NCBI RefSeq assembly: GCF_030817215.1
Contig: NZ_JAUSZA010000001.1
Location: 2,702,501 to 2,766,500 of the forward strand
Direction: 5' to 3'
DNA length: 64,000 bases
DNA from: Paenibacillus sp. V4I3
GTDB taxonomy: Bacteria > Bacillota > Bacilli > Paenibacillales > NBRC-103111
Shown: in pieces, positions 1-64,000 of the stretch
Layout of the letters: every line of letters starts with the position of its first letter
Position numbering within the stretch: the stretch's first letter is position 1
Notes under the pieces: generated by a model
Databases searched by the model: none
What the model was told of the DNA's origin: nothing
Seen by the model: the letters and a program-made list of their open reading frames with translations, nothing else
Program-made: the position numbers and the translations under genes

Positions 1-1
1 T

Positions 2-808
2 AAAAAAGGTGACGTCATCGAAATTCTGACCTATGTATCCGTAACAACTTTAGGCCAAAAATGGCCGCAGGGCATGACTATCTACGCTGAAAAAGGCGAT
101 GGTAAAGCATCAGGGGTGGATAATACAGCAGGTGGATCTTGCCCGACAGTTGGTGTTTATGGGTATACGCCCTTGGTTATTGTGGGAACGCCAAACAACC
201 CTGGTGAAACAGCCATTATGTTAGTTGGTGATTCTGTTATTAGTGGCGGCGGCGATGGCATGAATGACATGGGCTATGCCGTGCGTGCGATAAACGATAA
301 ATACGCATACAGCATGATGAGTCGTGGTGGTACGTCCGCTGATGGCATGATCAATCAAACCGGGCGCAATCGCATGAAATTGGCCAAGTACTTTACATCA
401 GCCATTGTAAATTTCTTCACAAATGACATCAACAATGCTGTAGACCTTGCGCAAAGGGAAATTGAAGTTTTATACGTTTGTAACCAATTATATAGACGAG
501 GTATAAAAAAGATTGCTTATGCAACTTGTACGCCTAGAACAACAAGTACAGATTCTTGGGCAACCGTAGGTAACCAAACGACGGCAAATAGCTATTTCGC
601 AGCAGGGGCAAGTAAACGCGGACAGGCGAATGCGTGGTTACGATCATTACCTGCACCAATTACCGCAGTATTCGATGTATCCGATATGGTAGAAAATAAC
701 CGTGATAGTGGTATATGGAAAGCCGGATACACGGATGATGGTATTCACCCGAATGTCACCGGGCACATTGCAGCAGCAAAAGCGATTGATTTAACTGTAT
801 TAATTTAA
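2..808 (+). CDS. Phage tail-associated protein with C-terminal SGNH/GDSL hydrolase domain (5' partial)
   Basis: The reading frame is open from base 2, so the methionine at 74 is internal and the gene begins left of the window. The C-terminal part shows SGNH-hydrolase blocks: GDS with the likely nucleophile Ser near 229-240, a block II Gly in GGTSADG, a block III Asn in FTND, and the block V pair in DDGIHPN near 733-750. Such domains deacetylate or de-esterify polysaccharides, and on phage tail proteins they are thought to trim host surface sugars during adsorption. It is the first gene of a tightly packed late operon. The hydrolase fold is well supported; the tail location is inferred from its neighbours. 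Confidence 0.72.
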   Translation, partial: KKGDVIEILTYVSVTTLGQKWPQGMTIYAEKGDGKASGVDNTAGGSCPTVGVYGYTPLVIVGTPNNPGETAIMLVGDSVISGGGDGMNDMGYAVRAINDKYAYSMMSRGGTSADGMINQTGRNRMKLAKYFTSAIVNFFTNDINNAVDLAQREIEVLYVCNQLYRRGIKKIAYATCTPRTTSTDSWATVGNQTTANSYFAAGASKRGQANAWLRSLPAPITAVFDVSDMVENNRDSGIWKAGYTDDGIHPNVTGHIAAAKAIDLTVLI

Positions 809-838
809 TTAATCGAAGTTCGCGAAAGAAGGTGAACA

Positions 839-1408
839 ATGGGAGCATCAACTACAGCTCAATTAATCGCAAAGGGTAAGGCTGAGAACGGATACAATAA
901 CGCTGGTATCTCATCTGACAACGCGTGGCTAGATTTTTTCAACGATGCGTTGCGTGATCTGGTCGATGAACTGAACATTCAAGAGGTACTGCCTACAATT
1001 ACACACGATGGGCTTACAAGAGAGCATGATCTGCCTGCAGATTATTACTCTCTTATTGTGTTTAACGATGGCAGTAATAACCGCATTGTCCAGCGCAGGA
1101 ACTACGATCAGCAGTATCCTCCAGGCTATTGGGTGTTATACAAGGGCAGCAAGTACGTGCTCGACCTGTATAACTTCTCATTCGCCAATACCTTCGCCGG
1201 ATTGTATCAGCGCTATGCAAAGGCGTTGTCATCCACTACAGACACGCCAGAGGTGCCGAGCGTAGGTGAGAGGGCCCTAGTATATTACGCGATATCTAAA
1301 GCACTGTATAACAATAATCAGATGGGTCAGGGACAAGAGTACGAGAAGAAGTACGAGCAGGAAAAATTGAAGATCCGCACAGCAGCGTCTCGAGCAAGGG
1401 GGCAATGA
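839..1408 (+). CDS. Phage head-tail adaptor-like protein
   Basis: The product has 189 residues and follows a clear AAGGTGA ribosome site. It is mostly helical, with an N-terminal helix around DNAWLDFFNDALRDLVDEL and a charged C-terminal tail (YEKKYEQEKLKIRTAASRARG). The size and its place just before a roughly 530-residue protein resemble the P22 gp4-gp10 pair, in which gp4 is the adaptor ring under the portal. I infer the adaptor role from gene order and predicted helical character rather than from a recognised motif. It ends 1 base before the next start, so the genes are likely co-translated. Confidence 0.5.
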   Translation: MGASTTAQLIAKGKAENGYNNAGISSDNAWLDFFNDALRDLVDELNIQEVLPTITHDGLTREHDLPADYYSLIVFNDGSNNRIVQRRNYDQQYPPGYWVLYKGSKYVLDLYNFSFANTFAGLYQRYAKALSSTTDTPEVPSVGERALVYYAISKALYNNNQMGQGQEYEKKYEQEKLKIRTAASRARGQ

Positions 1409-1409
1409 T

Positions 1410-3005
1410 ATGAGTCGCAAGAACATAACAGGTAGCCCAACAGTGGAAATGGATATCCCAAGTTTCGGAGGACTGAACACAGCTAAAACGTTCTCCGAGA
1501 TCGGGCTTTCCGAGTCTCCTAAGATGCTTAATAACCTTCCTCGTAAGATTGGCGGTTTAGCGAAGCGTGACGGAACGATACCACTCACGACAGCAGCTAT
1601 AGGAGCTATCAAGACGCTCACTAACCTACGCAAAGCAGGAGTTAACACAATTCTAGCTACGAGTGGCACAACGCTCTATAAATACGCTTCTGGTGCGTTT
1701 ACAGGGGCTACGATGACCAACGCGCTCAACCGTGCCGATATCGACGCGGCGCAGTTTAAAGATGCAAGCAGCAATGAGGTACTCGTTATCACGGACGGTG
1801 GTGTGCTGAAGTATTTCAACGGTACGGCTGTGGTGAATGTGACGCCTGCTGCAAATGATGCAACTGGTCCTGCTAATGTGTTGGCTACGCTTAATTCAAC
1901 GATGCCTCCCGTTGGCATACTTGTGCATAACAACAGGTTAGTCATATGGGGTAACAACACGGATCAGATCAGCCATAGTAAGCCGGGGTTTTACGATTAC
2001 TTCCGCGCTACCGATTATCAGCGGTTTGTTAGAGAGAATGACTACATTGTTCAGTGTGCTTCATTCTCAGGTGCGTTCATCGTGCTTATGCGGCGTCACG
2101 TAGGCGTTTTGTTCGGTGATGGATACACAACTCCTGCAACGAGCGAAGACTGGTCACAGGACTTTCTAGACACCACAGACGGGTGCGTGAATCCGAAGAG
2201 TGTTCAGCTGGTTATTTATCCAGATGGGCGAGAGGAATTGTTCTATCAGTCGGATAGAGGCGTACATGCAGTCTACACGCTTAACACGCTGTCACTTGAT
2301 ACGTCAGCTCGTTATGCAACAAAGAGCGTCACACAGTTTCAGATTGACTTCACATCGTTGGGAGTATCAAAAACAGAGTGGGCAAATGCTACGGCTTACT
2401 TTAAGGATGGTCGATACTGGCTGATTTATAAAGTCGGATCAACGTGGAAAGGACTTGTATTTGATACGATCGATCAGCAATGGAGGCCAGTGGACAACAT
2501 CAGCGCCAATTCCTTTTACCATGACGAGGATTACTTCTACTTTGCAGGCGATGAAGGACATCTGAAGGTGTTTGACAGCTCGTTATACAGCGATTGGTCA
2601 ACGTATAACAAGGCAGTCGGGACGAATACACCTATCAACTGGTACTGGTATAGCAAGCTAATGACGCCGAAGCTCACAGGATACGATCATTTATGGGATA
2701 TTCTCATGATCGAAGCGAAGCAGTTTAACCTCTCATCGACCATTGACATTGAGGTGAATACGTACAGGGATCGATACAGTTTGATTGGAGCTCTCAAAAC
2801 TGAGGTCATGATCATCGGTATCTCGAAGATCGGACAAGCGCAGATTCAGAACCCTAACCTGACAGATTACATCAATAATGCCAAACGAATCGGTCCCATG
2901 GGACTTAAGGGGCAATATGCTCAGATCAAAATGAGTAATAACCGTGATGAGCCAGTCGAGGTATACAGTACAAAGATGGAATGCAGGGTCATGACAAAGT
3001 ACTAG
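1410..3005 (+). CDS. Phage structural protein, packaged-DNA stabilisation / tail hub type
   Basis: The product has 531 residues, is beta-rich and lacks a signal peptide. It opens with SFGGLNTAKTFSEIGLSESP, a type of opening seen in proteins that close the head-tail channel, and continues with repeated short beta-strand blocks (GTTLYKYASG, DGGVLKYFNG, DSLYSDW) suggesting a propeller-like fold. Length and position after the adaptor-like gene resemble P22 gp10, a tail accessory protein that retains packaged DNA. No catalytic motif is visible. The structural class is fairly safe; the exact role is inferred from order. Confidence 0.5.
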   Translation: MSRKNITGSPTVEMDIPSFGGLNTAKTFSEIGLSESPKMLNNLPRKIGGLAKRDGTIPLTTAAIGAIKTLTNLRKAGVNTILATSGTTLYKYASGAFTGATMTNALNRADIDAAQFKDASSNEVLVITDGGVLKYFNGTAVVNVTPAANDATGPANVLATLNSTMPPVGILVHNNRLVIWGNNTDQISHSKPGFYDYFRATDYQRFVRENDYIVQCASFSGAFIVLMRRHVGVLFGDGYTTPATSEDWSQDFLDTTDGCVNPKSVQLVIYPDGREELFYQSDRGVHAVYTLNTLSLDTSARYATKSVTQFQIDFTSLGVSKTEWANATAYFKDGRYWLIYKVGSTWKGLVFDTIDQQWRPVDNISANSFYHDEDYFYFAGDEGHLKVFDSSLYSDWSTYNKAVGTNTPINWYWYSKLMTPKLTGYDHLWDILMIEAKQFNLSSTIDIEVNTYRDRYSLIGALKTEVMIIGISKIGQAQIQNPNLTDYINNAKRIGPMGLKGQYAQIKMSNNRDEPVEVYSTKMECRVMTKY

Positions 3006-3015
3006 GAGGAACGCA

Positions 3016-4158
3016 ATGGCTACACCGGGACCAATTAACAGAACATTACTCCAGTCGTTTTATCAGAATGCCGGGGATGTTTACGATGATACAAAGACAG
3101 AGGGGGCTTTTGGCACTCTAGCAGATCAGGTCGATGCAAATTATGACTATACTTCTGGATTAGTAGCAGGAGGGGTGTTACAGCCTTATCCTGCTTTTTT
3201 GTCGAGACAAGCCCTCATCAACGGTAACTTTGATGTTTGGCAAAGGGGAACGAGTTTCACAGGAGGCGTTTATTCAGCGGATAGATGGGTTGCGGTAGTT
3301 ACTGCTCCATCCGATAACACCGTAACAAGGCAATCGTTTACTTCTGGACAAACCGAAGTTCCAAATAATCCGCAATACTTTTTAAGATTTAGCCCTACAG
3401 TTAATCAAGCAGCAGGAAGTAATGTGCGGCAAAGAATTGAAGGAGTAAAAACGCTGTCGGGAAATACAGTGACCCTTTCGGTATGGTTAAGGTCGAGCGT
3501 TCCTATTTCGGCGACACTTCTTATAAGGCAAAATTTTGGAACTGGTGGAAGTCCGTCAGCATCAGTGGACTTTTCAACCAATGTAAGCGTCACGACGTTA
3601 TGGCAAAGGTTCACGTTGACAGCAACCTTGGGTAGTATTTCTGGGAAAACGTTGGGAACAAACAATAATGATTGCTTAGAAATTATATTTATTACAAACT
3701 TAGCCAATACCGCGCATTATTTTGATGTAGCCCAAGTCCAAGTCAACACTGGAAATCAAGCGTTACCGTTTCAACCGAAGAGTGTTGCAGAAGAGTTGAC
3801 GTTGTGTCAGCGGTATTATGAGAAAAGCTACGATTATCTAGTTGCTCCTTTAACCACATCTGGTGCAGGAATAGAAAAAAAAGTAGTACCATCAAATACT
3901 ATTGCAAGTTTTCAACCATATGGAAAAACTAGTTTCAAAGTTGTTAAACGAATCATTCCAACTATAACGGTATATCCTTTTACAACACCAACGAATACAG
4001 GTAGGGTTTCAGACAGTAATGGTGTCGATCTTGCCGCTGCAAGCGGAGCGACAACAAATATAGGAACCGGTGGATTTGATGTTTTTAATAACGCAGCATC
4101 ACAAACAACAGTTAATCAAGTTGTAATTTACCACTGGACTGCGGATTCGGAAATTTGA
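3016..4158 (+). CDS. Phage tail fibre / receptor-binding protein with carbohydrate-binding-like module
   Basis: The product has 380 residues and starts after AGGAGGAACGCA. The N-terminal 60 residues (LLQSFYQNAGDVYDDTKTEG) probably attach the protein to the virion. From about residue 68 comes the motif LINGNFDVWQRGTSF followed by YSADRW, typical of beta-sandwich domains in tail fibres and baseplate proteins. The middle part (VRQRIEGVKTLSGNTVTLSV and YFDVAQVQVNTGNQALPFQPK) completes that carbohydrate-binding-like fold. The C-terminal 120 residues are Thr/Asn/Gly rich and are the likely variable host-contact tip. It probably decides host range. Confidence 0.62.
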   Translation: MATPGPINRTLLQSFYQNAGDVYDDTKTEGAFGTLADQVDANYDYTSGLVAGGVLQPYPAFLSRQALINGNFDVWQRGTSFTGGVYSADRWVAVVTAPSDNTVTRQSFTSGQTEVPNNPQYFLRFSPTVNQAAGSNVRQRIEGVKTLSGNTVTLSVWLRSSVPISATLLIRQNFGTGGSPSASVDFSTNVSVTTLWQRFTLTATLGSISGKTLGTNNNDCLEIIFITNLANTAHYFDVAQVQVNTGNQALPFQPKSVAEELTLCQRYYEKSYDYLVAPLTTSGAGIEKKVVPSNTIASFQPYGKTSFKVVKRIIPTITVYPFTTPTNTGRVSDSNGVDLAAASGATTNIGTGGFDVFNNAASQTTVNQVVIYHWTADSEI

Positions 4159-4209
4159 CCTGTGTGAAATTAAAATTTAACTATCTACGGACTGCAAAGG
4201 AGCTAACAC

Positions 4210-4551
4210 ATGAACGATTATAAACACTTCATACGCATAGACAGCAACAACATTGTTATCGACGGTTACTCTGATTGGCAGGAAGACAAGCGCGGTACCG
4301 GAGAAATTCAACTATCTGGTGAATTTAGCCGACACTTTCAATTCCAATTAATGACCAGTAAAGGACAGTTCATGTATAAACTCGTGAATGGTGCTATGAC
4401 ACCAAGATCACAGACTGAACTTGATGCAGAATGGGCGGCACGTCCTCCAGCTATTAAAACAGAAATTGAGATCGTTAAAGAAGAGAACGCGCAGCAAAAT
4501 ACGCAAATCATTGATCTATGGGAATCACTACTCATTGCGGGGGTGTTGTAA
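4210..4551 (+). CDS. Small phage tail protein (XkdW-like)
   Basis: The product has 113 residues and follows AAGGAGCTAACAC. The N-terminal half (HFIRIDSNNIVIDGYSDWQ) is beta-rich. After DAEWAARPP a C-terminal helix runs to the end (EIVKEENAQQNTQIIDLWES) and is likely a coiled coil. This layout, placed after a fibre gene and before an XkdX-like gene, resembles PBSX XkdW and related fibre-accessory proteins. The role is inferred. The stop is only 2 bases before the next ATG. Confidence 0.5.
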   Translation: MNDYKHFIRIDSNNIVIDGYSDWQEDKRGTGEIQLSGEFSRHFQFQLMTSKGQFMYKLVNGAMTPRSQTELDAEWAARPPAIKTEIEIVKEENAQQNTQIIDLWESLLIAGVL

Positions 4552-4553
4552 TC

Positions 4554-4763
4554 ATGCCAATTTACGCATCGTTAACATCAGCATATGCAAAAGCTATCTA
4601 TCTGGATGGGACAAGACGGTTTTCGTCCATTCGACCTGAGTATGTGGAACCAACGAAACAATACGGGGCAGACAATTACACGATTGAACAGATCGACAAC
4701 GCTTTAGCGCAAGGGTGGATTACAACAGAAGAACATCAACAAACATTAGCCTACAGAGCATAG
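4554..4763 (+). CDS. XkdX-like small phage tail protein
   Basis: The product has 69 residues. I choose the ATG at 4554, directly after the previous stop and behind a G-rich ribosome site; the frame also contains an upstream ATG at 4518, which would overlap the previous gene. The C-terminal segment YTIEQIDNALAQGWITTEEH matches the short motif of the XkdX family (helix, then aromatic-Ile-Thr-x-Glu-Glu), common next to phage tail fibre genes. The function of XkdX proteins is not known. Confidence 0.55.
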   Translation: MPIYASLTSAYAKAIYLDGTRRFSSIRPEYVEPTKQYGADNYTIEQIDNALAQGWITTEEHQQTLAYRA

Positions 4764-4773
4764 GAGGTGACGT

Positions 4774-6693
4774 ATGGCTACGATAAGTCAAAATCAATAT
4801 GATTATCTCAATGGACTTGTAAAATCAGGTGGCGGCAATGGGGAGTGGGCAAAGTCACAGCTTAACGGAGCGACAGTAGCGAAACCGCAAACAACAACGA
4901 ACACAGGTATTCCTAAGACTACACAAAATCCAGTAGGGAACAATGGCTTTACACCTACACCATATTCACAAGGAAATAACTTTGGCGCAGGTAGTTCCAC
5001 ATCAAATACTTCGACTCCTCCAGCGATAACAGCTGCAGCCAACCCACAAACTAATAAAAGTGGACAAACTCAGCAGCCGTCATGGATGGGGAACCAATAT
5101 GGCCAAGTACAGGGTACAGATTGGTACTCAACGAACCCGACGAACCCGAACGCATCAAAGTACCGCGCTGATGGCTCTCCTGTAGCAAGCATTGGCTTGA
5201 GCGATGACAAGGGGTTTAAGTTCGATGGATACGGATCACCTGAGCAATTCAAACAGATTACGGATATGGTGGCAGGAAACAATGTCGCAGGGGTAGATCA
5301 ATTGGTGAGAGGTTGGATCAATGATGGAAAACTCATCTCAAATGATTCCATTTACAATAATATCAATAAAGTTGTAAATTCCAACACTTCAAAAGATCCA
5401 GCAATCACAGCAGCCGCATCATACACACCAGAAAAAAACTATGGCACCTTGATTCCTACTAACCAAATAGGCGTCGGCGCGCTAGGTTACGATCCCAACA
5501 ACCCGATAGTATCTAGTATCATGAATGGCGTAAATCAACAGACATCAGCGATCAATCAAGGGTTGAACTTGTCACAGCAGGCAAACAACGCGCAGGTTTC
5601 AGAGAACAACCGTTACAAAGATGAAAACACTGCAAAACTAACCAAACAAAAGTCGCAGGACTTAGACAATGCTGTGCAGTTTCAGAACCGTCGGGGTGGC
5701 TTCTATTCTGGTGGCCTAGACTATCAACAGGGCGCAATCAATAACGGCTACCAAGAGGCTGTGGGAGGCTTAGAACGTGACACTGCAGCACGTAACAATG
5801 CGATATGGAGCAATAATGCAGCATTAGCTAAGAATGCGTCTGACAATATCGCGATGCTATTGCAACAAGCGCCTGAAAAGATCCAAGCGGCCCTCACCGC
5901 TGCGGCTGAGAAGCAAGCAGAGGCTAAAGCTAAAGAACGTCAACAAAATCTTGACAATGCTGTAAAAGTTGCAGGAGTAACAGGTTACTACCAAGACCCT
6001 ATGGTACAAGAAGTACAACAAAAAATGGCCCAAAACAGTGATGCATGGTTTAATGCAAATGCAACTGAACGAGCGAGATTAGCAGCGGAAAATCAACAAC
6101 TAGGAGCTAGTATTGGTGCATACCAAGATGCACAAGGTAACTGGTTAGCTCCGGAACCTCCACCAACATTAGCTCGAGAAAAGCAAAAGTATGATCAAGT
6201 GTATGAAAAGTATCGTGATGAAGTTAAAGATGCTCAATGGTTATCTGACTTTGATCGCGATAACGAGCAGTGGGGTCTTGAGTTTGCAGTCGATAAAGCA
6301 TATAAAGCAGGACAGTTAAGTATTCAACAGCGTAATTCGGCCATTAGTGAAGCAAAAGAAGCTAGACTGGCCAGTGGTGCTTCCTCTAAAGCGGCGAAGG
6401 AAACAGAATCAGGTGGAGCTAAAGTCTCTAGTACTCAATTCAATGATGCATTTAAAACACTTCAACAAAAATATGGTGTAGCTCGTTATAGAGAGTCAGG
6501 TAAAGACTCAAAAGGAAATCCTATCTATGACGAAAGTGCACCACCAACATACGTAAATTCAACAAATCCCGATCAGCAAGCTAAGATCGTTACGGAAGTG
6601 CTACAACTTGGGTTAAATGATGAACAGACACTGCAAATGTGGAATAAACTTGGCATAACCGAGGAGCAAGCAAGACAACTATTAGGAGGATAA
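4774..6693 (+). CDS. Large Asn/Gln-rich phage virion protein, ejection-protein candidate
   Basis: The product has 639 residues and starts 10 bases after the previous stop behind TAGGAGGTGACGT. Residues 1-110 are low complexity and rich in Thr, Asn, Gln, Gly and Pro. The middle part is helical and Ala/Gln rich (QQAPEKIQAALTAAAEKQAEA) and likely a coiled coil, and the C-terminal 90 residues form a small charged domain. No enzyme motif or membrane segment is visible. Its position before an even larger protein and after the stabilisation-type gene suggests an internal or ejection protein like P22 gp7, gp16 or gp20. This is inferred from gene order and composition. Confidence 0.42.
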   Translation: MATISQNQYDYLNGLVKSGGGNGEWAKSQLNGATVAKPQTTTNTGIPKTTQNPVGNNGFTPTPYSQGNNFGAGSSTSNTSTPPAITAAANPQTNKSGQTQQPSWMGNQYGQVQGTDWYSTNPTNPNASKYRADGSPVASIGLSDDKGFKFDGYGSPEQFKQITDMVAGNNVAGVDQLVRGWINDGKLISNDSIYNNINKVVNSNTSKDPAITAAASYTPEKNYGTLIPTNQIGVGALGYDPNNPIVSSIMNGVNQQTSAINQGLNLSQQANNAQVSENNRYKDENTAKLTKQKSQDLDNAVQFQNRRGGFYSGGLDYQQGAINNGYQEAVGGLERDTAARNNAIWSNNAALAKNASDNIAMLLQQAPEKIQAALTAAAEKQAEAKAKERQQNLDNAVKVAGVTGYYQDPMVQEVQQKMAQNSDAWFNANATERARLAAENQQLGASIGAYQDAQGNWLAPEPPPTLAREKQKYDQVYEKYRDEVKDAQWLSDFDRDNEQWGLEFAVDKAYKAGQLSIQQRNSAISEAKEARLASGASSKAAKETESGGAKVSSTQFNDAFKTLQQKYGVARYRESGKDSKGNPIYDESAPPTYVNSTNPDQQAKIVTEVLQLGLNDEQTLQMWNKLGITEEQARQLLGG

Positions 6694-6697
6694 TCCT

Positions 6698-9600
6698 ATG
6701 TCAAAATATGATGACCTCAGAAAAGCCGCTGGTATAGCTCCAGTGGCTTCTTCAAGTAAGGGTAAAACAACTGGTAAGGGAGTAAACTTCTCTACGCGAG
6801 ACGTTACACAAGCTCCAATCATTGCACCTTCACCAGATGCTTTAGCTAGACCTGTACGACCTACACAAATGGTATCAGTGCCTAGTTTTGACGTTACACA
6901 AAGCGCTTTATTAAGGAATATTAATGCGAGTGCTGAACCTCCTTCAGATACACCAATACAGGATATCATTGCTAAAGGTGCGTCTAAGTTTGCTAACCTA
7001 CCTGTAGTCAAACCTGCATTGCATGGTTTAGGTACAGCAATTGAATATATTGAAGATTTGCCTGTCATTAAACAAGTTGGTGGAGCTTTATCAGCTGCGT
7101 ATAATACCGTAGCCGAAGCCCCTAGCGTCGCATCTAAGGATTGGATTTCACAAGCTAGGAAGAACATAGCAAATCTTGCTACGTCTGATACAGAGCCGAT
7201 TGAAAGAGGTATTAGAAACATTGTCGCAGGAGCTATGGATCCCGAAGCAGCAAGGGCTAGAAAAGATGAAATCATTGCTGAACGTACAGAAGGTTTAGGG
7301 CCAGTAAGTAAATTTGGGGTAGAAGCACTTAGTCAAGGTGCAACATCGGCGTTATCGTTAATTCCTGCAGCTGGCGTAGGTCGTGTATCTAAGTTAGCTA
7401 ATGTATCAGGTGACTTACTAAAATCTCCCGTTAAATCTAGTATATCAGCATTAAGAGAGATAGCCGCAGCACGTGCTGTTGATGACGTTGTAGAACCGAT
7501 TAGTCCTACTAGAGCTGATGAAGTTCCTGCAAACCCTGTGTCAGAACCTACACCTGATATTGTCAATCCCCCTGATGTGCCTGCTATTAAAGGGTCGTGG
7601 TTCACTCGTTTATTCGGAGATCAGCAAGGACTAGGGTTCTCACCGTTTGGTTCTAGAGCGAGTAATCGAATTATCACAACAGAACAACAGATCGTTAACA
7701 ACCCTATCAAATCTACAGTAAAAGGTGTAGTTGAAAATACAAAACAAACAAGTAGATCTGCGTATCAAAATACTGTAGATTACTTAAGCCCTTTAAAGAA
7801 AATAAGCCGTGAAACGTATGACACTGCAATGGATGCGAGTAGAGCAAACAACATAGGAAACACGATTATACGTGATAAATTTGTTGATTTAGAGGGAAAT
7901 GTAATCGGTAAAAGTTTAAATGATGTTATGGCGAACTCTCGTGGATTAGGCAAGAAAGTAGATGATTACTTAATTTTAAGACATGCCGTGGACCGCATGC
8001 GCCGCGGCGAGCGTGTATATGATGATGCCTTGCAAATGACACCAGAGAAGGCAGAACAAGCCATTGAAAAGTTGGAGCAGAGATTCCCGCAATTAAAAGG
8101 TATTGGTCATGAATGGAACGTTTACAATGAAAACATCCTTAAAACTGGTGTGAAAGAAGGTTTAATTACGCAAGAAGCTCTTGATGCCATGCGTACAAAA
8201 AATCCGAATTACGCAGCCATGAAACGCCAATTCACCACAGCAGAAAAGTTCTCGCGTCCAGGATTCGGTGGAAGTGGTGGATTCTCAGGCCAAAACGCTC
8301 CAATTAAAGCGGTTAGCCCAACAGGTTCAACACGGAGGATTGTAAGTCCGATAAGATCCGCAGTCGAGCAGACATACGCATGGCAAACTGCTATGTTAAG
8401 AAATCGCACGATGCAGGAGATTGTTAAAACAGTACAACTTGATCCCGAAGGTATGAAGGGGCTAGTTGAAATTGTGAAGAAGCCTACCACAAGCTATAAG
8501 AGTTTGGATGATGCGTTGCGTGAAGGTGGTTCAGAGGAATTCCTGAATCAATTAGACAATGACTTTAAATCCCTATTCAAACATGCTAAACCGGGTGATG
8601 AGAACATTGTCAGATCTATGGTGAATGGTAAACCTATATATGTTAAAGTAAACGATCCAGAGGCTGTTAAGGCTTTATTAGGCATGGGTTCTGAGGAATC
8701 AGGTTTGCTTATGAATGTGATGCAAACTTTATCCAATGCAACAAAACGTTCTGCAACTGGACTATTAGCACCGATGTTCTCCTTTAAAAGTTTAGTCGGT
8801 GATACTTTCCAAGCCGCGGTGCAATCACAAAATCCATTAAAACACGTTTCCGTAGATATTCCGGTTGCTATCTATAGTACCTTAGGTGATATATTGAAGA
8901 TTCCAGGTATGAAAAAATTATCTGAGGACTTCAGAAGGTCAGGCGGCGAGTATAGCTCTTTGTTACGCGGTGATCGTTCTGTTAATAGATCAGTTCGTGG
9001 CCTTCGCAGAGAAGCTCCTATATCCCCAGGAGGAGTTGTGAAAGGTGCTGAAATAGCGATTAAAGCCCCATTTAAAGCACTAGAGAAAGTAGCGGATGCA
9101 TCAGAGAACCTAAACCGTATGGCGGCATTCAGACGCGCTTTAGTTGGTAAGGAGCGAACGCCTGAGAATGTACGGGCCGCTATTAATGCAGCAAGGGAAT
9201 CCACTACCAACTTTTCTCGTAAAGGAGCATGGACTAGACAAGCAGAAGCCTTGGCACCTTATTCCAATGCAGCTGTACAATCTATCTACCGGCTTGCGAG
9301 ATCAGGCATTAGGAATCCTGTTAAAACGTTAGCTGGCGCGACATCATTAATTGTTGTACCTAAGCTGTACGAGTTTGCTAAATTCAATGATGATCCTGAT
9401 TATCAGAACTTACCTGCGCGTGAAAGGTACCGGAATATCATTTACAGCAAGAATGAAGATGGCACATTCAACAAAGCACCAATGCCAATGGAATACGAGG
9501 CTATGGCAGGGCTTATCACTGATATTTTGAATGATGTGATCAATAACGATCCACAAGCGTATAAAGGAACGTTAGACGCTATAGCTAACTCCTTAACGCC

Positions 9601-10291
9601 ACCAATGGTTTCTGGTGCTTTACAAGGAGTTACACAGGGCGGTGGACCTAAACAGTCATTAACTGGATTAACTAATTCAACTGTATTTGCACCTGTCTCA
9701 GCCGTTACTGGGAACAAATCATTCACAGGCGCGCCAATTGTACCACAAGACATTGAAAAGTTTTCAACACCGTATCAATTCAATGAGAAAACTAGCTCTC
9801 CTGCAAAGGTTATTGGCGAGAAAATTGGCATGGCGCCAATGACAGTTGACTATTTATTGAAACAATATTCAGGTGATTTCGGCAGGTTAGTATTGCCTCT
9901 TACAAGTGATGTTGGTTCAGGGACTGCTAAAAACACCTTGTTTAAAAGCTTTGTTGTAGATCCTGTATTTACAAATACTTTGACCAATGACTTCTACGAT
10001 GCATCCGAAAAATTAAAGCAAGCTCATCAAGACAACATTGGAAAGGAAGCTCCATTGCCTAAGTGGTACGACGACGATCTCAGGATACTTGTTACATCAA
10101 CTGCAAAAGGTTCGATTTCTAAGCAATTGTCAGATCTATCAAGCGAGAAAAAAGAAATAAACAAAGACACAACCATATCTGCAGGACAAAAATCACAAAA
10201 ATTGCGTGACATTCAAAGAAAAATGAATGATATTTATATTGATGCCAATATGCAAATGCAAAGGGCAGGAGTTCCAATGCAGAGTAGATAG
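6698..10291 (+). CDS. Very large phage internal virion / polyvalent-type protein (LPD38-like)
   Basis: The product has 1197 residues, the longest gene of the prophage. The N-terminal 300 residues are Pro/Ser/Val rich and disordered-looking. From about residue 340 to 900 there is a long helical core, including MQTLSNATKRSATGLLAPMF and a basic stretch around SSLLRGDRSVNRSVRGLRRE, resembling large polyvalent protein-associated domains such as LPD38. The C-terminal end is helical and Lys rich. No protease, lytic or polymerase motif is evident. Such proteins are thought to be packaged and injected with the DNA. Assignment to the LPD38 family is from memory of the motif and is uncertain. Confidence 0.5.
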   Translation: MSKYDDLRKAAGIAPVASSSKGKTTGKGVNFSTRDVTQAPIIAPSPDALARPVRPTQMVSVPSFDVTQSALLRNINASAEPPSDTPIQDIIAKGASKFANLPVVKPALHGLGTAIEYIEDLPVIKQVGGALSAAYNTVAEAPSVASKDWISQARKNIANLATSDTEPIERGIRNIVAGAMDPEAARARKDEIIAERTEGLGPVSKFGVEALSQGATSALSLIPAAGVGRVSKLANVSGDLLKSPVKSSISALREIAAARAVDDVVEPISPTRADEVPANPVSEPTPDIVNPPDVPAIKGSWFTRLFGDQQGLGFSPFGSRASNRIITTEQQIVNNPIKSTVKGVVENTKQTSRSAYQNTVDYLSPLKKISRETYDTAMDASRANNIGNTIIRDKFVDLEGNVIGKSLNDVMANSRGLGKKVDDYLILRHAVDRMRRGERVYDDALQMTPEKAEQAIEKLEQRFPQLKGIGHEWNVYNENILKTGVKEGLITQEALDAMRTKNPNYAAMKRQFTTAEKFSRPGFGGSGGFSGQNAPIKAVSPTGSTRRIVSPIRSAVEQTYAWQTAMLRNRTMQEIVKTVQLDPEGMKGLVEIVKKPTTSYKSLDDALREGGSEEFLNQLDNDFKSLFKHAKPGDENIVRSMVNGKPIYVKVNDPEAVKALLGMGSEESGLLMNVMQTLSNATKRSATGLLAPMFSFKSLVGDTFQAAVQSQNPLKHVSVDIPVAIYSTLGDILKIPGMKKLSEDFRRSGGEYSSLLRGDRSVNRSVRGLRREAPISPGGVVKGAEIAIKAPFKALEKVADASENLNRMAAFRRALVGKERTPENVRAAINAARESTTNFSRKGAWTRQAEALAPYSNAAVQSIYRLARSGIRNPVKTLAGATSLIVVPKLYEFAKFNDDPDYQNLPARERYRNIIYSKNEDGTFNKAPMPMEYEAMAGLITDILNDVINNDPQAYKGTLDAIANSLTPPMVSGALQGVTQGGGPKQSLTGLTNSTVFAPVSAVTGNKSFTGAPIVPQDIEKFSTPYQFNEKTSSPAKVIGEKIGMAPMTVDYLLKQYSGDFGRLVLPLTSDVGSGTAKNTLFKSFVVDPVFTNTLTNDFYDASEKLKQAHQDNIGKEAPLPKWYDDDLRILVTSTAKGSISKQLSDLSSEKKEINKDTTISAGQKSQKLRDIQRKMNDIYIDANMQMQRAGVPMQSR

Positions 10292-10301
10292 GGGTGTTTT
10301 T

Positions 10302-10481
10302 GTGAACGGAGTTCTATTTTTTTGGTATTTATTTTTTATCGCCAGCTTTTTGTTACCTGCATCAGCAATAGCGATGATACGCAGGAATAAAGAAGCTAGA
10401 TTTCCTGATTGGTTTAACCCGATACTCTATATGCTTGTATTCTTAGGAATACAATATTTTCTTATAACAAATTATCCATAA
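10302..10481 (+). CDS. Small two-segment membrane protein before the lysis genes
   Basis: The product has 59 residues and starts with GTG at 10302, 5 bases after AGGGGTG. Two hydrophobic segments (VLFFWYLFFIASFLLPASAIAM and FNPILYMLVFLGIQYFLI) are separated by a basic loop (RRNKEARFPDW). It lies just upstream of the lysis region, so an accessory lysis or holin-related role is possible, but I do not recognise a family. Confidence 0.45.
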   Translation: MNGVLFFWYLFFIASFLLPASAIAMIRRNKEARFPDWFNPILYMLVFLGIQYFLITNYP

Positions 10482-10487
10482 AATTGT

Positions 10488-10515
10488 GAGTCACCTTCGG
10501 GTGGCTCTTTTTATT
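10488..10515 (+). terminator. Intrinsic terminator after the structural operon
   Basis: An 8-bp stem (GAGTCACC/GGTGGCTC, one G-T pair) with a TTCG tetraloop is followed by CTTTTTATTTT. It separates the structural genes from the lysis genes. Confidence 0.8.
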
Positions 10516-10536
10516 TTACTAAAGGAGCTGATGCAA

Positions 10537-10734
10537 TTGATTGTCTTTGATGAATCTATGGAACTGGAATCGGACGTGTCAGACATTACCCTTCAATTCA
10601 TACAGGCTACCTATGGTCCTATGGTGAAGGATTGGCTTTTATTGCCCGGACCTGTTCCAATACTGGGGGTAAGCCATGTTGATCATCGAGATACTGGAGT
10701 ACATGTGGGAGCACAAAGGGTCGTTAACCTTTGA
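10537..10734 (+). CDS. Small hypothetical phage protein (XhlA-position)
   Basis: The product has about 65 residues. The ribosome site AAAGGAG at 10521-10527 is 9 bases from the TTG at 10537, better spaced than the ATG at 10531, so TTG is preferred; both are in frame. The sequence (ESMELESDVSDITLQFIQ) is acidic, then hydrophobic. The last 59 bases overlap the next reading frame. I do not recognise the family. Confidence 0.35.
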   Translation: MIVFDESMELESDVSDITLQFIQATYGPMVKDWLLLPGPVPILGVSHVDHRDTGVHVGAQRVVNL

Positions 10735-11191
10735 TGCGATCCTGCTTTTTTTCATGCGCAAGTGGCTGATACATGAGGCTCACAAGATACTGCACCTAGG
10801 CAGAGAAGGGGAGATACTTTGGATAATCGAGAGATTAGAGCGGATGACGGGAGAGAGATACGATGGACGACAGGATTTCTCGAAGCTAGTCAGGACCCGT
10901 TACATCGGGAGATATTATTCTTACTTACGCAAGGGAACAGAGTTGGCCAATCGGCAAAGGAGAGTGAAAACCATGGAAAACATTAAATGGGCAACGTTAG
11001 TACCGGGAGTGATCAGTGCGGCTAAATTGGTGCTGCAAAGCTTTGGCATCGACATTCCTGATGAGCATATAAATTCAATCGTTAACGGAGCTGCAGCAGT
11101 TGGAGCAATCGTAGCTATCTTCATGTCACACCGTAAACAGGAGGCGACGACGACAAATGGACCTACTATTTCCGGAGGATTTAATAAGTAA
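10676..11191 (+). CDS. Phage holin, with in-frame N-terminal extension or internal start at 10973
   Basis: The whole frame encodes 171 residues from ATG 10676, which has a G-rich upstream stretch. Its C-terminal 72 residues form a complete holin of a common phage type: MENIKWATLVPGVISAAKLV gives the first hydrophobic segment and INSIVNGAAAVGAIVAIFMS the second, with a short charged tail. The codon ATG 10973 has its own strong AAAGGAG at 10956-10962 and 10 bases of spacing, so the holin is probably made from there. The preceding 99 codons encode a hydrophobic then basic sequence with no stop before the holin. Holins form membrane pores that release the endolysin. The holin part is confident; the status of the extension is open. 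Confidence 0.65.
   Translation: MLIIEILEYMWEHKGSLTFDAILLFFMRKWLIHEAHKILHLGREGEILWIIERLERMTGERYDGRQDFSKLVRTRYIGRYYSYLRKGTELANRQRRVKTMENIKWATLVPGVISAAKLVLQSFGIDIPDEHINSIVNGAAAVGAIVAIFMSHRKQEATTTNGPTISGGFNK
10956..10975 (+). promoter_or_regulatory. Internal ribosome binding site and start for the short holin
   Basis: AAAGGAG at 10956-10962 is followed 10 bases later by ATG 10973, in frame with the longer reading frame that starts at 10676. It decides between a 72-residue and a 171-residue product. Confidence 0.6.
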
Positions 11192-11897
11192 CTTAGGCGT
11201 ACCGCAGCTGATCGATATCCGCGACCAATTGCCGGTTAATTCGAATTATACATGGGGGCAGCTGGCAGGCGTGCGGCCTCTTGAGGATTTAACAACAATT
11301 GCCTTGCATCATGACGCAATCAGTAAGACTAGTACGGCCGGCAATAGCGATCTGCAGCTTGCAACCAATATCGCTAAGTCACATATACGGCTTACTAAGA
11401 ACGAAGAGAAGGGAGACGCAGGTTTTCCTTACCATGTATGGATCCGCAACGGCAAAGCATACTGGACTAACAATGTGTTAGACAGAACGTATGGCGTAGC
11501 GAGTAACAACGGGTATACCGTACATGTATGCGTGTCTGGTGACTATGTAAACGGGGATTCGCTTACCGAAGATGATCGGCGCGTGCTAACCGCTGTGTGT
11601 GTTGATATAAGTAAGCAACTACCGAGTTACAAAGGAATCAAAGCTCATTGCGAACTGAACGCCACTAGTTGCCCTGGCTACGATTACAACCGCATTAAAG
11701 CTGATGTGGCAAGCTACGATCAAATGGTGCAAGAAAGGTACAGAAATAGGGTTAACGCTGCGTATAACACAGTACTTCGCTTTCAGGACCTGTATAATAA
11801 GGCGAAAGATCCTGCTTTCCAGTTCAAGGATGTAGCTCTCTGCAAGTTGGAGGACATTGCCGCGTACATGGTGCAGAAAGATTATATGAATCCGTAA
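11157..11897 (+). CDS. Endolysin, N-acetylmuramoyl-L-alanine amidase (amidase_2/PGRP type)
   Basis: The product has 246 residues and starts behind CAGGAGGCGACG inside the end of the holin gene (35-base overlap). The amidase_2 fold is visible: IALHHDAI near residues 47-54 supplies a zinc-ligand His, HVWIRNGKAYWTN and VHVCVSGDY form core strands, and AHCELNATSCPGY near 162-175 supplies the second His and the Cys ligand. It cleaves the amide bond between muramic acid and the stem peptide to open the cell at the end of infection. The C-terminal 60 residues are helical and may bind the wall. There is no signal peptide, as expected for a holin-dependent endolysin. Confidence 0.85.
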   Translation: MDLLFPEDLISNLGVPQLIDIRDQLPVNSNYTWGQLAGVRPLEDLTTIALHHDAISKTSTAGNSDLQLATNIAKSHIRLTKNEEKGDAGFPYHVWIRNGKAYWTNNVLDRTYGVASNNGYTVHVCVSGDYVNGDSLTEDDRRVLTAVCVDISKQLPSYKGIKAHCELNATSCPGYDYNRIKADVASYDQMVQERYRNRVNAAYNTVLRFQDLYNKAKDPAFQFKDVALCKLEDIAAYMVQKDYMNP

Positions 11898-11905
11898 ACG
11901 TTGAA

Positions 11906-11947
11906 GAGCCTAGTATGGGAAAGCATCCCGTCTAGGCTTTTTTGTTT
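11906..11947. terminator. Terminator between the lysis genes and the leftward operon
   Basis: The stem AGCCTAG/CTAGGCT with an inner GGGA/TCCC extension is followed by TTTTTTGTTTTT on the plus strand. It ends the endolysin transcript and also lies just past the last leftward gene. Confidence 0.8.
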
Positions 11948-12184
11948 TTAAAAATCCTTATTCTCCTCCGCACCCCTCTGTATCACCACGACCTGACCAT
12001 CTTCATATATGTCCACAAAGTAATCTACGCCATTGTTCCTCCTGTAGTTGTAAACCGCATGAGGGTGTTGCCTACCTTCCCAGCCGAAGAATGTTAACTC
12101 ACCGAACCGGTTAAAGTAATCCTTTGCTTCCTGCAACGATGTGAATTTAGGTAGTCTGGATATGTCTACGTTGCTTTTTCTCAT
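11948..12184 (-). CDS. Hypothetical phage protein, last gene of the repressor operon
   Basis: The product has 78 residues and is not recognised. Features are a basic start (MRKSNVDISRLPKF), a segment SLQEAKDYFNRFGELTFFGW and a beta-strand-rich end (DYFVDIYEDGQVVVIQRG). The start lies 1 base after the upstream stop, so it is translationally coupled. Being transcribed with the repressor, it is expected to be made in the lysogen. Confidence 0.5.
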   Translation of the reverse strand: MRKSNVDISRLPKFTSLQEAKDYFNRFGELTFFGWEGRQHPHAVYNYRRNNGVDYFVDIYEDGQVVVIQRGAEENKDF

Positions 12185-12185
12185 G

Positions 12186-12623
12186 TTAGATCACTTGTTT
12201 AACAGCGGCGAATAGTGCGTCGCAGAGTTCAACTTTATCCCAAGATATGTACTTTCCATCATCTTGTTTGAACGATACTCCAAACTTATCTTTGTGCGTG
12301 TCTAAGGAAAACTCAGTTTGATTACGTAAAAATTCAATCATCTGTCCTATGGAAAGGAGTGGATATAATTTATCTAAATTTCCCATATGCCCATTATCTT
12401 TATTTTCGTAAACAAAAAAAGCTACGAACACACCTTTTTCCCCATAAAATTCTCTAGGATGTTTAGCAACTGTGCTTAATACTACTGTCTTTCCGTTCGA
12501 TTGATTATTATTCTCGGCTGATAACGCATAATCGCCTTGCTTTGGCTTCCACCACTTCTGTATATGTACCTTCTGCTCATCCGTTAGTGTATTTAGATCC
12601 TCTATGGTTATCCTCTGCTTCAT
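12186..12623 (-). CDS. Hypothetical phage protein starting with an LTDEQKxxxxKWWKP motif
   Basis: The product has 145 residues and starts behind AAAGGAGA with 9 bases of spacing. The N-terminus (IEDLNTLTDEQKVHIQKWWK) looks like a short helical module found in uncharacterised phage and Paenibacillus proteins. The rest (LSIGQMIEFLRNQTEFSLDT and ISWDKVELCDALFAAVKQ) is mixed alpha/beta. No catalytic motif is seen. It overlaps the upstream gene by 4 bases. The function is unknown. Confidence 0.5.
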   Translation of the reverse strand: MKQRITIEDLNTLTDEQKVHIQKWWKPKQGDYALSAENNNQSNGKTVVLSTVAKHPREFYGEKGVFVAFFVYENKDNGHMGNLDKLYPLLSIGQMIEFLRNQTEFSLDTHKDKFGVSFKQDDGKYISWDKVELCDALFAAVKQVI

Positions 12624-12826
12624 GGGTTATCTGTCTCCTTTACCAAACGATCTACTTCGTCCGGAGTTTCTACAACATCCATAGTTATATCTTCTTTAAA
12701 AACTATCTTCGTACCAATAACCATGTTGTTTCTTTCGTGTTTAAGTGGCTCATAATACAAAACATTATCAACATTAATCCTGAAAACCGTATTTAGTTTA
12801 CGATTGTTCACTTTAATAAATCCCAT
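12620..12826 (-). CDS. FlbD-like small beta protein of the repressor operon
   Basis: AGGAGG is 1 base from the first ATG (12835) but 10 bases from the ATG at 12826, so the latter, giving 68 residues, is preferred. The sequence INVDNVLYYEPLKHE followed by GTKIVFKEDITMDVVETPDEVDRLV resembles the small FlbD fold: two strands, a linker, a strand, then a helix with a conserved ETPDEV-type end. FlbD-like proteins in phages have no assigned role. The similarity is at the pattern level only. Confidence 0.45.
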   Translation of the reverse strand: MGFIKVNNRKLNTVFRINVDNVLYYEPLKHERNNMVIGTKIVFKEDITMDVVETPDEVDRLVKETDNP

Positions 12827-12856
12827 ATATCTCATTCCTCCTCATAATTGTACAAG

Positions 12857-13111
12857 TCACCAAAATCGCTTTGGTTCGTTAATTAAAATAGCTGGCATAT
12901 CGAGTGGTAGGTAATTGCTGTATTTAACTCTCATAACTCCATGCTTAGTACGAACTTGAGTTACATCCTCCATATGGGCCAGTTTAGTTATTAATACTAC
13001 ATTTTCTATTTTATTTCCTTTTGCAACAAAATCATCGATATCCTTGCTGTTAAGATCAGGTAGCATGGAATCTATTAACTTCTGCAAATCCTCCATTTTA
13101 AACGTACTCAC
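12857..13111 (-). CDS. Hypothetical protein directly after the repressor
   Basis: The product has 84 residues and starts with GTG at 13111, behind GGAGGGATGAGTA; that ribosome site overlaps the stop region of the repressor gene. An N-terminal helix (FKMEDLQKLIDSMLPDL) is followed by a beta-rich part (VVLITKLAHMEDVTQVRTKH). I do not recognise the family. Its position suggests co-expression with the repressor. Confidence 0.45.
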   Translation of the reverse strand: MSTFKMEDLQKLIDSMLPDLNSKDIDDFVAKGNKIENVVLITKLAHMEDVTQVRTKHGVMRVKYSNYLPLDMPAILINEPKRFW

Positions 13112-13114
13112 TAC

Positions 13115-13354
13115 TCATCCCTCCGCATATTCAGCAATATCTTCAACCTTACAATTTAGCACATAGGCCAGTTTGATAAGATACTCCGCGCTCATTGCAT
13201 TCTGTAAAATTCCGTTATTATCAGTCTTCGTCATCTGCGAAAAGTAGGACTTGCTTATTCCTAACTGATCAGCGATCCATGATTTCTTTATTCCTCTAGC
13301 TGCTATGTATGATTCCAGTTTGCTACGTATAGGCAAATGTACCGAACTCCTCAT
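13115..13354 (-). CDS. Cro/CI (XRE) family transcriptional regulator, likely prophage repressor
   Basis: The product has 79 residues with an XRE helix-turn-helix: the recognition region is KKSWIADQLGISKSYFSQMT at about residues 22-41, followed by the usual helical tail (AEYLIKLAYVLNCKVEDIAEY). It starts behind AAAGGAGG. It is the first gene of the five-gene leftward operon and faces a rightward cluster across an 80-150 bp region with an inverted repeat, the normal layout for a lysogeny repressor with its operator. There is no C-terminal peptidase domain, so it would not be inactivated by LexA-type self-cleavage. Confidence 0.8.
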   Translation of the reverse strand: MRSSVHLPIRSKLESYIAARGIKKSWIADQLGISKSYFSQMTKTDNNGILQNAMSAEYLIKLAYVLNCKVEDIAEYAEG

Positions 13355-13398
13355 ATATGATTATCCTCCTTTCATTATGCTTGGATCCTAATTATAAC

Positions 13399-13410
13399 AC
13401 AATACTTTGT
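13399..13410. promoter_or_regulatory. Candidate repressor operator
   Basis: The inverted repeat ACAA-TACT-TTGT lies between the divergent repressor and rightward genes. Read leftward, a TATAAT box (plus-strand ATTATA, 13391-13396) lies beside it, but the -35 box is weak. The assignment rests on position and symmetry only. Confidence 0.35.
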
Positions 13411-13505
13411 ATATAACTTAAAAAAAGTTTAGTCATATGCGAATAAAGTCCGAGCATTCGACAATAAGTATGTTATACATCCCGTTAAATAAGGAGTTGG
13501 TCAGC

Positions 13506-13751
13506 ATGATTGGAGAGTTAGTCATAGCGACTTACATCGTGGAGTGTGCGCGTGGTTACTATGGGTACTGGAAGGAAGCGCAGAGGAAGAGGCGTGCATT
13601 AGATAACTTGGGTGAGTTTTTGAAGAGCTCTAAAACGTGGGAGGAGCTGCTGAAACAGATGCAGGAAGATAAGTTGAATAACCCCGTGTTATACACGCGA
13701 ATCCCTCAAACTTGGCTGTCTAAATTGTACATGAGATGCGTGAAGGAGTGA
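13506..13751 (+). CDS. Small phage protein with an N-terminal hydrophobic segment
   Basis: The frame opens at 13437, but ATG 13506 has a proper ribosome site (AAGGAG, 8 bases), giving 81 residues. The start MIGELVIATYIVECARGYYG is hydrophobic and may be a membrane anchor or buried helix. The remainder is basic and helical (EAQRKRRALDNLGEFLKSSK). It is the first gene of the rightward cluster that ends in the FtsK-type ATPase. The family is unknown. Confidence 0.5.
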   Translation: MIGELVIATYIVECARGYYGYWKEAQRKRRALDNLGEFLKSSKTWEELLKQMQEDKLNNPVLYTRIPQTWLSKLYMRCVKE

Positions 13752-13756
13752 GCAGT

Positions 13757-14020
13757 ATGAGCAAAAAACGCGAATATATGATGAGTCCATTTAGGCAAGG
13801 TTTGGATGAGGACATTCGCAAGAAGTACAACGAGATACCCGATGGTAAGCGTGCAGAGGTGCTGAGAGACGCGTTTCGGTTATGGTGCGGTATCGATAAG
13901 AAGTTAGTTTACGAAGCGACAGAGAAGCCCATCAAGCAGCCTACACGTCCACCATTCTTAGCGAAGGGAGTGAACAACAATGGAAATAGCCTTCACAATA
14001 TTGGGCCTCGGCGCTCTTGA
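13757..14020 (+). CDS. Small basic phage protein
   Basis: ATG 13757 follows AAGGAG with 8 bases of spacing and gives 87 residues. The middle segment (LDEDIRKKYNEIPDGKRAEV then LRDAFRLW) could form a ribbon-helix-helix-like or other small helical DNA-binding fold, but this is weak. The C-terminal tail is Pro/Asn rich and overlaps the next gene by 41 bases. Confidence 0.42.
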   Translation: MSKKREYMMSPFRQGLDEDIRKKYNEIPDGKRAEVLRDAFRLWCGIDKKLVYEATEKPIKQPTRPPFLAKGVNNNGNSLHNIGPRRS

Positions 14021-14168
14021 TGCCATTATCTCAGGTGTTCTCAAGGAAGCTAAGCAGCAAAACAAGATCATTTTCGTCAGAATCTCGATGTATGTCACCG
14101 TAGCTATCATCGTGTTAGTCGAGGTTTCTAAGCTCATCAACTATGCCAGGGTGGTGTTTGGTATATGA
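13980..14168 (+). CDS. Small membrane protein upstream of the FtsK-type ATPase
   Basis: The product has 62 residues and starts behind AGGGAGTGAACAACA. It has two hydrophobic segments: IAFTILGLGALDAIISGVL and VRISMYVTVAIIVLVEV. It overlaps the ATPase gene by 4 bases (ATGA), so the two are translationally coupled and may form a membrane complex. No family is recognised. Confidence 0.5.
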   Translation: MEIAFTILGLGALDAIISGVLKEAKQQNKIIFVRISMYVTVAIIVLVEVSKLINYARVVFGI

Positions 14169-15271
14169 TACTTTTCGCTTTGGGAGCAGCATGTATGGTG
14201 GCGAGTATAGGAAGCGCGGTGGTTATAGCTAAGGGTGGAGGAGGGGATGCGAGGAAAGATAAGCTTCACGTCTGCTTTGATCGAGCTAAGCTGTACATCA
14301 GGCAGAGGATTGAGGAGAAATGGGTGTTTACTTACCCGACCGTCGATGGTCAAGAAGAGTTCAAGGAATATAAGGAGTATACTTTTACGCTGCCGATCGG
14401 TGTGGACCCCGACAGAGTATTCAAAAGCTACTGGGTGTTCAAACAGGGATTCGGTGAGCACATCGATATTATTGGCGATACGGCAACGTTTAAACTTAAG
14501 GTGTATAACAAAGGGTTAGAGCAGTTTGATTACAATGTGTTAGATGTACCAACTGCCGGCATTAGACTGCCGATCATCGTCGGCCGGTCACGTGAAGGTT
14601 GGGAAGTATACGACATGGTGGAGAATCCTCACTTGCTCATTGCAGGGGAAACGGGCAGCGGTAAGAGTACGCACATACGGGCGCTGCTGACCACACTCAT
14701 TCATACTAAGTCGCCCGATGAGCTGCAACTGTACCTTGCCGACATGAAGCGCAGCGAGTTCCATCTATTCAGAAACGTGCCGCATGTAGTTGAGGTCGTC
14801 ACGGAGACGGAAAGGCTTATTGAGGTACTGAAGGAGCTCGACATAGAAATGAAGCATCGTGGAAATCTGTGCGACCAGTACGAAGTGTCCCACGTGGACG
14901 ATCTACCCTTCAAGATGCCATACATCATCGTTTGCGTAGATGAGGTTGCGCTGCTTAAAAAGGAAAAGGAGATCATGCGGATCTTAGAGGACATAACAGC
15001 AATTGGAAGGGCACTTTCAACATTTGCAATACTGTCTCTTCAGAGGCCTGACGCGGAGGTGCTAAACGGGAAGCTGAAGCAAAATCTAACAGTGCGAATG
15101 GCATTCAAACACGCGGATGGGATTAACTCAAGGATCACTCTAGGATGCGAAGGTGCAGAGGATATCAAGGCGAGTGAGTCAGGACTCATGTTATACAAGA
15201 GGGATGGGATTAAGCGAGTGCAGAGTCCGTATCTGAGTTTGGTGGAGGCTAAGAAGTTATTGAAGGGATAG
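14165..15271 (+). CDS. FtsK/SpoIIIE-type DNA translocase ATPase
   Basis: The product has 368 residues. A single N-terminal hydrophobic segment (LFALGAACMVASIGSAVVIA) is followed by a beta-rich linker and the motor domain. Walker A is GETGSGKST at about residues 161-169 and Walker B is YIIVCVDEVA at about 252-262; the motor is completed by AFKHADGINSRITLG and the LMLYKRDG end. There is no gamma winged-helix domain, so strand-orientation reading like that of chromosomal FtsK is not expected. Relatives are coupling proteins of ICEBs1-type elements (ConQ) and small plasmids. Here it is the last prophage gene, ending 25 bp before the cotJC remnant. A role in moving element DNA is inferred. Confidence 0.82.
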   Translation: MILFALGAACMVASIGSAVVIAKGGGGDARKDKLHVCFDRAKLYIRQRIEEKWVFTYPTVDGQEEFKEYKEYTFTLPIGVDPDRVFKSYWVFKQGFGEHIDIIGDTATFKLKVYNKGLEQFDYNVLDVPTAGIRLPIIVGRSREGWEVYDMVENPHLLIAGETGSGKSTHIRALLTTLIHTKSPDELQLYLADMKRSEFHLFRNVPHVVEVVTETERLIEVLKELDIEMKHRGNLCDQYEVSHVDDLPFKMPYIIVCVDEVALLKKEKEIMRILEDITAIGRALSTFAILSLQRPDAEVLNGKLKQNLTVRMAFKHADGINSRITLGCEGAEDIKASESGLMLYKRDGIKRVQSPYLSLVEAKKLLKG

Positions 15272-15300
15272 GTAAAATAAAAGTAGATATCCTTTAATGG
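15272..15300. other. Probable right prophage attachment junction (attR) inside cotJC
   Basis: To the left, the phage ATPase gene stops at 15271. To the right, CotJC homology begins at the codons for MVNKLTKDAT (15297 on). A TAA at 15273-15275 shows the coat frame is not open into the phage. The crossover must lie in or near these bases, but the core cannot be defined without the left junction, which is outside the window. Confidence 0.6.
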
Positions 15301-15647
15301 TTAATAAGCTTACAAAAGACGCAACCATCGATCAACTGAAGGCCGCTGGTCTGGACGATCACTATGTGAGCCACGACAAAGCGCTCTTCTATCAGAATGC
15401 ATCCGGTGTACCTTGGACGGCCGCCTACATACAAGCCAAAGGAGACCCCATAGCGGACCTCTATGAGGATATTGCCGCAGAAGAGAAAGCAAGAGCCACC
15501 TATCAATGGTTGATTGATGTAACCGATGACGTTGACCTGCAGGACAGTCTAAAGTTCCTCCGCGAGCGGGAGATTGTGCATTCCCTGCGATTTAGAGAAG
15601 CTGTTGAAATTTTGAAGGATGATCGGGAAGCACAGAAGGTTTTTTAA
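15297..15647 (+). pseudogene. cotJC: cotJC 3' fragment (spore coat manganese-catalase-like protein), interrupted by the prophage
   Basis: The 116 codons encode the C-terminal part of CotJC: VNKLTKDATIDQLKAAGL, then SGVPWTAAYIQAKGDPIADL, YEDIAAEEKARATYQWLID and FLREREIVHSLRFREAVEIL, which retain the ferritin-like Glu/His ligands of the Mn-catalase fold. Family members are about 190 residues, so roughly the first 70 are missing. The ATG at 15297 is an internal Met of the family and has no ribosome site. The missing part is expected left of the prophage. CotJC is a mother-cell coat protein in B. subtilis. If the prophage excises precisely during sporulation the gene could be restored; otherwise it is a broken gene. 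Confidence 0.8.
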
Positions 15648-15691
15648 GCAGGAGGTGAGGGCTAGGACGAGGTAGCTAGGATTAGGGATAA

Positions 15692-15718
15692 AAAAAGCGG
15701 GCCGTGGGCCTGCTTTTT
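15692..15718. terminator. Bidirectional terminator after cotJC
   Basis: A 12-bp stem (AAAAAGCGGGCC/GGCCTGCTTTTT, one mismatch) with a GTG loop carries an A-run before and a T-run after it. Confidence 0.85.
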
Positions 15719-15778
15719 GCTGTTAATCAGACGATGTTTATTATTGCTGACGGATGCTATCTTAGTCGACAGTAGAGA

Positions 15779-15910
15779 TAAGCTCGCATTCTGAGCTTGT
15801 CTCAGTGAATTTCCGAGCTTACCTCGCTTACCTCGCTTACTTTAGGATCGGAAACCGAGCTTATCACAAGCACCACTGGTCGAAAGAGCGTTTTTCTGAG
15901 CCTATTTGCC
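15779..15910 (+). repeat. Dispersed intergenic repeat, copy A
   Basis: This is an imperfect copy of an element of about 130 bp. The best conserved part (15832-15910) matches copy B at 15986-16064 over 79 positions: CTCGCTTACTTT...GAAACCG.GCTTATC.CAAGC...GAAAGAGCG...GAGCCTATT.GCC. It lies between cotJC and the ydcF-like gene. Confidence 0.7.
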
Positions 15911-15933
15911 AATTCTGCGTTTCATCCTCTTCT

Positions 15934-16064
15934 GTAAGCTCCGAAACCGACTTCTCAGCCGACATCCACTTACTTGATCGCTGCTCTCGCTTACTTTTAG
16001 GCTCCGAAACCGCGCTTATCTCAAGCGCGACTAGATGAAAGAGCGGTATCGGAGCCTATTCGCC
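15934..16064 (+). repeat. Dispersed intergenic repeat, copy B
   Basis: This copy is in direct orientation with copy A. It contains the perfect arms GGCTCCGA (16000-16007) and TCGGAGCC (16049-16056) and an inner GCGCTT/AAGCGC hairpin, so as RNA or single strand it would fold into a nested stem-loop. A third copy lies inverted at 30371-30501. Confidence 0.7.
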
Positions 16065-16227
16065 AGGCAGTACAAGAGAGAGTGGGGAGGGGAGAAAAAT
16101 TGAAAACCTCAGCAGCAACGGAAGCAAAGGATGTAAGGATGTAAAAGAATGCAAAAGAAGAATGTAAAATGATGCATTGGTGCAAAAGAAAGCCATCTAT
16201 TACTTGTGCGCAATAAGCCGCCAGCCA
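16065..16227. other. Purine-rich noncoding stretch
   Basis: This gap is A/G rich and contains short irregular reiterations of GATGTAA and GAATGYAAAA between 16130 and 16190. No gene, promoter or terminator of good quality is seen. It completes the roughly 500-bp gene-free interval after the cotJC terminator. Confidence 0.4.
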
Positions 16228-16986
16228 CTAATTGTTCCTGGCTGCAAACAAGCCTAAGAATTCCTTCAGCGCAATCGTTGTGGTGGATAAACCGCTGGAA
16301 GAAGGAATGAATTTGTTGATACTGAGGTACTGCTTCTGCTGAGAAATATAGTCGGTAGGGTACGGGACTACGTCTATTTTGAGCTTTTGGAATTGCTTAA
16401 CGGATCGGGGCATGTGGAAGGCAGATGTGATGAGTATTGGAGCTTTCCAGCCTTTTTCTGAGAGAATAGCTTGTGTATTCACGGCATTTTCCTCGGTATT
16501 GCGACTCTTATCGTCCATGGAAATGGACGATTCGGGAACACCAAGCGCGAGAAGGTGCCGTTTGGCGATCTGAGATTCATTGCCCGAGTCACGAAACACT
16601 TGACCGCCAGACAAAAGGATGGGCAGTTTTGTACTTCGATATAGTTCAGCAACTGTTAATACACGCGCGGCCGTATTTCCTGTCAGATATCCTTCCCCTT
16701 TGGTAAGAGGGTCTGGATTATCCATGGTTGCGCCTCCAGTTAGTAGAACTAGCACGTCGCCGGACACTTGAACTGGTGGTGTGTACCTTCTTTCGATGGA
16801 ATTTAGTAACGAATTGCCGAAATAAGGCATGGAGGATATGCCTAGAAGAAGTGCGGCTAGGCCTACAAGAAGTGTGCCAAGGTACTCCTTTTTTTGCTTC
16901 AGCCATAAAGCTATAGCCAAAAGGAGAAGTATGATAATTCCAGGAGGGAATAATAGGGTGTAAGCGATTTTTATCAAATAAATCAT
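16228..16986 (-). CDS. YdcF/SanA (DUF218) family membrane-anchored protein
   Basis: I prefer ATG 16986 (252 residues); a TTG at 16998 is also in frame but sits 1 base from the AAAGGG site. Two N-terminal membrane segments (LLFPPGIIILLLLAIALWL and LGTLLVGLAALLLGISS) precede the DUF218 domain. That domain shows VLVLLTGG, the acidic-Arg block NTAARVLTVAELYRSTK, LPILLSGG, SRNTEENA and ILITSAFHMPRS. Proteins of this group (SanA, ElyC, YdcF) act in envelope homeostasis, and their substrate is not settled. No operon partner is apparent. Confidence 0.75.
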   Translation of the reverse strand: MIYLIKIAYTLLFPPGIIILLLLAIALWLKQKKEYLGTLLVGLAALLLGISSMPYFGNSLLNSIERRYTPPVQVSGDVLVLLTGGATMDNPDPLTKGEGYLTGNTAARVLTVAELYRSTKLPILLSGGQVFRDSGNESQIAKRHLLALGVPESSISMDDKSRNTEENAVNTQAILSEKGWKAPILITSAFHMPRSVKQFQKLKIDVVPYPTDYISQQKQYLSINKFIPSSSGLSTTTIALKEFLGLFAARNN

Positions 16987-17093
16987 ATCAGGCTTCAAAC
17001 CCTTTCTTGTGTGAGCTCAAGTATGGTGTTAGGGGTTTTCGACAAAAGTTGGTATTTTCCTGCAAATTTACAAGAGCTTCAAAGAGGCCAGAT

Positions 17094-17134
17094 GAAAAAA
17101 GCCCCGGCTTCGCGATTAGAACGAAGTCGGGGCT
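17094..17134 (-). terminator. Terminator of the nagB-nagA operon
   Basis: Read leftward, AGCCCCGACTTCG pairs with CGAAGCCGGGGCT and is followed by TTTTTTC. The stem is 13 bp with one mismatch. Confidence 0.88.
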
Positions 17135-17164
17135 AGTATCAACGAATATGTGCGTCAAGCCAAC

Positions 17165-18337
17165 TTAATCTATAATTTCTTTGCCGCGAACCCATACATG
17201 TTCGAGCTCTAATTCAGGGCTGACGAGCAGCAAGTCAGCCAGCTTGCCCTTCGCAATCGAGCCGTGCGACGCCTCGAGGCGCAGCAGCCTCGCAGGGTTG
17301 CCGCTTGCGAAGCGGCTCGCGTCTTCGACGCTGACTCCGACCTCGCGCACCATAAACCGGAGCGCCTCGATCATCGTCAGCGTACTGCCGGCGAGCGCGC
17401 CGCCTTCCGTCAGCCGGGCTACGCCCAACTGTACGGTCACGGCTTGCCCGCCCAGCTCGTACTGCCCGTCGCCGAGTCCCGCGGCTGACATGGCGTCCGT
17501 GATCAGCAGCAAGCCATGCGGCTGCTTCACCATCGCCAGCAGGCGAATCGCTGCTGGGTGCACGTGGTGCCCATCAGCGATCACTTCGCCGCTGATGCGT
17601 TCGTCGGTGAGTATCGCACCGACGGTTCCGGGTTCGCGATGATGCAGCGGCTTCATCGCGTTGTAGGTGTGCACCGCATGCGTAAGCCCTTCGCGAACCG
17701 CCGACTGAATGTCGGCATAGGTCGCGTCAGTGTGGCCGCATGCGGCAACGATGCCATGATCGCGCAGCCACGCGATCATCTCAAGGCCCCCCTCGCGTTC
17801 GGGGGCCAGGGTTAACTGCTTCATGAGCTGCGGATAGCGCTCATGCCAGTCTTCGATCCATGAAAGCTGTGGCGGCACCATAAGGTTCGGATCTTGTGCG
17901 CCTGCCCATTTGGGTGAGATGAAAGGACCCTCCAGATGTACGCCAAGCAGCTGAGCGTATGGCATCTCTTGGCGCTTATAGCGGTCTACTTCACCAAGCA
18001 CCCGATCAATCGCCTCTCGAGTCGCTGTCATCGTCGTAGCTAGCATGGAGGTTGTGCCGTGTAAGGCATGAAACCGAGTAATAATGTCAAGTGTCTCTGG
18101 ATTCGAATCCATGAAATCGGCGCCGTATCCACCATGTACGTGAACATCGATGAATCCTGGTAACAACCAGCTTCCATGGGCATCGACTGACCTAGCGGCA
18201 GAACCGGCAGCTGATGGGTCCCAGTCGGACATATCGCCAACAAAAACGATGAAGCCATCCTTCACATGAAGGATGCCTCGCTCGATGATTCCCTGCTCCG
18301 TAACGATTTTAGCCCCCGAAATCACAAGTTCACTCAT
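17165..18337 (-). CDS. nagA: N-acetylglucosamine-6-phosphate deacetylase
   Basis: The product has 390 residues, the normal length. It converts GlcNAc-6-phosphate to glucosamine-6-phosphate and acetate in amino-sugar recycling. The amidohydrolase barrel is seen as GFIDVHVHGGYGADFMD (metal-site His pair region), HLEGPFISP (metal Glu), GHTDAT and HTYNAM (metal His residues), HHVHPAAI (substrate) and ITDAMSAAG with the catalytic Asp. The ATG overlaps the nagB stop as ATGA, so translation is coupled. The 17180-17700 part of the gene is much richer in G+C than its neighbours. Confidence 0.95.
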   Translation of the reverse strand: MSELVISGAKIVTEQGIIERGILHVKDGFIVFVGDMSDWDPSAAGSAARSVDAHGSWLLPGFIDVHVHGGYGADFMDSNPETLDIITRFHALHGTTSMLATTMTATREAIDRVLGEVDRYKRQEMPYAQLLGVHLEGPFISPKWAGAQDPNLMVPPQLSWIEDWHERYPQLMKQLTLAPEREGGLEMIAWLRDHGIVAACGHTDATYADIQSAVREGLTHAVHTYNAMKPLHHREPGTVGAILTDERISGEVIADGHHVHPAAIRLLAMVKQPHGLLLITDAMSAAGLGDGQYELGGQAVTVQLGVARLTEGGALAGSTLTMIEALRFMVREVGVSVEDASRFASGNPARLLRLEASHGSIAKGKLADLLLVSPELELEHVWVRGKEIID

Positions 18338-19062
18338 TCAAAAAGCCTCCCCGCCTCAGCATCAAGAAGAACGACAAGATGTGGGTGAGTTTGCAAAAGG
18401 GTCGCCGGAATTTCCGTTGTAATCGGACCTGTAAGAGCGCGATGTACGATCTCGGCTTTATCGGCTCCACGAACGATCAGCAGGATCGTTTTGGCTTTCA
18501 AAATGGTGCCTACACCCATGGTTAAGGCATGCGTCGGAACTTCATCAATGGAGTTAAAGTAACGTGCATTCGCTTCGCGAGTCTCCGCTTTTAATTCTAC
18601 ACGGTGTGTACCGCTGATCAAGGAATGATCGGGTTCATTAAAACCAATATGCCCGTTATGGCCTAGGCCTAGAATTTGCAAATCGATCTGTTTCGCTTCT
18701 TCCAAAAGTTGGTTGTAACGCTCGCATTCCGCATCTAAATCTGTTGAATTTCCGTTGGGGATATGGGCCCCAGCAGTAGGTAAGTCAATATGTGCAAACA
18801 AATGCTGCTGCATATAAGCGTGATAGCTCTCTGGGTGATCTACCGGTAAGCCGACATATTCATCTAAGTTAAAGGTTGTGACAGATTTAAAGCTAACTCG
18901 TCCTTTATCGTAAGCCTTAACAAGCTCCTCATAAATGCCTACAGGTGTTCCACCTGTGGCTAGACCTAATACCGCTTTAGGCTGCATTTGGACAAGCGAG
19001 GTAATAATGCCAGCTCCTGCTTCATTTAGCTCTTGTTGATTTTGAAAAATATGAAGGTTCAT
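18334..19062 (-). CDS. nagB: Glucosamine-6-phosphate deaminase
   Basis: The frame is open to 19287, but ATG 19062 has the ribosome site GAGGAAG and gives 242 residues, the family length. It isomerises and deaminates glucosamine-6-phosphate to fructose-6-phosphate and ammonia. The motifs are LGLATGGTPVGIYEELV (phosphate binding), TTFNLDEYVGL with the catalytic Asp, LGLGHNGHIGFNEP and MGVGTILKAKT. It is the first gene of nagB-nagA, which feeds amino sugars into glycolysis and wall synthesis. Confidence 0.95.
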   Translation of the reverse strand: MNLHIFQNQQELNEAGAGIITSLVQMQPKAVLGLATGGTPVGIYEELVKAYDKGRVSFKSVTTFNLDEYVGLPVDHPESYHAYMQQHLFAHIDLPTAGAHIPNGNSTDLDAECERYNQLLEEAKQIDLQILGLGHNGHIGFNEPDHSLISGTHRVELKAETREANARYFNSIDEVPTHALTMGVGTILKAKTILLIVRGADKAEIVHRALTGPITTEIPATLLQTHPHLVVLLDAEAGRLFE

Positions 19063-19192
19063 GATCGTCTTCCTCACTTTCAAAGATAAGTTATCCAATA
19101 GGGATGTTTGCAAGATGTGATACCTATTTTGATTAATTATGATAGGTTTTTGCATAAAAATATCATTTTTAAAACAAATTACTCTCATTTCA

Positions 19193-19221
19193 ATCATAAC
19201 TGAATTTTTTCTTATCGGCAA
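19193..19221 (-). promoter_or_regulatory. Sigma-A promoter for nagB-nagA
   Basis: Read leftward, TTGCCG (19221-19216) is 17 bases from TATGAT (19198-19193). The leader to the nagB ATG is about 125 bases. I could not recognise a clear NagR operator or cre site in it. Confidence 0.6.
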
Positions 19222-19328
19222 CAGGCTTTTTCCTAAATATGAATATTGACTTACATGGGTATGTTTGCCATTCTTATCTAAGATCATAACAATTATTTTC
19301 GAAACTTAGCATAAGAAGGAGCTTGATA

Positions 19329-19997
19329 ATGAGTAATCAGAGAAACCAACCTGAAGCAATGCTTTTTGACTTGGATGGAACATTATTTCAGACGGAGACC
19401 TTACTTCTGCCTGCTTACCATAAGACGTTTGATGAGCTTAGAGCTAAAGGTCTTTTTGCCGGTGAGACTCCACCAGAAGAGCGAATCTTGGGGGCGCTAG
19501 GCATGCTTCTTGAGCACATTTGGGAGCGGGTATTACCGGATTCACAGATGCGAACTCGTCAGGAAGCAGATATGCTGTTGATCAAGTATCAAATGGAGGG
19601 ACTACAGAAGGGGCAAGGCGATCTTTATAAAGGAGTAGCTGAAACCTTACAAGTTTTACATAGCAAAGGAATTCGTTTATTTGTCGCAAGCAATGGACTC
19701 GAAGATTATGTGCGGCATGTTATTGAAGCCAAAGGTTTAGCGCATTTATTCGAAGGTTTGTACAGTGCAGGGCAATATCGAACGAGATCCAAGGTGGATT
19801 TAGTAAAAATACTTCTGGAAACACATCATATCCAATCAGCGTGGATGGTTGGCGATCGCTCCTCCGATGTAGAGGCAGGACTTCAGAATAACCTAACCGT
19901 AGCCGCTTGTGATTATGCAGGCTTTCGTGAGTCGGGAGAGCTAGATGGTGCGCATATACGAATCCGCAGCTTCGTCGAATTGCTTGAATATTTGTAA
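19329..19997 (+). CDS. HAD-superfamily hydrolase, phosphoglycolate-phosphatase-like
   Basis: ATG 19329 lies 7 bases after AAGGAG and gives 222 residues. HAD motif I is LFDLDGTLFQT (nucleophile Asp and acid Asp), motif II is FVASNGL, and motif IV is MVGDRSSDVEAG. A helical cap of about 70 residues lies between motifs I and II (type C1 cap), typical of phosphoglycolate or pyrophosphate phosphatases. The substrate cannot be told from sequence. It is divergent from nagB. Confidence 0.8.
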   Translation: MSNQRNQPEAMLFDLDGTLFQTETLLLPAYHKTFDELRAKGLFAGETPPEERILGALGMLLEHIWERVLPDSQMRTRQEADMLLIKYQMEGLQKGQGDLYKGVAETLQVLHSKGIRLFVASNGLEDYVRHVIEAKGLAHLFEGLYSAGQYRTRSKVDLVKILLETHHIQSAWMVGDRSSDVEAGLQNNLTVAACDYAGFRESGELDGAHIRIRSFVELLEYL

Positions 19998-20073
19998 TTA
20001 AGGGTAAGCTGTCGCAAACACGGCTAGATGGGCATACACTGTAGAACTTTGATAGGTAAAGGTGATGATCAGA

Positions 20074-20298
20074 ATGCCTTCTTTTATAGGAATATTCAAT
20101 ATTATCAGGAATGAAGGAAGTCTGGTGAACGGCGATACTTGTGTGATTGCTCCGACAAGTGCATCCAAATCGTATGCTGGCAGCGGCGGTGCAATTACGG
20201 GAGATTTCGGGGTATCCAATACGCTGTTTAGTGCGACGATCACGTTTGACCCGGATGGGATAGAGGCGGGAGCGAACAAAACAGCATCAGGGACATAA
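20074..20298 (+). CDS. GerPA/GerPF-family spore germination protein
   Basis: The product has 74 residues and starts with ATG 20074 behind AAAGGTGATGATCAG. The start MPSFIGIFNII and the following pattern of short strands (VNGDTCVIAP, SKSYAGSGGAITGDFGVSNT) with the DPDGIE end match GerPF/GerPA, small proteins needed for nutrient germinants to cross the spore coat. Here it stands alone rather than in a gerPABCDEF operon. An upstream CATACACT at 20033-20040 resembles a sigma-E -10 box, but no matching -35 is clear. Confidence 0.72.
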   Translation: MPSFIGIFNIIRNEGSLVNGDTCVIAPTSASKSYAGSGGAITGDFGVSNTLFSATITFDPDGIEAGANKTASGT

Positions 20299-20316
20299 CG
20301 GTTCCAATATTTGGTT

Positions 20317-20370
20317 AGATCGATTCAGGCTCATGTGAAAGTGAGCAAATGAATCGATCTTTCTTTTTTT
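20317..20370 (+). terminator. Terminator after the gerP-like gene
   Basis: The arms AGATCGATTC/GAATCGATCT (10 bp, perfect) are followed by TTCTTTTTTT. Confidence 0.85.
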
Positions 20371-20383
20371 GGAAGAAACGATA

Positions 20384-20413
20384 TTGACATCAGTCTGTTT
20401 AACTTACTATTAT
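20384..20413 (+). promoter_or_regulatory. Sigma-A promoter of the zinc-efflux unit
   Basis: TTGACA (20384-20389) and TATTAT (20408-20413) are separated by 18 bases. It is immediately followed by the palindromic operator at 20415-20440. Confidence 0.75.
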
Positions 20414-20414
20414 G

Positions 20415-20440
20415 TATATATGAGTAGATGCTCATATATA
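20415..20440. promoter_or_regulatory. CzrA/SmtB-type operator
   Basis: A perfect inverted repeat of 10-base arms (TATATATGAG/CTCATATATA) around a 6-base centre has the ArsR/SmtB-family pattern ATATATGA-N-TCATATAT. It starts 2 bases after the -10 box, so bound repressor would block transcription. The cognate regulator is probably the ArsR-family gene at 21537. Confidence 0.75.
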
Positions 20441-20508
20441 GTGAAGCCATATATAAAGCAAATGGCAGCACTCCATTCAAAAGGATTTAGAGTCAGGGAG
20501 GGAATTCC

Positions 20509-21507
20509 ATGCAGCATCATGAGTCTGAAGTACAGTCACATCAACACAAAGATCACTCTAATTGCAGCGGTCATGTGGGTCATCAAGGACACGATCACGC
20601 TCACCATGGACATCATCATGGACATCACCACCATGGCCACAGCGGAAATAAACAGGGACTCCTTATTGCGCTATGTATAACAGCGAGCATCATGATTTTA
20701 GAGTTTGTAGGTGGACTATGGACCAATAGTCTGGCGCTGCTCTCGGATTCAGGCCATATGTTAAGCGATGCAGGCTCTCTTGTTTTAAGTCTCACCGCCC
20801 TTTGGTTCGCAGCCAAGCCATCATCAGCTCATAAATCCTATGGCTTTCATAGAATTGAAATCCTAGCGGCTCTATTCAACGCTGTCACACTATTTGTGAT
20901 AGCAGGGCTCATTATCTGGGAAGCAGTTGGGCGATTTATGAATCCTCCTACTGTCGCCAGTGGTTCGATGATGCTCATTGCATGCGTCGGTTTAATGGCG
21001 AATTTACTTAGTGCTTGGGCACTTATGCGTAAAGGGGATGTGCATGGCAATCTCAATCTGCGCAGCGCTTATCTGCATATTCTAGGTGATGCTTTGGGGT
21101 CTGTGGGAGCAATCTTAGCCGGTGGGGCTATGCTGGTCTTCGGTTGGTATGCAGCTGATCCAATCATTAGTATTATTGTGTCTTTACTTATTCTTAAGGG
21201 GGCTTGGACCGTCCTGAAATCGACGATTCATATATTGATGGAGGGAACTCCTGCCTCTGTTTCTTATGGGGATGTCAAACTCGTGCTGGAGAGCATAGAT
21301 GGTGTTATCAATGTACATGATTTACATATTTGGACGATTACTTCAGGCCTTGATTCTCTGAGCTGCCATTTACTCATTGCCGATGATCGTGATAGTCAGG
21401 TAGTCCTCCAAAAAGCTATTCATCAAATAGAGGAAAGATTTCAAATCACTCATGCTACTATTCAAATTGAAAACTCGACTAACGCCCATCCGGAACTAAA
21501 AGTATAG
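20509..21507 (+). CDS. czcD: Cation diffusion facilitator, zinc/cadmium/cobalt efflux (CzcD type)
   Basis: The product has 332 residues and starts behind GGGAGG. A His-rich N-terminal tail of about 45 residues (22 His) likely binds metal. Six membrane segments follow, with the transport-site motifs HMLSD in TM2 and HILGD in TM5 (His and Asp ligands typical of Zn/Cd/Co transporters). The C-terminal cytoplasmic domain (DGVINVHDLHIWTITSGLDS) is the CDF dimer domain. It exports divalent metal in exchange for protons. It lies behind a metalloregulator-type operator and is followed by the sensor gene. Confidence 0.9.
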   Translation: MQHHESEVQSHQHKDHSNCSGHVGHQGHDHAHHGHHHGHHHHGHSGNKQGLLIALCITASIMILEFVGGLWTNSLALLSDSGHMLSDAGSLVLSLTALWFAAKPSSAHKSYGFHRIEILAALFNAVTLFVIAGLIIWEAVGRFMNPPTVASGSMMLIACVGLMANLLSAWALMRKGDVHGNLNLRSAYLHILGDALGSVGAILAGGAMLVFGWYAADPIISIIVSLLILKGAWTVLKSTIHILMEGTPASVSYGDVKLVLESIDGVINVHDLHIWTITSGLDSLSCHLLIADDRDSQVVLQKAIHQIEERFQITHATIQIENSTNAHPELKV

Positions 21508-21536
21508 CTAAAGTAAAATTCTAAGGAGGGATGATC

Positions 21537-21911
21537 ATGGAAAAAATAGGGATAGAAGCAAGTGAAGGTGAGGACACATGTACTTGTACAGGTGTTGGTT
21601 CGGAACAGCTTATGCAGGAACCTCAAATAACGGAGGAGCAGGCGGTAGGGATTGCGGAGGTATTCAAAGCCTTAGGCGATCCGACAAGGGTTAAAATGAT
21701 CTATTACTTGCAGCATAGGGAGCTATGCGTGCATGATCTTGCAACGCTTCTTGCGATGGGGCAGTCGGCCGTTTCACATCAGCTCCGCTACTTGCGGGAT
21801 TTGCACATTGTCAAAAGACGTAAAGTGGGGAAAACGGTCTTTTATTCGCTAGACGATGACCATATTGAGCAAATTTTTGTTCAAACATTGGGACATCTTC
21901 AGCATATGTAG
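21537..21911 (+). CDS. ArsR/SmtB-family metal-sensing repressor (CzrA/CadC-like)
   Basis: ATG 21537 is 7 bases from AAGGAGG, better than ATG 21531 (1 base), and gives 124 residues. The winged helix is clear: FKALGDPTRVKMIYYL, then the recognition region MGQSAVSHQLRYLRDLHIVK and the wing RRKVGKTVFYSL. An alpha5 metal site is visible as D-D-D-H with H-L-Q-H near the C-terminus (DDDHIEQI ... GHLQHM), as in zinc sensor CzrA. The N-terminus also has Cys (DTCTCTG), as in CadC/SmtB. It sits 29 bases after the exporter and probably represses both through 20415-20440. Confidence 0.85.
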   Translation: MEKIGIEASEGEDTCTCTGVGSEQLMQEPQITEEQAVGIAEVFKALGDPTRVKMIYYLQHRELCVHDLATLLAMGQSAVSHQLRYLRDLHIVKRRKVGKTVFYSLDDDHIEQIFVQTLGHLQHM

Positions 21912-21956
21912 GCCGGAAGCTGGCTAGTCTTTAGCTGACGCTTCCGATTGTTTGCA

Positions 21957-23090
21957 TTATGATTCGATCTTTTTGTCTTCCGTTTTCTGTTCTTCTATTT
22001 TTATTTTCTTTTGTTTCATCATATAGACAGCATATTCAAGTGGCCTTGTAACCGCCTTCTGATAGATCGAATGTTGACCGATTTTGCGAAATACTTCTCG
22101 TGATGGCTTAGGATTGACTTCTAGCAGCCAAACATTTCCTTTGGGATCTACGGCAATATCCATGCCCAACTCGCACAACTTACCGAATTTACTTTCCAAA
22201 TAGTCAGCGAGCTTATACGCGAAGCTGTTCATCTCTTTCTTAATTGCCTCCATTTTTTCTTCGGAAGAAAAACGGTAGGCTAACAATTTATCCTGAGTTA
22301 CTGCACTACCGCCGCCATGAAGATTCGAAGTGATGCTGCGTTGAGGACCAATTCGGCCCGCACAACCGGTTACTTCCCACTCACCACGGCCATTTTTCTG
22401 AATTAGCAAACGATAATCATGCACACGGCCATCCCTCAGTGTTAACTGGATTCCTTGCTGTATCACATAATCTGGGCTCAATTTCAGGGTATGCAGTTTA
22501 ATGGCAAGCTGTTTTTCCGTGGCGCGGAATGGAGCGATGATGGTTCGCTGTTGATTCCTTCCTTGTAATAGATAAAGATCAGAACCTAGCTGTTCAATTC
22601 GTAATATTCCTCTTCCACCCGTGCCATTCTTCGGTTTGACATAGATTAGCTTATGCTTCTTTAGAACCTTCAGCAGCTCCTGCACGGAGCTATATCGTAC
22701 TGTAGCAGGCAAATAGGGGCGAATGCTCTCATTCTCTGAAAGGGTTTGATGCATCGACCATTTGTTAGCTAAAGGTTTACTTAAATAGGTAAGCTTGGCA
22801 TGTTGATTACGAAATGCTTTGAGCATCTGATAATTTGCCGCAGCTTTATATCGGCAGCGATCATAAATAATAGGGGGAAAGGAAGTCCGCCTGCGAATCC
22901 ATTTCCCCAGACCGGAATCATACGTCAGCGTGCGAACGGCGTTGTCACCTTCGACGTCATCCGGGGTAAATACCTCAACTTGAACACCAAGTTTCTTTCC
23001 TTCCCTGCTTAGCCGCTGAAAGTAAGAAAGCTCTTCGAGTCGAGTTTTACTTAAATAGATAGCGAGTACGCCTAGTCGTTTCGAAGACAA
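21957..23090 (-). CDS. YheC/YheD-family ATP-grasp protein, copy 5 of a tandem set
   Basis: The product has 377 residues in the short architecture. The N-terminal region GVLAIYLSKTRLEELSYFQR is the YheC/D start, IIYDRCRY is a family signature, and the ATP-grasp core shows VKPKNGTGGRGILRIEQ, a basic block (LHGGGSAVTQDKLLA), ELGMDIAVDPKGNVWLLEVN and PKPSREVF with the metal-binding Glu-Asn pair. The C-terminus is Lys/Glu rich (KKIKIEEQKTEDKKIES). B. subtilis relatives are coat-associated and the ligated substrate is unknown. It starts 6 bases after the upstream gene. Confidence 0.85.
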   Translation of the reverse strand: MSSKRLGVLAIYLSKTRLEELSYFQRLSREGKKLGVQVEVFTPDDVEGDNAVRTLTYDSGLGKWIRRRTSFPPIIYDRCRYKAAANYQMLKAFRNQHAKLTYLSKPLANKWSMHQTLSENESIRPYLPATVRYSSVQELLKVLKKHKLIYVKPKNGTGGRGILRIEQLGSDLYLLQGRNQQRTIIAPFRATEKQLAIKLHTLKLSPDYVIQQGIQLTLRDGRVHDYRLLIQKNGRGEWEVTGCAGRIGPQRSITSNLHGGGSAVTQDKLLAYRFSSEEKMEAIKKEMNSFAYKLADYLESKFGKLCELGMDIAVDPKGNVWLLEVNPKPSREVFRKIGQHSIYQKAVTRPLEYAVYMMKQKKIKIEEQKTEDKKIES

Positions 23091-23096
23091 GCATAA

Positions 23097-24224
23097 TCAC
23101 CTTCTTCTCCCATTATTGATCAAGTAAAGGCTGTAAAGGATAATGCGTTCAAGTGATTTTTGACGAATTTTGGGTTCATCGAATTTCATTGGTTTCGAAT
23201 TAGCTTCGAAGAACCAGATGTGTCCTCCGGTATCGACACCAATATCCATAGACATTTCGCCAAGTTGATTGCCGGATGACCTCTCAATTTGCGCAGCGAG
23301 GGTAACAGCAGCTTTGCGAACTCGCGCCAAAATATTTTTGGCTTTCGTGGCACCAAACGCAGATGTAAGCAGTTTGCGTGGCTCGTCAATTGATCCGCCG
23401 CGAGGTACATGTGTCGTGATGCTAGCTCTACCCGCTACACGAGCTCCAATACCGGATACACTCCAGGCACCTTTGGACGTCTTCTGGACTAAAGCACGTA
23501 AATCGTAAGCGCGCTCTTTGTATCTCGTTAAAGCGATACCTTGCTGCACGATATAGTCATGGGTACCACGATGTTTATTCCATTCATTCCACAGCTCATC
23601 AGTGGAATTGTGGTAACTATAAGCCATCTTCTTATCTTCTTGGCGGCTCAGCCGATAATTACGACGGCCATTTGCAGTCGTTAATCGATCAATGCGCATA
23701 ATGCCTCTCCCAGCTTTACCTTTTACTGGTTTTAAGTAGAGAACGGCATGTTTACGCAATAGCTGAGTTAAATCATTTGCCGAGTTTAATTGCTGTGTAT
23801 CGGGCATATAAGGTTTACTTTCTTTGGCACTATTTAACCATCCGAACAAGGTCCATTTGTTGAAGAAGGAAGGATTGAATAAATGAATGCTGGCGCTGCG
23901 ATTGCATGCTTGAATGGTTTGCTGGACCTCTGGCTTCATTTCCATCTTACGATAGGGAATACGATTGTATACGACTTGTGGAGCGGGAACGAGTTCCCTG
24001 CTCCATTTTTTGGTTTCGGTATTAAAGCGAAAGCCATATATTTCGGGGCTGGATAAGGTGAAGTCCTTCGTAGTCACGATGTATACATCAACACCAAGTC
24101 GTTCGCCAGTTTGAATTAAATCCCTGAAATTATCCAGATTGCCGCGAAATACACGCTTACTATCCTTAACGGTGAGAATGGCAAGAGTAGGCTTTTGTCT
24201 TATCTCATGCAGGAAGAAGCCCAT
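23097..24224 (-). CDS. YheC/YheD-family ATP-grasp protein, copy 4
   Basis: The product has 375 residues in the short architecture. The signature VVYNRIPYRKMEM corresponds to the family YNR/YDR motif. The ATP-grasp core is YLKPVKGKAGRGIMRIDRL, VPRGGSIDEPRKLLTSAFG and MSMDIGVDTGGHIWFFEANS followed by KPMKFDEP. The ATG overlaps the upstream stop by 1 base (TAATG), so the genes are translationally coupled. As with its paralogues it is probably mother-cell expressed, but no promoter is visible directly before it. Confidence 0.85.
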   Translation of the reverse strand: MGFFLHEIRQKPTLAILTVKDSKRVFRGNLDNFRDLIQTGERLGVDVYIVTTKDFTLSSPEIYGFRFNTETKKWSRELVPAPQVVYNRIPYRKMEMKPEVQQTIQACNRSASIHLFNPSFFNKWTLFGWLNSAKESKPYMPDTQQLNSANDLTQLLRKHAVLYLKPVKGKAGRGIMRIDRLTTANGRRNYRLSRQEDKKMAYSYHNSTDELWNEWNKHRGTHDYIVQQGIALTRYKERAYDLRALVQKTSKGAWSVSGIGARVAGRASITTHVPRGGSIDEPRKLLTSAFGATKAKNILARVRKAAVTLAAQIERSSGNQLGEMSMDIGVDTGGHIWFFEANSKPMKFDEPKIRQKSLERIILYSLYLINNGRRR

Positions 24225-25588
24225 TAGCTTTCCCTCCTAGAGCGGAAGCGACTCAAAAAGAGGCAGTGCTCGTAAATATTTTGTAAAGTAGCGACGTCGC
24301 CTTCTTTCAAAGAGGGATGCTTGAAAATGGATCTCCCCGGTTTGGCATTTGCTTCGAACATCCAGATTTTCTCACTTTGATCAATACCGATATCAAATCC
24401 GAGTTCTCCAAGTAAATGGTTATAGTTATTCTCGATGCCCTCGGCGAGCTTAATAGCCGTTTCTTTGGCATTGGTGAGCACTTGCTCCGCGCGAGAGCCG
24501 TAGATTTGACGTAGTACCTGTTCTGGTGTCATCAATTGACCGCCATTGCGGATATGGGTGGTAACACTGCCTTTACCAGATTTTTTCGCCCCGATCGCAG
24601 CTACAACCCAATTGTTATTACCATTCTTCGTCAAATGGAAGCGGAAATCTATCGGACAGCTATCGATTTCAATGAGACGGATCCCTTGCTGTGCTACGTA
24701 GTTCGTTAGGCGACCACGCCCAGTTCCAAGCATTTGCATCAAACCATCGAATTTCCCATAACGAATGAGAACATTTTTACCAGCTTTGCGATAGCGAACG
24801 AAGTAACCACGCTTAGGGTTATAAGTCACACGGAAAATACCGATGCCTAGGGAGCCTGCCGTTGGTTTTAAGTAAATGAATTTGTGTTTATCAAGCATTT
24901 CCTTAATTTGATCCGCAGAAGGATTGATCCGGGATTCTGGGACGAAGCGGAAAGCATCATCGCCATCTAACATTTTGTAAACGTCCCATTTATCAAAGAA
25001 GCTCCAGTTAAAGAGGGGAATCCCTCTTCGAACAAAACGGTCCTTAAAGCCTTCCATACCTGCTGATTTCTCCGCTTTGCGGCTGGACAGCCGATTATAG
25101 ACTACATCAGGCAATGGGAATGTTTTGCGTACCCAGCCTCCGCCTTCTTTCGGAATAATGCCTGTAACCGTTTCTTGAACCCAATTTACGCTGCTGGGGC
25201 TGAATGCGAAAGCGAAAGACTTCGTTGAGGCTGTACTCATAATTTGGCGAATGAATCCAGTTTTTGTACCAAATGGAGATGTACCACTCACTACGTTGGT
25301 TAAGATACCAATGAGTGGGCCGATGCGAAGTTCTTTATTATTGCTATTGGCTACGAACACACTCCCTGTTCGAGGAATGCGCAAGGAGGCCATCAGGGAA
25401 AACGGAATGTACATATGCTGACCACTTTTTTTGATCAGACGGATCGGTAGGGTCGCTTTTTTACTGCCAACCTTTACAGTTATCGATTTATTGCCGGTTA
25501 ACCGTAAAGCTTTGACGAGTTCACTTGTTAAGTAGACCGATCTATCTGTTCGTTGTACGGCGTGGAGCATACACGTTGTCAAACTCAT
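24224..25588 (-). CDS. YheC/YheD-family ATP-grasp protein, copy 3 (long form)
   Basis: The product has 454 residues and starts behind AGGAGGGT. Compared with the short copies it has an extra N-terminal beta-rich domain of about 90 residues (VYLTSELVKALRLTGNKSIT, VFVANSNNKELRIGPLIGIL). The rest carries VVYNRLSSRK, YLKPTAGSLGIGIFRV, IRNGGQLMTPEQVLRQIYG and LGFDIGIDQSEKIWMFEANA then KPGRSIF. A gap of 100 bases separates it from the upstream copy; it holds a GCAGAT/ATCTGC hairpin that could dampen transcription. Confidence 0.85.
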   Translation of the reverse strand: MSLTTCMLHAVQRTDRSVYLTSELVKALRLTGNKSITVKVGSKKATLPIRLIKKSGQHMYIPFSLMASLRIPRTGSVFVANSNNKELRIGPLIGILTNVVSGTSPFGTKTGFIRQIMSTASTKSFAFAFSPSSVNWVQETVTGIIPKEGGGWVRKTFPLPDVVYNRLSSRKAEKSAGMEGFKDRFVRRGIPLFNWSFFDKWDVYKMLDGDDAFRFVPESRINPSADQIKEMLDKHKFIYLKPTAGSLGIGIFRVTYNPKRGYFVRYRKAGKNVLIRYGKFDGLMQMLGTGRGRLTNYVAQQGIRLIEIDSCPIDFRFHLTKNGNNNWVVAAIGAKKSGKGSVTTHIRNGGQLMTPEQVLRQIYGSRAEQVLTNAKETAIKLAEGIENNYNHLLGELGFDIGIDQSEKIWMFEANAKPGRSIFKHPSLKEGDVATLQNIYEHCLFLSRFRSRRES

Positions 25589-25688
25589 TAGGTTACCCTC
25601 CTAAACTTGTTGCCCTACGGGGCTTTCCGTGTCAAAACAAGCAGATATGACCATCTGCCTACTTTGGCACATACCAGCAAAGCCAAGC

Positions 25689-26816
25689 TTAACTCAGCTT
25701 TTTGTGGAGTAAGAATCCAGCATAATGTATGGGGTTTGCAATGGATTTCGTGCGTGCTTTCTCGTTACGCATTCGTGCGAAAATCGTCCTGCCCGGCTTC
25801 GAGTTCACTTCAAGAATCCACACGCGACCACAGGTATCAATCCCTAGATCAATACCAAGCTCAGCCAGCCGCCCGTGATGAGCTTCCAGAAAAGGAGGAA
25901 TTCGGCTTGAAAGCATGGCGAGTGTGGCTATAAGCTCATTTGCCTTCGAGTCACCAAACTCCTTGGTAAGGAACGAGGTTACCTCTTTAGCAGTGCCTCC
26001 GCCATGTAGATTAGAGGTGATGCTTCCAGGTTTGCCAATACGTACGGCCATGCCGGTACTCTCCCATAACCCACGGCCGTTTTTTTGCACGAGGGAGCGC
26101 ACATCGTATGCCATTCCCTCGGTTGAATGTAGAGTTAGGTATTCTTGTATCAGATAGGGTCGCATACCAATCAGGTTGCGAAGCCAAACCCAGCACGAAT
26201 CAAAGTCTTTAAAATCACGCTCTATGGGGTGATTATGGGCATCGCGCCCTTTTATATGAAAAGAGTTGTTATCGTCCATTGTGCTTAGCTTGTGAATGTG
26301 CAATGCACCCCTGCCCTGGCTGCCACCCTGTGGTTTGAGGAAAACGTCGCTCCTAGTACGAAGCCATTTTCTCAGTTCGGTGCCACTTGATAGCATGCTC
26401 GTTTCAGGCAAATAAAGGTGCAAAGCGCTGTCTTTCTGTAGGATCTGACCCACTTCCCACTTTCCGCTCAAACCATAACCGAGAAAACGAATATGGGGTT
26501 TCGCACGCAGCTTGCCAACATGGTAACGGTACTGCCTATAGCTGTGTTTACTGCTAAAGAAGCATCGATCATAGATCAGTGAAGGCAGAGGGAAGAGCTT
26601 CATGACCCACTCTTGCGTCTGACTCAGGTAGCTGTAACCTCTCACCATATTCTGCTTCCAATCGATACGATTCGGTGAGAACACGAACACATCTAGGCCC
26701 TCGCTATCACCATAAGAAATGAGATGCTCATAAAAGTCCGAACTTGCAAAAGGCAGCCTTCGATTCTGTTCCGTAACCATTATCCCTAACAAGGGACGAG
26801 TTGCGCTTAACCGCAT
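25689..26816 (-). CDS. YheC/YheD-family ATP-grasp protein, copy 2
   Basis: The product has 375 residues in the short architecture. The family signature LIYDRCFFSSKHSY is present. The ATP-grasp motifs are FLKPQGGSQGRGALHIHKL, LHGGGTAKEVTSFLTKEFG and LGIDLGIDTCGRVWILEVNS then KPGRTIF. It starts 9 bases after the stop of copy 1 and belongs to the same leftward transcript. Confidence 0.85.
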   Translation of the reverse strand: MRLSATRPLLGIMVTEQNRRLPFASSDFYEHLISYGDSEGLDVFVFSPNRIDWKQNMVRGYSYLSQTQEWVMKLFPLPSLIYDRCFFSSKHSYRQYRYHVGKLRAKPHIRFLGYGLSGKWEVGQILQKDSALHLYLPETSMLSSGTELRKWLRTRSDVFLKPQGGSQGRGALHIHKLSTMDDNNSFHIKGRDAHNHPIERDFKDFDSCWVWLRNLIGMRPYLIQEYLTLHSTEGMAYDVRSLVQKNGRGLWESTGMAVRIGKPGSITSNLHGGGTAKEVTSFLTKEFGDSKANELIATLAMLSSRIPPFLEAHHGRLAELGIDLGIDTCGRVWILEVNSKPGRTIFARMRNEKARTKSIANPIHYAGFLLHKKLS

Positions 26817-26825
26817 GTTTTCACC

Positions 26826-28202
26826 TCAGAACTTCGCTAAAAAGCGCGAATATTGCACGATTTGTTTCACAGACGGTCTAATTTTCTTTTCAATGTTAAG
26901 AGGGGTATTATCATCCTTGGACGGTTTGGAGTTCACTTCGAGCAACCAAACTTTGCCCATTTTATCTACAGCAAGGTCGATTCCTAACTCTCCAAAATGA
27001 TTTGGGATTTGTGTTTCGATCCCTTTGGCGATGTCTAGAGAAGCCTTGCGCAATCGTCCCAAGACTGAGACACGTGTAGCTGACGAAAATGAAGACTTAG
27101 CAAGTGCTCCAGCCGCGGTCGTAAGACTGCCGCCACGAGCCAGGTTAGAGACAAAATGCTGCGTTCCTGCAATTCGGCCAACAATCGACGTTATGGCCCA
27201 TTGCCCTTGGGCTCCCCGCTGTACAAGCGCTCGGAAATCAACGGGGTTACCGTCTGAAGTAATGAGATCGAGTCCTTGTTGTAATTGATAACGTTGTGTC
27301 TTGAGCTTGCCGGATAAGGTCTGGAACACAGCGGTTAGCGAGGAGAAAGATTGTTTGCGAGCCCCAGCGAGGTTCGTAAAATGACAGGTAAAGCCATCTC
27401 CTGCTTCCTTGCGAATGCGAATGATTCCTTTACCTAAACTTCCGGTAATCGGTTTAAGGAATAAGACCGGATGGCGTGCGGCCATGGATTTCAACATCTG
27501 ATAGTTTTTGAAGAGGTAGGATTCGGGTAAATATCCATGGAGAGTGTTATCTTTGCGCAAGGCCTCGAATACTTCCGTTTTGTTCAAATATTTCTCATTA
27601 AAGATGTCAGTGGCATGGCGAGCTTTGACGTCTTTCATGAATTGTTGAACATTGGTCATGTTTTCGTATTTGCGCGAGGTAAGTCGATTATAGATGACAT
27701 TGGGAATCGGAAACGTTTTTTTGCTCCAGGAACCATTGGAATACGAATACGCGGATAGAGTTTGGGCATTGGCACGCATTTCATCAGGAGGAAAAAAGCA
27801 CACAATAGCCCCAAAAAGGTCACACGCATCCGTCATTTCTTTACAAAAAGCGGTGATAGCACCGAATGGACGATCATTTGAGCCAGCATAAACCCGGCTA
27901 ATCATTACACCAATCAAGGGTCCGATCGACAAGGTGCTTGTGTTTTGCCTATAATGGAGATTGAGTTGAGCCCCATGATGAAGACCGATTTTGGAAGCGA
28001 GAGCAGGGTTTACACGTAAACTGTTCGACGTTGAGGCGGTAACAACTTTGACATCCTGCTGGGCAGAGCCAAATCGCATAGTAATCGTTTGATTGGACGG
28101 AACTTTCCATTTTTTTGCAATGGCTTCACTTAGAACAACGGTCCGATCATCCAAATAGATGCTGGTGCCTTGAATGGATATTCCAACTTTCGTCCGGGTC
28201 AA
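26826..28202 (-). CDS. YheC/YheD-family ATP-grasp protein, copy 1 (long form)
   Basis: The frame is open to 28247, but the ribosome site AAGGAGTG precedes a TTG at 28202, giving 458 residues, close to the 454 of the other long copy. The N-terminal domain (VGISIQGTSIYLDDRTVVLS to IGPLIGVMISRVY) matches that of copy 3. The core has VIYNRLTSRKYEN, FLKPITGSLGKGIIRIRK, LARGGSLTTAAGALAKSS and LGIDLAVDKMGKVWLLEVNS then KPSKDD. It is the promoter-proximal gene of the five-gene set. Confidence 0.83.
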   Translation of the reverse strand: MTRTKVGISIQGTSIYLDDRTVVLSEAIAKKWKVPSNQTITMRFGSAQQDVKVVTASTSNSLRVNPALASKIGLHHGAQLNLHYRQNTSTLSIGPLIGVMISRVYAGSNDRPFGAITAFCKEMTDACDLFGAIVCFFPPDEMRANAQTLSAYSYSNGSWSKKTFPIPNVIYNRLTSRKYENMTNVQQFMKDVKARHATDIFNEKYLNKTEVFEALRKDNTLHGYLPESYLFKNYQMLKSMAARHPVLFLKPITGSLGKGIIRIRKEAGDGFTCHFTNLAGARKQSFSSLTAVFQTLSGKLKTQRYQLQQGLDLITSDGNPVDFRALVQRGAQGQWAITSIVGRIAGTQHFVSNLARGGSLTTAAGALAKSSFSSATRVSVLGRLRKASLDIAKGIETQIPNHFGELGIDLAVDKMGKVWLLEVNSKPSKDDNTPLNIEKKIRPSVKQIVQYSRFLAKF

Positions 28203-28290
28203 TAGCGAACACTCCTTCCAGCATGAGAAAACCCCTATCGAGGCCATTCATGGATGATCGACCGCGTTTAAAGGTAGTTTTTATCGCCAA

Positions 28291-28332
28291 TAAGAAAGCT
28301 GTTTTCGTTAACCGAAAACTTAATCTTTCTTA
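28291..28332. promoter_or_regulatory. Long interrupted hairpin upstream of the YheC/YheD genes
   Basis: Outer arms TAAGAAAG/CTTTCTTA (8 bp) and inner arms GTTTTCG/CGAAAAC (7 bp) enclose a TTAAC loop. It is not followed by a clear T-run on either strand, so it is more likely an operator or leader structure than a terminator. It lies in the divergent gap between the YheC/YheD set and yheA. Confidence 0.5.
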
Positions 28333-28488
28333 TGTGGTCAAAAATGGCATTGCTGCTTAAGCAAAGTAAACTACTCCATCATATGAGGACATATTTCCCT
28401 TGGTGCCTAGGCATCTGTCCGAAAGTGCCCTTTTATTCGTTGAGAAAGTACATAGGCCGTAACAAATGAAAAATGAGGAGGAAATAAA

Positions 28489-28824
28489 ATGAATGTACAT
28501 GATAAGGCTTACGAATTGGCAAAAGCAATTAAGGAAAGCAGCGAATATAAGGATATGAAGGAGTTCCGCTCCATCATTAACGGCGATGCATCCAGTAAGA
28601 GCTTGTTGGAAGCTTTTCGCAATCGTCAAAATGAGCTGCAGCAGAAAATGGCAGGAGGCGACATGCCGCCGCAAGAGGATATGGAACAATTGCAGAAGTT
28701 ATATGAGGAGCTCGCGCTCAATCCACGTATTAGCCAATTATTCGACGCGGAGCGCCGATTGTCGATCGTACTGGAAGATGTGCAGCGGATTATTGCTGAG
28801 CCGTTAGAAGCCATGTTGAAATAA
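28489..28824 (+). CDS. yheA: YheA, UPF0342 / YlbF-like family protein
   Basis: The product has 111 residues and starts behind GAGGAGGAAATAAA. The start MNVHDKAYELAKAIKESSEY is the UPF0342 signature, and the rest is a helical hairpin (LLEAFRNRQNELQQKMAGGD to LQKLYEELALNPRISQLFDA) as in the YlbF/YmcA superfamily. YlbF and YmcA form a complex acting on RNA processing in B. subtilis, but no role is established for YheA. Its neighbourhood with YheC/YheD homologues matches the B. subtilis yhe region. Confidence 0.85.
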   Translation: MNVHDKAYELAKAIKESSEYKDMKEFRSIINGDASSKSLLEAFRNRQNELQQKMAGGDMPPQEDMEQLQKLYEELALNPRISQLFDAERRLSIVLEDVQRIIAEPLEAMLK

Positions 28825-28902
28825 AAAAGAGTGTATCCCTCGTAGAGAAGTCTAGTGGTCTATTCGTCTAGAAGTCTACTCCTGGGCTACACTCTTTTTT
28901 TA
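28823..28902. terminator. Terminator after yheA
   Basis: The arms AAAAAAGAGTGTA and TACACTCTTTTTT (13 bp) enclose a 52-base loop that contains a smaller CTAG-ended hairpin. T-runs on both strands make it bidirectional. Confidence 0.75.
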
Positions 28903-29013
28903 GTAAACAATCTAAGAGGAGAATACCTTTTTGCTAGGCTCAATGTTGCGAAAAATCTCGAAACTGTCTATAGTAAAAGGGTATTTATTAGGAAAAGAGG
29001 ACTTGAAACCGTT

Positions 29014-30069
29014 ATGGCAAAAGCAAAAATCACGGAGCTCGATATCGTTAGAGCCTTCGCAATCCTTGCAGTCGTTCTGATTCATGTTACCGCGGACTGG
29101 ACAGTGGATCCGGCTTTGAAAGGGAGCAGCACAGAGCTAATCATTTTATTTTTAAACAAAATAAGCTATTTCGCCGTTCCAGTTTTTATTTTCATGAGTG
29201 GCATTGTATTGTTCTATATTTATACGGATAATTGGAGTGCGAAACAGGCTGGCATTTTCTACTGGAAACGTGTCCGTCAAGTGTTAGTTCCTTATATCGT
29301 TTGGTCCTTCTTCTACTATATATATAATCCTTGGCTTTGGACGCCGGGGCACCCCATTAAGGTTGATCTACGTGTTTTTCTGGAACAGTTAAAATGGGCA
29401 GATTCCGGTTATCACTTATATTTCATGATTATTATCGTACAGTTCTACTTGCTGTTTCCGCTGCTAGTTTGGGCTGTTAGAAATGCGCCATGGTTTCGCC
29501 GTACGCTGGCACTTTGGGGACTAGCCATTCAAGCGGGCGTTTACATTTACAGCCACTGGTTCGGTACGATTAGTCATAAACCAGAGCTGTGCATAACGTA
29601 CTTCGGCTATTTCCTTGTGGGTGGTGCAATTGGCATGAACTATGGAGTCTTTCGTTCTTGGATGGAGCGGAACAAAGGTTGGGTGCTGCCAGCTGCACTC
29701 CTCAGTGGTTTGGCCTATGTGATGCTTTACTTATTGGGACTAAAAGGATATAAGTTTGAAAATACGTGGTACGAAATTTTATGGCTGCTCTATAGCATTA
29801 GCATTGGTGTAAGCTTTATCTGGATCGCGAAATGGCTTCTCCAAAAATCAAGCAGAGTGGCAAGCTTCTTCGTCTCGCTAGGCTCGGTGTCATTTGGTGT
29901 CTACTTGATGCATCCAGCGTTGTTATCACTATGGAAATATAAAGTAAATATGCCTGGCTCGATTTTACTTTTTAACGTGTATAATGGGATCGTTTTAGTG
30001 CTGATTGTTGCGATACCGTGGGTACTCACGCTGTTATATAGAAAAGTAAGAAAAGTGTTGTCGATATGA
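29014..30069 (+). CDS. Acyltransferase-3 family membrane protein (OafA/YrhL-like)
   Basis: The frame opens at 28855, inside the preceding terminator, so ATG 29014 is preferred (351 residues), although its AAGAGG site is 13 bases away. The acyltransferase_3 signature is [18 protein letters not shown] with the catalytic His, followed by about ten membrane segments ([39 protein letters not shown] region; [15 protein letters not shown]). Such proteins transfer acetyl or succinyl groups to envelope glycans. It has no extra SGNH domain. The acceptor is unknown. Confidence 0.82.
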
Positions 30070-30077
30070 TAGAGATG

Positions 30078-30107
30078 AGGACCCAGTTGGTTGGGTCTTT
30101 TTTTAAA
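30078..30107 (+). terminator. Terminator after the acyltransferase gene
   Basis: The stem GACCCA/TGGGTC with a short loop is followed by TTTTTTT. Confidence 0.8.
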
Positions 30108-30138
30108 AAAAATAGATAAGAATTTATATGTTTTGGGT

Positions 30139-30168
30139 AAGGGGTAAGCGAAGCTTACCCCTTTTTTA
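30139..30168. terminator. Second terminator-like hairpin
   Basis: A perfect stem AAGGGGTAAGC/GCTTACCCCTT with a GAA loop is followed by TTTTAA. It stands 30 bases after the first terminator. Confidence 0.7.
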
Positions 30169-30239
30169 ACGATCTGGCGAAGCACGCGCCATCGAAAACC
30201 AGCTGAGAAGTCGAAAACGTCCTTCTCAGCCTTCAACCC

Positions 30240-30281
30240 AGACCTCACACGCTGTAGTCGGCAGCTGAGAGGTCTTTTTTT
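30240..30281 (+). terminator. Third terminator-like hairpin
   Basis: The arms AGACCTC/GAGGTCT are followed by TTTTTTG. With the two preceding hairpins it fills a gap that contains no coding frame of quality. Confidence 0.6.
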
Positions 30282-30370
30282 GATTTACTTCATAGTCGCA
30301 CGATTCCTACGAGTTAAATACTCCTGATATCATTCTAGTTGCCGTCTGGGGAGAGAAATGCAGGGAAGGA

Positions 30371-30501
30371 GAATAGGCTCAGAAAACGCGCTTTCGGCGA
30401 GTGAAGATCGAGATAAGGTCGGTAACAGAGCTTAAAGTTAGCGGGAAGAGCGTTGAAGTTGGAGTAGGTAGGCTGAGAAGTCGATTTCGGAGCTTTCAGC
30501 T
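30371..30501 (-). repeat. Dispersed intergenic repeat, copy C (inverted)
   Basis: The reverse complement reads CTGAAAGCTCCGAAATCGAC...CTTCTCAGCC...CGCTAACTTTAAG...GACCTTATCTCGA...CGAAAGCGCG...CTGAGCCTATTC, matching copy B (15934-16064) along its length. It lies about 200 bases before the nitroreductase gene. The rest of the 30282-30697 gap shows no gene. Confidence 0.6.
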
Positions 30502-30697
30502 GAAAATGCGCACTTTTGGCAAGCAATAGCGGTTATTTATTTGAACATTCCTCCCGGGTATCGGATAATTGCAGAGACGGATTGTTGGACAGTCTGGTTC
30601 AGTGAAGTCGAGGTTGCTCAGATTATGACAGTTTGTCGACCATATCGGTGGAGACTTTCTAAATATATTCTACATATAGAAGAGAGGTTGTTGAAGA

Positions 30698-31426
30698 ATG
30701 AACGAAATCATTTCTTTATTGCAAAATCATCGCTCCATTCGTAAGTTTACGAATGAGCCAGTAAGCTCGGAACAGCTGGACGCTATTCTGGCAGCCGCTC
30801 AAGCGGCATCTACATCCAGCAATATGCAAGCGTATAGCGTTATCCACGTTACGGATGACGGGCTGAAGAACCAGCTTGCCGCACTAGCCGGCAATCAAGC
30901 TTACGTCAGCGAGTGTCCGCTGTTCCTAGTGTGGTGCGCGGATTTGCACCGCTACGCGCAGGCTGTCCACCGTCACGGGGACACCCCGGTAACTGGCAAC
31001 GCTGAGAATTTCATCGTTGCCACGGTAGATGCTGCATTAGCTGCACAAAATGCAGCGATTGCCGCCGAATCACTCGGACTCGGCGTAGTGTATATTGGTG
31101 GGCTGCGCAATAAGCCCGCTGAGGTGTCCCAGCTGCTGGGCTTACCGCAGCTGGTGTACCCGGTCTTCGGCATGTGCATCGGCATGCCGGATCAAGAGCC
31201 GCTGCAGCGGCCGCGGCTCCCGAGAGAAGCCGTATACCATGAGAATCGGTATACGGATAACGAAGGAGCGGTCGACGTGTACGACGAGAGCATCCGCGAC
31301 TATATGAAGGTTCGATCCGGCGGCAAAGTCGATACGACCTGGTCCAAGGATATGGCCGCCAAAGCACAGCGGCCGCGAGAGCATATGAAACCCTTCCTAA
31401 GCACCCAGGGTTTCGAGATTGAGTAA
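30698..31426 (+). CDS. NADPH-dependent flavin oxidoreductase / nitroreductase (NfsA/NfrA type)
   Basis: The product has 242 residues. The FMN-binding nitroreductase start is NHRSIRKFTNEPVSSEQL (Arg contacts to FMN) and AAQAASTSSNMQAYSVI; the dimer part includes DAALAAQNAAIAAESLGLGV and YIGGLRNKP, and the NfsA-type C-terminus is YHENRYTDNEGAVDVYDESI. Family members reduce nitroaromatics, quinones or flavins and are often linked to disulfide or oxidative stress. The physiological substrate is not evident. The 30960-31400 part is notably G+C rich. Confidence 0.88.
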   Translation: MNEIISLLQNHRSIRKFTNEPVSSEQLDAILAAAQAASTSSNMQAYSVIHVTDDGLKNQLAALAGNQAYVSECPLFLVWCADLHRYAQAVHRHGDTPVTGNAENFIVATVDAALAAQNAAIAAESLGLGVVYIGGLRNKPAEVSQLLGLPQLVYPVFGMCIGMPDQEPLQRPRLPREAVYHENRYTDNEGAVDVYDESIRDYMKVRSGGKVDTTWSKDMAAKAQRPREHMKPFLSTQGFEIE

Positions 31427-31453
31427 GCCTTAATCTTTCGCTTTGAACATATA

Positions 31454-31506
31454 ACAAGAACTTGTCTCATACAATGACATTAGTATGAGATAGGTTCTTG
31501 TTTATC
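31454..31506 (+). terminator. Terminator after the nitroreductase gene
   Basis: Long arms (CAAGAAC-TTGTCTCATAC / GTATGAGATAGGTTCTTG, small mismatch region) enclose a 10-base loop, followed by TTTA. The T-run is short. Confidence 0.6.
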
Positions 31507-31528
31507 TAAAGCGAAAGGAGTGATCATT

Positions 31529-31807
31529 TTGAAAGGCTTTAAAAATGTCGTCTACATGAGCTTAACTTTAGGCATGCTATTTTACTCCATTCCCCAATTG
31601 GAGTTCCGAGATGCAGGGTCGCTGCCTATGGTGTTCAGCGTCGTCTGGATCGTGATGGCCCTGCTTGTGACAGCCTCTCATTTGCATCAAATACTTGGTG
31701 TGGATGAAGAGAAACGCAAAGAGATGAGCCGCATCAATCGGATGAAAAAATGGCAGTTGGAGCAGCTTGTTCAAGGTCGCCGGAAACTTCTGCAGTTTCG
31801 CAAGTAG
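31529..31807 (+). CDS. Small two-segment membrane protein
   Basis: TTG 31529 is 8 bases from AAAGGAG and gives 92 residues; the in-frame GTG at 31520 overlaps that ribosome site. Two hydrophobic segments (VVYMSLTLGMLFYSI and LPMVFSVVWIVMALLVTAS) are followed by a cytoplasmic basic tail (RINRMKKWQLEQLVQGRRKL). The family is not recognised. It is expressed alone between two terminators. Confidence 0.6.
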   Translation: MKGFKNVVYMSLTLGMLFYSIPQLEFRDAGSLPMVFSVVWIVMALLVTASHLHQILGVDEEKRKEMSRINRMKKWQLEQLVQGRRKLLQFRK

Positions 31808-31825
31808 CGAAGAAGAGATTTCATT

Positions 31826-31853
31826 TTGACAACGAACGTATGTTTGCTATAAT
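31826..31853 (+). promoter_or_regulatory. Full-consensus sigma-A promoter with LexA-like box
   Basis: TTGACA (31826-31831) and TATAAT (31848-31853) are both perfect, with a 16-base spacer. The spacer is almost filled by CGAACGTATGTTTG (31833-31846), which differs at one core position from the Bacillus LexA box CGAAC-N4-GTTCG. A terminator follows within 20 bases. Confidence 0.65.
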
Positions 31854-31868
31854 ACAAATAAAGTATCC

Positions 31869-31893
31869 AATCCAATAGGGTTGGATTTTTTAT
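31869..31893 (+). terminator. Terminator directly after the LexA-box promoter
   Basis: The stem AATCCAA/TTGGATT (7 bp) with a TAGGG loop is followed by TTTTTATTT. The start of the preceding promoter's transcript would lie near 31860, giving an RNA of only about 30 bases. Confidence 0.75.
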
Positions 31894-31912
31894 TTAGAAA
31901 AAGCTGATTTCA

Positions 31913-31941
31913 TTGTTCTTGCGCTTTGGAACGATTATACT
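31913..31941 (+). promoter_or_regulatory. Promoter of ytoI
   Basis: TTGTTC (31913-31918) and TATACT (31936-31941) are separated by 17 bases, downstream of the terminator at 31869-31893, so ytoI has its own start. Confidence 0.6.
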
Positions 31942-31985
31942 AGTAGTACAGAGTAATACAGGAACAAGCGAATGAGGTGTAACAG

Positions 31986-33314
31986 TTGGACACACAATCC
32001 GTGGATACGTTAACGAAGCATGAACAGATTTTGCGCTATATTGAAAGCTTGAAGCTTGGCAGCCGGATCTCCGTTCGCAAAATTGCCAAGAACATGGAAG
32101 TCAGTGAAGGAACGGCTTACCGAGCTATTAAGGAGGCCGAGAATCAAGGTCTGGTCTCGACCAAAGAGCGAATCGGGACCGTAAGAGTCGAGAAAAAACT
32201 GCGGCAGAACATTGATAAGCTCACATTTGCTGAAGTCGTGAACATGGTCGATGGGCAAGTTCTCGGTGGCTCACGGGGACTCCACAAGACGCTGCACAAG
32301 TTCGTTATCGGCGCGATGGAACAGGATGCCATGATGCGCTACATTGAGGCGGGCAGCCTTCTTATCGTTGGTAACCGCAACCGTGCCCATATCTGTGCTT
32401 TGGAACAAGGCGCAGGAGTGCTCATTACGGGGGGATTTAACACCAGTACAGAGGTGAAAGTCCTTGCAGATGAACTGGAACTACCGATTATTTCGAGCAG
32501 CTACGATACATTTACAGTTGCCTCCATGATTAATAGAGCCATATACGATCGATTGATCAAGAAGAAGATTATGCTTGTCGAGGACATCCTGGCATCAGGT
32601 GCTACCCTATATGCCCTCAAGGCAAATAGTACACTGAAGGACTGGCAGCGCATGTCAGAGGATACAGGGTACAGCCGTTTTCCTGTCGTAGACGAGTGGA
32701 ACCGAATTATTGGAGTTGTGACCTCGAAGGATATGGTGGGCGCTAATTCTCTACAAACGGTAGATAAGCTTATGACGCGCAGTCCGCTTACTGTTACGCC
32801 CCAAACTTCGGTAGCATCAGCGGCCCACATGATGGTGTGGGAAGGCATTGAACTGCTGCCAGTCGTAGATACAAACCGCAAAATACTTGGCGTGCTTAAT
32901 CGCAGCGATGTGCTGAAAGCCATGCAGTATATTCAGAAGCAGCCGCAGAATGGTGAAACGTTCGAGGATTTAATCTGGTCCGGACTGGAAGAAGTCAGAG
33001 ATGAGAAGGGGACACTTCAGTTTCATGGCGTTATTACCCCACAGATGACGAATCATTTGGGGACGGTATCGGAAGGTGTTCTTACAACACTGATGACCCA
33101 AGCGGCCTATCGCATCGTGCAGGAACATAAGAAGGGGGATCTCGTCATGGACAATATGTCGACCTATTTCTTAAAACCGCTGCAAATTGACTCCAAAATA
33201 GAAATACGACCCACCATCATTGAGGTGAGCCGTAAGTTTGGCAAAATTGATGTAGAAATTTATCATGCTGGGACTTTGGTTTCCAAAGCGATGCTAACCG
33301 CTCAAGTCATTTAA
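31986..33314 (+). CDS. ytoI: YtoI: HTH, DRTGG, twin CBS and hotdog-domain protein
   Basis: The product has 442 residues and starts with TTG 31986, 7 bases after GAGGTG. The order is a GntR-like winged helix at about 10-70 (KLGSRISVRKIAKNMEVSEG), a DRTGG domain at about 75-185, two CBS motifs at about 190-305 (FPVVDEWNRIIGVVTSKDM and LLPVVDTNRKILGVLNRSDV), and a hotdog thioesterase-like domain to the end (DNMSTYFLKPLQI). This is the known YtoI architecture. It probably binds DNA and senses a nucleotide or acyl-CoA, but its target is unknown. It converges on ytpI with a 4-base overlap. Confidence 0.9.
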   Translation: MDTQSVDTLTKHEQILRYIESLKLGSRISVRKIAKNMEVSEGTAYRAIKEAENQGLVSTKERIGTVRVEKKLRQNIDKLTFAEVVNMVDGQVLGGSRGLHKTLHKFVIGAMEQDAMMRYIEAGSLLIVGNRNRAHICALEQGAGVLITGGFNTSTEVKVLADELELPIISSSYDTFTVASMINRAIYDRLIKKKIMLVEDILASGATLYALKANSTLKDWQRMSEDTGYSRFPVVDEWNRIIGVVTSKDMVGANSLQTVDKLMTRSPLTVTPQTSVASAAHMMVWEGIELLPVVDTNRKILGVLNRSDVLKAMQYIQKQPQNGETFEDLIWSGLEEVRDEKGTLQFHGVITPQMTNHLGTVSEGVLTTLMTQAAYRIVQEHKKGDLVMDNMSTYFLKPLQIDSKIEIRPTIIEVSRKFGKIDVEIYHAGTLVSKAMLTAQVI

Positions 33315-33604
33315 CGCAGCATGCGATCGAAGTGCCCGTGATTGCGAATGCCGGCGAATAAGTTGAACAGACCTAGCAAGACCAGCACGGTGCCGAAGAT
33401 ACGGCGAAAGCTGGATTCACTAAAGAAGAAGATTTGGGTGATGGCAATCAGAACGAGCATCAAACCCATGCAAATATTCATGCGGGCCGAGTAGAGACCG
33501 CGTTTGGCGGGCTCCTTTTCACGGCGTGCCCGAAAGCTGAAATACACGGATAAGGCAAGCAGCAGGCAAATAAGAGAGAATAAAGTGATTTGAATCGCGA
33601 ACAT
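33311..33604 (-). CDS. ytpI: YtpI-like membrane protein
   Basis: The product has 97 residues and three hydrophobic segments: IQITLFSLICLLLALSVYF, ICMGLMLVLIAITQIFFF and IFGTVLVLLGLFNLFAGI. Between the first two is the basic loop RARREKEPAKRGLY. It matches YtpI, the neighbour of ytoI in B. subtilis. The function is unknown. Confidence 0.8.
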   Translation of the reverse strand: MFAIQITLFSLICLLLALSVYFSFRARREKEPAKRGLYSARMNICMGLMLVLIAITQIFFFSESSFRRIFGTVLVLLGLFNLFAGIRNHGHFDRMLR

Positions 33605-33698
33605 GTGGTTAATCCGTCCTTTTAAGCAAGTTTACTGTTAACTTTAGCGATTTTAGGAGGAGATTGCAATCACATCTCGCTTAAATCTTGCCAAGTCC

Positions 33699-34190
33699 TC
33701 ATGTTCGTTTTTCCTGGGCTGTAATCCATACAGTTAATTCAGTCTGAATTAACACGATCGATTTCACTTCAACGATATATTTTTTATCATGCAGAATGTA
33801 GGTCTTTTGGGTGATCAGTTTCTCATAGAGAGGCTGAGCGTCTTTTACGTAAGTAGCTTTTTGACCGATGACGAGCTTGAGCTCGCTTTTAATATCGCTC
33901 TCGATTTCTTTCTGAATATCTTCACTAATGAGTTCTTCCTGATTTTTCGGAACTAAATGTACGTTGACGATATTAATTAAGGATTGCTTATTTTTGGTCT
34001 TGTTTAAGTTGTCGATATCGGCACGTAAATCACGATTTTCTTGCAAATATTTATGCATCTCCACATATAGTTGCGTGTAGTTATATTGATGAATGCTCAT
34101 ATAGACCGCGCTCCCAATGATAGCTCCCGAAAGCATCAGTCCTAAGCTCGAAAGCAGACGTTGATATCGGGCAAAAGGAGGGATCCTCAA
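33699..34190 (-). CDS. ytrI: Sporulation membrane protein YtrI
   Basis: The product has 163 residues and starts with TTG 34190, overlapping the ytrH stop (TTGA), so translation is coupled. One N-terminal membrane segment (LLSSLGLMLSGAIIGSAVYM) is followed by a coiled coil (YVEMHKYLQENRDLRADIDN) and an extracytoplasmic domain. In B. subtilis ytrHI is a sigma-E operon needed for normal sporulation. A matching sigma-E promoter precedes ytrH here. Confidence 0.88.
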   Translation of the reverse strand: MRIPPFARYQRLLSSLGLMLSGAIIGSAVYMSIHQYNYTQLYVEMHKYLQENRDLRADIDNLNKTKNKQSLINIVNVHLVPKNQEELISEDIQKEIESDIKSELKLVIGQKATYVKDAQPLYEKLITQKTYILHDKKYIVEVKSIVLIQTELTVWITAQEKRT

Positions 34191-34519
34191 GGCTGATTGC
34201 CCCCTTTGCAGATCATTTGAATAAGTGAAGTGCCCATCTGAGCTCCTATAAAGGCAACAATAATCAGCACGATTTGCTTAATAGCAGGATTCAAATGCCC
34301 TATAGCTACATGGCTTTCAATATAGCGTATCGGGTCAATCGTGCCGCCAACAGCAGCTACCATGGCCCAGATTTTAATGTTTTCTGAAATGGTCAGCATT
34401 TTTTCCGTCGGTGATTGAAGCGTGAGCACGGCTGCTATTCCACTTAACATGCTGCCTCCAAATACGACCCCGAATGCAATACAGAAATACACGATAATAT
34501 TTGCCCAAAAGACATACAT
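34187..34519 (-). CDS. ytrH: Sporulation protein YtrH
   Basis: The product has 110 residues and three hydrophobic segments (IIVYFCIAFGVVFGGSMLSG; IWAMVAAVGGTIDPIRYI; IVLIIVAFIGAQMGTSLIQM). It matches YtrH in length and sequence. It is the first gene of ytrH-ytrI, divergent from dnaE. Confidence 0.9.
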   Translation of the reverse strand: MYVFWANIIVYFCIAFGVVFGGSMLSGIAAVLTLQSPTEKMLTISENIKIWAMVAAVGGTIDPIRYIESHVAIGHLNPAIKQIVLIIVAFIGAQMGTSLIQMICKGGNQP

Positions 34520-34572
34520 GTCCTTATCGCTTCCTTTCCAGCTAAGTTAAAGAGGACAAACTCTCTATACTT

Positions 34573-34602
34573 AATGTATGGGAATGCCTAGCACCAATAT
34601 GA
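34573..34602 (-). promoter_or_regulatory. Sigma-E promoter of ytrH-ytrI
   Basis: Read leftward, TCATATT (34602-34596) and CATACATT (34580-34573) are separated by 15 bases, matching the sigma-E consensus in both elements and spacing. This predicts mother-cell expression. Confidence 0.8.
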
Positions 34603-34643
34603 TAAAATATAAGGAATAAAATGAAAGAAGGGAGGACATGCTG

Positions 34644-37600
34644 ATGAGTTCGTTTGTACACTTGCATGTTCATAGTGAATACAGTTTATTAGACGGTGCG
34701 GCACGTATGGAGGAGCTTGTTTCGCAAGCAGCTAATCTTGGCATGACCTCTCTGGCATTGACGGATCACGGTGTCATGTACGGGGCCATTGCCTTCTACA
34801 AAGCCTGCAAACAGCGAGGCATTAAACCAATTATTGGTTGTGAAGTCTACTTCACAGCGGGATCTATTCGCGATAAAGGGACTAGACAAGAACAGCCGAT
34901 TTATCACCTCATCCTGCTTGCCAAAAATTTTCAAGGCTATCAAAATTTAATGAAGCTCTGTTCAATCGGACATTTACAGGGCTTTCATTATAAACCCCGT
35001 ATCGATTTGGAACATTTAGCCAAGCATTCAGAGGGACTTATTTGTTTGAGCTCCTGCTTAGGCAGCGAGGTTTCACAGCATTTGCTTCACAATCGTCATG
35101 ATGAGGCCAAAAAAGCGGCGGAGCGCTATCGTGATATTTTCGGCGATGACTTCTTTCTGGAAATTCAAGATCATGGGATGATTGAGCAGAAAAAAGTGAT
35201 GATTTCGATGATCGAGCTGAGCAAAGAAATCGGAATACCGCTTATTGCCACGAATGATGTGCACTATGTGACTGAACCAGATCACGTGATGCAAGACATT
35301 CTCATTTGCATTGGAACTGGCAAAACGGTTGAGGACACAGATCGGCTTAAGATGGGGACGAGTCAGATGTATTTGAAAAGCGAGGAGGAGATGAGACGTT
35401 TATTCGTCCATGTCCCCGAAGCGCTTACGAATACGAGCGTTGTAGCTTCACGCTGTGAACTCGAACTGGAGTTCGGTAAATCGATTTTGCCTAGCTTTCG
35501 TCCGATTCCAAATCACCTCACAGCTGGAGATTATTTGCGAGAGCTCTGTGTGCAGGGGCTGGAGCAGCGTTATTCTGCTAAAGCAGAGTGGCATACAGCG
35601 GATTCACCGCTGCGGAAACAAGCAGAAGATCGTCTATCTTATGAGCTCAGCGTCATTGAGAAAATGGGTTTTTCCGATTACTTCTTGATCGTATGGGATT
35701 TTATTCGTTTTGCGCACGAAAAGAGTATCATGACCGGGCCGGGCAGGGGATCTTCTGCCGGAAGTCTAGTTGCTTATGTACTGCGCATTACGAATGTGGA
35801 TCCACTGAAATATAAGCTGCTGTTTGAACGTTTTCTTAACCCTGAGCGGATTACGATGCCGGATATTGATATCGATTTTAGCGATGAACGCCGGGATGAA
35901 GTGATTGACTACGTGGTTGCCAAATATGGTCACGAGCATGTCGCGCAAATTATTACCTTCGGAACGATGGCGGCCAAAGCCGCGGTAAGGGATGTCGGAC
36001 GCGTATTAAATGTACCCTATGGGGATGTTGACCGTGCGGCCAAGGCGATTCCGAATCAACTAGGTATGACCTTATCGGAAGCACTTCAGGTTAGCTCTGA
36101 TTTAAAGGGGCTGGTCGCAAGACAGCCTAAGACGGCAGAATTGCTTGAAATGGCGATGCGTGTTGAAGGAATGCCGCGCCATGCTTCAACGCATGCAGCA
36201 GGGGTTGTCATTTCGAGAGAACCGTTAACGCAGTATGTCCCTCTCCAAGAAGGCACGGCTCAGACAGCTCTTACCCAGTATACGATGGAGCATTTGGAGG
36301 CCATCGGACTGTTGAAAATGGATTTTCTTGGCTTGCGGACGCTGTCTATTATAGAACGTACGGTTGATTGGATTGCACAAATGGAAGATGTGCGCCTCAA
36401 CTTTGATTTACTGGACATGGATGAGGATGCCTTGACCTACGGTATGCTTAGCAAGGGAGAAACGACGGGCGTTTTCCAACTGGAATCATCTGGTGTTCGC
36501 AAGGTTTTGAAGGATTTGAAGCCCTCTGTGTTTGAAGATATTATTTCCGTTCTGGCCTTGTACCGTCCAGGTCCGATGGAGTTTATACCTAAATATATTT
36601 TTGGAAAGCACGGACAGATGGAGGTCGTCTATCCGCACCCCACGTTAGAACCTATCCTTCGAGATACGTACGGCATTATCGTCTACCAAGAGCAAATTAT
36701 GCAAATTGCCTCATCAATGGCAGGTTTCAGCTTAGGAGAAGCAGATTTGTTAAGACGAGCGGTGTCCAAGAAGAAGCGGGAAGTGCTGGATGAAGAACGG
36801 GCACATTTCGTTTCGGGCAGCTTGCGTCAAGGTTTTAACGCCGATGAGGCTAATCATGTGTATGATATGATTGTGCGTTTTGCTGACTATGGTTTCCCGC
36901 GTGCGCATGCAACGGCTTATGGGGTGCTGGCATTCCAAACAGCTTATTTAAAAGCGCACTATCCGATATATTTTATGGCCTCTATGTTAACGGCTGTCAT
37001 GGGGAATCATCGGAAGGTAGCCGAATATGTGGATGAATGCCGGCGGGTGAAATTGGCTGTGCTGCCGCCTGATGTCAATGGCAGCGGAACGGTATTTACA
37101 CCGGATCCTGCGGCCGGGGCGATTCGTTTCGGACTTGCTGCGATCAAAAATGTAGGCACTCAAGCGATTGATGCTATTCTTAATGAACGGAAGCAGTCAC
37201 CATTCGAGAGCTTGCTTGATTTCTGCAGACGTGTTGATTTACGCGTATGTAATAAGCGAGTAATTGAATCGCTCATTCAAGGTGGAGCTTTTGACACACT
37301 AGGCGGGCATCGAGCTCAGCTGATGGCTATTCTCGATGAAACCATCGCCTCTGCAACCAAATGGCGCAAGGAACGGGATGATCTGCAGCTTCACCTCTTC
37401 GGCTTCGTTGAAGAACCGAACTGGGAGGTTGAGGTTCCGAACATTCCTCCGATGCCGCAAAGTAAACAATTGGAGCTCGAGAAGGAACTTCTTGGCATGT
37501 ATATATCCGGACATCCGCTTGATGCCTATACGGAGCAACTAGCGGAGATGGAAGCGGCTATGCTTCATCAGTTAGCCGAGCTGCCAGATAACAGTGAGGT

Positions 37601-38273
37601 TCTTGTAGCGGGGATGATTCTCTCAAATAAGACAATCGTCACCAAGAAGGGGCAGCCCATGGCGTTCATGGAGCTGGAGGATCGCATCGATAAGGTCGAG
37701 GTAGTCTTGTTCCCCGAGACCTGGAAGAATACGGCTCCCCTCGTGCAGAAGGGCAGACTCGTCCTCGTCCGGGCGAAGCTGCAGCTTCAGGACGAGGACC
37801 CGCCCAAGCTGCTCGCGGAGCAGCTTGTCGCGCTGGACGACCCTGCGGGCGTCCAGCGGCTCCGCCGGCAGCCAGGGGCGCATAGGCGATCAGCTGACGT
37901 AGTCAGCGATCCGCCTGCGCGCACGGCTGCCGTCTCAGGCGGCGCACGCAGGGCCGCCGCTGTAACACAGGCGCCCCCTGTGACGGGCCGCCAGGAGTCC
38001 CGCGCTGCGGCGCAGCCGGCGCGCACGAACGCTGCGGAGCCGAAGGCGCAGCGGGTGTTCGTCAAGATCTCGGCTGACTGCGAGCAGCCGGATAAGCTGC
38101 TGCAGCTGAAGGCGCTGCTGAAGCTGCATAAGGGAGGGCTTGCGGTTGCGCTTTTCTACGAAAGCAGCAACAAGCTCTTGGCCCTGAGCGACCAATATTT
38201 GGTCGATCCTTCGAAGGATTTGTTCCGTATGATTGAGACCATCATGGGTAAAGATTCGGTCAGAGTGAAATAA
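34644..38273 (+). CDS. dnaE: DNA polymerase III alpha subunit DnaE
   Basis: ATG 34644 lies 8 bases after AAGGGAGG (ATG 34638 only 2), giving 1209 residues. The PHP domain starts with FVHLHVHSEYSLLDG; the palm has GPGRGSSAGSLVAYV and the catalytic PDIDIDFSDERRDE near residues 406-418; fingers, HhH and the OB fold (VLVAGMILSNKTIVTKKGQP) follow. It is the lagging-strand or repair polymerase of Firmicutes. Unusually, a linker of about 90 residues rich in Ala, Arg and Pro (about residues 1043-1135), encoded by very G+C-rich DNA, separates the OB fold from a short C-terminal domain (VFVKISADCEQPDKLLQLKA). Confidence 0.96.
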   Translation: MSSFVHLHVHSEYSLLDGAARMEELVSQAANLGMTSLALTDHGVMYGAIAFYKACKQRGIKPIIGCEVYFTAGSIRDKGTRQEQPIYHLILLAKNFQGYQNLMKLCSIGHLQGFHYKPRIDLEHLAKHSEGLICLSSCLGSEVSQHLLHNRHDEAKKAAERYRDIFGDDFFLEIQDHGMIEQKKVMISMIELSKEIGIPLIATNDVHYVTEPDHVMQDILICIGTGKTVEDTDRLKMGTSQMYLKSEEEMRRLFVHVPEALTNTSVVASRCELELEFGKSILPSFRPIPNHLTAGDYLRELCVQGLEQRYSAKAEWHTADSPLRKQAEDRLSYELSVIEKMGFSDYFLIVWDFIRFAHEKSIMTGPGRGSSAGSLVAYVLRITNVDPLKYKLLFERFLNPERITMPDIDIDFSDERRDEVIDYVVAKYGHEHVAQIITFGTMAAKAAVRDVGRVLNVPYGDVDRAAKAIPNQLGMTLSEALQVSSDLKGLVARQPKTAELLEMAMRVEGMPRHASTHAAGVVISREPLTQYVPLQEGTAQTALTQYTMEHLEAIGLLKMDFLGLRTLSIIERTVDWIAQMEDVRLNFDLLDMDEDALTYGMLSKGETTGVFQLESSGVRKVLKDLKPSVFEDIISVLALYRPGPMEFIPKYIFGKHGQMEVVYPHPTLEPILRDTYGIIVYQEQIMQIASSMAGFSLGEADLLRRAVSKKKREVLDEERAHFVSGSLRQGFNADEANHVYDMIVRFADYGFPRAHATAYGVLAFQTAYLKAHYPIYFMASMLTAVMGNHRKVAEYVDECRRVKLAVLPPDVNGSGTVFTPDPAAGAIRFGLAAIKNVGTQAIDAILNERKQSPFESLLDFCRRVDLRVCNKRVIESLIQGGAFDTLGGHRAQLMAILDETIASATKWRKERDDLQLHLFGFVEEPNWEVEVPNIPPMPQSKQLELEKELLGMYISGHPLDAYTEQLAEMEAAMLHQLAELPDNSEVLVAGMILSNKTIVTKKGQPMAFMELEDRIDKVEVVLFPETWKNTAPLVQKGRLVLVRAKLQLQDEDPPKLLAEQLVALDDPAGVQRLRRQPGAHRRSADVVSDPPARTAAVSGGARRAAAVTQAPPVTGRQESRAAAQPARTNAAEPKAQRVFVKISADCEQPDKLLQLKALLKLHKGGLAVALFYESSNKLLALSDQYLVDPSKDLFRMIETIMGKDSVRVK

Positions 38274-38344
38274 AGATTGCATCCTCCGCATATGAATAGG
38301 AACCCGGCATTTCAGGGGCTTATTACATGCGTAGGAGGAGACTT

Positions 38345-38845
38345 ATGACCGAACAACATATGATCCAGTTGCTGCAAAGACGTGGTGTAACGGTAGAGCA
38401 AATCTCTGAAATTGTGTTCAAGCTGCAAAAGCCCTATAATGATCAACTTTCGCAAGAAGAGTGTATCGAAAGTGTGCTGGCTGTTCTCGCCAAGCGGGAA
38501 GTGCAGTATACGCTTTATACGGGCATTGCTCTTGATGAATTGGCAGAGAAAAAGCTGTTACCCGAGCCTTTGCAATCGATTCTTGAAGCGGATGAACCTC
38601 TGTTCGGCGTCGATGAAACTCTGGCCCTAGGCATTGTTCATGTATATGGGATGATTGGCTTAACTAGCTTTGGCTATTTAGATAAGGAAAAAATGGGTAT
38701 TATCCGAACATTGAATGATGATCGAAGTTCTGTGCATGTTTTTCTGGATGATTTGATCTGTGGTTTAGCAGCAGCCGCTTCTGCCAGAATCGCTCATCAG
38801 AATGAGCATGCGCCTGATTATAGCAGTAAATTACGTCTGGACTAG
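38345..38845 (+). CDS. yutG: Phosphatidylglycerophosphatase A-like protein YutG
   Basis: The product has 166 residues and starts behind AGGAGGAG. The family pattern is clear: LLQRRGVTVEQISEIVFKLQ, ECIESVLAVLAKREVQYTLY, TGIALDELAEKKLL and VYGMIGLTSFGYLDKEKMGI. PgpA-like enzymes remove phosphate from phosphatidylglycerophosphate to make phosphatidylglycerol. It lacks membrane segments and resembles the soluble YutG form, whose activity is less certain. Confidence 0.85.
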   Translation: MTEQHMIQLLQRRGVTVEQISEIVFKLQKPYNDQLSQEECIESVLAVLAKREVQYTLYTGIALDELAEKKLLPEPLQSILEADEPLFGVDETLALGIVHVYGMIGLTSFGYLDKEKMGIIRTLNDDRSSVHVFLDDLICGLAAAASARIAHQNEHAPDYSSKLRLD

Positions 38846-38872
38846 CTCAAATAGTTCAGACTTCACTTTTTT
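38834..38872 (+). terminator. Terminator overlapping the yutG stop
   Basis: The arms GTCTGGACTA/TAGTTCAGAC (one mismatch) are followed by TTCACTTTTTTT. The left arm includes the last codons. Confidence 0.75.
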
Positions 38873-38888
38873 TAATGATCGTGCTCTG

Positions 38889-38918
38889 TTGCGGGCAAAA
38901 GAGAAATTATGATATCAT
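38889..38918 (+). promoter_or_regulatory. Candidate promoter before the DUF2007-like gene and accD
   Basis: TTGCGG and TATCAT are separated by 18 bases. The match is modest. Confidence 0.35.
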
Positions 38919-39019
38919 TATTCCATTGTGTGCGCCTATGCTTATGTAGGATGTTAATGATCATCGTTACTAACTTGCCCTAATCCATGTAGTTGCACGT
39001 CATAGGAGGTTTTTTTTTC

Positions 39020-39208
39020 ATGTGGACGGTGATATACATAGCTCCTACCGCGAAGATTGCAGAGCGGATTAAACAGAGGCTGACGGAAGAAGGATTTCTC
39101 GTACAAGTTCGGGGTATCTCCTTATCCAAAAATCAGTTCGAAATCGTCGTACCAGAAGGCGAAGTAGAGGAAGTACAGGAAGTGCTCAATTCTATTTTAC
39201 ATAGATAA
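39020..39208 (+). CDS. Small hypothetical protein upstream of accD
   Basis: The product has 62 residues. ATG 39020 follows ATAGGAGGT. The sequence WTVIYIAPTAKIAERIKQRL then EEGFLVQVRG and FEIVVPEGEVEEVQEVL gives a beta-alpha-beta-beta-alpha ferredoxin-like pattern, similar to DUF2007-type small domains. No catalytic residues are seen. It lies 67 bases before accD and may share its transcript. Confidence 0.7.
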   Translation: MWTVIYIAPTAKIAERIKQRLTEEGFLVQVRGISLSKNQFEIVVPEGEVEEVQEVLNSILHR

Positions 39209-39275
39209 TGAAAAGTAGAAGTAAGTAACGTGGCTTGTCAGAAGTTCAAGATAATAGCCAAGTAGAGGTGGAAAT

Positions 39276-40142
39276 GTGCTAAAGGATTTATTTCAAAAGC
39301 GTAAATATGCAACGATTCCTTCTGAGAAAACAAAACGGGATATTCCCGAAGGTTTAATGAATAAATGCCCGAAATGCGGTACGATCCAAACGAGCAAAGA
39401 GCTTGAGAAAAATCTAAAAGTTTGTACAGCTTGTGGCTATCATTATCGATTAAGCGCGCCCGAACGTATCCAATTAACGCTCGATGAAGGTCAGTTTTTG
39501 GAATACGACGCAGACATGATCTCCGAGGATCCTTTGGAGTTCCCTGATTACGTAGAGAAATTAGATAAAGCGAAGAGTACAACGAAATTACAAGATGCAA
39601 TTATGACCGGGGAAGGTACGATTGGTGGCTATCCGGTTATTGTTGCGGCTATGAGTTTTGACTTCATGGGTGGATCACTAGGCTCCGTTGTTGGGGAGAA
39701 AATAACCAGAGCGATCGAAGCTGCAATTCAAAAGAAAGTACCAATTATCATTTATTCAACATCAGGTGGAGCTCGTATGCAAGAAAGCATTCTAAGCTTG
39801 ATGCAAATGGCGAAGACAAGCGCTGCTTTGTCCAAGCTCGGCGCGGAAGGCGGATTGTTTATTTCTATTATTACAGATCCGACTTTCGGCGGTGTTTCTG
39901 CGAGTTTTGCTATGCTAGGCGATATTATTATTGCTGAACCGGCTGCTCCATTTGGATTTACGGGGCGTCGTGTTATTGAACAAACGATTAAACAGAAACT
40001 GCCGGACAATTTCCAGACATCTGAATTCAATCTCGAGCATGGTCAGCTCGATAAGGTCGTAAGCCGTAAGGATATACGTCCTACGTTAATCAAGCTGTTA
40101 GACATGCACGGAGTGAAGGGGGAGGCGACTTATGGCGGGTGA
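39276..40142 (+). CDS. accD: Acetyl-CoA carboxylase carboxyltransferase beta subunit
   Basis: The product has 288 residues and starts with GTG 39276 behind AGAGGTGG. The N-terminal four-Cys zinc ribbon is CPKCGT...CTACGYH (about residues 29-51). The crotonase-like core includes [31 protein letters not shown] and [17 protein letters not shown]. With AccA it transfers the carboxyl group from biotin to acetyl-CoA to make malonyl-CoA. The end overlaps accA by 11 bases. Confidence 0.96.
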
Positions 40143-41106
40143 AATGCCGTTTGAACAGCCGCTGGCGGAACTAAAGAAGAAGATTGCGGAACTGCGTACT
40201 TTTGGCGCTGAGAAGAAAATTGACTTTTCAGAGGAAATCCGCCGTTTGGAAGAAAGATACGTTGAACTCGAAGTTGAGCTTTATGCGAATATGTCTTCTG
40301 CTGAGAAAATGCAGTTGGCCCGCCATCCGCAAAGGCCGACAACGATTGATTATATTGGCACCATTTTCACAGATTTCATAGAGTTTCATGGTGATCGCCT
40401 TTATGGAGATGACCTTGCGATTGTAGGTGGATTAGCCAAGTTGAACGGCATTCCAGTTACGGTTGTCGGTCATCAAAAAGGGAAAGACACGAAGGACAAT
40501 ATTGCTCGTAACTTCGGTTGTCCGCATCCGGAAGGGTTCCGTAAAGCGCTGCGTTTGATGCGTCAAGCGAACAAGTTCAAGCGTCCTATTGTGACGTTTA
40601 TTGATACCAAGGGGGCATTCCCTGGGAATGCTGCAGAAGAGCGCGGCCAAGGAGAAGCGATTGCCAGAAATTTACTGGAAATGGCCTCTTTTCGTGTGCC
40701 GATCATCTGTATTGTTATTGGGGAAGGCGGCAGTGGCGGCGCACTCGGCTTAGGTGTAGGTAACAAGGTGTTAATGTTGGAGAATGCTATCTATTCGGTT
40801 ATTAGTCCCGAAGGCGCGGCTTCCATCTTATATAAAGATGCTTCCAAAGCTTTACACGCGGCAGAAGCAATGAAAATTACTGCGGATCATATCTTGGAGC
40901 TTAAGGTGATCGACGGTATTATTCCAGAGCCTAAAGGTGGCGCACACCGGGATTTAGCAGCACAAGCAGAATTGATCAAAACAGCTATCTGGGAACAGCT
41001 TCAGCATTTGCTAAGTATGAACGAACAGGAGCTACTCGAGGACCGTTACCGCAAATTTAGAGAGATCGGCCGGTTCACATTCACTCAGGAGGGAAACCAT
41101 GCGTAA
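40132..41106 (+). CDS. accA: Acetyl-CoA carboxylase carboxyltransferase alpha subunit
   Basis: The product has 324 residues. The helical start ([20 protein letters not shown]) is followed by the carboxyltransferase core: [54 protein letters not shown] and [14 protein letters not shown]. It pairs with AccD. Its last 8 bases overlap the pyk start, so the accD-accA-pyk genes are translationally coupled. Confidence 0.96.
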
Positions 41107-42853
41107 AACGAAAATTGTCTGTACCATTGGACCTGCAAGCGAATCACAAGAGAATTTGAAAAAGCTTCTAGAAGCGGGAATGAATGTTGCCCGTCTTAAC
41201 TTCTCCCACGGAGATTTTGAGGAGCATGGCGCACGTATCCGCAACCTTCGCGCTGCATCCGCTGAGACAGGCAAAGTAGCAGCTATTTTGCTTGATACCA
41301 AAGGACCGGAAATTCGTACGGGAAAATTGAAAGAAGAGCCGATTGAGCTTGTTCAGGACAAGCACATCATTTTGACGACAGAAGAAATTTTGGGCGATGC
41401 TGACCGTATCTCGGTTACGTATTCGAATCTGCCGCGTGACGTTGCTGTTGGATCTACCATTTTAATCGATGATGGTTTAATTGGTCTTGCGGTTGTTGAT
41501 GTTCGTGGAACAGAAATCGAGTGCCGCATTGTTAATGGCGGAACGATTAAAAGTAAAAAAGGCGTTAACGTGCCAGGAGTGAAAATCAGTCTTCCGGGTA
41601 TCACGGAAAAGGATGCCAACGATATCGTCTTCGGTATCGAGCAAGGCGTAGATTTCATCGCGGCTTCTTTCGTTCGTAAAGCAAGTGACGTTATGGAAAT
41701 TCGTGAATTGTTGGAAAGACACAATGCTTCACACATTCAAATCATTAGTAAAATCGAAAACCAAGAGGGCGTTGACAACTTAGACGAAATCCTTGAGGTA
41801 TCCGATGGTCTGATGGTTGCTCGTGGGGATCTAGGGGTTGAAATTCCAGCTGAAGATGTTCCTGTTGTCCAAAAACAGATGATCAAAAAATGTAACATCG
41901 TAGGTAAGCCGGTTATTACGGCAACGATGATGCTCGACTCCATGCAGCGTAACCCGCGTCCAACGCGTGCAGAAGCAAGTGACGTAGCCAATGCGGTATT
42001 CGACGGAACGGATGCAGTTATGTTGTCCGGTGAAACAGCTGCAGGTAAATATCCGGTTGAGTCCGTTCAAACGATGGCCCGTATCGCTGAACGTGCGGAA
42101 GAGGCATTGGAATATAAAGAAATTTTCCTTCGTCAAGCTCAAGCACAGCAAGTTACAGTAACAGAAGCGATTTCTCAAGCTGTCGCTAACTCTGCGTTGG
42201 AGTTAGGTGCAAAAGCGATTCTTACGGCAACGGAAAGTGGATACACGGCAAGAATGGTATCCAAATACCGTCCGAAATCGCCGATCATCGCGGTTACTCC
42301 TAGTGAGCAAGTGATTCGCCGCTTGTCTCTTGTATGGGGTGTTATTCCGGTAATGGGTGTGCAAGCGAAAACGACGGACGAGCTGTTCAACCTTGCGGTA
42401 GATAGCAGCATTAAAACAGGTATCGTGTCTCTTGGGGATATCGTCGTTATTACAGCTGGCGTTCCCGTTGGACGCTCCGGAACTACGAACTTGATCAAGG
42501 TTCATCAAGTAGGCGAGATGATTGCCAAAGGAACAGGTATCGGCATGCAAACGGCAAGCGGTATCGTAGTAACGGCTCGTACACCTGAAGAAGCCAATGC
42601 GAAAATGGTTGACGGTGCTGTACTTGTAACCGTAACGACGGACAAAGAATATATGCCAGCTGTACAAAAAGCTTCAGCGTTGATTACCGAAGTTGGCGGA
42701 ATCACTTCCCATGCGGCAGTAGTCGCTTTAAGCCTTGGAATTCCAGTCATTGTAGGCGTTGAGAACGCAGTGGAATTAATCAAAGACGGCACAGAAGTTT
42801 CGATTTATCCAGAAGTTGGCGTTATCTACTCTGGTCAAGCGAGCGTTCTGTAG
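41099..42853 (+). CDS. pyk: Pyruvate kinase
   Basis: The product has 584 residues, the long Bacillus form. The barrel motifs are [42 protein letters not shown] (catalytic Lys) and [15 protein letters not shown], with ATMMLDSM and [15 protein letters not shown]. The extra C-terminal domain of about 110 residues contains [20 protein letters not shown], the PEP-utiliser mobile-domain motif. It turns PEP and ADP into pyruvate and ATP. It starts inside accA behind AGGAGGG. In B. subtilis pfkA lies between accA and pyk; here it is absent. Confidence 0.96.
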
Positions 42854-42860
42854 GTATAGC

Positions 42861-42902
42861 AAAGAGTGTAGCGAGATTATTCTCGCTTCACTCTTTTTTA
42901 TT
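42861..42902 (+). terminator. Terminator after pyk
   Basis: The stem AAAGAGTG-AGCGAGA / TCTCGCT-CACTCTTT with a TTAT loop is followed by TTTATTTT. Confidence 0.9.
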
Positions 42903-42984
42903 TTAAACTAGCACCGAACGGAACTTACGCACTCAAACCCGCACTGAGTACACCTTCAGCATTACCCATCCCTAATCCTAGCTG

Positions 42985-42993
42985 TGCTATAAT
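42985..42993 (+). promoter_or_regulatory. Extended -10 promoter before the thioesterase gene
   Basis: TGCTATAAT has a perfect -10 with the TGN extension, and no good -35 is present. It lies 36 bases before the ATG. Confidence 0.5.
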
Positions 42994-43028
42994 TGTTCTA
43001 AGACTTGTTACTGGAGGAATACATCATC

Positions 43029-43493
43029 ATGACTCAGGAGCGCTGGCATCAGCATCAGTTTCGTGTGAGATATGAAGAAACGGATCAAATGGGGGTTGTG
43101 TACCATGCCAACTATTTGACGTGGTTCGAGATTGGGCGGACCGAACTTATCAGGGAGCTTGGTTACCCTTACCGGCGAATTGAGGAGAAAGGGCTATTGC
43201 TGCCGCTTGTTGAAGCAGAGATTAAGTTCAAGAAGCCTGCTCGTTATGATGACTTGGTATGCGTGAACACGCGTGTGATTGACAGGAGCAGTATTCGGCT
43301 CCATTTTGCCTATGAAATCCGTAAAGTTTCGGAAGAAATGATGGCTCTAACCGCAGATTCTGCTGCACAACCTACCGGGGAATTACTTGTGACTGGAGCA
43401 ACACATCACGTTTGGGTGAATCCTTCTTGGAAGCCAATACGTATAGAGAAGGAAGCGCCAGAATTATGGCAGCTGTTAGCTAAGTATTCATAA
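43029..43493 (+). CDS. YbgC/4HBT-type acyl-CoA thioesterase
   Basis: The product has 154 residues from ATG 43029. The hotdog signature is RYEETDQMGVVYHANYLTWF with the catalytic Asp, followed by EIGRTELIRELGYPY and AEIKFKKPARYDDLVCVNTR. It hydrolyses short or medium acyl-CoA thioesters; the natural substrate is not clear. It is followed by fxsA after 14 bases, so the two are likely co-transcribed. Confidence 0.87.
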   Translation: MTQERWHQHQFRVRYEETDQMGVVYHANYLTWFEIGRTELIRELGYPYRRIEEKGLLLPLVEAEIKFKKPARYDDLVCVNTRVIDRSSIRLHFAYEIRKVSEEMMALTADSAAQPTGELLVTGATHHVWVNPSWKPIRIEKEAPELWQLLAKYS

Positions 43494-43507
43494 AAGGGGC
43501 TGAGCTT

Positions 43508-43903
43508 ATGTTTCGTATCATTCTTGCCATTTTTATTCTAGTGCCTGCCATAGAAGTTACGCTTCTCATCACACTTGGGCATTTTGTAGGAGGCTGGACA
43601 ACTTTCGCGCTTATTATTATAAGCGGCTTCCTTGGTGCTTATTTCGCCAAGCGGGAAGGACGCAAAGTGCTGGAGTATGCCAAGTTTGAGTGGTCTCAGG
43701 GCCAACTGCCTACACAGCATTTGTTGGATGGAATCTGTATTTTCATCGGAGGCATTTTATTAATTACACCGGGGTTCATCACGGATATTTTCGGATTTCT
43801 ACTTGTATTTCCTTACACGAGACCGATTTTCAAGGTTATGCTGCTTGCACTGATTCAAAAACAAATCGGAAGAGGCGGAATTAATATCATAAAACGTAGA
43901 TAA
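43508..43903 (+). CDS. fxsA: FxsA family membrane protein
   Basis: The product has 131 residues. Membrane segments are IILAIFILVPAIEVTLLITL, TFALIIISGFLGAYFA and GICIFIGGILLITPGFITDI with the family GGxLLITPGFxTD motif, then FGFLLVFPYTRPIF. In E. coli overexpressed FxsA relieves phage T7 exclusion by F plasmid PifA; its native role is unknown. Its place next to ytvI matches the Bacillus order. Confidence 0.9.
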   Translation: MFRIILAIFILVPAIEVTLLITLGHFVGGWTTFALIIISGFLGAYFAKREGRKVLEYAKFEWSQGQLPTQHLLDGICIFIGGILLITPGFITDIFGFLLVFPYTRPIFKVMLLALIQKQIGRGGINIIKRR

Positions 43904-43908
43904 AGAAC

Positions 43909-43953
43909 AAAGGCTCGTTCACTCCGCTTATTTGGGAGGAACCGAGCCTTTTT
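43909..43953. terminator. Bidirectional terminator between fxsA and ytvI
   Basis: The arms AAAGGCTCG/CGAGCCTTT (9 bp) with T-runs on both sides serve the convergent fxsA and ytvI genes. The right arm overlaps the end of ytvI. Confidence 0.8.
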
Positions 43954-45064
43954 GTATGTAAGCCGCCATATCATGAAAAATTCTTGCGCGATAGAACGCT
44001 GCAATCAGAATGAGAGTCACAGGACCCACAATAAGCCCGAGGAGTCCGAATAGTTTCAATCCAACGAACATGGCGATTAACGTAGCCAGAGGGTCTAATC
44101 CTACTGAGGAAGCGAGCACCTTAGGTTCCATGATCTGTCTGGCAATCACGATGACGCCATACAGTACACTGAGGCCGATTCCGAGAAAAAAGTCTCCTTG
44201 CGCAAAGAAAACATACAAAATCCAAGGCACCATGACTGCACCTGTCCCCAAATACGGCATTAGGTCTGCTAAGCCTGTTAATAAACCAATGGTTATGGCA
44301 TAGTCAACGCGCAAGACCAGCAAGCCAATGATGACCACTAGAGCGGTCAGCGAAACAAGAATCAGTTGGGCGCGTATGTAGCCGAAAAGTGCTTTTTGCA
44401 AATCCGTCCGAATCAATTGGGTTGTCTTCACAATCATGTCGGAGAAGATTCCTTTATACCGTTTGATAAGCTGATACCAATCTTTACTAATGAAAAAGGT
44501 GGCCAGCATTACAATAATGGTGATGGTTGCGATATTCGGCAAAGAAGTTAGAAATCTTTTCAAAGTATCAAATACATAGCCAATAATGAACTTACTCACG
44601 TCTGCAATGGAGCCTGCTGTCGAAGATAAATTGTTGTTGACGGTTTCTTGATATTTCGGGTTATTTTCAAAAAACTGATTAATACGTTCAATCCAATCTT
44701 GGAAAGCTGTAGAATTAATGAAAACATTGAATTGCTCCACCCAAAGGTTAATTTGAATCTGTAAGGTATCCGCAAGTGAACCTAATTCTACGACTATATT
44801 CGCGACTAGCAAGGTTATGGCCGTAACCATGGCACCTAGAAATAACAACATGGATAAGGTAACGGCAAGCCAGCGCGGCAATTTCACTTTGAATTGGAAG
44901 AAGTTCACAAGAGGATTGAGCATAAGAGCTAGAATCCAGCCGAAAATAAATGGGTAAATCAGTGGGATTACATAGTAGAAAGCGAGTCCGATTAGAACAA
45001 TAATTAGCGCCACCCAAATGCCCCTGAAAATCTGGTGAACTAAACGCGGATTCAGGATACCCAT
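43928..45064 (-). CDS. ytvI: Sporulation integral membrane protein YtvI (AI-2E exporter superfamily)
   Basis: ATG 45064 lies 8 bases after AAGGAGAG and gives 378 residues. It has eight hydrophobic segments in the PerM/AI-2E-like pattern, including GIWVALIIVLIGLAFYYVIP and LTGLADLMPYLGTGAVMVPW, with a periplasmic-type helical region between. The family signature RQIMEPKVLASSVGLDPLAT is present. YtvI is sporulation-linked in Bacillus, and the transported substrate is unknown. Confidence 0.88.
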   Translation of the reverse strand: MGILNPRLVHQIFRGIWVALIIVLIGLAFYYVIPLIYPFIFGWILALMLNPLVNFFQFKVKLPRWLAVTLSMLLFLGAMVTAITLLVANIVVELGSLADTLQIQINLWVEQFNVFINSTAFQDWIERINQFFENNPKYQETVNNNLSSTAGSIADVSKFIIGYVFDTLKRFLTSLPNIATITIIVMLATFFISKDWYQLIKRYKGIFSDMIVKTTQLIRTDLQKALFGYIRAQLILVSLTALVVIIGLLVLRVDYAITIGLLTGLADLMPYLGTGAVMVPWILYVFFAQGDFFLGIGLSVLYGVIVIARQIMEPKVLASSVGLDPLATLIAMFVGLKLFGLLGLIVGPVTLILIAAFYRARIFHDMAAYIQKGSVPPK

Positions 45065-45175
45065 GGTTTTTTCTCTCCTTGTTTCAAGTCTTTTCATTGT
45101 AACATGATCATGGATAAATACGGAAATAACATCACCTTTACAAAATCTTCATATATTAAAACAGGGGATTCTGCA

Positions 45176-45204
45176 TTGTCGGTGTAGAGCACGCATAGTA
45201 CAAT
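45176..45204 (+). promoter_or_regulatory. Promoter of ppk
   Basis: TTGTCG (45176-45181) and TACAAT (45199-45204) are separated by 17 bases and lie 52 bases before the ppk ATG. Confidence 0.6.
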
Positions 45205-45255
45205 GATGATATATGGCACAGATAGAAAACATAAGAAAATATAAGTGGAGGCTTT

Positions 45256-47388
45256 ATGAGTATTGCGCGCGAACCTGATTTGAAAGAAGTTAAAGAGCTC
45301 AAAGAAGTCAAGGAAGTCAAAGAGATTTCGACCAAGTACTTAAACAGGGATTTAAGCTGGATCGAGTTCAATTGGCGTGTTCTAGAGGAAGCGCAAGATG
45401 CGAGCACTCCGCTGCTTGAGCGTGTGAAGTTTTTGTCAATTGTATCCAGTAATCTCGATGAGTTCATGAGTGTTCGTGTCGCAGGACTGAAGGATCAAAT
45501 CAAGGCTGGGTATACCAAGAAAGACTTCACAGGCTACACCCCTGCCGGCCTTATTAAACGGATTATGAAGCGCACAGCCAAAATGGTAACAGAACAGTAC
45601 AAAACGTATCGTGAAGTAACGAGACTGTTAACCAAAGAAGGCATTGTGTTTACGGAATTTGAAGATTTGAATACGACACAGAAAAAAGCCATGGATGCTT
45701 ATTATCATGATATTATTTTTCCCGTATTAACGCCGATGGCCGTGGATCAAAGTCGTCCATTTCCACTTGTACATAATCAATCTGTTTATTTAGCTGTCTT
45801 GCTTGTGCGGGAAGGGGATGATCTGGATGATGAGCCTTATTTCGCCATCGTTCAAGTACCTAGCAATTTATCCCGTTATATTCCTGTGCCAACACGGCCA
45901 AATAGTAAAAAAACAGAATTTATTCTTCTTGAAGAATTGATCGAGCATCATATAGAATCGCTGTTCAGTGGATACATCCCGATTTCCGTGCATGGGTTCA
46001 GGGTGACTCGAAACGCGGATTTAACGCTCAATGAGGAAGGGGCGGAAGATCTGCTAGAGGAGATCGAGAAGGAGCTTAGACGCAGACGTTGGGGCTCTCC
46101 TGTTCGACTTGAAGTACAAGAGGGCATTCATCCTTATGCGCTTGCACAACTTCAGGATGAGTTCGAGATTGAAGAACAAATTTTTGAAATTGACGGACCG
46201 CTGGACATCACATATTTCATGAAGCTGGCCGGTACGTTGAATGGCTATGAAAATCTTCGCTATCCGCGTATTGCTGCCAAATATCCCATAGAATTTGAGG
46301 ATACGACTGACTTCTTTGAGGTTCTAAAGCAAAAGGATGTATTGGTGCATCATCCCTATGAAACGTTCGACGCAGTAACAGACTTCATCATCCATGCTGC
46401 CTATGATCCGAAAGTGCTCGCGATCAAAATGACACTGTATAGAGCGAGCGGAAACTCGCCAATTATTCAAGCGTTAGCCAGAGCCGCGGAGTCCGGGAAG
46501 CAGGTCACGGTTGTAGTTGAACTGAAAGCTAGATTTGATGAAGAGCGAAATATTGCATGGGCAAGAATGCTTGAAAAGTCAGGCTGTCATGTGGTTTATG
46601 GACTTGTTGGGCTCAAAACGCATGCCAAGATAACACTCGTCGTTAGACAAGAAGAGCAGACACTCCGCCGATATGTTCATGTGGGAACGGGGAATTATAA
46701 CGACAGCACAGCCCGTCTTTACACAGACGTAGGGCTATTCACTTCAAATAGTGTGATTGGAGAGGATGCCTCTGCGCTTTTCAATGAAATTACTGGCTAT
46801 TCCGCGCCTCATGATTGGCAGTCTTTCGCTGTGGCTCCTACGGATTTGAAGGATAAGCTATTCGAGCTTATCGAACGTGAAGCTGAACATGCTAGAGCGG
46901 GCAGACCAGCCCGAATTATTGCAAAAATGAACTCATTATCCAATCAAGAGATGGTAGATGCCTTGTATGCGGCGTCGCAAGCAGGTGTGAAGATTGAATT
47001 AATTATTCGCGGCGTATGCTGCTTGCGCCCAGGGGTGCCTGGGATTAGCGAGAATATTACGGTTCGGAGTATTGTAGATCGTTTCTTGGAGCATTCCCGC
47101 ATTTATTATTTCGAAAATGGCGGATTAGTTGATGTATATTTATCTTCAGCTGACTGGATGACACGTAACTTGACACGTCGTATTGAGCTGATGTGCCCTG
47201 TTCTTGATCGGGAAATGAAGAAAGTGATGATTCAAATTCTGAATGTCACTCTGCATGATAACGTCAAAGCAAGAGAATTGATGCCCAACGGGATGTACAG
47301 TCGCATAAAAAATGAACTGACCCCTTATCGGAGCCAGTTCGAGGCGATGAAAATTACTTCATGGAAAAAACTCCGGCTTGAGTCTTAA
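45256..47388 (+). CDS. ppk: Polyphosphate kinase 1
   Basis: The product has 710 residues and starts behind GTGGAGGC. After an unusual charged N-terminus built from Lys-Glu-Val repeats come the PPK1 domains: the N domain (YLNRDLSWIEFNWRVLEEAQ), the head domain, and the catalytic C1/C2 domains with KARFDEERNIAWARMLEKSG, GLKTHAKITLVVR (autophosphorylated His region) and HVGTGNYNDSTARLYTD. It makes polyphosphate from ATP reversibly. Its end overlaps the convergent ppx end by 35 bases. Confidence 0.95.
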   Translation: MSIAREPDLKEVKELKEVKEVKEISTKYLNRDLSWIEFNWRVLEEAQDASTPLLERVKFLSIVSSNLDEFMSVRVAGLKDQIKAGYTKKDFTGYTPAGLIKRIMKRTAKMVTEQYKTYREVTRLLTKEGIVFTEFEDLNTTQKKAMDAYYHDIIFPVLTPMAVDQSRPFPLVHNQSVYLAVLLVREGDDLDDEPYFAIVQVPSNLSRYIPVPTRPNSKKTEFILLEELIEHHIESLFSGYIPISVHGFRVTRNADLTLNEEGAEDLLEEIEKELRRRRWGSPVRLEVQEGIHPYALAQLQDEFEIEEQIFEIDGPLDITYFMKLAGTLNGYENLRYPRIAAKYPIEFEDTTDFFEVLKQKDVLVHHPYETFDAVTDFIIHAAYDPKVLAIKMTLYRASGNSPIIQALARAAESGKQVTVVVELKARFDEERNIAWARMLEKSGCHVVYGLVGLKTHAKITLVVRQEEQTLRRYVHVGTGNYNDSTARLYTDVGLFTSNSVIGEDASALFNEITGYSAPHDWQSFAVAPTDLKDKLFELIEREAEHARAGRPARIIAKMNSLSNQEMVDALYAASQAGVKIELIIRGVCCLRPGVPGISENITVRSIVDRFLEHSRIYYFENGGLVDVYLSSADWMTRNLTRRIELMCPVLDREMKKVMIQILNVTLHDNVKARELMPNGMYSRIKNELTPYRSQFEAMKITSWKKLRLES

Positions 47389-48889
47389 GCTTCAGCCCCC
47401 AGATTTTTTCGAAATCTTTGCTTATAGCCGCGAGTTCCTTTAGCTCCATAATTGGGTTGTGGATACATAATAGCTTGAGAGTTAAGGTCGATTCGGTTTG
47501 CGTTGTTTGCAGCTCTTGAACTGGCTGTGTCTCACTATGATCCAAAGCTATTGCTAATTTAAGCAGCGTACCTAACTTTATAATTAATGCCGCGTCGGAT
47601 TCCATCAAAAGGTCCTTGTAAGCTAGGACTTGTTGGTGGGTCCGGCTTTTTGTTTTGTAAGAAGCAATGAAAGAGCAAATAACAATTTCTCGATGACTGA
47701 GACCGTCGATATGCGCCCCTGTCATCATATATTCTGTATGTTTGAGGTAATGGTAATAATGGACACTGGCTCCAATTCGATGCAAGAGGGCAGCGGTATG
47801 CAAGTATCTTTGGCTTCGATCTTCCGATTCGGGCGGAGCGGTGAGTGTATGATAAAGCTGCATGGCAAATTTATCTACATGAGAGACATGTTTCACAGCG
47901 GCGTTCGGATGGAGCAAAAGCAAATTATGGATACTTGCTTCAAGAACATCCTCCTTGATTGGGTGTTTAGGATCAAATGTTTCGTAGAAGAGGCCATCAC
48001 GAAGCCCTGATCCGCTGATAATGCACGCCGATGAACCCGCTGCTTCGAATATGGTGTCCATAATGATCAGTCCCGGAACCATAATATCTGCGCGCTCTTT
48101 GGAGAGACCATCTATTTTTTTTCGTTTTTCCAATGGCATGGAGAATAACAATAGGAGGAAATCACGAAGCTCCCCAGGCTTCAACGTGTAGTTGTGGGCA
48201 AGCTGAAGCGAGTATTTGCTGCGTTTTTGGCTTATTTTGCCAAGGGTTCGAATCGTTCCGCCTAGACCAATCATAGGCAGATTGGGAGAACCGGCAATCC
48301 AAGGATGAGCCAAAATCGCATCTTCAACCATCCGACGAATATCGCCCATTTCCTGCTCGGTCAGATTCCCGTTTTTCATAAATTGGCGTGTGGTGTTCAC
48401 TGCACCGAATGGAAAGGAAACGCTGTGCAGCAATTTCCGGTTACGAAGCAATGTGACTTCCGTGCTCCCTCCGCCAATATCAATGATCAGGCCGTCCCGG
48501 ATATCGATTGTATTGATTACACCTAAGTAGCCATAACGGGCTTCTTCGGTACCGCTCAGAACTTCAATACGAAGTCCAGTCTGTTCTTGGAGAATTCGCA
48601 CAATTTCAGCTGAATTGGCCGCGTTACGTATGGCTGCCGTTGCTACGGCCCTTATTGTCTGAACCTCATGAACTTTGCATAACAGAGCGTAGTGGGATAG
48701 AATGGGGACAATAGAAATAATATCTTTGCTATATAAAATGCCATCGGAACCGATGCGCTCGCTGAGCCTAGCGGAATCCTTATGCTCACTGACAACGCGA
48801 TATGCCCCATGGGCATTAATTTCGTAGATAACAAGTCGAATCGAGTTGGATCCGATATCAATGATGCCGATACTTTTGCTGCTGCTCAT
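47354..48889 (-). CDS. ppx: Ppx/GppA-family exopolyphosphatase
   Basis: The product has 511 residues and starts behind AAAGGAGC. The actin-like fold is seen as GIIDIGSNSIRLVIYEI, LSGTEEARYGYLGV, LIIDIGGGSTEVTLL and GLGGTIRTLG. The C-terminal 200 residues form an HD-like helical domain (LLHRIGASVHYYHY, HIDGLSHREIVICSFIA), as in long Ppx/GppA proteins. It releases phosphate from polyphosphate or pppGpp. It converges on ppk, so antisense overlap at the 3' ends could link their levels. Confidence 0.92.
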   Translation of the reverse strand: MSSSKSIGIIDIGSNSIRLVIYEINAHGAYRVVSEHKDSARLSERIGSDGILYSKDIISIVPILSHYALLCKVHEVQTIRAVATAAIRNAANSAEIVRILQEQTGLRIEVLSGTEEARYGYLGVINTIDIRDGLIIDIGGGSTEVTLLRNRKLLHSVSFPFGAVNTTRQFMKNGNLTEQEMGDIRRMVEDAILAHPWIAGSPNLPMIGLGGTIRTLGKISQKRSKYSLQLAHNYTLKPGELRDFLLLLFSMPLEKRKKIDGLSKERADIMVPGLIIMDTIFEAAGSSACIISGSGLRDGLFYETFDPKHPIKEDVLEASIHNLLLLHPNAAVKHVSHVDKFAMQLYHTLTAPPESEDRSQRYLHTAALLHRIGASVHYYHYLKHTEYMMTGAHIDGLSHREIVICSFIASYKTKSRTHQQVLAYKDLLMESDAALIIKLGTLLKLAIALDHSETQPVQELQTTQTESTLTLKLLCIHNPIMELKELAAISKDFEKIWGLKLKTQAGVFSMK

Positions 48890-49191
48890 GTATTTGCTCC
48901 TTTTTCAGAGAGAAATCACTTTTACTTTGCCTACATTGTATCAATCTCAACACGACTCGACAAACTTTTCCTGCTGGGGTGCATAATTCGGGGGAATTAA
49001 CAAAAACTTGTATCGTGTGTTTAGAAGAGATGGCTCAAAAAAACAGTGACGATTTCCGCCAAAAAGATTCTTTATGATAGTGATAATGAAGTTTTATGTC
49101 TGCTTTTGTTCACTTACTAAGCAAAATACTTTATTATTAAGTTAGGAAAAAAGCAATTTTTTGCTAATAGAGTAGCTAAGGAGAGATTCCC
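48890..49191. other. Divergent control region between ppx and citZ
   Basis: This 302-bp A+T-rich gap carries the CcpC-type site at 49083-49097 and an AGCAA-TTTT-TTGCT inverted repeat at about 49152-49165. No gene is present, and no -35/-10 pair of good quality could be fixed with confidence. Confidence 0.5.
49083..49097. promoter_or_regulatory. CcpC-type operator of citZ
   Basis: ATAA-TGAAGTT-TTAT fits the ATAA-N7-TTAT dyad bound by the LysR-type citrate-responsive repressor CcpC at B. subtilis citZ and citB. It lies about 95 bases before the citZ ATG. Confidence 0.6.
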
Positions 49192-50304
49192 ATGTCTGCA
49201 ACCAAAGGTTTAGAAGGAATTGTAGCCACGACCTCGTCGATCAGCTCCATTGTAGATGGTGTGCTAACGTATCGCGGGATTGATATTGATGACCTCGCAG
49301 AAAATGCGACATTTGAAGAAGTTATTTATTTGCTTTGGTTCGGCAAGTTGCCTAATCAAACTGAGCTTGAGAAACTGCAAAGCGACCTGAACGCTTACAG
49401 CAAGGTGCCTGATGCGGTTATCAACCAGATTAAAGCATTCCCTAAAGATGTTAATTCCATGGCTGCTCTTCGTACAGCAGTATCGGCTCTTGCACTGTAT
49501 GATGAAGAAGCGAACGATTTGAGCCCTGAATCCAATGTGCGTAAAGCAATCAAGCTGCAAGCACAAATTCCTGGCATTATCGCAGCTTTCGCTCGTATCC
49601 GTGAAGGTAAAGAACCTTTAGCATCCCCAGGATATGCTTCTGTTGCTGCTAATTTCTTGTACCAACTAACAGGTAACGAACCGGATAAAATCGCTATCGA
49701 AGCTTTGGACAAAGCATTGGTTTTACACGCTGACCATGAGCTGAATGCATCCACATTCGCTGCACGTGTTACTGTTGCAACATTAACAGACATCTACTCC
49801 GGTATTACTTCAGCGATCGGCACGCTCAAAGGACCTCTTCACGGCGGCGCGAACGAAGCTGTTATGGCGATGCTGGAAGAGATCGGTACTGTAGAGAACG
49901 TTGTTCCTTACATCAACGATAAATTAGAGCGTAAAGACAAAATCATGGGCTTTGGACACCGTGTTTACAAAAACGGAGATCCGCGTGCGAAGCACTTGCA
50001 AAAAATGTCCCATGAGCTTGGTAAACTAACTGGCAACCTCAAATGGTACGAAATGTCCATTAAAGCAGACGAATTGGTCACTAGCCTCAAAGGCTTGAAA
50101 CCAAACGTTGATTTCTACTCAGCTTCCGTTTACACAACGTTGGAAATCCCACGCGACCTGTTCACGCCGATCTTCGCGATCAGCCGTACATCCGGTTGGG
50201 CTGCCCACATCTTGGAGCAGTACGAAAACAACCGTTTGATCCGCCCACGCGCTGAGTACACAGGTCCGGTTAACCAAAAATACATTCCAATTAGCGCACG
50301 CTAA
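49192..50304 (+). CDS. citZ: Citrate synthase
   Basis: The product has 370 residues, the short Gram-positive form, and starts behind AAGGAGAGATTCCC. Motifs include GLEGIVATTSSISSIVDGVL and TYRGIDIDDLAENATFEEVI, the catalytic His in GPLHGGANEAVM and GFGHRVYKNGDPRAKHL, and the catalytic Asp in PNVDFYSASVYTTL. It condenses oxaloacetate and acetyl-CoA. It heads the TCA cluster citZ, icd, mdh, with a terminator between citZ and icd. Confidence 0.96.
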   Translation: MSATKGLEGIVATTSSISSIVDGVLTYRGIDIDDLAENATFEEVIYLLWFGKLPNQTELEKLQSDLNAYSKVPDAVINQIKAFPKDVNSMAALRTAVSALALYDEEANDLSPESNVRKAIKLQAQIPGIIAAFARIREGKEPLASPGYASVAANFLYQLTGNEPDKIAIEALDKALVLHADHELNASTFAARVTVATLTDIYSGITSAIGTLKGPLHGGANEAVMAMLEEIGTVENVVPYINDKLERKDKIMGFGHRVYKNGDPRAKHLQKMSHELGKLTGNLKWYEMSIKADELVTSLKGLKPNVDFYSASVYTTLEIPRDLFTPIFAISRTSGWAAHILEQYENNRLIRPRAEYTGPVNQKYIPISAR

Positions 50305-50322
50305 TTGTCACTTTAACTCCAT

Positions 50323-50388
50323 GTGCGGGCAGTTCGGTACCCGTCCTCGGCTAACTCCGGGGGAGTACCGCAACTCCCGTCACTTTTT
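50323..50388 (+). terminator. Terminator or attenuator after citZ
   Basis: A long stem (GTGCGGGCAGTTCGGTAC / GTACCGCAACTCCCGTCAC with single-base bulges) is followed by TTTTTG. It would stop or reduce transcription before icd. Confidence 0.75.
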
Positions 50389-50398
50389 GTGTGTTTAC

Positions 50399-50461
50399 CT
50401 ACTTACATCTACGGTGACGAGTTAAATTTGCTTTTAAATGTACCTCGTTACACCTAAGTAG
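50399..50461 (+). other. Second structured element in the citZ-icd gap
   Basis: Nested arms CTACTTA/TAAGTAG and GGTGACGAG/CTCGTTACACC (2-base bulge) enclose an A+T-rich loop. No T-run follows, so it is not a terminator. The remaining 50462-50648 shows only the icd ribosome site AAGGAGGAAC and no clear promoter. Confidence 0.5.
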
Positions 50462-50648
50462 CTAAGTGGAGTGCTTGGCAGTGCCTGGAGAAACGTAGTG
50501 CCCGCCTTTAGAATCGTGTCCATACCATAAAATCAATTCAATTGGACAGGATGATAACAGCGGTCGGAAGGCATTGCCAAAAGCACGCAACGTAATGCAC
50601 TACATGTTCTCACGAATCATTTTAAACAAATCTAAGGAGGAACTAATC

Positions 50649-51947
50649 ATGCCACAATTCGAATCCTACGAACTTCCAAAAGAAGGTCAAAAAATCACCA
50701 TCGAGAATGGTGTTCTGCAAGTACCTAACAACCCAATCATCCCTTACATCGAAGGTGACGGTACAGGTCCTGATATCTGGGCTGCTTCCGTACGCGTTCT
50801 GGATGCTGCAGTTGAGAAAGCATACAAAGGCGAGAAAAAAATCGCATGGTATGAAGTTTTTGCCGGCGAGAAAGCTTTTAACAAATACAGCAACTGGCTG
50901 CCTAACGATACATTAACAGCTATGCGCGAATACATCGTGTCCATCAAAGGACCTCTTACGACGCCAATCGGTGGCGGTATTCGTTCCCTGAACGTTGCAC
51001 TTCGTCAAGAATTAGATCTTTACGTTTGTTCCCGTCCAGTTCGTTATTTCGATGGCGTTCCTTCACCAGTTAAACGTCCTGAGCTGGTTGACATGGTTAT
51101 TTTCCGTGAAAACACAGAAGATATCTACGCTGGAATTGAGTGGGAAGCTGGTTCCGACGCAGTTAAGAAAGTTATTAAATTCCTTCAAGACGAAATGGGC
51201 GTTAACAAAATTCGCTTCCCAGAAACTTCAGGAATCGGCGTTAAGCCAGTATCCTCCGAAGGTACTGAGCGTTTGGTACGCGCTGCAATCGAGTACGCGA
51301 TCAAACACGGCCGTAAAACGCTAACTTTGGTACACAAAGGTAACATCATGAAGTTCACAGAAGGCGCGTTCAAAAACTGGGGTTATGAGCTTGCTGAGCG
51401 TGAATATGCTGACAAAACATTTACTTGGGCACAATACGATCGCATTAAAGAAGCTGAAGGCGCTGAAGCAGCTAACAAAGCTCAAAAAGACGCTGAAGCA
51501 GCTGGCAAAATCATCGTAAAAGATGCTATCGCTGACATCGCTTTGCAACAAGTATTGACTCGTCCGACTGACTTCGACGTTATCGCAACATTGAACTTGA
51601 ACGGTGACTACCTGTCTGATGCACTTGCTGCACAAGTTGGCGGTATCGGTATCGCTCCAGGAGCAAACATCAACTACTTGACTGGTCACGCAATCTTCGA
51701 AGCTACGCATGGTACAGCTCCTAAATACGCTGGTCTTGACGTAGTTAACCCAGGTTCTGTAATCCTATCTGGCGTTATGCTGCTTGAGCACCTTGGCTGG
51801 TTGGAAGCGGCTGAATTGATCTACAAAGGTTTGGAAACATCCATCAACAACAAAACCGTAACTTATGATTTTGCTCGTTTGATGGAAGGCGCGAAAGAAA
51901 TCAAATGTTCCGAGTTCGCGAACGAAATCATCAAAAACATGGCTTAA
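50649..51947 (+). CDS. icd: NADP-dependent isocitrate dehydrogenase
   Basis: The frame opens at 50574, but ATG 50649 follows AAGGAGGAACTAATC and gives 432 residues. Motifs are [14 protein letters not shown], the substrate loop [48 protein letters not shown] and [21 protein letters not shown] charged insert, [19 protein letters not shown], at about residues 272-290 is as in Bacillus-type enzymes. It oxidises isocitrate to 2-oxoglutarate. The coding bias (GCT/GTT/AAC) suggests high expression. Confidence 0.96.
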
Positions 51948-51998
51948 TTTTTTGCGAAAAAGTGGATCTACTAAAAACTATTAGGAGGTACATCTCAA

Positions 51999-52940
51999 AT
52001 GGCAATTCGTCGTAATAAAATTACCGTTGTCGGCGCAGGTTTCACGGGAGCAACAACTGCTCTTATGTTAGCTCAAAAAGAACTTGGTGACGTTGTTCTT
52101 CTCGACATTCCACAACTGGAAAACCCTACAAAAGGGAAAGCGCTTGACATGCTCGAAGCAGGTCCAGTTCAAGGGTACGATAGCCAAATCACGGGTACTT
52201 CCAACTATGCGGATGCTGCTGGTTCCGACATCGTTATCATCACAGCAGGTATCGCTCGTAAACCGGGTATGAGCCGCGACGATTTGGTAAACACGAATGC
52301 AGGAATCGTGAAATCCGTATGTGAGAACGTGAGAGAAGTAGCTCCTGATTCCATCGTTATCATCTTGAGTAACCCTGTTGACGCGATGACTTACGTAGCA
52401 TTCCAAGCACTTGGCTTCCCAAAAAATCGCGTAATCGGTCAATCCGGTGTACTCGATACAGCTCGTTACCTGACGTTCATCTCCCAAGAGTTGAATGTAT
52501 CTGTTGAGGATGTTAAAGGTGTTGTTATCGGTGGACACGGCGATGACATGGTTCCACTCGTTCGTTACACATACGCTGGCGGCGTGCCAATCGAGAAGCT
52601 GATCCCAGCTGACCGTATTGAAGCGATCGTTCAACGTACACGTACTGGCGGCGGCGAAATCGTTAACCTGCTTGGTAACGGTAGTGCATACTACGCACCA
52701 GCGGCTTCCCTTGTGCAAATGACAGAAGCAATCCTTAAAGATAAAAAACGTATCATCCCAACTATCGCTCTTCTTGAAGGCGAATATGGCTACGACAATC
52801 TGTTCATGGGCGTTCTAACTGTACTTGGTGCTAACGGTATCGAGAAGATTCTTGACATCGAGCTGACTGAGGAAGAGAAAACAGCTTTGGACAAAACAGC
52901 AAACTCTGTTCGCAACGTAATCAAAGTTGTAACGGGTTAA
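51999..52940 (+). CDS. mdh: Malate dehydrogenase (LDH-like type)
   Basis: The product has 313 residues and starts behind TTAGGAGGTACATCTCAA. Motifs are [20 protein letters not shown] (NAD site), [18 protein letters not shown] with the substrate Arg pair, [26 protein letters not shown] and the catalytic His in [14 protein letters not shown]. It interconverts malate and oxaloacetate. It lies 51 bases after icd and is probably co-transcribed. Confidence 0.96.
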
Positions 52941-52952
52941 TACGCTTTAAGA

Positions 52953-52998
52953 TGAAGGATCAACTACCTATGCGAATAGTGGTTGGTTCTTTTTTTTG
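52953..52998 (+). terminator. Terminator after mdh
   Basis: The arms GGATCAACTAC/GTGGTTGGTTC (with G-T pairs) are followed by TTTTTTTTG. Confidence 0.8.
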
Positions 52999-53072
52999 TT
53001 CATTTTATTGTGGCGATGCACAATTTTTTGTTAATTTTGTAAATTGTTTTCCAACTACTATTCCCAGTTAAT

Positions 53073-53098
53073 GGTCTATGCTACGATAGGCATAGGCC
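53073..53098. promoter_or_regulatory. Inverted repeat before the secreted-protein gene
   Basis: The arms GG(T)CTATGC and GCATAG(G)CC surround TACGATAG, 41 bases before the chosen ATG. It could be an operator or a leader hairpin. Confidence 0.3.
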
Positions 53099-53138
53099 AG
53101 CACAATTGGCTAAAAAATCCATGGGATGGTGGGATTTG

Positions 53139-54713
53139 ATGTTGAAGAATAGCTTGCTAGGAACAAGAAACTGGAGAAGATTCTGTTTAACCGCAGCATT
53201 ATCCGTATCATTGTTAGGCATTGTTCCACAAGCTTTTGCGGAAGGTCCGAATGACCCCGCGCCATCGATAACGCCGACAACGGCGAATGGCAAAAAGGTG
53301 CTGTTTGACAATACGCACGGTCAAACGGCAGGTGCGGCTGATTGGGTTATTGACGGCGGTTTCTCTGATTTTGCTAGCGCATTAGGAAATGCAGGCTATT
53401 TTGTAAAAGAACTGCGTAAGAGTACAGCGATTACACTCTCCGATTTAACAGCGTATGATGTGTTCGTTATTGGTGAGGCTAACATTCCATACAAGACATC
53501 TGAGCAAAGCGCCATGCTTGAGTATGTGCAAGGCGGCGGCAGTATCTTCTTTATTGGCGATCATTATAATGCAGATCGTAATAAAAATCGTTGGGACGCC
53601 TCGGAAGTGTTCAATGGCTATCGCCGCGGCGCGTGGACGAATCCAGCTTCAGGTATGAGCACAGCAGAAGCAGCTTCGGCAGCGATGCAGGGTGTTGCAA
53701 GCTCTGATTGGTTGTCGGCCAATTTCGGTGTGAAGTTCCGTTATAACGCATTAGGTGATATTACAGCGAATAATATCGTGAGCCCCTCTCAGGCTTTTAA
53801 CATTACGAGTGGTGTCTCCACGGTCGCTATGCATGCAGGCTCGACTTTAGCGGTTACAGACCCGAACAAAGCCAAAGGTATTGTTTACCTGCCAGCGACG
53901 ACGACCAAATGGGCTAGTGCTGTGGATCAAGGGGTATACAACGGCGGAGGTGTAGCAGAAGGTCCTTATGTTGCTGTTTCCAAAGTTAGTGCAGGCAAAG
54001 CCGGTTTCATTGGCGATTCCTCACCAGTTGAAGATGCGACGCCAAAGTATAAGAGGGAAGAGACAGGCGGTACGAAAACTACGTATGCGGGATTCCAAGA
54101 GCAGAATGACGCTTCTCTTTTAGTAAATATGGTGAACTGGTTGGCAACCAAAGAAAGTTATACAAGTTTAACGCAGGTGACAGGCCTTACATTGGATTCA
54201 GCAACTACACTCTACTCATGGGAGCAGCCGGCTAATACAACAGAGCCGCAGGCCGAGCCTTGGGCAGCACCTGCAGCTGGTTATAAGTGGTGGGATCCAT
54301 CAACATTTAAAGTAGGATCTTACGGATATAGTACCGCCACGAATACGACAGATCCGTTTGCTTTTGTCCATCAAGCGCAACTGCCTAATCAGGCCGTTTT
54401 TCAAGTGAAGATTATTCTAAATGGCTTAACAGCAAATTCAACAACAACCGGCTATAATATTGGCATTTATAATAGTTCAGGTACCCAGGTCGCTAAGGTT
54501 CAAAATAGCAATGGTACATGGCCATCCACCTACGGTTACAGCACGAGCTTCTCATTAACAGCTGATGCAAGCGGTCATGCGGAGAAGATTGTGAGTATTC
54601 AAATTAATCCGAGTATCTCCGGTTCTGCTAATATGCGATTGAGACAGAACACGACTGCCAAATTTACAGAGGCGGTTACGATCGCTAACGTTCCGGCTGA
54701 GCCACTGCCTTAA
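53139..54713 (+). CDS. Secreted protein with GATase-like (GIFT/ThuA-type) domain
   Basis: ATG 53139 gives 524 residues with a signal peptide (RRFCLTAALSVSLLGIVPQA, cleavage near AFA-EG). Residues 50-340 resemble a class I glutamine-amidotransferase-like Rossmann fold: KKVLFDNTHGQTAGAADWVI, then YDVFVIGEANIPY, a GGSIFFIGDHYNADRNKNRW loop and a long decorated region. The His-Tyr-Asn-Ala-Asp stretch may bind metal. The C-terminal 150 residues look like a beta-sandwich. Similar proteins are secreted by Bacillus relatives and some are labelled DNA-binding without evidence. The function is unknown. Confidence 0.65.
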   Translation: MLKNSLLGTRNWRRFCLTAALSVSLLGIVPQAFAEGPNDPAPSITPTTANGKKVLFDNTHGQTAGAADWVIDGGFSDFASALGNAGYFVKELRKSTAITLSDLTAYDVFVIGEANIPYKTSEQSAMLEYVQGGGSIFFIGDHYNADRNKNRWDASEVFNGYRRGAWTNPASGMSTAEAASAAMQGVASSDWLSANFGVKFRYNALGDITANNIVSPSQAFNITSGVSTVAMHAGSTLAVTDPNKAKGIVYLPATTTKWASAVDQGVYNGGGVAEGPYVAVSKVSAGKAGFIGDSSPVEDATPKYKREETGGTKTTYAGFQEQNDASLLVNMVNWLATKESYTSLTQVTGLTLDSATTLYSWEQPANTTEPQAEPWAAPAAGYKWWDPSTFKVGSYGYSTATNTTDPFAFVHQAQLPNQAVFQVKIILNGLTANSTTTGYNIGIYNSSGTQVAKVQNSNGTWPSTYGYSTSFSLTADASGHAEKIVSIQINPSISGSANMRLRQNTTAKFTEAVTIANVPAEPLP

Positions 54714-54764
54714 AACGTTATGAGGGCAGTTAATCCAGTTTGACTCCATTTACTGAACGAAGTG

Positions 54765-54810
54765 AAGTACCCCAACGAACTCATAATAATATGAGTTCGT
54801 TGGGGTACTT
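54765..54810. terminator. Perfect 21-bp inverted repeat between convergent secreted-protein genes
   Basis: The left arm 54765-54785 (AAGTACCCCAACGAACTCAT...) is the exact complement of 54790-54810, with a 4-base ATAA loop. It lies between convergent genes, so termination is likely, although T-runs are poor on both sides. Confidence 0.65.
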
Positions 54811-54904
54811 CTATTTTGCAGCTGCTTTTTTGCGGTTTTTTGAAAGAATAAGCTGATTCTTCATAGAAAATATCTACTTATGTGATAGCCTCATCGCTTT
54901 TTTA

Positions 54905-57900
54905 TTATTTTCCTGACTGATCATGAGGTACTGTTACTGAAGCAATTGCATCTGTCTTATTTCCTGCCCTATCCGTAGCTGTGTATTTCACTAAATAGAC
55001 AAGGTCCATTTTCTCACTCGCTTTTTTCGCCAGTAAAGTGAATGAAGTATCCAGAGTTCCATATTGAGCCTCTCCAATCATTTGTGCGACTCCGTCATCA
55101 GGAATGCTTGGCGTAATTGAAGTCAGTACAATCGAATCAATCTGCGATAGATTATCGCTCGAATAAACGGTTGCTGTTACAGTGACAGGCTTATTGTTGG
55201 CGGGCCATAGTGTCGTTTTATCCAGCATGAGCTGAATCGATGGTCCCGTTTTATCCAGGTGAAGGGAGAGGCTTTTCATCTCCTCCACATTACCGGCACG
55301 ATCCACACTCCAATACACAAGGGTATGAATCCCCTCAGAAGTGATGGTCACCGTATTGCCGGTTTGTGGAGTACTGCCATCGACTGCGTAATAGGTTGCG
55401 GCTACACCTGAGCCCATGTCGGCGGCAAGCAGGCTCACCGTTATATTCTTGTTTACCCAGCCTTTCGGAGCATCGTCGATTGTGATCGGTGCCGTTTTAT
55501 CAATGTTATTGACGGCAGCCATTATACTGCCTGTATTCCCGGCAGCGTCTTCAAACGTAAAGGTAAAGCTTCCATTTTGACTAAATGTATACTGAGTAAG
55601 CCCGTTATTGTTCGTTACTATAACAGATTCACTTGGGATAACCGTCACGACCACATCTTGGTAGGTCGGATTGAGAGCGCTATAGCTGACCGTTGCGATT
55701 GGTGCAACAGTGTCAATGATTATGCTTCGATATGCCCATTCCGACCATACTCCGTGTCTGTCTTTGGTTCGAACTCTCAAAGCCCATTCCCCGTCGGTTA
55801 AAGCCCCCATTGTATACAATTCGGAAGCATCTGCAATTTCTCCGTAGTCTGCTGAAATCGTGGTCCAATTATCGGAAGAAGCTTGAATCTGAAAGGCGGT
55901 TTGGATGTCACCGGCATCCGGATCGTTAAAAGCCCATGTCAATATCGGCGTATTCACATTTAAATACCGGCCGTTGGAATAAGAAGTGATCACAGTCGTC
56001 GGTGCTGTATTCGGTAAGGGAATGGACACGCTTGCTTCAACGGATTTGGTGCTTTCCCCGTAAGCGTTGGACGCGGTTATCACATAGTAGTAGGTTGTTC
56101 CTCCATTTAATGCCAAGTCAATAAATGTGTTTGCAGTAATATGATCCGCGATTGCCGCATAAGGGCCATCATGACTGATGCTGCGGTAAACGTTGTAGTA
56201 ATTCGCTCCATCCACTGTGTTCCAAGTTAAAGAAACTTGACCGCTGTTGTCAGTAGAAGTACTAGCAGATAACCCGGTTACTGCAGCTGGAGGCGCAGAC
56301 TCGATTGGAAGCTCAGTCAACAGCCATTTTTCCTTTGACCAGTTCAGCTTTCCTGCTCCGGCGCCGTTATTAGCCAAAAGCCGGCTTCTCAGAACCGACG
56401 GGTCATCGTTAGCATAGCTGTATGGCAAAGTCGTAAACCCGTTCCAAGCGAAAGGAATTATCGGTGCCGGAACCGGCGAAAGCGGACTATTCGATTCATT
56501 ACTGTTACCTCTAAACGAAGTTCCATCTAACGAGTACATCGTATCCAGCGCAAAAATTTTGCCCGTATATGCCGGATTATTGGGATCGGCTTGGTTGTTC
56601 CGCAATGGATAATAAATATCGATAATCAGGGATTTTTCAATAAGGACGGCTCCGCCCTCGGTTGAAATCGCCCCATTGCTGGTTACTCCGAAATGATAAC
56701 CCTTGGCGCTTATCGCAGCTGCAAGACTATCGGAGATAAGTTTCTTTGCTCCCCAATTGCCCGAACTGTCCATCACAATATTGTAAGCATGGGCATTTCC
56801 GCCCCGAAGACGAGGTAAACGGTCCTGCATATCTTTATAGTAGTTATGATGCAGAGTCACCTGCAGATTTGCATTATCTGATGCGAATTCGGTGGCACCG
56901 ACAAGATGCTGTTTCTTTTGTCCGGCAGACACCGCAATAATATCATCCGTACTCAAACCTTGACTACGAAGATAATTGTACATGGCATAAGCCGAGCGAT
57001 TATTTTCCAAAGCGTTAATTTGCTGGGTGACCCAGCTGTTTGGACTTAGGTCATCCCCTTTAAAAAAGGACCACGAGATGGTTACGCCGGAAGAACCTTT
57101 TTTAATATCAACACCGCCATCATAGGACTTATTGAAGGTACAATGATCGATCCAAACCTTCGAATCATCCTCAACGGTTAAGAAATCCCAATCGTTTTTG
57201 TCGTAATCTCCTTTGGTAGCTTCATCCCATTCCCACAATTCATCAAACTCCAAGTTGCGAAGGATAGTGTTAGTGCTATGCTTCAAAATAAGCGAAGCAT
57301 GTTTTAGTTTGGAACCGTTCGCTGAAAAAATGGTCACACCGTTAAGCGTATCGAGATACACTTTACTCACACCGGTTTGAAGCAGAACAGGATGAGTTTT
57401 CGGTGCGTTGTGTGCGACCATCAAAGATCCCGCCGTTGTTTTCGTTTCCGCTGAAAGTTCATTCCAGCCAAGATTCAAATCATTCATGATCTCAATTACT
57501 TTATAGCCCTTTTTCCTGTTGATGGCATCGGCGAAATCTGTTGCGGTATACACTTTTTTGTAACGAGGGTCAGTCTCGGGAATAGTACCTCCGCCAGTGT
57601 TTCCGTAGGAGAAGCCCGTTAAGTTATATTCGTTGTAGGAACCTGCCGGTAAGGGGGACGGTGTAGGATCAGGTGACGGCGTTGGGTCCGGTGTCGGTGT
57701 CGGTGTGGGTGTGGGTTCCGGCGTTGGCGTAGGCACAGGGTTCGTTCCGGAAGATCCGATTAAAGCACCGATGTCCATACCGCTAGGCGTGCCGGCCGCC
57801 TTTAAATCACTGCTTACTGTAAGTACCAGAAAATTGCCTAAATTAGGGGAACCGTCCGCGTTGCGGCTTACTGCGGGACTCAGATTTACAAAATCCGTAT

Positions 57901-60211
57901 CGTCGGCAAGCAAGCCATTTGCATTGGTGCTTTTATTGTTTTTCCACCAAACGTTTGTGCTTTGAACATCCGTACCGTTTGTTTTGTCACTAGAGGCTCC
58001 CTTATAAGATAAATTATTTGTGAAAATATGAGTCCCGATGTCAAAAGCAAAGTTGCTTTGTCCGTTACTATAGGATGTATTGTTTGTAATGGTTATGGTG
58101 CCTGGATTGCTGTTGTAGGTAAATCCATGCTTTTTGTTTTGGTAAGCGACCGAATTGATCACAATGTGATTTACGGCAATTTGTTCCCCGCCAAGCTTGA
58201 AGCCGTTGCCGTCGCTGTTTGTTGTCGAGCTTCCTTCCGATGTTTGACCATTATGGTAGGCAATACTGTTTCGGATGGTTACAGGACTAATCGGGCCGGT
58301 TTCGGTTTTGCTGTAGAGATCCCACCCGTCATCGACGTTATAGGCCGAAATGCATCCATCAAACACATTTCCCGGACCTACAGTCAGTTTGGCCGCAAAA
58401 CCATCGGCATCTTCACCGTTGTCAGGATCAAAGTTATCGCGGGAATATACGTTGACGATTTCGTTGTAGCTGGGCCACTCGCTTTGCGGAGCGGTTGAAG
58501 CATATCTGCCTATTTGCAAGCCTGTGTCCCGGTTGTGGTGAACCTCCGAATTTTCTATACGGTTATAATTGCCTGCAATATAAATTCCGTTATCAGCCGA
58601 CCCTTTTACTTCTAATCCTTTCACATACCAGTAGTTCCCGTTGATTTGCAGACCTCTCGCGTTGCTTCCGACATTGGCTGCGTCGTAGGTTTGAGACGAG
58701 AAATCAAGCACCGGTTTTTCGGAACCAAAAGCAAAAATTTGTTTTTTTGCGGTAGGCGTACCGCTGTTATTGCGGTCAATTGTAATTTGAGCAGAATAAG
58801 AGTAAGTCCCTCCACGCAAATAAATGATTTCGCCCGGGGCCACATTCGTTATAGCAGATTCAAGTGTGGTCGGACTGCCAATCGTTCCCGGATTGCTGTC
58901 CAAACCACCCGGAGCAACATAGATGACGCCTTCCTCCGGGGTTGATGATACAGCGGTCGGTGTTGCGTTTACTACATTCGAGTTCGTACTCTCTCCGGCT
59001 TCATTCATTGCGGAAACAACGTAATAATACTTTGTCTCGTTGGTTAATCCATTGTCCGTAAAAGAGGTCGACGTTAAACCCGTTTGTATGTTCGCAAACG
59101 ATATTCCGTCTGTACCGCGCTTCACATTATAGTGGGTTGCGCCACTTACGGCTGTCCAGGTCAAGTCGACTTTACTATCCCCTGCAGCGGCGAACAATCC
59201 GGTCGGCGCTGACAGAGGCGTAGTCGCGGCAGCTTCCACAGACATCCCGCTCTCTATGCTGCCGGCCTGAGCGCTGACTGTGTAAAAATATGGTGTATTT
59301 CCGGCAGCATTCGAATCGGTGTAGCTGTTAATCATGCTTGTGGCGATTTTGGAATACCCGCTGCCGGATGCCGTGCTGCGGTAAATGTTGTAGCTGCTCG
59401 CACCGCTTGCGGCCGTCCATTGCAGGGTCACGCCACCTGCGCCGGAAGATGCCAACAAATTCGTCGGAACGCTCGGAGCTTGGACGCCGGCGTTGGAGTC
59501 GTAAACAAGTCCGTTTTGATAAATTTTGACGTCGGTGAATTCGGCGCTGGCTGCCGCAACCGCTAACCCGACATAAACGCTTCCGGATAACAAACCTGCA
59601 GTGTCGGAGTCCGTCTTGAGAGGGTTTGTCGTCGTGCCATTTCCAAAATTAATTCCGTCTTTCGAATAATATGTTTTAAAGTCTGATCCTGACCGTTCCA
59701 ATTTCATGTAGAGAGCGGCATTTGGATCCGGAACCGTAAAAGAACTGGAGCCGGTTGTCGACAACCGCCGATAGGAAATCAGGGTATTGGCGGAGCTATT
59801 GTAGCCCAAATTATATCCAGGGGATGTCGCTCCGTTGTTAATTGGATCCTTCTTGACCATCAGTAAGGCCCGGTTATTGCTTGTGTTAATTGCAGTGGAA
59901 GTCACTTTTGCCGTTATGGAAAAGTCCCCCGCACTTACAGGATAATAAGTATAAAGTGCGTTATCGTCGGAGCTCTGTATTTTACCACCTGTGGCGGAAA
60001 GCGCAAATTTACCGTTGCTGAAACCGTAACTGATGGTGCCTAGTGAGCTTGAAGCGGAAACATCCGCCGCTTTCCATCCGGCGGGTAGTGTTCCATCCGG
60101 CAGCATACCCGCTGCAGCTGCAATTTGGTGTATAAAAACATTTGGAAATAGAGCGAGAATCAACGCATACACCAAAATCGTACTTATCCGCTTCTTTAGT
60201 GAATTCCTCAT
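54905..60211 (-). CDS. Multi-domain secreted pectate lyase with PL9-like and PL1-like catalytic domains
   Basis: The product has 1768 residues and starts behind AAAGGAGGG. The signal peptide is followed by a concanavalin-like domain (about 40-235), two FN3 modules (245-420) and a right-handed beta-helix of PL9 type (about 430-815): IYVAPGGLDSNPGTIGSPTT, DADGFAAKLTVGPGNVFDGC, YNVDDGWDLYSKTETG. A Pro-Thr linker (about 820-855) leads to a PL1-type lyase (860-1290) with VWIDHCTFNKSYDGGVDIKK, VTLHHNYYKD and DRLPRLRGGNAHAYN. An FN3 module, Ig-like modules and CHB-type modules (NKNITVSLLAADMGSGV) follow. Both domains should cleave polygalacturonate by beta-elimination. There is no wall-anchoring motif. 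Confidence 0.85.
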   Translation of the reverse strand: MRNSLKKRISTILVYALILALFPNVFIHQIAAAAGMLPDGTLPAGWKAADVSASSSLGTISYGFSNGKFALSATGGKIQSSDDNALYTYYPVSAGDFSITAKVTSTAINTSNNRALLMVKKDPINNGATSPGYNLGYNSSANTLISYRRLSTTGSSSFTVPDPNAALYMKLERSGSDFKTYYSKDGINFGNGTTTNPLKTDSDTAGLLSGSVYVGLAVAAASAEFTDVKIYQNGLVYDSNAGVQAPSVPTNLLASSGAGGVTLQWTAASGASSYNIYRSTASGSGYSKIATSMINSYTDSNAAGNTPYFYTVSAQAGSIESGMSVEAAATTPLSAPTGLFAAAGDSKVDLTWTAVSGATHYNVKRGTDGISFANIQTGLTSTSFTDNGLTNETKYYYVVSAMNEAGESTNSNVVNATPTAVSSTPEEGVIYVAPGGLDSNPGTIGSPTTLESAITNVAPGEIIYLRGGTYSYSAQITIDRNNSGTPTAKKQIFAFGSEKPVLDFSSQTYDAANVGSNARGLQINGNYWYVKGLEVKGSADNGIYIAGNYNRIENSEVHHNRDTGLQIGRYASTAPQSEWPSYNEIVNVYSRDNFDPDNGEDADGFAAKLTVGPGNVFDGCISAYNVDDGWDLYSKTETGPISPVTIRNSIAYHNGQTSEGSSTTNSDGNGFKLGGEQIAVNHIVINSVAYQNKKHGFTYNSNPGTITITNNTSYSNGQSNFAFDIGTHIFTNNLSYKGASSDKTNGTDVQSTNVWWKNNKSTNANGLLADDTDFVNLSPAVSRNADGSPNLGNFLVLTVSSDLKAAGTPSGMDIGALIGSSGTNPVPTPTPEPTPTPTPTPDPTPSPDPTPSPLPAGSYNEYNLTGFSYGNTGGGTIPETDPRYKKVYTATDFADAINRKKGYKVIEIMNDLNLGWNELSAETKTTAGSLMVAHNAPKTHPVLLQTGVSKVYLDTLNGVTIFSANGSKLKHASLILKHSTNTILRNLEFDELWEWDEATKGDYDKNDWDFLTVEDDSKVWIDHCTFNKSYDGGVDIKKGSSGVTISWSFFKGDDLSPNSWVTQQINALENNRSAYAMYNYLRSQGLSTDDIIAVSAGQKKQHLVGATEFASDNANLQVTLHHNYYKDMQDRLPRLRGGNAHAYNIVMDSSGNWGAKKLISDSLAAAISAKGYHFGVTSNGAISTEGGAVLIEKSLIIDIYYPLRNNQADPNNPAYTGKIFALDTMYSLDGTSFRGNSNESNSPLSPVPAPIIPFAWNGFTTLPYSYANDDPSVLRSRLLANNGAGAGKLNWSKEKWLLTELPIESAPPAAVTGLSASTSTDNSGQVSLTWNTVDGANYYNVYRSISHDGPYAAIADHITANTFIDLALNGGTTYYYVITASNAYGESTKSVEASVSIPLPNTAPTTVITSYSNGRYLNVNTPILTWAFNDPDAGDIQTAFQIQASSDNWTTISADYGEIADASELYTMGALTDGEWALRVRTKDRHGVWSEWAYRSIIIDTVAPIATVSYSALNPTYQDVVVTVIPSESVIVTNNNGLTQYTFSQNGSFTFTFEDAAGNTGSIMAAVNNIDKTAPITIDDAPKGWVNKNITVSLLAADMGSGVAATYYAVDGSTPQTGNTVTITSEGIHTLVYWSVDRAGNVEEMKSLSLHLDKTGPSIQLMLDKTTLWPANNKPVTVTATVYSSDNLSQIDSIVLTSITPSIPDDGVAQMIGEAQYGTLDTSFTLLAKKASEKMDLVYLVKYTATDRAGNKTDAIASVTVPHDQSGK

Positions 60212-60807
60212 GTAAACCCTCCTTTTAAAATCGAAAGATTGCCAATTCCATTCTGGTTGGACAATTCAATATCACTGTTACTGCGGAAAACCTCCTCTGA
60301 GTTGATATATAGAAAGGGCAAGAAGCCCTTAACTATCCTGGAATTGGTGTTTTCGACCAAGTAATGGATGCGCTTACATAATGGCCATGCGTTTTTAAAC
60401 CATGACCATTTCATTTGTTATCGTAGCTTAGAGAAAAACATTCATCAATAATCAGTGGCTTAGATTCAGTGCTAAAAGGCACTTTTCATTAAGTAACTGA
60501 GATAATGATTATCGCCGAACGTTATAAAATGCTTATGTGGATAAGCAGCATATCGAGAAGCCTAATCATGATAATCATTGCAACACATTTTTTGAATTAC
60601 GTCATTATTGACACAGCATCAGAGACAGTGATTATTTACATAATAGTCCTTCAGTCCTTATGATCAAGTTATGATTTGAAAGTGCTATGACGAAGAATCT
60701 CCCATAAAAGGAGGGGGTTAAAAGCGTATATTGAAAGCGTCACCATTTTCGATGGTGGGAAGCAAAATTGCAGAAAGAATGATTACTCAGGAGGTTGATG
60801 GTAGTAC
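60212..60807. other. Divergent promoter region between two large secreted-protein genes
   Basis: This 596-bp A+T-rich gap has no credible gene. A possible rightward promoter is TTGACA (60608-60613) with GATTAT (60630-60635, 16-base spacer). The ribosome site CAGGAGGTTGATGG precedes the rightward gene and AAAGGAGGG the leftward one. Confidence 0.45.
60608..60635 (+). promoter_or_regulatory. Candidate promoter of the FN3-repeat secreted protein
   Basis: A perfect TTGACA is 16 bases from GATTAT; TATTTA is an alternative at 19 bases. It gives a leader of about 165 bases. Confidence 0.4.
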
Positions 60808-63800
60808 ATGAACAAGAAACTTATTCGAAATAATTTGGCCAAGCTGCTAATCTGCATGATGTTGTTCACAACGCTTGTACCGTTTAGCGGTACGGAGAAT
60901 GTTGAGGCGGCCACTGCTTTGCCTATTGGCTGGTCAAATGTTGATATGGGAAGCCCGTCTTCTGCTGGTTCAAGTTCTTATGATAAATCGACAGGAACCT
61001 TAACTATAACAGGTACAGGTAACGGAATAGCAGGAGTCGGTACACCACAAATGCAATACGCTTATACAGAAGTCAGCGGTGACTTTACGATGATCGCACG
61101 TATTTCCTCATTGACTGCAGCAAGCGGAACTCTACAAGCGGGTATAAGGATTCGTAAAGATCTAGATACCGCTAGCCCTTATCTGGCAGGTCTACTGACA
61201 TCAAGCGGAGCATTATACTTTAATGCTAGAAAGAGTGATGGTGCTAGCGCCGGGACCTCAACACTTGCGTCATCTGGTTTCAGCGCCCCACAATATATAA
61301 GAATTCGAAGACAAATAAGAACGGATGTAACTCCAATCAGATCTGATATCTATATGGCCTACGGTACTCCTAGTGGAGATATAATAACTTGGACAGAACC
61401 CAAAGCAGATCAATTCCCTGGACTTTTGAACACAGTTTATCTTGGATTGATTGTAGGTGGAATAGGAACAGCTTCATTTGATAAAATGACAGCTTCATTT
61501 GATAAAATGACAATTCTCAAATCGAATAACAATGCTTCTACCACAAGTATTTCGTCTTTAACTCAATCATTGCCGGTATCACCTTCCTCGCCTTCGGGTT
61601 TGAATACAGTCAGCGGAGATGCGCAGGTGAGCCTTACCTGGGGCTCGGTATCAGAAGCTACTTATTATAATGTAAAGCGAAGTGAAATTAGCGGGGGATC
61701 ATATTATCAGCTCAATACTTCGAATATTACCGACACTAACTTCACTGACACGACTGCTGCAAATAGCCATACTTACTATTATGTCGTGACAGCAGCTAAT
61801 GCCGATGGTGAAAGTACGGTTTCAAATGAGGCCGTAGGAAAACCCTTGGCACCGGCGGCATTATCTTTCCCAACCAATTTAAGTTCATTGTCTGGTAATA
61901 ATCAGGTTGATTTGACATGGGACAGCTTAACTGATGCTGCTTATTATAATATATATCGAAGCCAAACAAACAGCGGACCTTACACGAAAGTGAATAATGC
62001 GAATGTGATAGGTACCCGTTTTACCGATACAACCGCTGTGAACGGCAATACGTACTACTATGTGGTAACAGCAGCGAATACGACGAAAGAGAGCGGATAC
62101 TCGAATCAAGTAACTGCTGCACCTATAGCTCCAGTATTTCCATCTACGCCAATTTTGGCTGCTTCGGCTGGAGACTCTCAAGTCAAACTTTCTTGGAGCA
62201 GCGTGTCCGGGGCCACTTCTTATAAAGTAAAACGAAGCCTGACAGCAGGCGGCCCGTACGAGATGATTGACGCTAACGTGTCAGGAACCAGCTTCACTAA
62301 CACCGGATTAACCAACGGAACCACCTATTATTATGTGGTGAGTGCCATTAACTCGGTTGGAGAAGGTGCTAACTCCAGCGAGGTTTCAAGCAAACCGGGT
62401 GTTTTCCTGATCAATGACAACTTTGAAAACAGTACGCTCGGCGATGTGCCGGCAGGATATACGCCGATTGCCAATGCAAGTGATGCGAATATTAATAATG
62501 TGACGGTTATTAACAATAGCAATCTGACAAACAAATATTACTCGCCAACAGAAGTTTCACCTGCAAAGAATATTTCACCTGCGATTCCGGGAAATTCGAC
62601 CAATGTATTATGGATTAATGACAATGCAAATGCTAGTCGCAGAGGCGGCTATACGAATGCCTTTGCTTCGGTATCGGGCAATAACGGTGTAACTGCCCAA
62701 CTGGATTTTATGCAGCCGGTTATTATCGGCGATTCCTATCCGCTAGAATTGCTCAATAGCACGAGTAATACGCCGGTACTTTCATTTAGTGTTACTAATC
62801 TCAAAACGCTTGCGACTATCAATGCAGGAACCTGGTATAATTTGAAATTTGTTGCTGATACAGGCACGAATTCTGCGGAAGTTTATATTAACGGAGTATA
62901 TAAAGGGAACTTCAAGTTCAGTATAACAGACACCAACATCTCCAAAATTCAGGCAAGAACAGCCGGTTCGTCCACAGGCAGTATGTATGTTGATAATGTT
63001 AAGGTATACAAGCAAATCGTGACAACACCGCAAAAACTGACGACCGACGGCGCAAACAATACCACTGTGTTGAATTGGAACGCGGCAAGCGGAGCAGATT
63101 CATATAACGTATATCGAAGCGAAACAACCGGTGGTCCCTATGCTTTCATTACCAATGTAACCTCGCCTATATATACGGATACGGGTCTGGTGAATAAGAA
63201 AAATTACTATTATGTGGTCACAGGCGTGAATGCTAATGGAGAGAGTGATTTCTCTAACGAAGCTCTTGGCTATCCGAATAACGTGAGTGCGCCTGCAATA
63301 GCACCAGCATTCCAGCAAATGGATATCAGAGACAGCCAGCTTACCTTGAACTGGACCTCTGTGTTAGGCAAAGACGAAGATGGCAGCGCCGTTCCTTCTT
63401 ACTATACGCTTGTTAGAAGCACGACACCGAGTGGACCTTTTGAAACAGTAGCCCAGAAGCTTACCGGCACTACGTATATGGATAAAAACTTGACTAACGA
63501 TACGGAGTATTATTATCAAGTAACCGCCGGAAATATGGGCGGGCTAAGTCCGGGCTCCGAGCTTCTTAAAGTAGCTCCTGCCGAGCCGCTAGGAACGCCG
63601 ACGTTATTGAAAGCAACAGCTGGCAATAACATGGTTGACTTGAGTTGGTCTTCGGTTGCGAAGGCAACCACTTACACTGTAAAAAGAAGCACGGTGAACG
63701 GTGAAGCTTATACGAAAATAAAAGAAGTTACCGGAACCAGTTTTTCGGATACGGAAACGGTCAACGGAACGACTTATTATTATGTAGTTTCCGCAGCCAA

Positions 63801-64000
63801 TGCGCCCCAGGAAAGCATGATCTCCAATCAGTTGAAGGCGGCGCCTTATACTCCTGTACCCGGTGCACCCAATAAACCATCAGGCTTAAATGCGATTGCT
63901 AACGAAGGCAGCGTAAGCCTTTCCTGGAACACGGTATCTGACGCAACTGCTTATCATGTGAAAAGATCGACTGCTATCGGAGGTCCATATGATCTGTTAT
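60808..64000 (+). CDS. Large secreted FN3-repeat protein (3' partial)
   Basis: ATG 60808 follows CAGGAGG, and the frame stays open for 1064 codons to the window end. A signal peptide (AKLLICMMLFTTLVPFSG, cleavage near VEA-AT) precedes a concanavalin-like domain (about 40-245) that resembles the start of the leftward pectate lyase (LPIGWSNVD vs LPAGWKAAD). Three FN3 modules (about 260-530), a second lamin-G-like domain (about 532-735) and four more FN3 modules follow, the last cut. The FN3 motif is VxLxW...YYNVKRS...TYYYVVTAAN. No catalytic domain is reached; the similarity and divergent placement suggest a polysaccharide lyase or binding protein. Confidence 0.8.
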   Translation, partial: MNKKLIRNNLAKLLICMMLFTTLVPFSGTENVEAATALPIGWSNVDMGSPSSAGSSSYDKSTGTLTITGTGNGIAGVGTPQMQYAYTEVSGDFTMIARISSLTAASGTLQAGIRIRKDLDTASPYLAGLLTSSGALYFNARKSDGASAGTSTLASSGFSAPQYIRIRRQIRTDVTPIRSDIYMAYGTPSGDIITWTEPKADQFPGLLNTVYLGLIVGGIGTASFDKMTASFDKMTILKSNNNASTTSISSLTQSLPVSPSSPSGLNTVSGDAQVSLTWGSVSEATYYNVKRSEISGGSYYQLNTSNITDTNFTDTTAANSHTYYYVVTAANADGESTVSNEAVGKPLAPAALSFPTNLSSLSGNNQVDLTWDSLTDAAYYNIYRSQTNSGPYTKVNNANVIGTRFTDTTAVNGNTYYYVVTAANTTKESGYSNQVTAAPIAPVFPSTPILAASAGDSQVKLSWSSVSGATSYKVKRSLTAGGPYEMIDANVSGTSFTNTGLTNGTTYYYVVSAINSVGEGANSSEVSSKPGVFLINDNFENSTLGDVPAGYTPIANASDANINNVTVINNSNLTNKYYSPTEVSPAKNISPAIPGNSTNVLWINDNANASRRGGYTNAFASVSGNNGVTAQLDFMQPVIIGDSYPLELLNSTSNTPVLSFSVTNLKTLATINAGTWYNLKFVADTGTNSAEVYINGVYKGNFKFSITDTNISKIQARTAGSSTGSMYVDNVKVYKQIVTTPQKLTTDGANNTTVLNWNAASGADSYNVYRSETTGGPYAFITNVTSPIYTDTGLVNKKNYYYVVTGVNANGESDFSNEALGYPNNVSAPAIAPAFQQMDIRDSQLTLNWTSVLGKDEDGSAVPSYYTLVRSTTPSGPFETVAQKLTGTTYMDKNLTNDTEYYYQVTAGNMGGLSPGSELLKVAPAEPLGTPTLLKATAGNNMVDLSWSSVAKATTYTVKRSTVNGEAYTKIKEVTGTSFSDTETVNGTTYYYVVSAANAPQESMISNQLKAAPYTPVPGAPNKPSGLNAIANEGSVSLSWNTVSDATAYHVKRSTAIGGPYDLL
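61468..61509 (+). repeat. Perfect 21-bp tandem duplication inside the FN3-repeat gene
   Basis: The unit ACAGCTTCATTTG...AAATG occurs twice without mismatch (61468-61488 and 61489-61509), giving the in-frame heptapeptide TASFDKM twice. It lies at the end of the first concanavalin-like domain and looks recent. Confidence 0.9.

Follow-up and report, generated by a model that had tools for sequence, protein, structure and literature searches.

A prophage between the two halves of cotJC

The window is a 64,000-nucleotide stretch of the Paenibacillus sp. V4I3 chromosome (positions 2702501-2766500), taken from a one-contig Paenibacillales genome of 8,171,314 bp. cotJC is a mother-cell coat gene in B. 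subtilis, and a first-pass annotation made from the letters of the window had proposed that a prophage sits inside it. A genome profile search located an ORF with CotJC homology at 15297-15647 of the window, matching positions 76-198 of the Pfam Mn_catalase family (PF05067; E 1.1e-36). The ORF begins at 15297, where homology had been said to start abruptly, but cotJC homology proper starts at codon 77/78 (15306-15309), so that the ATG at 15297 is only partly cotJC. An N-terminal part is missing, as had been noted, with a true figure of 76-77 codons instead of about 70 residues. No ribosome-binding site was evident upstream of this ORF on reading the sequence, in line with the same annotation, and the phage ATPase gene placed 25 bp before it encodes an FtsK/SpoIIIE-like protein of 368 aa (14165-15271, + strand; PF01580, PHROG 1358), the last gene before the right end of the element. 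The cotJC 3' part thus delimited occupies 15306-15647 on the + strand and comprises codons 77 to 189 plus the stop; its in-frame partner, codons 1-77, lies at chromosome 2676958-2677188.

The sole other PF05067 match in the genome covers positions 1-80 of the family and was found 40.6 kb leftward on the same strand (chromosome 2676958-2677191). This 5' half, whose presence to the left had been predicted, is the third ORF in a row, preceded by two that we take to be cotJA and cotJB and directly followed by a 530-aa large serine recombinase (LSR) gene, at the end where a recombinase had been expected. The LSR gene is on the opposite strand with its stop side 18 bp inside the element's left end, and its product contains Resolvase and Recombinase domains and matches the PHROG 95 integrase (6.3e-97). 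Both cotJC halves score over the PF05067 cut-off, and their joined product has 189 aa.

A core common to both ends, also anticipated, was identified as ATAAG; placed in register, the element ends share ATGGT..ATAAG. Joining the halves at ATAAG gave an open 189-codon CotJC frame reading MVYKLTKD, as in the joined gene of Paenibacillus sp. H1-7, and a join at ATGGT was likewise in frame and gave MVNK; exact excision could thereby restore the cotJC frame, as the annotation had envisaged. The attR site spans 15283-15330 (+ strand), with the phage arm at 15283-15306, the shared ATAAG core at 15304-15308 and cotJC from 15309. In attP, the reciprocal product, 36 of 48 positions are self-complementary around a centre between 15306 and 15307, the next-best centre reaching 22 of 48, and this dyad would fit an LSR site with AA as the exchanged dinucleotide. 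No intact copy of cotJC was found in the genome, because a 77-base query across the joined site matched it only as the two separate halves. Of the sequence observations that would have counted against the intervening element proposed in the annotation (an intact cotJC elsewhere, an absent 5' fragment or an absent core), none was made.

Measuring 40,620 bp, the element starts about 25.3 kb to the left of the window, at chromosome 2677189; its right-hand part occupies positions 1-15306 (+ strand) and the remainder lies to the left. Phage genes separate the two cotJC halves, which bears out the proposed prophage. Besides the ATPase gene, those recognised in the window, all on the + strand, encode a phage structural protein of the head and packaging type (839-1408; PHROG 399, a weak match at E 4.2e-5), a head-closure-like protein (1410-3005; PHROG 578, E 2.8e-6), a 1197-aa phage protein with an LPD38 domain (6698-10291; PF18857, PHROG 9854) and an endolysin/amidase-like protein (11157-11897; PHROG 1493 and 822, with PF01510 just under the cut-off). 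The PHROG names assigned among 20 element proteins scanned were terminase large subunit, portal, scaffold, major head protein, head closure, endolysin, RecE, RecT, DnaC-like loader, repressor and LSR; tail proteins were not identified among these 20. The element looks like a temperate phage, and its gene set seems functional. An FtsK/SpoIIIE-like ATPase gene was observed near one end of four cotJC elements, namely that of the window, those of genomes G097 and G108, and the small one of G379.

A single assembly is available for this strain, and a misassembly could in principle have brought the phage into the gene. The probability of such an artefact is negligible: both junctions carry matching half-sites, and an element at the same codon with a 75% identical LSR is present in the separate one-contig genome of H1-7 (G097). 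Read from its anatomy, the locus demonstrates LSR-mediated integration at codon 77 of cotJC. The structural prediction of the first-pass annotation was confirmed where sequence can test it, and its interpretation overall is partly supported.

Split cotJC genes within and beyond Paenibacillales

The frequency of split genes was estimated using CotJC residues 1-60 as a query; a cotJC whose match lay in an open frame below 180 aa was called truncated (all others had 189 or more). This query covered 264 of the 392 order genomes (those other than G264-G391), and matched in 103 of 104 family genomes and in 68 of 80 and 70 of 80 further order genomes. A truncated cotJC was present in 21 of the 241 order genomes with a CotJC N-terminus (11, 5 and 5 by batch), a count that excludes G014, where a 41-residue fragment sits beside an intact copy. 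The second half was located in 20 of the 21; the G248 locus falls at contig ends and was left unjoined. Eight further split cases were flagged by partial matches outside the N-terminal set (within G264-G391) and then checked; the partial-match search does not enter the rate, since intact catalases can mask a split cotJC and its matches give only a lower bound.

In all 28 pairs examined both halves were open and abutting, and their join gave a 189-codon open frame, which tests only for open frames in the halves and for the absence of a gap between them, because joins were made in codon register at the shared run near the site (in G150 a 2-base run, the longest run being off the core). Insertions fell at three sites: codon 77 (site A, 5 pairs), codon 64 (site B, 14 pairs) and about codon 124 (site C, 9 pairs). 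In 20 pairs the halves shared a contig and were separated by 7 to 73 kb; in the other 8 they lay on different contigs. Two genomes, G069 and G073, have an intact copy in addition to the split gene. The best attP dyad of G073 was off the crossover; in the other 7 complete elements it was at the crossover. In G408 (P. albidus) and G409 (Paenibacillus sp. FSL A5-0031), several separate cotJC 3' pieces were observed per genome, a pattern that multiple elements or successive insertions might produce.

LSR relatives were collected with an alignment of four LSRs whose elements all reside in cotJC; among at least 402 relatives, 80 loci in named genomes were retained, and 4 of these loci were too short downstream to test. 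Among the matches listed, a cotJC fragment was found downstream of the LSR in 42 of 76 loci and was absent in 34; 35 of these 42 lie outside Paenibacillus, Clostridia included. This set overlaps the Paenibacillales set in H1-7, P. contaminans (G103) and P. thermotolerans (G108). Mapped on a tree of 93 LSRs, the cotJC label required 9 changes versus 29.6 when shuffled, and 0 of 500 shuffles were as low. In 20 genomes chosen for having a cotJC fragment, the 3' piece started at 61-64 in every case and the 5' piece ended at 66-70 in 18; it ended at 53 in G393 and was absent in G405 among the matches listed. Several of the 20 contain another intact family member. Of ten non-Paenibacillus pairs fetched, 7 gave an open CotJC-like frame on joining; G395 can be joined but has its N-terminus out of frame, G393 and G394 are damaged in the 5' part, and the codon register of the G399 join is off by three codons.

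Other genes were also observed downstream of the LSR relatives. Partial GH18 genes are present at four loci (L113, L114, L128 and L150), one with LysM domains; they look like SleL/YaaH-type hydrolases of the spore cortex or coat. At two more loci (L103 and L116) the neighbour is a partial asparagine synthase gene (Pfam Asn_synthase).

These neighbourhoods bear on an ordinary lysogeny, in which cotJC would be a mere landing site, chosen because it is conserved and cheap to lose, and lysogens would sporulate without CotJC, the gene being restored only at induction or loss of the phage and outside any developmental programme. The asparagine synthase gene is not obviously related to sporulation, which favours such a landing site, whereas the preponderance of cotJC and GH18/LysM genes next to LSR relatives amounts to a bias towards sporulation genes.

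Selection on cotJC was assessed by Nei-Gojobori counts over 182 codons. Between the joined gene of this strain and that of G027, its nearest intact relative, 25 changes are synonymous and 1 is non-synonymous; in the comparison with the joined G020 gene the counts are 23 and 0. Across 8 of the 28 split genes, in pairs that are not independent of one another, the median dN/dS was 0.047 for 30 split-intact pairs versus 0.050 for 68 intact-intact pairs (dS 0.2-1.5). Such low values speak against old pseudogenes and also fit young insertions. They are relevant to the proposal of a dead insertion, in which cotJC is a pseudogene and the element is unable to leave. Decay does occur elsewhere: three of the 10 non-Paenibacillus pairs are damaged as described above, and G063 combines a broken LSR with a frameshifted 3' piece next to an intact copy. 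The present strain encodes a full-length LSR with its domains, each cotJC half has an open frame and the changes to G027 are almost all synonymous, and we consider a dead insertion very improbable here. The G063 locus is itself complex: the cotJC locus is duplicated (97.8% identical) with one intact cotJC, a site-B-like right junction lies about 15 kb beyond that copy with a 3' piece carrying a 1-bp shift (read by eye), and the LSR was matched only in pieces, which we read as decay.

Recombinase lineages, small elements and free phages

Of 27 elements that could be tested, 26 have an LSR at one end; G118 was left out as its contigs end there. The 7.2-kb element of G069 gave no match to three LSR queries. 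The LSR of this strain is 38-46% identical to the site-B LSRs and 20-29% identical to the site-C LSRs and to the site-A LSRs of G020, G379 and G338; therefore two lineages act at site A, a single one at site B and a third at site C. In a quick tree, the site-A LSR of this strain nested among Paenibacillus site-B enzymes with fork support of 85 to 99, suggesting that the target has shifted by 13 codons.

The elements of G020 and G379 are about 16.6 and 13.4 kb long, apparently non-phage, and have kept an LSR. Their LSR genes run in the same direction as cotJ and start 57 and 75 bp past the junction, so that the cotJ promoter could supply the enzyme. Both this retention and the spare intact cotJC of G069, the only genome with an LSR-free element, argue against cotJC being a mere landing site. 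Eight proteins of the G020 element (L036) were scanned and gave strong matches to the candidate anti-phage systems PDC-S32 and PDC-M26A and weaker ones to others.

Small reading frames were compared between elements. Among the elements examined, a class-specific ORF follows the cro-like gene in 9 of the 11 from site B and in 5 of the 6 from site C, and these ORFs are candidates only for a recombination directionality factor (RDF). Comparison of the small early ORFs in the element of this strain singled out no class-specific candidate. Near the ends of 10 of 22 cotJC elements (for example L003:7619-7843, minus strand), across LSR lineages, there is a gene for a small protein of 69-83 aa that resembles helix-turn-helix proteins and often has D-L-Y-E-W at its C-terminus. 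Terminator-like hairpins were searched upstream of the LSR genes; the gene start was located in only 12 of 22 elements, which did not include that of this strain, and the result was not used. A scan for sigma-E-like promoters upstream of cotJA gave no match in the 3 of 11 loci in which cotJA was located.

Relatives of the phage were also detected in virus contigs. A cotJC fragment was found at 13 of 80 IMG/VR LSR loci. A contiguous attP-like dyad beside the LSR, by a criterion fixed after examples had been seen, was present at 7 of the 56 IMG/VR loci whose contig continues past the LSR (6 different sequences, as L219 equals L222) versus 3 of 1120 random windows. The dyad core ACNGANGAR fits the Thr-Glu-Glu codons of site B. 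These unbroken sites indicate that relatives of this phage exist with an intact attP-like site. A named example is the P. larvae phage phiIBB_Pl23 (KF010834.1), whose LSR shows 44% identity and has a contiguous dyad next to it with the core ACAGAAGAGT, fitting Thr-Glu-Glu-(Phe) codons; it would use site B, whereas this strain carries a site-A element. Separately, 45 IMG/VR stretches matching the site-B attP motif were taken as chance, since only one had an LSR-like match (weak, 24%).

Probable excision in the mother cell and its precedents

The reading that we consider probable is that a temperate phage, integrated by its own LSR into codon 77 of cotJC, is excised in the sporulating mother cell and the gene is rebuilt. 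A small directionality factor made during sporulation would turn the LSR to excision, cotJC would be restored and CotJC would enter the coat; in G020 and G379, reading of the LSR gene from the cotJ promoter could contribute. Excision in the mother cell would cost the phage nothing because the forespore retains the prophage and the mother cell dies. In many spore-formers, three sites of cotJC are used by LSRs of three deep lineages.

The sporulation-specific excision step is likely, judging from precedents. Sporulation excision has been measured for SPbeta, phi3T and skin, as described in PMC4191935 and PMC6957869. The nearest in anatomy is SPbeta in spsM of B. subtilis (SprA as LSR, SprB as RDF), which has the size of an active phage, an LSR near one end, a short core with inverted repeats and in-frame restoring of a spore-envelope gene (PMC4191935, PMC6957869). 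Its LSR gene is reported to have a vegetative promoter and its RDF gene stress and sporulation promoters (PMC6957869). It differs in its target gene and in that excision has been measured and the RDF is known, where the cotJC element offers anatomy. Elements with their own recombination unit inside mother-cell or sporulation genes include skin in sigK, vfbin in spoVFB, vrin in spoVR, gin in gerE, yin in yabG and phi3T in kamA. They are mostly described as defective or small, whereas the cotJC element carries many phage genes; unlike them, cotJC is one gene with three sites and three LSR lineages.

Ordinary lysogeny draws on several further points. The prophage looks functional and the open halves fit it too, sporulation control of excision is here reasoned from other systems, and B. 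subtilis mutants lacking CotJC, a protein located in the spore coat, reportedly make spores without apparent defect (PMC12122855), so that the pressure to excise may be weaker for cotJC than for sigK. Set against these are the known elements of like anatomy that do excise in sporulation (PMC4191935, PMC6957869), together with the target bias and the small LSR-bearing elements described above. We regard ordinary lysogeny as rather unlikely, and favour developmental excision from cotJC.

The closest reported case is the phi027 prophage of C. difficile, which excises spontaneously and whose attR lies beside the CotJC-like gene CDR20291_1465, named "cotG" in one paper (PMC11222575, PMC12122855). 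The accessible text of these two papers treats this neighbour as a downstream gene of 678 bp and not a split one, and does not propose reconstitution. The targets named in the accessible text of PMC4191935, PMC5595907, PMC10747680, PMC6957869, PMC10083194, PMC9341999, PMC12122855 and PMC11222575 are sigK, spoVFB, spoVR, spsM, gerE, kamA and yabG, and cotJC is not among them. The word 'catalase' is absent from the main text of the 2022 LSR survey (PMC10083194). No element inside cotJC was recognised in the open PMC literature, and the novelty of cotJC as a target is provisional, because subscription papers lie outside that search.

Excision from sporulation genes is described from single genes in few strains (PMC4191935, PMC5595907, PMC10747680, PMC6957869). 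We lean, with modest conviction, towards cotJC being a general parking place in endospore-formers, where three deep LSR lineages would independently recognise three short conserved stretches. About one in eleven cotJC-bearing Paenibacillales, and many Clostridia, would then have only halves of the gene in vegetative cells, to be rebuilt in each mother cell. The cotJC set supplies serine recombinases with inferred att sites. If excision is developmental, it would also provide a comparative system of one gene with many independent insertions, by phage-like and apparently non-phage elements, in which the genomes with a spare copy would serve as natural controls. It raises the question of what makes a coat catalase gene so frequent a target.
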